35,184 bases of DNA, from positions 1 to 35,184 of the forward strand of contig VBHP01000090.1 of assembly GCA_005881435.1 (NCBI GenBank). Reading direction: 5' to 3'. The DNA comes from Chloroflexota bacterium (GTDB taxonomy: Bacteria > Chloroflexota > Limnocylindria > P2-11E > CF-107). The position numbers and the translations under genes were made by a program. Positions 1 to 35,184 of this stretch are shown piece after piece; the stretch's first letter is position 1; every line of letters begins with the position of its first letter. The notes below the pieces were generated by a model. The model saw only the letters and a program-made list of their open reading frames with translations. It made no database searches and was not told the origin of the DNA.

Positions 1-669
1 TAGGTCCGCGATCTCAGGCGTGACCGGGCAATTCGTAGCTCTGCCACCCTGCGCCGTGTTCGTGATCCAGTGCGCGCTGCTGCGGTAGATGGCGCAGATG
101 CATTCGTCGCCGACGACGAACGAGCGGATGTCACGTTGCGGCTTGGGGATGTATTCCTGGATGTAGTAGATCGCGTGCAGGTAGCTGCCCAGCGTCTCTT
201 TGTGCTCGAGCAACGCCTCGGCGGCGTCGCGGTCGTTGACCTTCGAGAGCAACCGCCCCCATGAGCCGATGATCGGCTTCAGCACCACCGGATAGCCCAG
301 CTCTTCGACGGCTCGCAGCGCCGATTCCTGCGTGAACGCGATGCGCGTCCGCGGCGTCGGTACGCCGTCGCGCAGCAGCGCCACCGTGGTGAGGAACTTG
401 TTACCGCAGGTATCGGCGACCTGGTAGGTGTTGACGGTGGGGATGCCCCATTGTTCGAAGATCTTCAGCGCGTAGAGCGCTCGCGAGTGCTGGATCGCGC
501 GTTCGAGCACGACATCGATGGCCAGGTCGGGCGGATCCTCGAGGGCGAAGACCAGCGTGCGGTCGTCGAGGATCACCGGTTCGATGCCGCGCCGGCCCAG
601 CTCCTCGAACAGGAGCTTCTCCTCGAGGCGAACGCGTGACATCAGCACGCCGACGCGCGGGACGGTCAC
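1..669 (-). CDS. lysX: LysX, ATP-grasp LysW-glutamate/aminoadipate ligase (partial, runs off the window start)
   Basis: Reverse frame from GTG at 669 reads [37 protein letters not shown]...[19 protein letters not shown]...[16 protein letters not shown]...[20 protein letters not shown], a RimK/LysX ATP-grasp pattern. 4-bp GTGA overlap with lysW. Confidence 0.9.
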
Positions 670-833
670 TCGCCCCAGTCCTCTTCTTCGGCGGGCGCGA
701 CGGCGAGCTCGAGCGGCTGCAGGTTCTTGACTTCCAGCTCGGTGCCGCAGTCCGGACATTGCACGATCTCGCCGGCCATCGGCTTGTTGCCGACCCCCAC
801 GTTCGCGCCGCATTCGGGACAACTCGAAGCCAT
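666..833 (-). CDS. lysW: LysW amino-group carrier protein
   Basis: [55 protein letters not shown]: two CPxC zinc-ribbon knuckles and the diagnostic C-terminal EDWGE. GGAGGG upstream of ATG. Confidence 0.95.
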
Positions 834-871
834 GGGATCCCTCCCCACAAAAGCGGAAGCGCCGTTCGAGA

Positions 872-1408
872 TTAGGGCATGGCGTCGCCGCGGTCGACGT
901 GCACGACGACCCCGCGGCCGAGGAAGGTCGCCCCGGGCCAGGTGTCGCGCGGCGGCGCCGTGGCGACGTGGACGAACGCCTCCGTGCGATCGCTCGCCCG
1001 CAGCCGCGTGAGGAACGCGGTCTGCTGGCCAGGGATCGGCGGCGGCGGATCCGACAGGCCGGCGCCCACGAGGGCCGGCATCCCAAAGGCCGGCGCGTTG
1101 ACGCGGATCGCACCCAGCACCGTTCCAGTGAGATCGACGACGCGGCGAAACTCGCCGAAGGAACGCATCGTCGGCTCGAGCTCGGCATGCAGCGGCGACA
1201 GACGCTCCTCGGCCAGCGTCGCGTCCCGCTCCCCTTCGAAGAACGTCAGCACCGCGCCGAACGCGAGGCCGTCGCCTTCGATCACCAGCCGCGAGGTACC
1301 GCGCATAGCCTCCAGCGAGCGCCGTGCGAGGTCACCGCTGTAGAACGCGCGTCGCGCCTCCCAATCCGGTCGGACCGCCTCCGCGACGCGGAGATGAAAG
1401 GCGCGCAC
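872..1408 (-). CDS. hypothetical protein (178 aa)
   Basis: Complete GTG-start ORF, 1 bp after the stop of the upstream Rdx gene on the same strand. No family recognised. Confidence 0.6.
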
Positions 1409-1409
1409 G

Positions 1410-1664
1410 TTATGCGCTCGCCTTCGCCGCCAAACGCTCGCGCACCGCGAGCGACACCGCGTCGGGGTCGGCGAATCCGCCGTCGCGGCGCATGGAATGG
1501 ACCAACTCGCCGTCGACCGAGACCTCGAAGGTCCCGTCGAACCACGGGATGAGCTCGATGGCCGACAGCTTGGAGCCGAATGTACGCATCAGCGAGTCGG
1601 CGAGCGCGAGCGTTTGCGGCTCGTAGCCGCACTCCGCGCAGTAGGAGATCGCGACCTTGACCAT
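1410..1664 (-). CDS. Rdx/SelW-like selenoprotein-family protein, Cys form
   Basis: MVKVAISYCAECGYEPQTLALADSLMRTFG...ELIPWFDGTFEVSVDGELVHSMRRDGGFADPDAV: N-terminal CxxC and F-V-DG..v.S..R.G.FP-like Rdx pattern. Alternative start at 1673. Confidence 0.8.
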   Translation of the reverse strand: MVKVAISYCAECGYEPQTLALADSLMRTFGSKLSAIELIPWFDGTFEVSVDGELVHSMRRDGGFADPDAVSLAVRERLAAKASA

Positions 1665-1665
1665 G

Positions 1666-2289
1666 CTAGCCACGTCCGGCCGGCGCGCGCGTGACGAGCT
1701 CCCGCAGCTGCCGCACGACCTCGCGGTCGGCGAATGACTTCGTCTCGGTCCGCATCTTCACGAGCGCGTCGTGGAGGCGTTGCCGCACGTCTTCCGGCAG
1801 CGCATCGATCGGATCCGCCGGCGAGCCGAATCCTGCGTCGCTGGCGTAGATCTCGCGGCGCTTCCGATCGCGCAGCTCGGTGACGCTTCGCGGACGCTCG
1901 ATGAACACCGCGATCTCGCGGAACTCGTCGTCGAAGAACGCGAACACCGGTATCGACCGGTAGGTGCCCTCATTCAGGTACTGATCCATCAGGTCGAGAT
2001 TCTGGTCGCGCAGGAAGACGCGAAGGTCGAGCTTCCTCGTCTCGCCCGCGATGCGTCCGAGGAGCGGCAGGTTGGCCACCACGTCCCCGCACCAATCCTC
2101 GGCCAGGACCATGACGTGGAGTGGACGCGGCAGTGCGCGGAAGGCCGCCAGGTCCTGCTCCGTGAGCGGCGCATCGCGCTCGTTCTCCTCGAACCGCTCC
2201 CGGTTCCGAGTCATCTGCGCCTTCCACGCTTCGTAGCTCAGGCCTTGCTGAAAACGGTCCGGCGTAATCCCCATTCGATGCTCCTTCAC
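1666..2289 (-). CDS. thioredoxin-family protein
   Basis: LHVMVLAEDWCGDVVANLPLLGRIAGE...LRVFLRDQNLDLMDQYLNEGTYRSIPVFAFFDDEFREIA: thioredoxin-like fold motifs (WCGD, later cis-Pro IPVFAFFD). Confidence 0.8.
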   Translation of the reverse strand: MKEHRMGITPDRFQQGLSYEAWKAQMTRNRERFEENERDAPLTEQDLAAFRALPRPLHVMVLAEDWCGDVVANLPLLGRIAGETRKLDLRVFLRDQNLDLMDQYLNEGTYRSIPVFAFFDDEFREIAVFIERPRSVTELRDRKRREIYASDAGFGSPADPIDALPEDVRQRLHDALVKMRTETKSFADREVVRQLRELVTRAPAGRG

Positions 2290-2369
2290 GTTCGATGTCT
2301 CAGGTACCTAACAGCCGCCGCCCCGGCGCATATGCCCCGGGTGGCACCGGCGTTGCACGAACCGGCACC

Positions 2370-2801
2370 ATGGACGATATGCAGCATCCTGACCCGGACG
2401 AGCCGGCCGACGCCGGCGGTGTCGCCGAGCACGACCCGATGAGCGCCGTGGACGAGAACGAGACCTACCTGCCGCCGATGGATCCGGTGGAGAAGCCCGA
2501 CGCCCACGGAAACCCCCAGATCGTCGGCGGGTTCAGCGCCGATTCGATGAGCGACGAGCTGCCGATGCCGCGCCCGGTGACCGGCGGCTCGCCCGACGAG
2601 GCGCTCGCCGAGCGCGTCCGGCGCGAGCTGCTCGAGGATGCGGCCACGACGGACCTGGATATCGAGGTCGAGGTCGTCGATGGGACCGCGTTCGTCCGAG
2701 GGCGCGTCAGTGATCTCGTCGACGTCGACAACGTGATAGCCGTCGCCGGTCGCGTCCCGGGGATCGTCGACGTCATCGACGAGCTCGCCGTCGGCGACTA
2801 G
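2370..2801 (+). CDS. BON-domain protein
   Basis: C-terminal ERVRRELLEDAATTDLDIEVEVVDGTAFVRGRVSDLVDVDNVIAVAGRVPGIVDVIDELAV matches the BON pattern. Start uncertain (2295, 2370 or 2379). Confidence 0.75.
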   Translation: MDDMQHPDPDEPADAGGVAEHDPMSAVDENETYLPPMDPVEKPDAHGNPQIVGGFSADSMSDELPMPRPVTGGSPDEALAERVRRELLEDAATTDLDIEVEVVDGTAFVRGRVSDLVDVDNVIAVAGRVPGIVDVIDELAVGD

Positions 2802-2808
2802 TACCGCT

Positions 2809-3189
2809 TTACGTCTCTGAGACTTCGAAAGCCTCGTCGGCCTTCGAGACTTCCTCGAGGATCTTCGTCTCTTCCTCGGTGCGGCGGACCTCGCGCTTCA
2901 GCAGGCCGGTGACTTCATTGAACACGCGGCCACCGAAGGCGATCGCGAATCCCTCCGCGACGGTCGAGATGCCCGGCATCCCCGAAACGAGTCGTGGGCG
3001 GAACAGCGCCGCGAGGACGAACCCCACCCACGAGCCCAGGCACAGGTGGCAGGAGACGAGCTCGCCGGCGTAACTCGAGCGCTCCGCGATACGCTCGCGC
3101 ACCGGCTTGAACAGCAGCGATTCGGTCACGATCGTGGTGATCTGGTTGCACGCAGCGGCAAGGGTCAGCCAGCGGATCAACGCGCTCAT
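2809..3189 (-). CDS. small membrane protein, DUF1360-like
   Basis: LVSCHLCLGSWVGFVLAALFRPR: CxxC(L)G.W-G membrane motif typical of DUF1360-type proteins. ATGA overlap with the upstream gene. Confidence 0.6.
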   Translation of the reverse strand: MSALIRWLTLAAACNQITTIVTESLLFKPVRERIAERSSYAGELVSCHLCLGSWVGFVLAALFRPRLVSGMPGISTVAEGFAIAFGGRVFNEVTGLLKREVRRTEEETKILEEVSKADEAFEVSET

Positions 3190-3473
3190 GCGGCGAGCCG
3201 GAACAGCCGCTCCGGCGGTCCATCGAATGAGTCGAGGATGTCGTGCGCGTCGAGGACGTCGTCATTCGTGAGCGGCACGCCCTCCGGCGCATCTTCGACG
3301 ACTTGCTCCACGATCGCGAGCGTCGTCTCGCCGCAGCCGGCGCAGGCGATCCGGATCAGCAAGCGACTTTCCTCGGTCGACAGGCCACGGACCATGCCCT
3401 CGGAAAGCTGGGCGGTGCACGACGGGCAGCGCAGCTGCTCGATCTGCTCCAGGATCGAACCCATCCAGTCCAT
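3186..3473 (-). CDS. CpXC-like zinc-ribbon protein
   Basis: MDWMGSILEQIEQLRCPSCTAQLSEGM...RIACAGCGETTLAIVEQVVEDAP: two CxxC knuckles. Confidence 0.6.
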   Translation of the reverse strand: MDWMGSILEQIEQLRCPSCTAQLSEGMVRGLSTEESRLLIRIACAGCGETTLAIVEQVVEDAPEGVPLTNDDVLDAHDILDSFDGPPERLFRLAA

Positions 3474-3635
3474 GACGGCCACCCGTGCAGAGCCGCTGCC
3501 AGCGCGTCCAGATCGTGGGGCTGGACGACCGCCCGCCGTGCGGACGACCGAGACGACACCCTCGCGCCGATGCGTTACCACAGTGCGACGTATCGCGCCT
3601 TTTGGCGCATCGTTCGTACTCTCTAGAGGAGCAAG

Positions 3636-6380
3636 ATGGGAATGGCCGTAGCGCAGTCGCGCGACGCCGACACCGCCACGCGCACACAACAGCTCGTCGG
3701 CATGGTCGTGTCGCACACGCACTGGGATCGCGAGTGGTACCTGACCTTCGAGCGATTCCGCATGCGCATGGTCGACATGCTCGACACCGTCCTCGACATC
3801 CTCGATACCCGTTCCGACTTCCGCGCCTTCACGCTCGATGGCCAGACGGTCCTGTTGGAGGACTACCTCGAGATGCGCCCGGGCGAGGAGGCTCGCGTCA
3901 GGCGTCACGTGCGCGAGGGTCGCTTATTGATCGGCCCGCACTACGTGCTGGCCGACGGCTTCCTCTCCTCCGGCGAGACGATGGTGAGAAACCTGTTGAT
4001 CGGCGGCCAGGTCGCCGAGCGATTCGGTCGCGTGATGAAGGCGGGTTACCTGCCGGATAACTTCGGTCATCCGTCCCAGATCCCGCAGCTGCTCGCCGGT
4101 TTCGACATCAACACCGCGGTCATCTACCGGGGCGTGCGTCACGACAAGTCTGAGTTCCTGTGGCAGTCGCCCGACGGCACGAACGTCTTCACCGCGTTTC
4201 TGCCCGAGGGTTACTGCAACGCCAACGTGCTGTCGACATCGCCGCAGCTCTTCGCCGAGAGCACCAGGGAGACCATCGAGAGGCTCCGCGCCTACGCCAC
4301 CACGCCGTACGTCCTGATCATGAACGGCTGTGACCACATGTCGCCGCGCGGAGACCTCGAAGACGCCATCCGTTCGATCAACAAGGAGGTCGACGACACC
4401 ATTCGGCTGGAGCAGGGAACCTTCGAGGAGTTCGCCGTCTTCGTCCGCGAAAAGGCGCCGCACCTCGACGTCGTGGCGCGTGAATTCCGCGCCGGGCGTC
4501 CGGGACGGATCACGCCCGGCGTCATCAGCACGCGGATGTATCTGAAGCAGACGAATTTCCGCGCCTTCACCATGCTGGAGCGCGCGGCGGAGCCGCTCAG
4601 CGCGATGGCTTCACTCCTGGGCGAACGGTATCCCGCGACGTACCTGGCGTACGCCTGGCGAAAGCTCTTGCAGAACATGCCGCACGATTCGATCACCGGC
4701 TGCAGCACCGACGCGGTGCATCGCGACATGATGGCCCGGTTCGGCAGCGTGCTTGATGTCGGCGAGGAGCTGGCGCACCGCGGGGCGCTGGCCATCGCGG
4801 ACCGCGCGGCGCGAGGCCGCCCCGAGGGACCGGCGGGATTCCTCACCTACAACGTCCTGCCCGCGCTGCGCCGCGAGCTGGTGCGTCAGCGATTGCATTT
4901 TCTCGAGTCCGGCGCGGAGTTCCACGTCGTCGACGCCGGCGGCCGGACGGTGGCGACCCAAGTTCTCGGCCGGAAGCCGATCAAGATCGACTACTCCGCG
5001 CGCTTCGAGACTTTCGACGCGGACGGCAAACCGTATCCCGTCGTGCTCGCCGCGGACAAGGCGCAGCGGGCGGCGATCCGGTCAGAGAAGCGGTGGCAGC
5101 GCTGGGTTGGCGAAGAGGTCGAGCTGTTGTTCGCGGCGGACCTGCCGGGCATGGGATACGCCACATACGAGGTGATTCCGGGGCCGAGCGCGGCGCCGAC
5201 GACGGACCTGCGATCGGGCGCGGACTGGGCCGAGAACGCGCGGCTGCGGGTCCAGGTGCACCGGGACGGCACGTTCGACGTCGTGGACAAGCGCACCGGC
5301 GGCAGCTATCGCGGCCTGGGCGCGCTCGAATCGGGCGGCGATCGCGGCGACGAATACACCTTCGCCGCGCCGCAGCAGGATCGGATCGCGACGACGCGCG
5401 GTGCCCGCGGCGACGTGCGCGTCGCGGAGTCTGGTCCGCTTCGTGTCACCTTCGAGGTCCGCGTGGCGCTCGACGTCCCGCTCGAGCTCGCGCCGGAGCG
5501 GGTTCGACGCTCCGACAAGCGGGTGGCGCTACCGATCGTCACTCGTATCAGCCTGGCCGCGGGAGGCGAGCGCGTCGAGGTGTCGACCACCGTCGAGAAC
5601 AGCGCCAAGGACCATCGTCTGCGAGCCGTCTTCCCCGCGCCGGTCCGCACCGACGTGGCGCACGCGCACGGCCAGTTCACGGTCGACGTCCGGCCGATCG
5701 AGCTGACGTCGGAAGAGCGCGAGCGCGAGCTGCTGAAGGACGAGGAGCGCGAGGAGACGACGCAGCCGCATCGTTTCTTCGTCGACGTCAACGACGGCAG
5801 CTCGGGCCTGGCGGTGCTGAATCGCGGTCTCACCGAATACGAGGTCGAGCGCACCGGCGACGGCGTGCGCATCTGCCTGACGCTGCTGCGGTGCGTCGGC
5901 TTTCTCTCGCGCGACGACTTCCACACCCGGGCCGGCGGCGCCGGCCCGTACCTCGCGACGCCCGACGCGCAGTGCCAGGGCACGCACCAGTTCGACTACG
6001 CCGTGGTGCCGCATGCCGGTGGCTGGGTCGAAGCGAACGTGCACGGGCAGGCCGAGTCGTTCGTCACGCCGGTCCACTCCGCGGCGATCGCCACCGCGAT
6101 CGATACGCCGGTGCGCAGCTTCGTCTCGATCGACGCTCCGGAGATCGTCTTCAGCGCCTTCAAGCTCGCGGAGAATTCCGACGACTTCGTCCTCCGTGTC
6201 TACAACATCGCGCCGCGCGAGGCCCAGGGGCGAGTGCGCTTCGGTTGGAAGCCGGCATCGGTCCGGCTGGCGAAGCTGTCGGAGCAGCCGCTCCAGGAGC
6301 TCGCTGCACACGACGATTCGGTCCGGCTCACGCTGCGGCCGAGCGAGATCTGCACGCTGCTCGTCAGCCGCCCGGCGTGA
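3636..6380 (+). CDS. glycoside hydrolase family 38 alpha-mannosidase
   Basis: VVSHTHWDREWYLTFERFRMRMVDMLD...FTLDGQTVLLEDYLEMRP...GYLPDNFGHPSQIPQLLAGFDINTAVIYRGV...NMPHDSITGCSTDAVHRDM: GH38 signature, GAGGAG SD upstream of ATG. Confidence 0.95.
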   Translation: MGMAVAQSRDADTATRTQQLVGMVVSHTHWDREWYLTFERFRMRMVDMLDTVLDILDTRSDFRAFTLDGQTVLLEDYLEMRPGEEARVRRHVREGRLLIGPHYVLADGFLSSGETMVRNLLIGGQVAERFGRVMKAGYLPDNFGHPSQIPQLLAGFDINTAVIYRGVRHDKSEFLWQSPDGTNVFTAFLPEGYCNANVLSTSPQLFAESTRETIERLRAYATTPYVLIMNGCDHMSPRGDLEDAIRSINKEVDDTIRLEQGTFEEFAVFVREKAPHLDVVAREFRAGRPGRITPGVISTRMYLKQTNFRAFTMLERAAEPLSAMASLLGERYPATYLAYAWRKLLQNMPHDSITGCSTDAVHRDMMARFGSVLDVGEELAHRGALAIADRAARGRPEGPAGFLTYNVLPALRRELVRQRLHFLESGAEFHVVDAGGRTVATQVLGRKPIKIDYSARFETFDADGKPYPVVLAADKAQRAAIRSEKRWQRWVGEEVELLFAADLPGMGYATYEVIPGPSAAPTTDLRSGADWAENARLRVQVHRDGTFDVVDKRTGGSYRGLGALESGGDRGDEYTFAAPQQDRIATTRGARGDVRVAESGPLRVTFEVRVALDVPLELAPERVRRSDKRVALPIVTRISLAAGGERVEVSTTVENSAKDHRLRAVFPAPVRTDVAHAHGQFTVDVRPIELTSEERERELLKDEEREETTQPHRFFVDVNDGSSGLAVLNRGLTEYEVERTGDGVRICLTLLRCVGFLSRDDFHTRAGGAGPYLATPDAQCQGTHQFDYAVVPHAGGWVEANVHGQAESFVTPVHSAAIATAIDTPVRSFVSIDAPEIVFSAFKLAENSDDFVLRVYNIAPREAQGRVRFGWKPASVRLAKLSEQPLQELAAHDDSVRLTLRPSEICTLLVSRPA

Positions 6381-8110
6381 CCGCGATCACGCACTTCTTC
6401 GGCGACGCCTACGACGCGGAGATCAGCGCTGGAGAACGACCGGAGCTCCGCGTCCGGGTACGCGGCCGCGAGCTCCTGGCCCTGCGCGTGGCGTCCGCGG
6501 TGGATGCCGGGGGCAAGCTCGACGTCGCCGGGGCCCTGGACGCGCCAGAGGTCCGCGAGCCGGCGGCGGGGCTCGAGCTGGTGTGGCGCGGTCGCACCGC
6601 GTTGTGGGACGAGATCGTGCTGCGAGCACACTTCGATCGCGATGCCATTCGGTTCGGCTACACCATCCGCGGCCGCGGCGACATCGATCGCGCGCATTTC
6701 GGCGCGGACGCGAAAGGCCGCTCGCGAGCGGTCCATCAAGTGCTGTGGTCGCCCGAGCCGACGGGCGATCAGACCATCCGCTTCGCGCTGGGTGAGCGCG
6801 CGCTCATCAGCGTCTCCAGCGACAAGACCTTCCACCTCGGGCATTGGTTCTTCACGCCGCCACCCTTCGCGTTCGCGCTCGGATCCGGCGACGAGGACGC
6901 GTGGCTGGTCGCCGGCGTACTGTCGCGCGCGGAGGACTCCAACTTCACCGCGTTCGAGGTCGGTCCCGGCGACGGGCTTTCACTCTCGCTGCGGTACGAC
7001 GGTCACGAGCGGGTCGACGGCACGTGGCACTCCCCTGACCTCGTTCTGCTCCCCGCGCCGGACCCGTATCCGGGCCTGTCGGCGTATTGCGAGCTGCTGC
7101 GGCGCGAGTCCTTCGCTCCACTCCTGCCTTCGGTCGCGTCGCGACCCGGCTGGTGGAGCGAGCCGATGTTCTGCGGGTGGGGCGAGCAGTGCGTCGTCGC
7201 CGACGCGAACGCGACGCAGACCCTCACGGCACGCGCCACGGACTACGCCACCGAGACGCAGTACGAGACCTTCGTGTCGCGGCTCGAGGCGCATGGCATC
7301 GCCCCCGGCACGATCGTGATCGACGACAAATGGCAGCGCGCCTACGGCACCAACGAGCCCGACCCGGAGAAGTGGCCGCACCTGTCGCGCTTCATCGCGG
7401 CGCAGCACCGCCGCGGTCGCCGGGTGCTGCTGTGGCTGAAGGCGTGGGATCCCGAAGGTCTCGACGCCGCGACCGAGTGCATCCTCGCCGACGACGGCAC
7501 GCCGCTGTCGGCGGATCCGACCGCGCCCCCATACGCGGCGCGGTTGCGGTCGTCGGTCCGGCGCATGCTCGTCGAGCTCGGCTCCGACGGCTTCAAGCTC
7601 GACTTCACGCACCTGATCCCGACCGGACGCGGCGGCCGTTCGCGCGACGGTCTCTGGGGTCTGGCGCTGATGCGCGCGTACCTGTCATTGCTCCACGACG
7701 CGATGCGGAGCGTCCGCGCCGACGCGTTGCTCATCGCCCACAACGCCAATCCGGCCTTCGCCGATGTCGTGGACATGCTCCGGCTCAACGACGTGCCGCA
7801 GGTGCTGGGACAGCCGAAGAGCTACGTCGCGGCGATGGAGCATCGCGCCCGGATCGCCCGTGCCGCATCGCCGCTGTGGCTGCTCGACACCGACAATTGG
7901 CCGAGCCCCGATCGCGCCTCTTTTCGTGAGTACCTCGAGCACCAGGCCCGGCTCGGCGTCCCGTCGCTGTACTACGCCAGCCGCATCCGCTGGCGCACCG
8001 ACGACGAGCCCTGGGTCGACGAGGAGCTGCGCGAGGAGGACTTCGCCGCCCTGCGCCACGCCTGGGCCGAGTATCGGTCGCGCTTGACGCCCATCGCCGC
8101 CGTCACCTAG
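6377..8110 (+). CDS. clan GH-D-like (GH31/GH36-type) glycoside hydrolase
   Basis: GTG start in a GTGA overlap with the GH38 stop. PGTIVIDDKWQRAYGTNEPDPEKWPHLSRFIAAQHRRGRRVLLWLKAWDPEG...GFKLDFTHLIPTGRGGRSRDG resembles the TIM-barrel strands and catalytic KxDF of alpha-galactosidase/glucosidase clans. Confidence 0.75.
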   Translation: MTAITHFFGDAYDAEISAGERPELRVRVRGRELLALRVASAVDAGGKLDVAGALDAPEVREPAAGLELVWRGRTALWDEIVLRAHFDRDAIRFGYTIRGRGDIDRAHFGADAKGRSRAVHQVLWSPEPTGDQTIRFALGERALISVSSDKTFHLGHWFFTPPPFAFALGSGDEDAWLVAGVLSRAEDSNFTAFEVGPGDGLSLSLRYDGHERVDGTWHSPDLVLLPAPDPYPGLSAYCELLRRESFAPLLPSVASRPGWWSEPMFCGWGEQCVVADANATQTLTARATDYATETQYETFVSRLEAHGIAPGTIVIDDKWQRAYGTNEPDPEKWPHLSRFIAAQHRRGRRVLLWLKAWDPEGLDAATECILADDGTPLSADPTAPPYAARLRSSVRRMLVELGSDGFKLDFTHLIPTGRGGRSRDGLWGLALMRAYLSLLHDAMRSVRADALLIAHNANPAFADVVDMLRLNDVPQVLGQPKSYVAAMEHRARIARAASPLWLLDTDNWPSPDRASFREYLEHQARLGVPSLYYASRIRWRTDDEPWVDEELREEDFAALRHAWAEYRSRLTPIAAVT

Positions 8111-8120
8111 ACCACCGCCA

Positions 8121-8711
8121 GTGACATCCGCTCGCGACGAGCCGGCGATCGTCCGTTCCATGCTCGAGGCGAGCGCGGAGGCGATCCGCGCCTGCGTCGC
8201 GATCACGGACGACATCGCCGCGGCTGCCCGGCGGATCGGCGACGCGCTCGAGGGCGGCCACAAAGTGCTGATCTGCGGCAACGGCGGCTCCGCTGCCGAC
8301 GCGCAGCATTTCGCCGGTGAGCTGCTCGGCCGCTTTCGCTCGTCGACGCGCCCCCCGCTGGCCGGGCTCGCGCTTTCCGCCGACGCCGCGGTGATCACGT
8401 GCATCGCCAACGATTTCGACTACGACGACGTCTTCGCTCGCCAGGTGCGGGCCCTGGCGCAGCCGGGCGATGTCTTGATCGGCATCAGCACCAGCGCCAA
8501 GAGCGAGAACGTGCTGCGCGCCTTCGCGGCCTCGCCCGACGGAACGCTCCGCATCGCCCTGGTCGGGCCGGGCGGAGCGCTCGCCGATCGGGCCGACATC
8601 GCCCTCCGTGTGCGCGCCGACGCAACCGCCCACATCCAGGCCGGGCACATCGCCGTGCTGCACGCGATCTGCGAAGCGCTGGAGCGCCGATTCGACCGCT
8701 CATTGGACTGA
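8121..8711 (+). CDS. gmhA: SIS-domain phosphosugar isomerase, GmhA-like
   Basis: GGHKVLICGNGGSAADAQHFAGELLGRF...ALSADAAVITCIANDFDYDDVFARQVRALAQPGDVLIGISTSAKSENVLRAF: sedoheptulose-7-phosphate isomerase family pattern. Substrate not determinable. Confidence 0.85.
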   Translation: MTSARDEPAIVRSMLEASAEAIRACVAITDDIAAAARRIGDALEGGHKVLICGNGGSAADAQHFAGELLGRFRSSTRPPLAGLALSADAAVITCIANDFDYDDVFARQVRALAQPGDVLIGISTSAKSENVLRAFAASPDGTLRIALVGPGGALADRADIALRVRADATAHIQAGHIAVLHAICEALERRFDRSLD

Positions 8712-8798
8712 ACGCGGCACTCGGTATGCGACTACGGATTTGCGGCGGATATAGCTCGGACGCTCGGGCGGGCATCCGTGATGACATTAGGAGGGGAT

Positions 8799-10238
8799 AT
8801 GGACACAGGCACCGGCGAAAAAAACCGCACGCTCACCCGGCGCGAGCTGGTGCGCCGCAGCGCGTTGTTCGGCGGCGCGGTGGTCGTGGCGCCGATCATC
8901 GCGGCGTGCCAGCCCGGCGCGACTCCGGGCGCGAGCACGAGTCCGGGCGCGAGTGGTTCGACCGCGGCGCAGAAGGTCACCATCCGCGTCTGGGGCTACG
9001 GCCTCGACGATGCGCGCGCGAAGGCACGGCTCAACGTGTTCAAAGCCGCGAACCCGAACATCGACGTGCAGCCGGTCGGCGGCACGCTCAATACGCAGCA
9101 GTTACTGACGGCCGTCGCATCGGGCGACCCGCCGGAGGTCATCAACACCGACCGCACGCAGGTCGGCTCCTGGGCGGGCCGAAGCGCCATCGACCCGATC
9201 ACCGATCTGATCGACAAAGACAAGTTCGATATGAGTCAGTTCTATCCGGCCACGGTCGAGCAGGTGAAGTACAAGGGACAGACCTACGGCGTTCCGCACT
9301 TCGCGACCATCGACCTCTTCTGGATCAACAACAAGGTGCTCTCCGATGCCGGCACCGATCCCGCTTCGGTCGATCCGGGGAACTGGGACCAGCTGCAGTC
9401 GCTCGGCGAGAAGCTCGCGAAGGTGTCCGGGGGGAAGGTCACGCGCACGGGCTTCGACACCAAAATGCAGGACGGCCGCCTGTACTACTGGACTTGGGCC
9501 AACGGCGGCGACCTCTTCAGCTCGGACGGTTCGAAGGCCCAGTTCACCGACGCGAAGGCCGTGGAGGCGTTGACCTGGGCCCGCGACGCGGTCAAGAAGC
9601 AGGGCGGGGAGAAAGCACGCGCCGCGTTCTCGCAGACCCAGGACTTCTTCTCGCCGAACAACCCGTTCCTCATCGGGCAGACGGCGATGACGATCTTCGA
9701 GCAATGGCTGCTCGGCGTGCTCGCCGACCCGGGTCCGAACTTCGCGTTCACCGTGCTGCCGCCGCGCAAGCGGAACTCCAAGGATCCGCTCACGACGGTC
9801 ACCGGCGGCGCGTTCGCGATCCCGAAGGGCGTCAAGGCCGACAAGCGGCTCGCAGCCTGGGAGTTCATCAAGGGCATGGTCTCGACCGACGCCTGGATCG
9901 CCGGCCAGAAGGCCACGTTCATGGACAAGCAGTCCAAGAACCAGAAGTACACGCCGACGATCACCGGCAACATCAAGGCCGACCAGGAAGACATGAACAC
10001 GGTCTACAAGTCCATCGGTCCCTCCTACGACGCGGCCATCAAGACCTGGCAGACCGCGCTGAACGCCGGGAAGTATCCGTACTCCGGCCCGGTCGCTCAG
10101 CAGATCAGCGACCTGGTCACGGCCAACGTGAACGACGCGTTGCAGGAAGCGAAGCAGCCGGCGGACGCGCTGAAGAAACTGAACGACGACGCGCAGAAGG
10201 CCATCGACGATTACGCCAAGGGGCCTGGGAACAAGTAG
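8799..10238 (+). CDS. ABC transporter sugar-binding lipoprotein
   Basis: AGGAGG SD. N-term LTRRELVRRSALFGGAVVVAPIIAACQPG (Tat-like twin Arg and lipobox IAAC), then family-1 extracellular solute-binding protein features. Confidence 0.9.
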   Translation: MDTGTGEKNRTLTRRELVRRSALFGGAVVVAPIIAACQPGATPGASTSPGASGSTAAQKVTIRVWGYGLDDARAKARLNVFKAANPNIDVQPVGGTLNTQQLLTAVASGDPPEVINTDRTQVGSWAGRSAIDPITDLIDKDKFDMSQFYPATVEQVKYKGQTYGVPHFATIDLFWINNKVLSDAGTDPASVDPGNWDQLQSLGEKLAKVSGGKVTRTGFDTKMQDGRLYYWTWANGGDLFSSDGSKAQFTDAKAVEALTWARDAVKKQGGEKARAAFSQTQDFFSPNNPFLIGQTAMTIFEQWLLGVLADPGPNFAFTVLPPRKRNSKDPLTTVTGGAFAIPKGVKADKRLAAWEFIKGMVSTDAWIAGQKATFMDKQSKNQKYTPTITGNIKADQEDMNTVYKSIGPSYDAAIKTWQTALNAGKYPYSGPVAQQISDLVTANVNDALQEAKQPADALKKLNDDAQKAIDDYAKGPGNK

Positions 10239-10270
10239 CTGGCATGTAAGTAGCTGACGCGAGGGAGGCG

Positions 10271-11182
10271 ATGCGGCGGCGCTTTCGGCTGAAGGAAGAA
10301 CAGGTGGCGGGACTCCTCTTCGTGAGTCCCTTCATCGTCGGATTCCTCATCTTCAGCGCCGGTCCTTACATCGCCTCCCTGTATCTCAGCCTCACGACCT
10401 ACGACGTGCTGAACCCGCCGAACTTCGTCGGCCTGCAGAACTACATCGATCTGGCGTCAGACGAGACATTCGGCAAGGCGCTGTACAACACGCTGTACTT
10501 CGTCGTCTTCCACGGACCGACGGCGATCGCCATGGCGTTGATCCTCGCGCTCCTGCTCAATGCGAAGGTCCGCGGGGTCTCGATCTGGCGCACGATCTAT
10601 TACCTGCCGCAGGTCACGCCGGCGGTCGCGCTCGGCGTGTTGTGGCTGCGGATCCTGTCCCCCAACAACGGTCTGCTGAACAGCATCCTCGCCGGCGTCG
10701 GTATCCAGGGCCCGGCCTGGACCGTCGACGCCGATTGGGTGAAACCCTCGCTCATCCTGATCCGGGTCTTCGTCGTCGGGACCTGGATGATCACGTTCCT
10801 CGCGGCCCTGCAAGACGTTCCACAAGAGCTGTACGAGGCCGCCTCCATCGACGGAGCGAACGCCTGGCAGCGCTTCCGGAACGTGACCCTTCCGATGATC
10901 TCCCGCGTGATCTTCTTCGCGGTCATCGCCATCACGATCTTCTCCATGAACGTCTTCGATATCGCGTACTTCATGTTCCCGCCGCAGGTCTTCGGCGGTC
11001 AGCTCGGGCCGCAGGACAGCGCGCTCTTCTACATGGTCTATCTGTTCCAGCAGGCGTTCTCGTACTTCCATATGGGCTACGCCGCCGCACTGGCGTGGAT
11101 CCTGTTCGCGATCACGCTGGCGATCACGCTGATACAGCTGCGGTTGTCGCGGTACTTCGTCTACGCGGAGACGAGCAAGTGA
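10271..11182 (+). CDS. ABC transporter permease, sugar type (MalF-like)
   Basis: Six-TM permease with EAASIDGANAWQRFRNVTLPMISRVIFF, the EAA loop signature. Directly follows the SBP. Confidence 0.92.
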   Translation: MRRRFRLKEEQVAGLLFVSPFIVGFLIFSAGPYIASLYLSLTTYDVLNPPNFVGLQNYIDLASDETFGKALYNTLYFVVFHGPTAIAMALILALLLNAKVRGVSIWRTIYYLPQVTPAVALGVLWLRILSPNNGLLNSILAGVGIQGPAWTVDADWVKPSLILIRVFVVGTWMITFLAALQDVPQELYEAASIDGANAWQRFRNVTLPMISRVIFFAVIAITIFSMNVFDIAYFMFPPQVFGGQLGPQDSALFYMVYLFQQAFSYFHMGYAAALAWILFAITLAITLIQLRLSRYFVYAETSK

Positions 11183-12120
11183 CGACGGCCGCGAAGGGCG
11201 AGCGTCGGCAGAAGGCGTTCGAGCGCAGCACCGCATTCCTGGAGGGACGCGGGCTGTTCTGGGTGGCCCAGCGCGCACTGATCTACGGCGCGCTGGTGTT
11301 CTTCGCGATCGTGTTCGTCTTCCCGTTCGTGTGGCTGCTGTCGAACTCGCTGAAGGATCCGCTGCACATCTTCGATGCAAACCTCATCCCGCAGCCGATC
11401 GTGTGGCAGAACTACGTCACGATCTTCCAGGAGACCGAGACGATGGGGACTCCGCTGATATCGATGATCCGGAACAGCGTCATCGTGTCCGTCCTGGGCG
11501 TCACGGCGGTGCTGATCTCGAGCAGCATGATCGGGTTCGCCCTGGCCAAACTGCGCTTCCCCGGCGCCAACGTCGTGTTCTTCCTGGTGCTGATGACGAT
11601 GATGCTGCCGGGCGAGGTGACCATCGTGCCGGTCTACCTGATCTGGCGGAAGCTGGCCGACCTGACCGGCGGTCTCATCGGTACCGGCACGCTGTTCCCG
11701 CTGTGGCTCGGGGGCCTCTTCGGTTCGTCCTTCTACATCTTCATGCTGCGGCAGTTCTTCCTCGGCATCCCGCAGGAGCTCATCGAAGGCGCACGCGTCG
11801 ACGGCGCGTCGTACCTGCGCATCTACTGGCAGATCATGCTGCCGCTGGTGCGGCCGGCGCTCCTCGCCGTCGCCGTGCTCGAGTTCCAGGCCAAGTGGAA
11901 CGACTTCATGGGTCCGCTGATCTACGTCTCGAACAAGCCGGACCTGTGGACCCTCCCGATCGGCCTGTTCCAGCTGAACCAGCACTTCGGCTTCGGCCAG
12001 TTCCGCTACGAGCTCATCTTCGCCGCCGCGGTGCTCATGCTCTTGCCGAGCGTGATCCTGTTCTTCCTGGCGCAGAAGCAGTTCATCAAGGGCCTCTCGG
12101 CCGGAGCGGTGAAGGGATAG
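11179..12120 (+). CDS. ABC transporter permease, sugar type (MalG-like)
   Basis: GTG start in a GTGA overlap with the previous permease. EGARVDGASYLRIYWQIMLPLVRPALLAVAVLEFQAKWNDF EAA loop. Confidence 0.92.
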   Translation: MTTAAKGERRQKAFERSTAFLEGRGLFWVAQRALIYGALVFFAIVFVFPFVWLLSNSLKDPLHIFDANLIPQPIVWQNYVTIFQETETMGTPLISMIRNSVIVSVLGVTAVLISSSMIGFALAKLRFPGANVVFFLVLMTMMLPGEVTIVPVYLIWRKLADLTGGLIGTGTLFPLWLGGLFGSSFYIFMLRQFFLGIPQELIEGARVDGASYLRIYWQIMLPLVRPALLAVAVLEFQAKWNDFMGPLIYVSNKPDLWTLPIGLFQLNQHFGFGQFRYELIFAAAVLMLLPSVILFFLAQKQFIKGLSAGAVKG

Positions 12121-13190
12121 CCAGGACCCGCGCGGGCATCGTCGGTGCGGGTCAGGTCTCGCCGTACTACCTGTCCTACCTCGCGAGGAGCGACGACGTC
12201 GAGCTTGCCGCGATCGCCGACCGCGACCTCGCACGCGCGCGCGAGCGGGCCCAGGAGTATGGGATCGCGCGCGTGGTCACCGTCGACGAGCTCGTCGCCG
12301 ACGACGCGATCGACTGCGTGCTGAACCTCACGCCGGCGCAGGCCCATGCCGAGCTGACCGGCCGCGCGCTGGACGCGGGCAAGCACGTGTGGAGCGAGAA
12401 GCCGCCCGCGGTCACGCTGCCCGAAGGACGCGAGCTGGCCGCGCGTGCCGCACGCAACGGCCTGCTGCTGTCGTGCGCGCCGGACACGTTCCTCGGCGCG
12501 TCGTTCCAGACGGCGCGGCGCCTCGTCGACGAGGGCGCGATCGGCGCGGTGGTGGGCGCCTCGTGCTCGTTCGTGACGCCGGGCAGCGAGCTGTGGCACC
12601 ACAATCCCGAGATCCTGTTCGGCCCCGGCGCGGGTCCGATCTACGACGAGGGCGTGTACTTCCTGACGGCGCTGGTCGCGCTCCTCGGTCCGATCAGCGC
12701 GGTCCAGGCCCAGGCCGCCACTATCAGAAAGGAGCGGACGATCGCGACCGGCCCGCGAGCGGGCGAACGTTTCGACTCGGAGATGCCGACGCACTACGTC
12801 GCGACGCTCGCCTTCGCCGGCGGCGCGCTGGCGACGATGACCATGAGCTTCGAGGTCCGCACCACGACGCAGCCGCCGCTCGAGCTGTATGGGACGACCG
12901 GGTCGCTGCGTCTGCCGTTCCCCGGCTTCTACGACGGTCCGCTGCGCCTCGGCCGCGTGCACGACACGCCGTGGGAGGAGATCGCCGCGGAGGGACCGTT
13001 CCTCGGCCGCGTCCGCGGTCCGGGCCTCGAGGACCTGGCGCGCGCGATCGGAGAACGGCGCGAGCCGCGCTGCTCGGCCGCTCTCGCCCTGCACGTGCTC
13101 GAAACCATGGAGCTGCTCCATCGCTCGAGCGACTCGGGTCGACGGGAGCGTCTGACGACGACGGTGCGCCGACCGGAGCCGATGCGCTAA
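12117..13190 (+). CDS. Gfo/Idh/MocA-family oxidoreductase (apparent ATA start)
   Basis: (I)ARTRAGIVGAGQVSPYYLSYLARSDDVELAAIADRD...GKHVWSEKPPAVTLPEGRELAARAARNGLLLSCAPDTF: N-terminal Rossmann motif and EKP motif. No ATG/GTG/TTG is available upstream of the Rossmann strand within the reading frame's plausible start zone. Confidence 0.88.
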   Translation: MARTRAGIVGAGQVSPYYLSYLARSDDVELAAIADRDLARARERAQEYGIARVVTVDELVADDAIDCVLNLTPAQAHAELTGRALDAGKHVWSEKPPAVTLPEGRELAARAARNGLLLSCAPDTFLGASFQTARRLVDEGAIGAVVGASCSFVTPGSELWHHNPEILFGPGAGPIYDEGVYFLTALVALLGPISAVQAQAATIRKERTIATGPRAGERFDSEMPTHYVATLAFAGGALATMTMSFEVRTTTQPPLELYGTTGSLRLPFPGFYDGPLRLGRVHDTPWEEIAAEGPFLGRVRGPGLEDLARAIGERREPRCSAALALHVLETMELLHRSSDSGRRERLTTTVRRPEPMR

Positions 13191-13834
13191 GCATCGAGGC
13201 CGTTGCGGAAGGCGTACGCGACGGCTTGGGTGCGGTCGCGAAGTCCGAGCTTGTCGAAGATGTTGTGCAGGTGCCGTTTCACGGTCGCCTCGCTGATGAA
13301 GAGCTCGCGACCGATCTCGGCGTTGTTCTGACCGCGCGCGGCGAGGCGAAGCACCTCGAGCTCTCGTGCGGTGAGCACGTTCGCGACACGACGCGGCCGC
13401 CGCCGACCTTCCTCGACCGCAGCTGCGAGCCGTCCCTGTACGCGGGGATCGAAGGCCGCGTCTCCGCCGCCGACCGCGGCGATGGCGCGCGCGACCTCGG
13501 TCACGTTCGCATCCTTCGTCAGGTAGCCCCGCGCTCCCGCCTCGATGGCGCTGAAGACGTGCTCGTCATCCTCGTACGCGGTCAACGCGATCACCCGCGC
13601 GCCCGGACACGCCGCCCGAAGCCGGCGCGTCGCTTCGACGCCGCCGATACCGGGCATCACCAGATCCATGGCGACGACATCCGGCTGAAGCCGCGCGGCA
13701 ACCTGCACCGCCTCTTCGCCGCTGGCGGCGACGCCGACGACGTCGACGTCGGCGAGCGAGGACAGCAGCGCCGCGAACGCATCACGGACCAGGCGCTGAT
13801 CGTCGACGACAAGGACGCGCATGCGCGCGGTCAC
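13187..13834 (-). CDS. NarL/FixJ-type LuxR response regulator
   Basis: [20 protein letters not shown]...[20 protein letters not shown]...[50 protein letters not shown]-type receiver plus HTH. Confidence 0.95.
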   Translation of the reverse strand: [215 protein letters not shown]

Positions 13835-14967
13835 CGCGTCGGGAGCGTGAGACGCACAGTGAAGCCGTCACCGGTGGCGTTCGTGTCGAGGTCGCCTCCG
13901 AGCAGGCTCGCGCGCTCGCGCATTCCCTCCAGTCCGTGGCCATTCGAATCGCGGCGCTCGCGCTCGAGCGGCCGACCGTGGTTTTCGACGAGGAGCTCGA
14001 CTTCACCGGGCGTGAAACGCAGGTCGACGTCGACGCGTCGCGAGATCGTGTGTCTGCGCACGTTGGTCAGCGCTTCTTGTGCCACGCGATAGATCGCAGC
14101 CTGTGTCTCCGACGGCAGCGCCGCGGAGCCTTCCGCCACGCTCAGCACGTACGGCGTGCCGGTCTGCCGCTCGAAGTCGTGCAGCAGCCGCGGCAGCAGC
14201 GCGAGGGCGGGTGTGGATTCTCCGCGCAGCGTCGCGACGGCATCGCCGACTTCGCTCAGTCCCTGGCGAGCCAGGCGCTGCGCGTCCTCGATCAGCGCGG
14301 TCTGCTGCAGATCTGAGCTGGAGCCGCTGCGCGCACGTTCCAGCTGTAAAACGAGCGCCGACAGCGTGTCCGCGAGGATGTCGTGGATTTCGCGCGCAAT
14401 GCGCGCACGCTCCTGCAGCGCTGCGCTTCGCTCACGCTCGGAGCGGATCGATTCAACGAGCACGAGCAGCTGCTCGGCCTGAGCCTTGGCCTGCTGCGCG
14501 AACCGCACGTACCGGCCGAGCAGAAAGGCGAGGATCCAGAACGCCGCGATGAAGAGGGCATGCACAGCCGGGACGGCTGCGCCAAGCGACGCGATCAGCG
14601 CGACGCTCGCGACGGCGGCGACGAGCACGGCGGTAGCGACGGCCGGGCGGCGCGGCAGGGTCAACCCCAGCGCGAGGATGACCGCCGTGATGCCCGCACT
14701 GCCCGACAGGAAGTGTCCGAGCGCGATGAGTCCGATGGAGCTCGCCGCGACCGCGACGCCGGCCCACCAGGCAAAGCGGAATGTCGCGACGAGCCAGCCC
14801 ACCGCGAGCACCGCGGTGCAGATGGCAACCGCCGCCAGACGCGACGGATCCGGACTCTCGAGCTCGCGGCCGGCGATCACCGCGAACGCGGTGAGCAGCG
14901 CAACGACGCTGAACCCGCGCCAACGCGCGCCGGTGATCACATTCACCGTTGTTGTGCGTGCCTGCAT
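13831..14967 (-). CDS. NarL-type sensor histidine kinase
   Basis: N-terminal TM segments, then ERARIAREIHDILADTLSALVLQLERA (HisKA_3) and EALTNVRRHT...GHGLEGMRERASLLGG (HATPase). GTGA overlap with the response regulator. Confidence 0.93.
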   Translation of the reverse strand: MQARTTTVNVITGARWRGFSVVALLTAFAVIAGRELESPDPSRLAAVAICTAVLAVGWLVATFRFAWWAGVAVAASSIGLIALGHFLSGSAGITAVILALGLTLPRRPAVATAVLVAAVASVALIASLGAAVPAVHALFIAAFWILAFLLGRYVRFAQQAKAQAEQLLVLVESIRSERERSAALQERARIAREIHDILADTLSALVLQLERARSGSSSDLQQTALIEDAQRLARQGLSEVGDAVATLRGESTPALALLPRLLHDFERQTGTPYVLSVAEGSAALPSETQAAIYRVAQEALTNVRRHTISRRVDVDLRFTPGEVELLVENHGRPLERERRDSNGHGLEGMRERASLLGGDLDTNATGDGFTVRLTLPTR

Positions 14968-15113
14968 TTCGTGGACCGCTCCAGTGCGCGTGGAGTTGTA
15001 GGTCCGGGCGTCGAGGAATGCAACCACCGGACGATGCCGCCGGGCGATCGGAGCAATACGTTCACGCGCGGCGAACCAGCGCGCGATGCGACAGGCGTCG
15101 CGAAGGAGGGTTC

Positions 15114-15662
15114 ATGCGTAAGCGCGCGATCTGTTCGATCCTCGCCGCAGGCGTCCTGCTGCTGGCGCAGGCGACGGCCGCCATGGCCACCCAACCGACG
15201 GACGCAGCGGTGACACGATCGATGCCGGCGAGCCTCTGCGCCCTGCTGTTGCTGACGCATCCAGGGCACACGAGCGCGGATTGCGTCACGCACCACAGCG
15301 TCCGCATCGAGCGCGAACCCGGCTCGAAAGTCGGATTCGCCTCGCCGCAAGCGGCCACTCTCGCCTTCGCTTACTGCGTCACGATCACCGGCTCGATGTG
15401 GAACATCGGCTGGTCCTCGACGGCGTCGCAGCGGTTCTGCGTGACACCGAATGTGGTCGTTTCAGCGATTCCCGGGACCACCCAGTGCCGCTCGAGCTGG
15501 TGGGTGCAGACCACGTGGTGCGGGGTCGGTGTTGGCGGCGGGTGGTACGCCGACGGTGGCGACAACGTGTACGCGCCGACATCCGGTCGGACGTACTTGC
15601 GCGTCTGGATGAACGCCGCCGGTGCCTGGGGCGTGAAGTGCTGGGGCTATGCGTTCTGCTGA
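15114..15662 (+). CDS. secreted Cys/Trp-rich protein A, unknown family
   Basis: AAGGAGG SD. Signal peptide MRKRAICSILAAGVLLLAQATAAMA. Mature part has 8 Cys and ends KCWGYAFC. Paralogue of the next ORF. Confidence 0.85.
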   Translation: MRKRAICSILAAGVLLLAQATAAMATQPTDAAVTRSMPASLCALLLLTHPGHTSADCVTHHSVRIEREPGSKVGFASPQAATLAFAYCVTITGSMWNIGWSSTASQRFCVTPNVVVSAIPGTTQCRSSWWVQTTWCGVGVGGGWYADGGDNVYAPTSGRTYLRVWMNAAGAWGVKCWGYAFC

Positions 15663-15681
15663 TGGAGGTTTCAAAAGGAAG

Positions 15682-16314
15682 ATGCTCACGAAAGCGTTCT
15701 GCGCGATCGCGACCACTGTCGTGTTGCTGCTCTCGACGGCTTCGGCGGCGCTCGCTGCGCCGGATCTGGCGACGTTGACTCGTGCGCCCGCGGCAACGCG
15801 GGAGATCCTGACGCTCGCGCCCGGCGAGACCGAGGCCTCGACCACGATCCGCATGCGCCCAGACGTCTGCGCGGCGTTCCTGCGCGTGTTTCCCGGTCAC
15901 TCCGACGTCGACTGCGTCACGCGTTTCAGGCTCACGGTCAGCGGACTGCCCACGCGCTCGATCAGGGGGGTCGCCGCGCCCATGCCGATGAACGTCGCCT
16001 CCTACTGGTGCGGCATCACGGTCGAGGGCCTGATGGCGAACGTCGGCTGGAACGCGCATGTCTCGCAGACCTTCTGCATCTGGCCGGGTGTGTCGGTGTA
16101 CCCGAAACCCTACGGCACACAGTGCGGGAACTTCTACGGGTTCGGCGCGACGGTGACCGTCACGTGGTGCGGTGGTGGACGCAGCGGCTGGACCGCCGAC
16201 GGTGGAGAAAACGTGACGATCTCGATGTGGCGATTCAACTACGGCGCCGGTCAGCGAGTGTCGCTGTCGGCTGACTGGCGCACCGGGCAGTTTTGCTGGA
16301 ATGCCTTCTGCTGA
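15682..16314 (+). CDS. secreted Cys/Trp-rich protein B, unknown family, paralogue of protein A
   Basis: Signal peptide MLTKAFCAIATTVVLLLSTASAALA. Shares PGH.S.DCVT, N(I/V)GW, GT.QC, TWCG, GW.ADGG(D/E)NV and a C-terminal CW..AFC with protein A. 19-bp gap. Confidence 0.85.
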   Translation: MLTKAFCAIATTVVLLLSTASAALAAPDLATLTRAPAATREILTLAPGETEASTTIRMRPDVCAAFLRVFPGHSDVDCVTRFRLTVSGLPTRSIRGVAAPMPMNVASYWCGITVEGLMANVGWNAHVSQTFCIWPGVSVYPKPYGTQCGNFYGFGATVTVTWCGGGRSGWTADGGENVTISMWRFNYGAGQRVSLSADWRTGQFCWNAFC

Positions 16315-16326
16315 TCGAGCTTCGCT

Positions 16327-18906
16327 CTAGCGACGCCGCTTACGGGGTGGCGCCGGCGTGTTCGCCGGCTGCGGCACAGAACGGACCGACACGCCGCAGA
16401 TCGGCAGGCCCAGGCGATAGTTCTTGTACGCCTGCGCCCACTTCATCACGTCCGGCAGCCACTCCGGGCGTTCGGCCGCGGCGTTCACGCAGCCGCGGCC
16501 GAAGAAGGCCGAATCGTCCGTCTTCGGCTCGGTGCCGGCGATGTACTTCTCGACGGTGCGCCATGAGGACGGACAGTTCGGTCCCGGCAGTAGACCCGAG
16601 CCCACGCCGCCGGTCAGGCCCGGACGCACGCAGACCGTCTTCTCGATGATGCCGTCAGGACGCGCATACCAGGTCTCGGGAAGCTGCAGCTGGCCGATGG
16701 CCTCCTTCATGAACTCGCGCCACAGCACACCCGGGCCCATCGCCGAGGAGATGCCGTACATCTGCGAGTTGTCGGAGTTGCCCATCCATACCGCCGTCAG
16801 CAGCTGCGGCACGTACCCCACGGCCAGCACGTCGCGCAGGTTGTCGGTCGTGCCGGTCTTGAGCGCCGCGGTCCGGCCGATGTTGGTCCAGGAGCCGAAG
16901 ATCGAGCTCGTGTTCGGATCGGTGATGTCCTTCAGCATGTCCGTCATCAGCCACGACAGCTGCGGCGAGATCGCCTGTGTCCCCTCGGGCTGCGACCAGT
17001 CGCGCACCACGTTGCCGTCCTTGTCCTCGATGCGTGAGATCAGCGTCGGCTCGATACGTACGCCGCCATCGGCGACGACCTGATACGCGCCGGCGAGCTC
17101 GCGCAGCGTCATTCCGCCAGCGCCGATGCCGAAGGGCAGACCGAGCTGAGACGCGTCCCACTCCCGATCGACGCCGAGCTGGCGCGCGGTCTGGACGATC
17201 TCGTCGACGCCGACCAGCGACGTGATCTTGACCGCGGGAACGTTCAGCGATTCGCGGATCGCCTGGCGGATCGTGATCGGACCGTTCTCCGGACCGGCGC
17301 CGGATCCGCTCGGCGAGGCATTCTGCGGGCGGTACTGCGGCTGACCAGCGGCGGCGAAGTTCGTCGACACGTCCCACAGCACGGTCGACGGCGTGTAGCC
17401 CTTGCGCAGCGCGGTCAGATAGGTGAAGAGCTTGAACGTCGATCCGACCTGCCGCTCGCCGAGGCCGGCGACGTCGAACTGACCGCGGACGCGCGGATCC
17501 TGATCGTCGTACTTCACGCTGCCGACGTAGGCGAGGATGTAGCCGTTCCGCGGATCCATCGCGATCAGCGCGGCGTTGTGCACGTTCGCCGACGCGAGCG
17601 CCGCGACGCGATCCTTGACCTGTCGCTCGGCGATGGCCTGCAGCTGCGGATCGATCGTCGTGTACACGCGATAGCCCCCGACGTACGCCGCGCGCTCGCT
17701 GCCGAAGACTTCGGCCAGCTGATCGCGGACGCGGAACACGACGTGTGGCAGCGACAGCGGGGTCTCGGCCGCGTGCACCAGGATCGGTTCGTCAGCGGCC
17801 CGTTCGGCCTCGTCGCGACTGACGAATCCTGCGGCCAACATCGCCGCCAGGACTTCGCTCCGCCGGGCCCGCGCTCCGTCGGGGTTCGTCACCGGGTCGT
17901 AGATCGACGGCCGCTGCGGCAAGCCCGCGAGCAGCGCGGCCTGACCGAGCGTCAGCTGCCGCAGGTCGGTCACGTCGAAATAGGTCTTCGCCGCGGTCTT
18001 CACGCCGTACGAGCGATTCCCGTAATAGACCTGATCCAGGTACAGCTCCAGGATCCGCGCCTTGGGGTAGCGCATCGTGACGCGGATGGCGATGAGCGCC
18101 TCGTTCAGCTTGCGCGCGAGGGTCTGATCGTCGCCGGTGAGACGCGCTTTGACGAGCTGCTGCGTGATCGTCGATCCGCCCTGCGCGACGTAGCCCTCGC
18201 GCCAGTTCGTGACCAACGCACGGAAGATGCCGCCCGGATCGACGCCGAAGTTGGTCCAGAAGCTGCGGTCCTCGATCGCGATCGTCGCCTGCTGCAGGAT
18301 CAGCGGGACGTCAGCGAGCGCGGCGTGCTCGCGGTGCTCCTCTTCGAAGGTGTAGAGCAGCTTGCCATCGCGGTCGTACACGAAGGTCGAATACGGAACC
18401 TCCGCGGTCTCCAGCTGCGACGGGTCGGGCAGCGCGGCCCACACCGCGGTGGCGCCGAGCCATGCGCCGCCGAACGCGATCGCGGCGAGGACCATCCACA
18501 GGCGCGGTCGTGGGATGCGGCGCGGCCGCCGCTCTTGTCCGACGCGCCAGGCGGTCGTCGTCAGCGCGACGGCGCGATCGCGGACGCGGCGAGACCAGCG
18601 CGCCAGCTCCGCGTCGGCTCGGCGCGCCGCCGGGATCGCGCTGCGCTCGCCCCAGCTGTCGATCGCGCGCGACGCCGCGTCGTAGCGGCGCGGCACCTCG
18701 GCGCGGATAGAGATCGCGGCGCGCAGCGCGGCCGTGGCGGCGCGAGGCGCGTCTCGGCGCAGCGACGATGCCGCCGCGACCAGCGCCGTCGCGATCAGCC
18801 ACAGCAGGGCGGCGATGCGCTCGGCCGTCGCGAGCAATCGCGGCAGCGCCACGTCGAGGAGGAAGGTTCGGGCGGCCCGGCGCCCGGTCGGCAGCAGAAC
18901 GCCCAC
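16327..18906 (-). CDS. class A penicillin-binding protein (PBP1A-type, GT51 plus transpeptidase)
   Basis: AIEDRSFWTNFGVDPGGIFRALVTN...GGSTITQQLVK (GT51), RQVGSTFKLFTYL (SxxK), ESLNVPAVK (SxN), LKTGTTDNLRD (KTG). Confidence 0.93.
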   Translation of the reverse strand: MGVLLPTGRRAARTFLLDVALPRLLATAERIAALLWLIATALVAAASSLRRDAPRAATAALRAAISIRAEVPRRYDAASRAIDSWGERSAIPAARRADAELARWSRRVRDRAVALTTTAWRVGQERRPRRIPRPRLWMVLAAIAFGGAWLGATAVWAALPDPSQLETAEVPYSTFVYDRDGKLLYTFEEEHREHAALADVPLILQQATIAIEDRSFWTNFGVDPGGIFRALVTNWREGYVAQGGSTITQQLVKARLTGDDQTLARKLNEALIAIRVTMRYPKARILELYLDQVYYGNRSYGVKTAAKTYFDVTDLRQLTLGQAALLAGLPQRPSIYDPVTNPDGARARRSEVLAAMLAAGFVSRDEAERAADEPILVHAAETPLSLPHVVFRVRDQLAEVFGSERAAYVGGYRVYTTIDPQLQAIAERQVKDRVAALASANVHNAALIAMDPRNGYILAYVGSVKYDDQDPRVRGQFDVAGLGERQVGSTFKLFTYLTALRKGYTPSTVLWDVSTNFAAAGQPQYRPQNASPSGSGAGPENGPITIRQAIRESLNVPAVKITSLVGVDEIVQTARQLGVDREWDASQLGLPFGIGAGGMTLRELAGAYQVVADGGVRIEPTLISRIEDKDGNVVRDWSQPEGTQAISPQLSWLMTDMLKDITDPNTSSIFGSWTNIGRTAALKTGTTDNLRDVLAVGYVPQLLTAVWMGNSDNSQMYGISSAMGPGVLWREFMKEAIGQLQLPETWYARPDGIIEKTVCVRPGLTGGVGSGLLPGPNCPSSWRTVEKYIAGTEPKTDDSAFFGRGCVNAAAERPEWLPDVMKWAQAYKNYRLGLPICGVSVRSVPQPANTPAPPRKRRR

Positions 18907-19027
18907 CGAAGAGGAGAAACGGAACGGGAGGCCCCCGCGTTCGCTTTGCCGTACTAGCGCGGCGGTACCGCGATGGACGCGGCGACGCCGGCGGGAGTCA
19001 CGCCGAAGACGACGATGTCGACCGCGC

Positions 19028-20107
19028 TCAGCGGTCGACTGCGAGACGCGCTGCGGCGCGGCCGAGCCACACCGCGGCGGCCGCCAGCGGCGTACCGAGC
19101 AGCGCAGCTGCGATCGGCCACGCCGAGAGCCAGGGGCGTGCGGCCGCGGCGTAGTAATAGGTCAGCACCAGACCGCGGAACTGCGGATCCGCCAGCGAGC
19201 CGGCCGAGGGTGGCGGCGGCGTGAACAGCAACAGCCGAGCGCCCTCGGCGAGGACGAACGCCGCGGCGAACGCCGCTCCGATCGCCCACATGCTTCGCGT
19301 GCGGGCGCGAACGAGGTCCATCGCCAGGGCACCGGCGACGACCAGCGGCGGGAACGCCGGCGGCAGCCATCCCAGCACGCGCAGCGCGACGAAGGTCAGG
19401 AGCGCGAAAGCGGTGTACGTGAGCGCGGCCACCGTCGCTGCAAACTTCTGTTGTTGCAGCTCGATGGTGAACGCGAGCGCGAACGGCACGATCGCGCAGA
19501 CCACCAGCGGGAAGAACAACGCTTCGCGCGACCAGCCCATCATGTAGTAGAAGTTCATCCCGAAGATCAGCGTCGAGACCACACCGCTGGCGAAGAACAC
19601 CACCAGCGCGTCACGCAGTCGCGCCGAGAGCACGAACACGTTCGTCGCCGCGGCGACCGTCCATCCGAGGTAGATGAGGATGCCGCCGCCGTAGATCGCA
19701 AAGAGGTGCGGCGGGCTCCACATGTCCACATCCCGACCGAAGGTGCGATGCCAGAACTCGTCGAACGGAGCCGCGGCGATGACGGCGAGCGCGCCGAGGC
19801 CGACGATGGCCATGCCGCGCTCGACGCGCAGCGGGCCGACGGCGAACTCGCGAGCGCGGAGCGGTCGTCCGCGCATGGCCGTGGCGGTCGCGAACAGCGC
19901 CGCGACGCCCGAGAGCATCGTCCCGGCGTAGATCCCGAGGTGCGGTGTGGTCCAGAAGGTATCGCGACCGATCAGGCGATGCCACGAGACGTCCCAGGCC
20001 GAACCTGCCCAGCCGAGCGCCAGCCCGAGGAGCCCGATGAGCAGCGGCGCCAACTCCAGCGCGGGGGCGGTGGAGAACATGGAGCGCCGGAGCGCCAGCA
20101 CGGCCAT
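19028..20107 (-). CDS. polytopic membrane protein with duplicated His motif
   Basis: Multiple TM stretches. Start at ATG 20107 (MAVLALRRSMFS...). Contains WDVSWHRLIGRDTFWTTPHLGIYAG and FDEFWHRTFGRDVDMWSPPHLFAIYGG. Confidence 0.75.
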   Translation of the reverse strand: MAVLALRRSMFSTAPALELAPLLIGLLGLALGWAGSAWDVSWHRLIGRDTFWTTPHLGIYAGTMLSGVAALFATATAMRGRPLRAREFAVGPLRVERGMAIVGLGALAVIAAAPFDEFWHRTFGRDVDMWSPPHLFAIYGGGILIYLGWTVAAATNVFVLSARLRDALVVFFASGVVSTLIFGMNFYYMMGWSREALFFPLVVCAIVPFALAFTIELQQQKFAATVAALTYTAFALLTFVALRVLGWLPPAFPPLVVAGALAMDLVRARTRSMWAIGAAFAAAFVLAEGARLLLFTPPPPSAGSLADPQFRGLVLTYYYAAAARPWLSAWPIAAALLGTPLAAAAVWLGRAAARLAVDR

Positions 20108-20131
20108 GGCCACCGATTCTAGAGTTGCAGG

Positions 20132-21568
20132 ATGAGCGCAGTGGTCACGACGGAGCTCGAGGTCGTCGCGCGATCGCGAGCGGCGGCGATGCCGCGTCTC
20201 GCGCGCCGGGTCGCGTGGGCGCTCTGGCTCGTTGCGGCGCTGCTGGCCGTCGTGTCGATCATTCTGGTGATCGGGAGTCTCTCGCTCGGGATCGCTCAGG
20301 CGGACTACGTTCGCGGATCGGGGGCCCTGCTCGCCCTTGGCTACGCCACGATCGGAGCGCGGATCGCGGCGCGCCATCCGCGAAATGCGGTGGGCTGGCT
20401 GATCATCGCGACCGGCATCGCCTTTGGCGTCATCGGCCTGGCGCAGGACTATATCTTCGTCGCGTCGGTCGGCGGGAATTCCATCCGTCTCTCGGAAGGC
20501 ATCGTCCGGGCCCTCTGGATCTTCAACTTCATCCCGTCATTGACCGGCAGCCTGTTCCTGCTTCTCTTTCCGGATGGGCGCTTCGTTTCGCGCGCGTGGT
20601 CGGCCCTGGCCGCGTTCGCTGTCGCGTCCAACGGCATCGGACTGACGCTCGCGCTGGTGACGCCGCTCCCGACGCTCGCCGACAGCTCCAACCCGATCAG
20701 GGACGCCGGCGTGGCGTTCTCCGCGTCAGGGCTCTTCGAACTTGCGAATGTGGGCAGCACCGTCGCGCTCGCGTTGTGCGCCGGCGCACTGCTGTTCCGG
20801 TTGCTCATCGCGCACGGCGACGAGCGGCAGCAGCTCAAGTGGGTCGCCGCGGCCGGTGTCTTCGCGGTCGGGGCGAATCTGCTGGCGACGATCGCACCGG
20901 GGGATCTGAACTTCCTCGGCTACCTCAACCTGCTTGGCATCCTCTCTTTCCCCGTTGCTGCCGGGATCGCCATGCAGCGGTATCGCCTCTACGACATCGA
21001 CACGATCCTCAATCGGACGCTCGTCTACGTCGTGGTGACCGGGCTGTTGGCGGGCTTGACCGCGGCTCTGCTGGGATCGATCCAGCGGGTCTTCATCGCG
21101 GTCACCGGCCAGAGCTCCGAGGCCGCCATCGTTATCACCACGCTGATCCTGGTCGCGGTCTTCACGCCGCTGCGGGAGCTCGTGCAACGGGCCATCGACG
21201 TGCGCCTGAAGACGACGGCGGCCGGACTCAAAGGCCTGCGGGCCTTCACCGACGAGGTCCGGGACTTCGCGCACTTCAACGATCGCCGCCGTCTCATCCT
21301 GCGGCTGCTGGCCGAGAGCGCGGCATCGCTCGACGCTAGCGGCGGCGCGGCCGAGATCCGCGAACCGAGCGGCCACTGGTCCAGCCATCAGGTCGGACAC
21401 TGGACCGGCGACGGCCAGGTCACGGCGACGATCAACGCTCCCGACGGGATCGCGGCTCGAGTGCGCCTGGGAGCGCGCCGCGACGGAGACGCGTATAACG
21501 AACGGCAGCTGGCGGCCCTGCGCGGCGCGGCGGGCGCCGTCGCCGATGTTCTCGCGCATACGCAATAA
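20132..21568 (+). CDS. sensor-like multi-TM membrane protein lacking a kinase domain
   Basis: N-terminal TM region plus RYRLYDIDTILNRTLVYVVVTGLLAGL, typical of Chloroflexota/Actinobacteria sensor kinases. The C-terminus ends without H-box or HATPase motifs. Confidence 0.75.
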   Translation: MSAVVTTELEVVARSRAAAMPRLARRVAWALWLVAALLAVVSIILVIGSLSLGIAQADYVRGSGALLALGYATIGARIAARHPRNAVGWLIIATGIAFGVIGLAQDYIFVASVGGNSIRLSEGIVRALWIFNFIPSLTGSLFLLLFPDGRFVSRAWSALAAFAVASNGIGLTLALVTPLPTLADSSNPIRDAGVAFSASGLFELANVGSTVALALCAGALLFRLLIAHGDERQQLKWVAAAGVFAVGANLLATIAPGDLNFLGYLNLLGILSFPVAAGIAMQRYRLYDIDTILNRTLVYVVVTGLLAGLTAALLGSIQRVFIAVTGQSSEAAIVITTLILVAVFTPLRELVQRAIDVRLKTTAAGLKGLRAFTDEVRDFAHFNDRRRLILRLLAESAASLDASGGAAEIREPSGHWSSHQVGHWTGDGQVTATINAPDGIAARVRLGARRDGDAYNERQLAALRGAAGAVADVLAHTQ

Positions 21569-21589
21569 CCGGTAGCGAGGAGAAATCGA

Positions 21590-21901
21590 ATGGCGAAACC
21601 GCCCACGCAACAGGCGAAAGCCGCGGCGTCGGACAAGGTCCGGACCACCGATCGCGACTGGCTCTCGGCCAAGGAGCTGGCGACTGCGATCGGTTGGCGA
21701 GCCCATACCCTGCGCGACGCGCTGCGCGGTCGTCGGATCGCCGGCGTGCGCATGACGTCGCACGGCTATTCGATCGACAAGTCCGCAGTGGCCGAGGTCG
21801 CGGCGCTACTGGGTCCGGCGCCGGCGCGTCACCCGAAGGCGAACGGCGCTCAGGGCACTCGCGAAGCGTCGTCCTTGGCGGCCGGGAAGATCACGAGCTG
21901 A
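21590..21901 (+). CDS. small putative HTH/excisionase-like DNA-binding protein
   Basis: RDWLSAKELATAIGWRAHTLRDALRGRRIAGVRMTSHGYSIDKSAVAEVAALL looks like a MerR/excisionase-type winged HTH. GAGGAG SD at -10. Confidence 0.55.
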   Translation: MAKPPTQQAKAAASDKVRTTDRDWLSAKELATAIGWRAHTLRDALRGRRIAGVRMTSHGYSIDKSAVAEVAALLGPAPARHPKANGAQGTREASSLAAGKITS

Positions 21902-22098
21902 CCGCGAGGCTTGTCCTTGGCCTTGCCACGCTGCGCCCGCTTGCGACCGACGCGCGCCCGTAGGCCGCCGTCGATCACGGGATCAAGAACTTGCGGATCG
22001 TGCTCCAGCGCCTGCAATAGCCGCTGATCTGCTTGTGCCACCCGCGCCGCTGCCCGCGTACGGAAATCCTGGTGCTCGACAGCTTCCATCGTCCCCAC
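21850..22098 (-). CDS. small basic hypothetical protein
   Basis: 82-aa ORF (MEAVEHQDFRTRAAARVAQADQRLLQALEHDPQVLDPV...), 3' end overlaps the convergent HTH gene by 52 bp. No family recognised. Confidence 0.4.
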   Translation of the reverse strand: MGTMEAVEHQDFRTRAAARVAQADQRLLQALEHDPQVLDPVIDGGLRARVGRKRAQRGKAKDKPRGQLVIFPAAKDDASRVP

Positions 22099-22139
22099 CG
22101 TCCCCTCGAGGAAGCATCCCCGTTCGCTACAACGCAGGT

Positions 22140-22162
22140 AGTGCCGTTTCGGTCACGGCATT
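22140..22162 (-). terminator. hairpin just downstream of the double-MBL gene, possible terminator
   Basis: A-G-TGCCGT ttcggtc ACGGCA-T-T stem (TGCCGT/ACGGCA perfect), located 6 bp after the stop at 22168. No strong U tract. Confidence 0.35.
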
Positions 22163-22167
22163 GCGCG

Positions 22168-24024
22168 CTAATTTACGTCCAGCAGCGCCTCCGCGACTTG
22201 GCCGAAGCGCCGTCCATCGATCGTGACGTCGACAGCAATCCGGGCGCGCCGCACGTTTCCGCCGCGTGGCACGATCGTGGCGCGCACCCGCCGCGTGCCG
22301 CCTGGCGGCAGAGGGACGTCCGCGAGCACCGACGCCGAGCGCCAGCCGCGCGGCAGCACCAGCCGAAGGCGCGCCACGGCCGGCCGCCGGAAGGGGTTCC
22401 GGACCTCGATGCCGACGTCGTGCGGCTCGCCGGCGGTGGCCCTGGAGCGGTAGGGACGGATCCACGCCAGCGCCCCTTCGGCGTCGAGATCGACCTCGTC
22501 TAGCGGCAGCAGCTCGCGATGCAGCCGCGCCAGTTCCCTACCCTTCACCCGAAGCTCCTCCAGGAAGGCGTCGTCCACCCACACCGGGGGCGTGTGCCCG
22601 AAGAGCATCAGGTCGGGATGGAGGCGCGCGTACAGCGCCGACGAATCCACGTAGTCGTCGAGGCGGAACCGATTGCGGTAGACGTAGTTGGAGAGCCGCG
22701 GCGGGCCCCCCTGCTGGTCGCCGACGACCAGCACGCGCTTGCCGTCGACGGCGAAGCTGATCGCGACGGCGTGCAGCGTGTGTCCCGGCAGCTGATACGG
22801 CGTCAGCTCGTACTCCTCACACCGCACCGGCTGCTCCAGCGCCAGGGTGCGGTCGACCCGGATCGGGTCGTACCACATGCAGGGCAGGTCGTAGCGCTCG
22901 GGGTCGCCGAGCGGCTCGGCCACGATCGGCGCGGACCAGATCTCGGTTCCCTCGGTCTCGCGCAGCAGGTTGAATCCGGCGACGTGGTCGTCGTGATAGT
23001 GCGTCGGGATGGCCACGTCGATCTCGGTCACGCCGAAATCGCGTTTCAGCGCCGGAACGGTGTAGAGCCACGGCCGGCGCGAGGCGCGGTCCGAGCCGTC
23101 GGCTGCGCCGAAGGCGAAGTCGTAGCCGAAGTCGAAGAGGAGTGCCTTGCCGCTCTCGGACAGCAGCACGTGGGAGTTCGCGACAGAGGTCCGGTTCGCC
23201 AGCAGATGCGGGGTGAGGGCCTCGTACGGGCGTGCGCGGAGTTCCAGGAGGCGCGGGTTGTGCTCGCGGAGCGTGATCAGCGCCTGCAGCCGGGCGACGG
23301 TCAGGTCGATGGCCGCGATCGGATCGGCGATCGGCTCGCCGTGCGAGGGATAGACCGCGGCGGGCCCGCGGTCGCGGAGGTCCAGCAGCGACAGCACGCT
23401 CCCCGCGAGCCCCTCACCACCGTTGTAGGTCCACTGCGTCGCGGCGAGCGACCACACTTTGCCGGCCGCGTAGATGAGATCGCCGGTGAAGGCGACGCGA
23501 TTGCCGTCGATCTCCGCCAGCAGAGACACCGAACCCGTCGTGTGTCCGGGCGTCGGGAGCACGAAGAAGCGATACGCGCCCGAACGCAGCTCGCGGTACT
23601 CGGGCAGCACGCCGGCGACCTCGACCGACTCCAGCAGGGAGAAACGATCTTCGCGGACGTTGTAGTTGGCCGCGATCTCGCGCGCCTGCCAGTGCGCCTC
23701 GACCTCGCCGAAGAGATCGCTCTCGACTGGCGGCACCCACACCCGCGCTCCGATGGCGTTGGCCCTGGCCAGACCCTGACCCTGGTCGCGATGGTGGTGC
23801 GTCATCACCACGTCGCCGACCTTCGCGATGCCGAGCGACGGAAGCTCCGGGAGCACGTCTCCGTCGCCGAAATCGACCAGCGTCGCGCGCGTTCCGCTTT
23901 TGACGACGTAGACGTTGCAGGTGTCGGCGAACGACCACAGGTTGGTGGAGATGCGACGAAGGCGGCTCGAGACTGGCTGTGCGGCTGGCGCACGGACAAT
24001 GCTGGCTCTGGCCGCTCGACTCAC
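22168..24024 (-). CDS. tandem double metallo-beta-lactamase-fold protein with C-terminal beta-sandwich-like domain
   Basis: Domain 1: VVMTHHHRDQGQG, LPTPGHTTGSVS, FTGDLIY, VYPSHGE. Domain 2: AIPTHYHDDHVAGFN, YQLPGHTLHAVA, LVVGDQQ, LFGHTPP. The tail GIEVRNPFRRPAVARLRLVLPRGWRSASVLADVPLPPGGTRRVRATIVP resembles NEW3/Ig-like. Confidence 0.85.
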   Translation of the reverse strand: MSRAARASIVRAPAAQPVSSRLRRISTNLWSFADTCNVYVVKSGTRATLVDFGDGDVLPELPSLGIAKVGDVVMTHHHRDQGQGLARANAIGARVWVPPVESDLFGEVEAHWQAREIAANYNVREDRFSLLESVEVAGVLPEYRELRSGAYRFFVLPTPGHTTGSVSLLAEIDGNRVAFTGDLIYAAGKVWSLAATQWTYNGGEGLAGSVLSLLDLRDRGPAAVYPSHGEPIADPIAAIDLTVARLQALITLREHNPRLLELRARPYEALTPHLLANRTSVANSHVLLSESGKALLFDFGYDFAFGAADGSDRASRRPWLYTVPALKRDFGVTEIDVAIPTHYHDDHVAGFNLLRETEGTEIWSAPIVAEPLGDPERYDLPCMWYDPIRVDRTLALEQPVRCEEYELTPYQLPGHTLHAVAISFAVDGKRVLVVGDQQGGPPRLSNYVYRNRFRLDDYVDSSALYARLHPDLMLFGHTPPVWVDDAFLEELRVKGRELARLHRELLPLDEVDLDAEGALAWIRPYRSRATAGEPHDVGIEVRNPFRRPAVARLRLVLPRGWRSASVLADVPLPPGGTRRVRATIVPRGGNVRRARIAVDVTIDGRRFGQVAEALLDVN

Positions 24025-24074
24025 TCAGGCGTCTAACGGCCGGATGCTCGTTTCTTAGACGGTCTGACGCGCAG

Positions 24075-26102
24075 CTATGTCAGCTCGACGACCGTGCCGT
24101 TCTTGCGACCGAGGCGCAGGTGCAGCTCGTTGCCCGCCGGCGTGCTGGTGGCGCCGGTGCGAAGGTCTCGCGCCTCGATCGCCGCGTCTGCGAGCAAGAC
24201 CGGCTCGTCGAGATCGGCGTCAGTGGTGTTGACCGCGATGAGGAAACGCTTGTCGCCGCGTCGGAACAGCGCGGTCGACACGCCCGGTGTCCGCGCTCGG
24301 CTCGCGATCGGCACGCCGAGCCACTGCTGCACCGCGACCACGAGCTGCGGCGTCGGCGACACGCCGAGCACGACCACGCTGCCCTTGCCTCGTGTCTCGC
24401 GGTACCCGACGACGTGCCGCTCGCCCTTGGTCAGAGTGGCGTGCAGGTGCAGGCCCTCCTGTTGCTGCGGCCAGGGCTCGCACTCCGCGTGCAGCGCCGC
24501 GCCCGGCACGTCGGCGTACGAGGCGAAGGGCGTCGCCGGCAGCGGCAGGCGCCGTTCGCCGAGCAGGACCACGACGCGGCGGAGGTTGCCGGAGCCGAGG
24601 ACGGCGTCCGGCGGCCGGAGCCCAAGCGGATTCGCCGCGCGAAGCTGCTCGTCGAAGCGAGGCAGCCGCTGCACGAAAACAAGCTGTCCGCCGGCCTCGA
24701 CATACGCCGCGAGGCGCTCCGCCGCCGCCCGCGACAGCCACTCGCCACCGGCGTAGAACAGCAGCGGCTTGGCGATCGCGCCGGTCTCCACGTCGCAGCA
24801 CTCGTGGTCGATGTCGGCCTGATGCAGCGCCGTCAGGACCGGGTGGTCCGGATCCAGTTTCGCGCCCTGCTCGACAACGTCGACGGTGACGGCCGTGTCG
24901 GTGATCTTCTCCAGGGACGGCACGTCGATCTCGCGGAAAAGCCGGATGATCTCGCCGAACGCCGGCGCGAGGTCCGGCCGGGCGCGGGCGACGCCGCTGA
25001 TCGGCGTGCCGTACCAGTTGTCGCGTTCGACGAGCATGTACCAGTTCCATCCGGCGATGCCGGCGACGAGCGCCGACAGCGACGACAGCGTGTAGTGGTT
25101 CGCGGTGTGAACGCCGGTCCAGTAATGCCACCCGTGCCAGATGCCGGCGCCGAATTCGGGGATGTAGGGCAGCTTCGAGTAGGTGCGGGTGAAGCGAAGA
25201 CGATCGAGGAAGCGTCGATGCTCTTCGGCGCCGGCGCGGAACTCCTGACTCGGATACAGGTCCGGACCGGCGAGATCGCTCGCCGTCTCCAGTGCGCGCC
25301 AGTCCTGCGCGCCGAAGCCGGAGTAGGCGTTGGCGTAGATCGGGACGTCGACGCCGAGCTGCCGCAGCGTCCTCACCGTCCACGACACGATGTCGGTGGC
25401 GTAGTGCTGCCGGAAACGAATGCCGTCGAGATAGCGCACGCGTTCGCCGCGATCGACGGAGACGGGCTCGAGCACCGCGCCGCGCGCGTCGGCGAAATCG
25501 CGATGTGAGGTACCCCAGGCGCCATTGAGCGCTTCGATCGAGCGGTAACGCTCGCGAAGAAAATCCTGGAACGGCCCGGGCTTGTCGAAGAGACCGAGCT
25601 CTCTGGCGTAGGCCTCGGTCCAGGCGTCGGGCTCGTTGTCGGCTTGGACCATGACGATCGGTCCGCCGTTCGTCGCCAGGAACGGTCGCGCCGCTCGCAG
25701 GACCGCCTCGAGCCAGCCGCGCGCGGCTTCTCGGAACTCGCTCGACGTGCGGTGATATTTCACCACGCGCTCGGGCACGCCGGAGTTGCGCCACTCGCTG
25801 TAGATGTACGGACCCGGTCGCAGGATGATCGCGAGCCGCATGTCCTTCACCAGCTGCAGAAACCCGACGAGGTCGCGCGAGGGATCACTGTCCCCCTTCA
25901 GGTCGAAGCGACCGGCTGCGAGCTCGTGATGGTCCCAGCACGCGTATGACGCGATAATCTCGAGGCCGAGATCCTTCGCGCGCGCCAGTGCGTCGCGCCA
26001 GTAGAGCTTCGGCGTACGCCAGTAATGGATCTCGCCGGAGAGCAGCGCGTACGAGCGCTCCCCCACCCAGATGCGGCGATCACGGATCTGAACGTCGGCT
26101 AT
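24075..26102 (-). CDS. GH35/GH42-like beta-galactosidase family protein (apparent ATA start; conventional GTG alternative at 26066)
   Basis: (I)ADVQIRDRRIWVGERSYALLSGEIHYWRTPKLYWRDALARAKDLGLEIIASYACWDHHE...LRPGPYIYSEWRNSGVP...VMVQADNEPDAW: GH35 N-terminal signature. Confidence 0.85.
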   Translation of the reverse strand: MADVQIRDRRIWVGERSYALLSGEIHYWRTPKLYWRDALARAKDLGLEIIASYACWDHHELAAGRFDLKGDSDPSRDLVGFLQLVKDMRLAIILRPGPYIYSEWRNSGVPERVVKYHRTSSEFREAARGWLEAVLRAARPFLATNGGPIVMVQADNEPDAWTEAYARELGLFDKPGPFQDFLRERYRSIEALNGAWGTSHRDFADARGAVLEPVSVDRGERVRYLDGIRFRQHYATDIVSWTVRTLRQLGVDVPIYANAYSGFGAQDWRALETASDLAGPDLYPSQEFRAGAEEHRRFLDRLRFTRTYSKLPYIPEFGAGIWHGWHYWTGVHTANHYTLSSLSALVAGIAGWNWYMLVERDNWYGTPISGVARARPDLAPAFGEIIRLFREIDVPSLEKITDTAVTVDVVEQGAKLDPDHPVLTALHQADIDHECCDVETGAIAKPLLFYAGGEWLSRAAAERLAAYVEAGGQLVFVQRLPRFDEQLRAANPLGLRPPDAVLGSGNLRRVVVLLGERRLPLPATPFASYADVPGAALHAECEPWPQQQEGLHLHATLTKGERHVVGYRETRGKGSVVVLGVSPTPQLVVAVQQWLGVPIASRARTPGVSTALFRRGDKRFLIAVNTTDADLDEPVLLADAAIEARDLRTGATSTPAGNELHLRLGRKNGTVVELT

Positions 26103-28609
26103 GGCCGGACGAGCCTACCAGCGAGATCGACGACGACATCGGGCGCGTTCCAAACTCTCGCGCCGAGACGCCGCTCGCGCTCCGGAACATCCCACCACTC
26201 GACGCGGCAGTTCATCTGCTCGCCCGGCAACAGCGAGAGATAGTTCGGTTCGACAAAGAGGAAGCCCGCCGCCCGCGCCGGACGTGCGTCGTACAGCTCG
26301 ATGCCGATGGCCGCGGTTCTGCCGCGATTGCTGACGAGCGCGTCCTCGCCGCTGACACGCACCGCGATCGAGGTCAGCGGTAGCCGCAGCAGCGGCGCCA
26401 GGTCGGTGGTTGGGCTGAAGATGTAGCGCGACGGCGCGAGCAGCAGATCGCCAACGTGCAGCTCGAGGTCGAGAAAGAAGACCTCGTCGATCGCCAACGG
26501 ATGCTCGATCTCCAGCAACCGCGTCGCGGCCGGCGCGGGGATGTCGATCGTGTCGCCGCCGCGGGCGTGGACCGTGCCGAGGGCATCGGTGAGACGCCAC
26601 TCCAGTCGCGCCGCCGTGAGATCGGTCCCAGCGTTGCTGGCCCACGCCACCGCGGTGAAACGGTCGCGACCGCCCCACGCTAGCGTCGGAAAGGACGCCG
26701 ACAGCAGCATCGGCGCGTACGCATGCTGCACCGCGTGGTAGGCCGGCTTCGGTCTTCCGAAATAGTCCACCGCCGAGGTGCACCAGCCGTTGGGATAGGG
26801 CTCGTCGAATTGCCATGGGATCGAGCCGGAGTTGCGCCACTGGCGCCGCCGGTTCGACTCGACCGCATATGCGAGCCCTTGCGCCTGCAAGTACTGGCTG
26901 CAACGACGAAGGGTCTCGAGATCGTCGATCGGCCCGAACAGTGTCCGGAGCAGCGGTTCGTTGATCCACCAGTCGCCGCGATGCGCCCACATCGGGTTCT
27001 GCCGCGTCACCGGCCAACGCTGCTCCCGCGGCAGGGTCGCCTCGATCGCCTCGCGGTTGGTCATTCCTTCGGCGCCGAACTCGGAGTGGAACAGCGAGGT
27101 GCCGGCGTCGTACAGCGCGCTCTGCCCCTCGAGGCCCTGGTGCTCCCAGGGCCCGTGGACGTCGTGCAGCGCGTCTGGATGTGCCGTGATATTCGCCGCC
27201 GAATTCGCGAACGTCGGCCCCGAGGGCGACGAGGGGAACCAGGCCCGATCCGGATCGAGCGACCGGACGACGTCGCGTAACGCCGCCAGCACGGGCGAGC
27301 GATCTTCGGTCAGCGGCGAATCGTTGTCCGCGAGCTCGTTCCCACCACACCACGCCACGAGCGAGGGGTGGTTCCGCTTGCGCGGCACGATCACCTCGGC
27401 TTCGCGGCGCAGCATCTCGACGAACGCGGGGTCGCGCGAGGGCTGGCTCGAGAGACCGGAGGAGGACTGGACGAATTCCTGCCAGACCATGATGCCGGCG
27501 CGGTCGCAGGCCTCGTAGAACGCCTCGCGCTCGATGAGGCCGCCGCCCCAGACGCGAAACAGGTTCACGTGCGCGCGGCGCGCCAGCTCGATCAGTCGCG
27601 CCAGCTGCTGCGGTCGTTCGGGGCCGTAGAGCGCGTCCAGCGGCACCCAGTTCCAGCCGTTCACGTACACGCGCCGTCGATTCACCACGAACACATATGG
27701 ACGGGCCGAACGGTCAGGCGTGTCATTCGCGGCGAGCTCCACCTGGCGAATCCCGAACGTGACGCGACGCTCGTCGGAACCCCCGGCTCGAACGACGCAC
27801 TGGTAGAGCGGTTGCGCGCCGTGGCCATTCGGCCACCACAGCTCGGGTCGATCGATACGCACTCGCGCATCGGCGCCGGCGCCGGAGGTCACGACGACGC
27901 CCTCTCGTTGGATCTCGAGCGCGACGCCGATGTCGGGTCCGTCGAGGGTCGTGCGCACCTCGATGTCCGCGCAGGAGTGGTCCTCCGTGACGATCGGTCG
28001 GACCCACACGTCGGCGACGCGCGTCGGTCCGGTGAATTCGAGCCGCGCATCGTCCCACAACCCCTGATGCACGAGGCGCGGGCAGAAATCCCAGCCGTAA
28101 TTCATGCGAGCCTTGTGCGTGCGGACCCGCTCCGTCCGACCGACCTGTGGCTCCTCTTCCGGCGCCGGCGCGATCGCGACGACAAGCACGTTCTCGCGAT
28201 CGAGGCGCAGGCGGTCCGTCACGTCGAAGATCGCCGGCGTGAACATGCCGCGGTGCGTGCCGATCACTTCGCCGTTGAGAAAGACCTCGGCCTCGTAGTC
28301 GATGCCCTCGAACACCAGCGTCGCGCGGCGTCTCGCCAGTGATGCGTCGACGCGAAAGGTGCGCCGATAGACCCAGGTGCGTTGGGGCACCCACTCGACC
28401 TGCAGCGAATTGCGGTCGTAGTACGGATCGGCGACGGCGCCCGCGCGCGCGAGATCATCGATGACGCTGCCCGGCACTCGCGCCGCATGCCAGATGATGT
28501 TCGCGCTCGGCTCGTCGTCCGTCAGCTTTTTCCAGCGCCATTCGTCCCCGACGAAACCCGCGATGCGCCAGTCCTCGCCGGCGAGCGGCAGCACCGCGCG
28601 CCAGTTCAT
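26099..28609 (-). CDS. GH2 beta-mannosidase-like glycoside hydrolase
   Basis: ATG at 28609 (ATGA overlap with MFS). VPGSVIDDLARAGAVADPYYDRNSLQVEWV..RTWVYRRTFRV...NYGWDFCPRLVHQGLWDDARLE...NLFRVWGGGLIEREAFYEACDRAGIMVWQEF...NHPSLVAWCGGNEL: beta-mannosidase type. Confidence 0.92.
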   Translation of the reverse strand: MNWRAVLPLAGEDWRIAGFVGDEWRWKKLTDDEPSANIIWHAARVPGSVIDDLARAGAVADPYYDRNSLQVEWVPQRTWVYRRTFRVDASLARRRATLVFEGIDYEAEVFLNGEVIGTHRGMFTPAIFDVTDRLRLDRENVLVVAIAPAPEEEPQVGRTERVRTHKARMNYGWDFCPRLVHQGLWDDARLEFTGPTRVADVWVRPIVTEDHSCADIEVRTTLDGPDIGVALEIQREGVVVTSGAGADARVRIDRPELWWPNGHGAQPLYQCVVRAGGSDERRVTFGIRQVELAANDTPDRSARPYVFVVNRRRVYVNGWNWVPLDALYGPERPQQLARLIELARRAHVNLFRVWGGGLIEREAFYEACDRAGIMVWQEFVQSSSGLSSQPSRDPAFVEMLRREAEVIVPRKRNHPSLVAWCGGNELADNDSPLTEDRSPVLAALRDVVRSLDPDRAWFPSSPSGPTFANSAANITAHPDALHDVHGPWEHQGLEGQSALYDAGTSLFHSEFGAEGMTNREAIEATLPREQRWPVTRQNPMWAHRGDWWINEPLLRTLFGPIDDLETLRRCSQYLQAQGLAYAVESNRRRQWRNSGSIPWQFDEPYPNGWCTSAVDYFGRPKPAYHAVQHAYAPMLLSASFPTLAWGGRDRFTAVAWASNAGTDLTAARLEWRLTDALGTVHARGGDTIDIPAPAATRLLEIEHPLAIDEVFFLDLELHVGDLLLAPSRYIFSPTTDLAPLLRLPLTSIAVRVSGEDALVSNRGRTAAIGIELYDARPARAAGFLFVEPNYLSLLPGEQMNCRVEWWDVPERERRLGARVWNAPDVVVDLAGRLVRP

Positions 28610-29823
28610 GCGATGGCGGGCTCGGCGCGTCGGAGCGCGACCCGCCACACCGTCGCCAGCGATGCCGCCAGCAGGACCGCGCTGAAGAGGAATGCCGCGC
28701 CCGGCAGCAGGTACGCGCGCAAATCCGCTACGGCCAGCGCGAATGTCTGCGTGAAGAGCAGCGGGGCGATGACGGCGGCAACGGCATGCAGGCTGCCGAA
28801 TGTGCCCTGCAGCCGGCCCTGCTCCGTCGCGGCTACGTGGCGTGTCGCCAATCCCATGAGCGACGGCGAGACCAGCCCGAAGAAGGACCACACCGGGATC
28901 CCGACCAGGAACAGCGATGTGTTCGGCGCGAGAGCGAAGATCAGCTGCGCCGAGATGCCGACCACGAGACCGACGACCAGCGCGCCGCGCTCACCGAGGC
29001 GTGCGACCGCGCGCCCGACCACCAGGCCCTGAACGACCATCGACGACACGCCGACCAGGGCGAGCGCGAGACCGACCGCGCGTTCATCCCAGGCGAAGCG
29101 GTACTGGGTGTAGAGGACGAAGGTCGCCGGCAGAGAGTCGTGGGCGACGTACGCGAAGAAGGCCGCGAGCGCGAGCGTCGACAGGCCCGGATGCGCACGC
29201 ACGAAGTGGAGTGCACCGATCGGATTCGCCGTCTGGAACTGGAACGCGGCCCGCCGCTCGCGCGGCAGCGACTCCGGAAGGATGAAGAAGCCGTAGGCGA
29301 AGTTCGCGAGGCTCAGCGCCGCGGCGGCCCAGAACGGCGCCCGCAGATCGATCGCTCCCAGTGCGCCACCGACAGCGGGCCCGACGATGAAGCCGACGCC
29401 GAATGCGACACCGAGCATGGCGAATCGTCCGGCGCGCTTCTCCGGCGGCGTCACGTCCGCGATGTAGGCGCCGGCCGCGGAGAAGCTCGATGAGGTGATG
29501 CCGGAGGCGAGTCGACCGATGAACAGCCACGCCAGGTTCGGCGCGAGCGCCATGACGATGTAATCGAGCCCCAGACCGAGATTCGACAGCAGGATCACCG
29601 GTCGACGGCCGAAGCGGTCCGAGAGCGCACCGAGCACCGGCTGGAAGAAGAACTGCATCACCGCCCAGGCCGCGGCGAACACGCCGAAGGCGGAGGCTCC
29701 GGCCGCGGCGTCGCCGCCCTCGAGTCGAACGATCAGCCCGGGGAAGACAGGCACGACGAGTCCGAACGCGAGCATGTCCAGGAGGACCGTGATGAAGACG
29801 AACGCGAAGGCCGCGCGGCTCAT
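28606..29823 (-). CDS. MFS transporter
   Basis: MSRAAFAFVFITVLLDMLAFGLVVPVFPGLI...GALSDRFGRRPVILLSNLGLGLDYIVMALAPNLAWLFIGRLASGITSSSFSAAGAYIADVTPPEKRAGRFAMLG: TetA/MFS loop 2-3 and motif C. Confidence 0.93.
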   Translation of the reverse strand: MSRAAFAFVFITVLLDMLAFGLVVPVFPGLIVRLEGGDAAAGASAFGVFAAAWAVMQFFFQPVLGALSDRFGRRPVILLSNLGLGLDYIVMALAPNLAWLFIGRLASGITSSSFSAAGAYIADVTPPEKRAGRFAMLGVAFGVGFIVGPAVGGALGAIDLRAPFWAAAALSLANFAYGFFILPESLPRERRAAFQFQTANPIGALHFVRAHPGLSTLALAAFFAYVAHDSLPATFVLYTQYRFAWDERAVGLALALVGVSSMVVQGLVVGRAVARLGERGALVVGLVVGISAQLIFALAPNTSLFLVGIPVWSFFGLVSPSLMGLATRHVAATEQGRLQGTFGSLHAVAAVIAPLLFTQTFALAVADLRAYLLPGAAFLFSAVLLAASLATVWRVALRRAEPAIA

Positions 29824-29830
29824 GCCGAGG

Positions 29831-30562
29831 TCAGGTGCGCAAGTAGAACGGCTTGAACCACGGATTGAAGTACACACCAAACTGCGCGCGCGCGTCGCGA
29901 AGCTTCGCGGTCGCGTCGAGGATCAGCATCGGACGCGAATGTCCGATCGCCAGAGCTGTCGGATCGAGCTCGATGAGCCGATCCAGCGAACGCCGCCAGT
30001 CCTTTGCATCGGAGCCGATGCGCTCGTGGAATCCGCCCCACACCGTATCGCCGGTGATGAGCACGCGCATGTCATCGAGGTCCAGCTGGAACGACGACGA
30101 ACCGGGCGTGTGCCCGGGCGTGTGCACCACACGCAGCTCCATGTCGCCGGCCGGCACGCGAAGGCCGTCGCGCAGCTCGCGGTCGACGCGCAGTTTCGGA
30201 AAAGCGCGGTCATAGAGGAACGCGGAGGTGCGCTCCGGATCGGCCGACTCCACGGCCTCGCGGTCGCCGGCGTGCAGCCAGAGCTCGGCGGCGCTCTCCT
30301 CGCGGAGACGCGCCATTCCCGAGAGATGGTCGAAGTGCCCGTGCGTGACGAGCACGCGGCGGATGTCGTGCGGGGTCACGCCGACGGACAGCAGGTTGCG
30401 CCGCAGCGCGTCGTACCCGTCGAGCGAGCCGCAATCGATGAGCACCGGCTCGCGGCCGGCGATGAGGTACGCATTCGCATCGAAGGGATGGCTGAGGCGA
30501 TCGCCGGACACCGCGTACAGCGGACCCGCGAGCCGGACCGCTCGTTTGCGCGGCACGCGCAC
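29831..30562 (-). CDS. MBL-fold metallo-hydrolase
   Basis: VTHGHFDHLSGMARL, HTPGHTPGSSSFQL, ITGDTVWGG, AIGHSRP. GTG start at 30562 or 30556 uncertain. Confidence 0.85.
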   Translation of the reverse strand: MRVPRKRAVRLAGPLYAVSGDRLSHPFDANAYLIAGREPVLIDCGSLDGYDALRRNLLSVGVTPHDIRRVLVTHGHFDHLSGMARLREESAAELWLHAGDREAVESADPERTSAFLYDRAFPKLRVDRELRDGLRVPAGDMELRVVHTPGHTPGSSSFQLDLDDMRVLITGDTVWGGFHERIGSDAKDWRRSLDRLIELDPTALAIGHSRPMLILDATAKLRDARAQFGVYFNPWFKPFYLRT

Positions 30563-30772
30563 GACCTTGGCGATCCGGGAGATGAGCCGTGAGTGAGTGA
30601 TCGTGTTGTCTACAGCACCATGGTCCCGCGCGGTGAGAAGCGATGGAAGATTTTCGTTGCGGGCACGTCTTTGTAACGGGACGCTTCCGCCGAGAGGTGC
30701 GCCGGACGGGCATCGGCACGTTCGTTCGCTCTCCGCTCTAACCTGCCGGGCCGGCGTTGGAGAATGCCTCAG

Positions 30773-32224
30773 ATGAAGCAGGCCTTCCTCGGGATCGATT
30801 GCGGGACGCAATCGACGAAGGCCGTGCTGCGCGATCCGCGCAGCGGCGCGGTCCTGGCCGCGGGCCGCGCTCCCCACCGGATCATCGAAGGCGAGGACGG
30901 CACGCGCGAGCAGGATCCGGCCTGGTGGATCGAGGCGTTGCGGATCGCGGTGCGTGACGCCACGCGCGACGGATCCATCGAGGTGGTGGGCGTTGGCGTC
31001 TCGGGACAGCAGCACGGGCTCGTCTGCCTCGACTCGAGTGGTCGGCCGGTGCGAGCGGCGAAGCTGTGGAACGACACCACCACCGCCCGGGAGTGTGACG
31101 AGCTGACGAGGAAGCTCGGCGGAACGGCTCGCGCGCTGGCGCTGACCGGAAACGTCTTCCTCCCCGGATACACCGCTCCCAAGATCGCGTGGCTGCGAGC
31201 GCACGAGCCCGCGGCTTACGCCCGGACCGCCCGGATGTGCCTGCCACACGATTTCCTGAACCTGTGGCTCACCGGAGAGTTCGCCACCGAGCCCGGCGAT
31301 GCTTCCGGCACGGCGTACTTCGACGTGCGCACGCGTCGGTACCGGGACGAAGTGCTGGCCGCGATCGATGACCGCCGCGACTGGGTGGCCACGCTCCCGC
31401 GCCTGGTGCCGTCGCTCGACGTGATCGGCACGCTGCGGCCGGAGGCGGCGGATGCGCTCGGCCTCGCGGCGGGAATTGCAGTCAGCGCCGGCGGCGGCGA
31501 CAACATGTGCGCCGCGATCGGCTGCGACGTCGTGGTCGAAGGGCCCGTCGCGGTAAGTCTCGGGACCTCCGGGACGGCGTTCGCGTATCGCGCCGAGCCG
31601 GCGGTGGATCCGCTCGGCGAAGCGGCCGCGTTCTGCGATTCGACCGGCGGCTGGCTGCCGCTGGCGTGCACGTTGAACTGCACCAGCGCGACCGAGTGGG
31701 CGCGCGATCTCTTCGGGTTGTCGCACGGCGAGGTCGACGCGGCCATCGCCGATGGCGGCGGCGCGGACGAGCCGGCGTTCCTGCCGTATCTCTCGGGCGA
31801 GCGGACGCCGAACCTGCCGCGCGGCGCGGGCGTGTTCGTGGGACTGCGGGCGAATCACGGCCGCGCGTCGATCGTGCGCGCGGTCGTCGAGGGCGTCACC
31901 TTCGGTCTGGCGTATGCGCTCGAAGCGCTGCGGCGGACCGGCGTCACGCCGACGGAGGTGACCCTCGTCGGCGGCGGTGCGTCGTCGGACGCGTGGGCTC
32001 AGCTGTGCGCCGACCTGTTCGACCTGCCGGTGGTGCGGCCGGCGATCGATGAGGCAGCGGCGTCCGGCGCCGCGCGTCAGGCGCAGTGGGTCGTCGAGGG
32101 CGCTCGGCCTTCGCTCGCGCCCGCCGCGTCGCGGCGCTTCGAGCCACGGCCGCGTCCGGAGCTGCACGCCGCCGCCGGGCGGATGGCCGCGCTTCGCGAG
32201 CTGGCCGAGGCGAACCGGCTGTGA
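30773..32224 (+). CDS. xylB: FGGY-family carbohydrate kinase, xylulokinase-like
   Basis: FLGIDCGTQSTKAVLRD...GVSGQQHGLVCLD...LPHDFLNLWLTGEFATEPGDASGTAYFDV...SLGTSGTAFAY...LPYLSGERTPNLP...VTLVGGGASSDAWAQLCADLFDLPV. Confidence 0.9.
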   Translation: MKQAFLGIDCGTQSTKAVLRDPRSGAVLAAGRAPHRIIEGEDGTREQDPAWWIEALRIAVRDATRDGSIEVVGVGVSGQQHGLVCLDSSGRPVRAAKLWNDTTTARECDELTRKLGGTARALALTGNVFLPGYTAPKIAWLRAHEPAAYARTARMCLPHDFLNLWLTGEFATEPGDASGTAYFDVRTRRYRDEVLAAIDDRRDWVATLPRLVPSLDVIGTLRPEAADALGLAAGIAVSAGGGDNMCAAIGCDVVVEGPVAVSLGTSGTAFAYRAEPAVDPLGEAAAFCDSTGGWLPLACTLNCTSATEWARDLFGLSHGEVDAAIADGGGADEPAFLPYLSGERTPNLPRGAGVFVGLRANHGRASIVRAVVEGVTFGLAYALEALRRTGVTPTEVTLVGGGASSDAWAQLCADLFDLPVVRPAIDEAAASGAARQAQWVVEGARPSLAPAASRRFEPRPRPELHAAAGRMAALRELAEANRL

Positions 32225-33285
32225 TGCGGTTGGGGGCGCCGATCCCGCTGGGACCGAATCGCATGCGCCTCTTCTATCAGGGCGGCGCGCTCATCGACGA
32301 GCTGCGCGGCGCGAAGGATCCGGCCGACGGCGACTACCCCGAGGACTGGATCGGCTCGGTCACCGCGTTCGGCGGCGATCGCCCGCCCACGGAAGGCCTC
32401 TCGCGGGTGCGCGTCGACGGCTGGGAAGGCTTCCTCCGCGATCTGGTCCGCGAGCGTGCCGACGAGCTCGTCGGGCGCGACCTCGCCCATCGCTACGGCG
32501 CGACGACGGGTCTGCTGGTGAAGCTGCTCGATACCTCGGTGCGCCTGCCGGTGCACTGCCATCCGACGCGCGACTTCGCGCGCCGAAAGCTTGGCTCCGT
32601 CTTCGGCAAGACCGAAGCCTGGATCGTAGTCGCGACGCGGCGCGGCGGCGCGGAAGAGCCGTACGCCCGCGTCGGTTTCCAAGAGGCGATCCCGCGCGAG
32701 CGATTGCTGGAGTGGACGGCGCGGCAGGACGTCGGGGCGATCGTGGCCGCGACGCACAAGTTCGCGGTCCGTGCCGGCGACGTGGTGCTGATCGCGGCCG
32801 GGCTGCCGCATGCGATCGGACCCGGCGTGTTCATGGTCGAGGTGCAGGAGCCGACGAACTATTCGATCCTTCTCGAGCACGCCGGCTTTCCGATCGCGTC
32901 CGACGCGGCGCACCTCGGCCTCGGGTGGGAGGCGGCGATCGATGCCGTCGATCGACACGGCTACGCGCGTGAGGAGCTCGTCTCCCGCTTCGTCCGCCGC
33001 GTCGACCTGCAGCGCGAAGGCGAATCGCCGCTCGTCGGCGACGAGTTCGCCGAATTCTTTCGCGCCACCCGCGTGCACCTCGGAGCGAACGGTTCGCGCG
33101 ATATTCCTGCCGGATACTGGGTCGGGGTGGTGCTCGAGGGCTCGGGCGAGATCGAGTACGGCGCCGGGCGCGCCGCGATCAGGCGCGGCGACACGTTCTG
33201 CGTGCCCTTTGCCCTCGGATCGCATCGCCTCCGCGGCGGGCGCGACGGGATCGCCGTCGTGCGGTGCCTGCCACCGGCGCGTTAG
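32224..33285 (+). CDS. manA: class I mannose-6-phosphate isomerase-like
   Basis: WIGSVTAF...LVKLLDTSVRLPVHCHPTRDFARRKLGSVFGKTEAWIVVATR...VRAGDVVLIAAGLPHAIGPGVFMVEVQEPTNYSILLEH: ManA metal-binding HxHP motif. TGATG overlap with xylB. Confidence 0.85.
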   Translation: MRLGAPIPLGPNRMRLFYQGGALIDELRGAKDPADGDYPEDWIGSVTAFGGDRPPTEGLSRVRVDGWEGFLRDLVRERADELVGRDLAHRYGATTGLLVKLLDTSVRLPVHCHPTRDFARRKLGSVFGKTEAWIVVATRRGGAEEPYARVGFQEAIPRERLLEWTARQDVGAIVAATHKFAVRAGDVVLIAAGLPHAIGPGVFMVEVQEPTNYSILLEHAGFPIASDAAHLGLGWEAAIDAVDRHGYAREELVSRFVRRVDLQREGESPLVGDEFAEFFRATRVHLGANGSRDIPAGYWVGVVLEGSGEIEYGAGRAAIRRGDTFCVPFALGSHRLRGGRDGIAVVRCLPPAR

Positions 33286-33332
33286 TCCCGCCGGGAACGA
33301 CTAAAGATTCCGGCACGTCTAGGACTCTTTAG
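33282..33332 (+). promoter_or_regulatory. overlapping alternative inverted repeats in the manA-lipoprotein intergenic region
   Basis: TTAGT-CCCG-c-CGGG-aacg-ACTAA (33282-33304) overlaps CTAAAGA-18nt-TCTTTAG (33301-33332). Confidence 0.3.
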
Positions 33333-33361
33333 GGCAGCCACGCGAAACAAGGAGGCACTCG

Positions 33362-33979
33362 ATGCCACGCGCCCTCATCCTCCGCGTCATCTTCGCCGCG
33401 CCGCTTCTTCTCGCCGCCTGCGGCACCACCGGCGCGCCCGGCGGCCAGCCTTCGGCGGTCGCCGCGACCCCGACCGCGCGACCCACCGGCACGGCGTCGC
33501 CCGCGGCGACTTCCTCGCCGGCGCCGAGCGCGGCCGCCTGCGACACCACGGTCTCCGGGAAGGGCACCGTCGGCCAGGCGCAGATCGTCGCCGTCCGTGT
33601 CGCATCGCATGGCGATTTCGATCGCATCGTCTTCGAGTTCGATGGACGCGGCGGCCCCGCCGGCGTCCCCGATTACGAGATCAAGTCCGCCCCGCGTCCG
33701 ATTTACAAGGATCCCAGCGGTCTGCCGCTGACGGTCTCCGGCGAGCCCGTCATCGGCATCACGCTTCGCGGCGGCACGCGCATGGGCTTCGACGGTGGCG
33801 CCGTGTACAAAGGCACGACCGACTTCAAGACCGCTTATCCGACGCTGACCGAGCTCATCGAGGGCGGCGACTTCGAAGCCATCGCCACCTGGTATGCCGG
33901 ACTCTCGGGCAGCTCCTGCGTCAGCGCTGCGGTCCTCGCGAACCCCGCACGCCTGGTCATCGACGTCGCGCGCCGCTAA
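33362..33979 (+). CDS. lipoprotein with AMIN-like domain
   Basis: Lipobox LLLAACGTT, Ala/Pro/Thr linker, then VRVASHGDFDRIVFEFDGRGGPAGVPDYEIK...SGEPVIGITLRG...NPARLVIDVARR. AAGGAGG SD. Confidence 0.8.
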   Translation: MPRALILRVIFAAPLLLAACGTTGAPGGQPSAVAATPTARPTGTASPAATSSPAPSAAACDTTVSGKGTVGQAQIVAVRVASHGDFDRIVFEFDGRGGPAGVPDYEIKSAPRPIYKDPSGLPLTVSGEPVIGITLRGGTRMGFDGGAVYKGTTDFKTAYPTLTELIEGGDFEAIATWYAGLSGSSCVSAAVLANPARLVIDVARR

Positions 33980-35184
33980 CGCGCGAGGATGAAGCGGACC
34001 GTGGCCAGCATCCACGGTCCCACTGAGACACGGAGCTCACCACTTTCTCCCCGGGTGAGCTCCGCGATCTCGTTCTCGAGATGGTCCACGCGCCACGCCT
34101 GCGCGACGCGAAGGCCGGGGAACGTGATCCGCGCCGTCTGCTCGCGACCCGCGAGCTCTTGCACGCGCGCGATCCAGCCCTCGCCGTGGCGTGCCGAGAG
34201 CAGCGTCGACAGCGCGACGGAATCGGGTTCGACCTTCGCCAGCGTGATCGTCGATCGCGCGTCGTACGGTGCCTCGGGTTCGCGGAAATCCTGAAAGCTG
34301 ATGCGGTGACCGTAGAGCGGTCGTCGCGCCTCCCATCCGATGCGATGGGCGCGTGGCGCGTCGATCGCGGCGTCGCTGACCAGGCGATAGCGCACCACGA
34401 TCTCGCCCGACTGCGCGGCGCGATAGTTCGTGTGCCAGTAGTTGTTCAGCACGTACGAGAAGAGGCGCCCGCCGCGGAGCCGCGCGTCCGCGGCCCACGT
34501 GCCGCGCACGATGTCGCCGACGCAGAACAGCGGGACGTCGGGGGAGGCGAGGACGACGCCGACGCCCGGCGTCTCCAGACGCACCACGGTCTGCAGCGGC
34601 AACCACTCCACGCACGCCCCCGGTAGCCGGTCGCGATCCCAATCGATCCATCCCAGTTGCGAATCGGATCGCACCACGGCGTCGGACAGCGCGAAGGGGA
34701 ACGCGACGTACGCCGCCTCCTTCTCCAAGGTCGCGCGCTTCTCGAACCGGCAGGTCAGCTCGACCCACTCGCCCTGTCGCGGCAACGACCACTCGATGAC
34801 GGCCGGGCCGAACGGCACCTCGCCCTCGAGGTGTGCGCGGTCGCCGATGGCGCTGCGCTCGAGGTGCGCCGCCGAAAGCCGGAAGTCGTCGTTGAGCGCG
34901 AGCTCCGGCAGTGGCAGCGCTGGGTCGCTGCGCACGATGCGCGTGCCCTCGCCGCCGGTCACGTACAGCACCTGCCCAAGGCCGTACCGATCCTCGGCCA
35001 CGAGTTCGCGATCGAGTCGCTTGTCCCACCAGCTCACGGCGCAGCCGCGCGCGGGATCGATGGCGACGCGGTGGCGTTCGTTCTCGAGGGTGATCGAGCG
35101 GCGCGCCGGCTCGGTGCTCTGTCGCGGCGTCGCGCCCGCGCGAAGAGCGAAGCGACGGAACGACAGCCCGGGGAGGTCGTCGAC
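33976..35184 (-). CDS. second GH38-like alpha-mannosidase, C-terminal part (5' end outside window)
   Basis: Open frame to the window end: SITLENERHRVAIDPARGCAVSWWDKRLDRELVAEDRYGLGQVLYVTGGEG...AYVAFPFALSDAVVRSDSQLGWIDWDRDRLPGACVEWLPLQTVVRL resembles GH38 C-terminal beta-domains. Confidence 0.7.
   Translation of the reverse strand, partial: VDDLPGLSFRRFALRAGATPRQSTEPARRSITLENERHRVAIDPARGCAVSWWDKRLDRELVAEDRYGLGQVLYVTGGEGTRIVRSDPALPLPELALNDDFRLSAAHLERSAIGDRAHLEGEVPFGPAVIEWSLPRQGEWVELTCRFEKRATLEKEAAYVAFPFALSDAVVRSDSQLGWIDWDRDRLPGACVEWLPLQTVVRLETPGVGVVLASPDVPLFCVGDIVRGTWAADARLRGGRLFSYVLNNYWHTNYRAAQSGEIVVRYRLVSDAAIDAPRAHRIGWEARRPLYGHRISFQDFREPEAPYDARSTITLAKVEPDSVALSTLLSARHGEGWIARVQELAGREQTARITFPGLRVAQAWRVDHLENEIAELTRGESGELRVSVGPWMLATVRFILAR

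Follow-up and report, generated by a model that had tools for sequence, protein, structure and literature searches.

The closest described counterparts of the two proteins presented here are the inhibitors of the Streptomyces subtilisin inhibitor type and secreted Cys-rich bacteriocins or antimicrobial proteins. Like the former, both proteins are small and probably exported and disulfide-stabilised, but searches of Pfam and the PDB gave no sequence match. Their number of Cys residues is twice that of the Streptomyces subtilisin inhibitor type. With the bacteriocins they share predicted export, a Cys-rich and basic composition and a tandem arrangement, while they are larger, lack an immunity gene and have no family match. 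Secreted Cys/Trp-rich proteins of unknown function are common in soil Actinomycetota, and most proteins secreted by uncultured soil Chloroflexota lack an annotation. The pair is a rare, uncharacterised secreted protein family, not a new kind of system. This family is defined by sequence and is missing from the reference libraries searched, and its motif set (eight Cys, PGH(S/T)xxDC, ADGG(D/E)NV) can be used for profile collections and for expression in structural work.

A tandem pair of paralogous genes

The window, i.e. the whole stretch of DNA analysed, is a complete contig (C25) of 35,184 bases from a 2.9 Mb assembly that is 92% complete. Two genes on its forward strand, ORF1 (15114-15662, 182 aa) and ORF2 (15682-16314, 210 aa), are separated by a gap of 19 bp, have a good ribosome-binding site each and form a small two-gene operon. 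A class A penicillin-binding protein gene (16327-18906, reverse strand) converges on the operon 12 bp past ORF2. Translation of ORF1 starts at GAAGGAGGGTTC-ATG, that of ORF2 at the ATG at 15682, which follows AAAGGAAG and opens a normal signal peptide. An alternative ORF2 start at 15649, taken from a mechanical ORF call, was rejected since it would make ORF2 overlap ORF1. The GC content of the codon positions (∼0.56/0.60/0.85, in a window of 68.6% GC) is the pattern of real coding sequence. Read by eye, both proteins begin with a typical Sec-type signal peptide that ends in AxA and has no lipobox: MRKRAICSILAAGVLLLAQATAAMA in ORF1 (15114-15188, forward strand), with predicted cleavage after AMA, and MLTKAFCAIATTVVLLLSTASAALA in ORF2 (15682-15756, forward strand). 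Both products thus appear to be exported and non-lipidated, with mature parts of about 157 and 185 aa. A ninth Cys in each protein sits inside the signal peptide, outside the mature part.

On sequence comparison ORF1 and ORF2 are clear paralogues, with 37% identity in BLASTP (E 1e-25, 85 bits). Their global alignment scores 214, compared to a mean of -42 for 1000 shuffles (sd 16, maximum 28; Z = 16), and pairs all eight mature Cys, while none of the shuffles gave more than 6 Cys–Cys matches. The original prediction of secreted tandem paralogues whose eight mature Cys align one to one is borne out by these data. Both mature parts contain exactly eight Cys, the last being the C-terminal residue, and are rich in Trp and Gly (9 Trp in ORF1 and 8 in ORF2). 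The Cys residues are located at positions 42, 57, 88, 109, 125, 136, 176, and 182 of ORF1 (spacings 14/30/20/15/10/39/5) and at positions 63, 78, 110, 132, 148, 163, 205, and 210 of ORF2 (spacings 14/31/21/15/14/41/4). A spacing of 12–15 aa had been given for the first two Cys; the PGH loop between them stands, but the spacing is exactly 14 in both proteins. This loop carries the motif that includes Cys2, PGHTSADC in ORF1 (15261-15284) and PGHSDVDC in ORF2 (15892-15915), and a second conserved motif, ADGGDNV in ORF1 (15549-15569) and ADGGENV in ORF2 (16195-16215), lies in the C-terminal half (all on the forward strand). The linkers between these elements have diverged. Retention of eight Cys in spite of linker divergence is characteristic of disulfide-braced folds, and the even number of fully conserved Cys in predicted exported proteins suggests four or fewer disulfides.

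A third family member and the extent of the family

A profile search of 400 genomes of the phylum identified only one true relative (G424, E 2.9e-38). This single-copy gene belongs to Candidatus Dormiibacterota bacterium Bin.020_Pasture, a metagenome-assembled genome from pasture soil (JAMXLM010000015.1; L008/L028:7908-8525), and its product (P0003) shares 39% identity with ORF2 along 183 aa (E 7e-36, 112 bits). Conservation of the Cys framework in an orthologue had been set as a test beforehand, and the homologue indeed has all eight mature Cys, behind a signal peptide read by eye. In all three proteins the eight mature Cys align, the first two enclose 14 residues (C1-x14-C2) and a Cys ends the chain; PGH(S/T)xxDC, TWC, ADGG(D/E)NV and a terminal CW...C are likewise common to them. 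The counterparts in the homologue are PGHSRADC, MWN, TWC, ADGGDNV and the terminal CWNAHC, and P, G, H, D and C of the PGH...DC motif are invariant in the three members. Some elements of the original prediction hold only in part. From the predicted GW.ADGG(D/E)NV block, ADGG(D/E)NV is common to all three members, but the preceding GW is missing from the third one (GTTADGG). The Gly of the predicted N(I/V)GW is not kept there either (NVFW). The predicted ending CW..AFC is retained as CW...C, while the spacing of the last two Cys differs, with 5 for ORF1 and 4 for ORF2. The mature homologue also differs in its pI, 5.9 compared to 8.5 for the window pair. An N-terminal stretch absent from ORF1 is common to the homologue and ORF2. 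Since the homologue is also closer to ORF2 than ORF1 is, either the duplication is old or ORF1 has diverged further than ORF2.

The two loci differ in their organisation. The homologue is one gene, while the window has a tandem pair, so copies are not always tandem. Nor is a position beside a divergent two-component system constant: a NarL-type system lies ∼3.7 kb from the homologue, and the other neighbours are not those of the window. Directly upstream of the homologue, on the same strand, is a gene whose translation reads as a large ATPase with a LuxR-type domain at its C-terminus (L028:5512-7785), a candidate regulator there.

None of the sequence searches placed the proteins in a catalogued family, as had been predicted. 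Pfam-A and NCBIfam gave no match above the curated cut-off (best E 0.21–1.4, unrelated families), PHROG and PADLOC no significant HMM match, and phmmer and hmmsearch against the PDB no significant match either. The best PDB hit (E 0.075) was an antibody scFv, and such scFv matches were judged to be compositional. No meaningful match to enzyme, toxin or defence families appeared at E up to 10, and a literature search returned nothing relevant to the pair. Structure prediction gives hints for the N-terminal half. AlphaFold reached a pLDDT of 34 for ORF1 alone and a mean of 44 with three sequences, which is too weak for a fold, with residues 11–40 at 63–71. In the latter model the N-terminal 46 residues form a strand, a helix over C1, the PGH..DC loop and a strand, followed by a hairpin (residues 61–72 and 77–86) with C3 and C4 on opposite arms. 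C3 and C4 may therefore be a cross-strand pair, and the model hints at C1–C2 and C3–C4 disulfides. The C-terminal half including ADGG(D/E)NV has no reliable modelled structure at this mean pLDDT of 44, and a Foldseek search of the PDB with the same model found no match at E <= 0.001.

The family looks real and, within Chloroflexota, very rare, as far as sequence searches can tell. The window's own genome (92% complete) has no further copy. Searches of the 28 remaining genomes of the order, where the window genome is the sole representative of its family, and of the rest of the class (177 genomes in total) gave no member either. The homologue is carried by one of ∼17 sampled genomes of the Dormibacteria genus concerned, and the remaining 109 of 110 Dormibacteria-class genomes yielded no further member. 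A further Chloroflexota class (47 genomes) as well as plasmids, phages and IMG/VR gave no member, and none beyond the Dormiibacterota gene came up when 84,980 species were scanned for the motifs. The larger searches of the phylum scored seven candidates per genome. Their weak profile matches (L009-L027) were short and partial, and the three that were read through (L009, L010, L012) contain stops and are attributed to chance. A DNA scan for ADGG(D/E)NV in 400 genomes identified the three true members as the only genuine carriers, as the encoding DNA in nine other genomes lay in frames that were unrelated or non-coding. Among the loci retrieved with a looser WC...GDN(V/F) pattern from the 110 Dormibacteria-class genomes, all but the known member were likewise unrelated frames.

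In the all-species scan a few short motifs had to match exactly. The Dormiibacterota gene escaped the first version, whose motifs came from the window pair alone, and was found by the second, which demonstrates how insensitive such scans are. Outside Chloroflexota, Actinomycetota chromosomes included, coverage consists of strict motif scans, and this is a weak test of other phyla; therefore, 'very rare' applies to Chloroflexota, taken in the GTDB sense since the sampled phylum includes the Dormiibacterota genome.

Proposed function and its regulation

The proteins are probably exported, disulfide-braced and mostly beta modules, acting by binding rather than by catalysis. As the most economical reading we propose, tentatively and with a probability of about 0.45, that the pair provides extracellular, non-catalytic binding modules under the control of a two-component system. 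The operon would yield two Sec-exported, non-lipidated proteins that fold outside the cytoplasm into compact beta-rich modules with up to four disulfides. These modules may bind at the cell surface or matrix, or to a polysaccharide or another soluble ligand. Signal peptides in all three members and the retention of all eight mature Cys across classes are in favour of a binding function. A binding module also fits better than an enzyme with a strict Cys and motif framework (an FPGH or HPGH loop within C1-x14-C2, C3 and C4 on a predicted hairpin, TWC...ADGG(D/E)NV and the terminal CW...C), divergent linkers and 8–9 Trp per protein. Against it, the conserved residues (H, D, D, N, T and R) would be compatible with an enzymatic role.

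The candidate regulator is encoded divergently from ORF1 and consists of a sensor histidine kinase (HisKA_3 and HATPase_c in Pfam; 13831-15027, reverse strand) and its partner, a NarL-type response regulator (Response_reg and GerE; 13187-13834, reverse strand). This system probably turns the operon on, from a presumed promoter region between the divergent genes (15028-15113). No sigma-70 consensus was found in this region, and its repeats are too weak for an operator. The best match of the kinase elsewhere in the order is only 32% identical. The two-component system is thus as lineage-specific as the pair, which is in favour of a regulatory link, and both may have arrived as a common lineage-specific insert. 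On the other hand, synteny with the system is not kept at the Dormiibacterota locus, and the kinase encoded there shows 32% identity to that of the window, which is ordinary family similarity. With different neighbours in addition, the linkage to the two-component system is suggestive only.

A remote relation to a larger known or uncatalogued family of secreted proteins from actinobacteria or Chloroflexota is quite possible and would be compatible with the other readings, including the proposed binding function. A profile built from three sequences is shallow, and motif scans are insensitive, so that distant relatives may have escaped. However, Pfam, NCBIfam and PHROGs gave nothing but noise even at E 10. 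Two query sequences that we composed for a wider actinobacterial secreted family also found nothing relevant: both gave noise in plasmids, and the second gave nothing relevant in the 47 genomes of one Chloroflexota class; we do not count these queries as evidence.

It is unlikely, but worth weighing, that the pair encodes secreted antagonistic effectors, similar to bacteriocins and directed against neighbouring soil bacteria, with duplication and linker divergence as the outcome of an arms race. The very patchy distribution (one carrier among ∼17 sampled genomes of the Dormibacteria genus, and no other in the order of the window) and the tandem diverged copies would suit this function, and regulation by a two-component system is plausible for it. 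However, the operon consists of the two paralogues only and is followed by the converging penicillin-binding protein gene, leaving no immunity gene candidate, and this counts against an effector. PADLOC and other toxin families gave no match, and the third member stands alone, among different neighbours.

Secreted inhibitors of proteases or glycosidases, which would function like the small disulfide-braced inhibitors of Streptomyces, are a more doubtful explanation. An inhibitor would agree with the size, the Cys framework, the predicted export and the variable linkers, but the proteins show no similarity to any Pfam inhibitor family or solved inhibitor, and their best-conserved segments do not resemble a reactive loop in any obvious way. 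To a new family with an unseen disulfide-rich extracellular fold, transferred horizontally across soil Chloroflexota classes and acting as an interbacterial or substrate-binding factor under two-component control, we assign a similarly small chance. If its fold were new or its role antagonistic, the pair would be of greater significance; currently it is one more rare, uncharacterised secreted family. Least probable are small secreted enzymes with an active site formed by His and Asp of PGH..DC and Asp and Asn of ADGG(D/E)NV: the invariance of H, D, D, N, T and R in three diverged members speaks for them, but is weak evidence over three sequences, no enzyme family matches, and His and Asp lie in a Cys-bounded loop of 14 residues where they are perhaps conserved for folding.

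Other genes of the window

The window looks like a glycan utilisation region. It encodes a GH38 alpha-mannosidase (3636-6380, forward strand), a second, C-terminal GH38 fragment at the contig end (33976-35037), a GH2 enzyme (26099-28891) and a GH35/42-like beta-galactosidase (24075-26066; the last three on the reverse strand). A sugar ABC transporter (8778-12120) and a Gfo/Idh oxidoreductase are also found farther out from the pair. The glycoside hydrolases and the sugar transporter fit an extracellular polysaccharide lifestyle and thereby the proposed binding function, but they are not specific to the pair, and most of the glycoside hydrolases are many kilobases away on other transcription units, which counts against the proposed function.

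The penicillin-binding protein of the window is 61% identical to a copy on contig C64 of the same genome, compared to ∼55% identity in relatives. That this second copy is its closest relative outside the window supports the assignment of the contig to this genome. C18 carries a third match, which is more distant and whose aligned stretch crosses two stops.

Two large proteins with a metallo-beta-lactamase domain (22168-24024, 618 aa, and 29831-32167, 778 aa, both on the reverse strand) are possibly ComEC/Rec2-like DNA-uptake proteins. Two long ORFs without a Pfam match overlap on opposite strands; the one at 19028-20377 (reverse strand) reads like a multi-pass membrane protein, and the one at 20132-21568 (forward strand) may be spurious.
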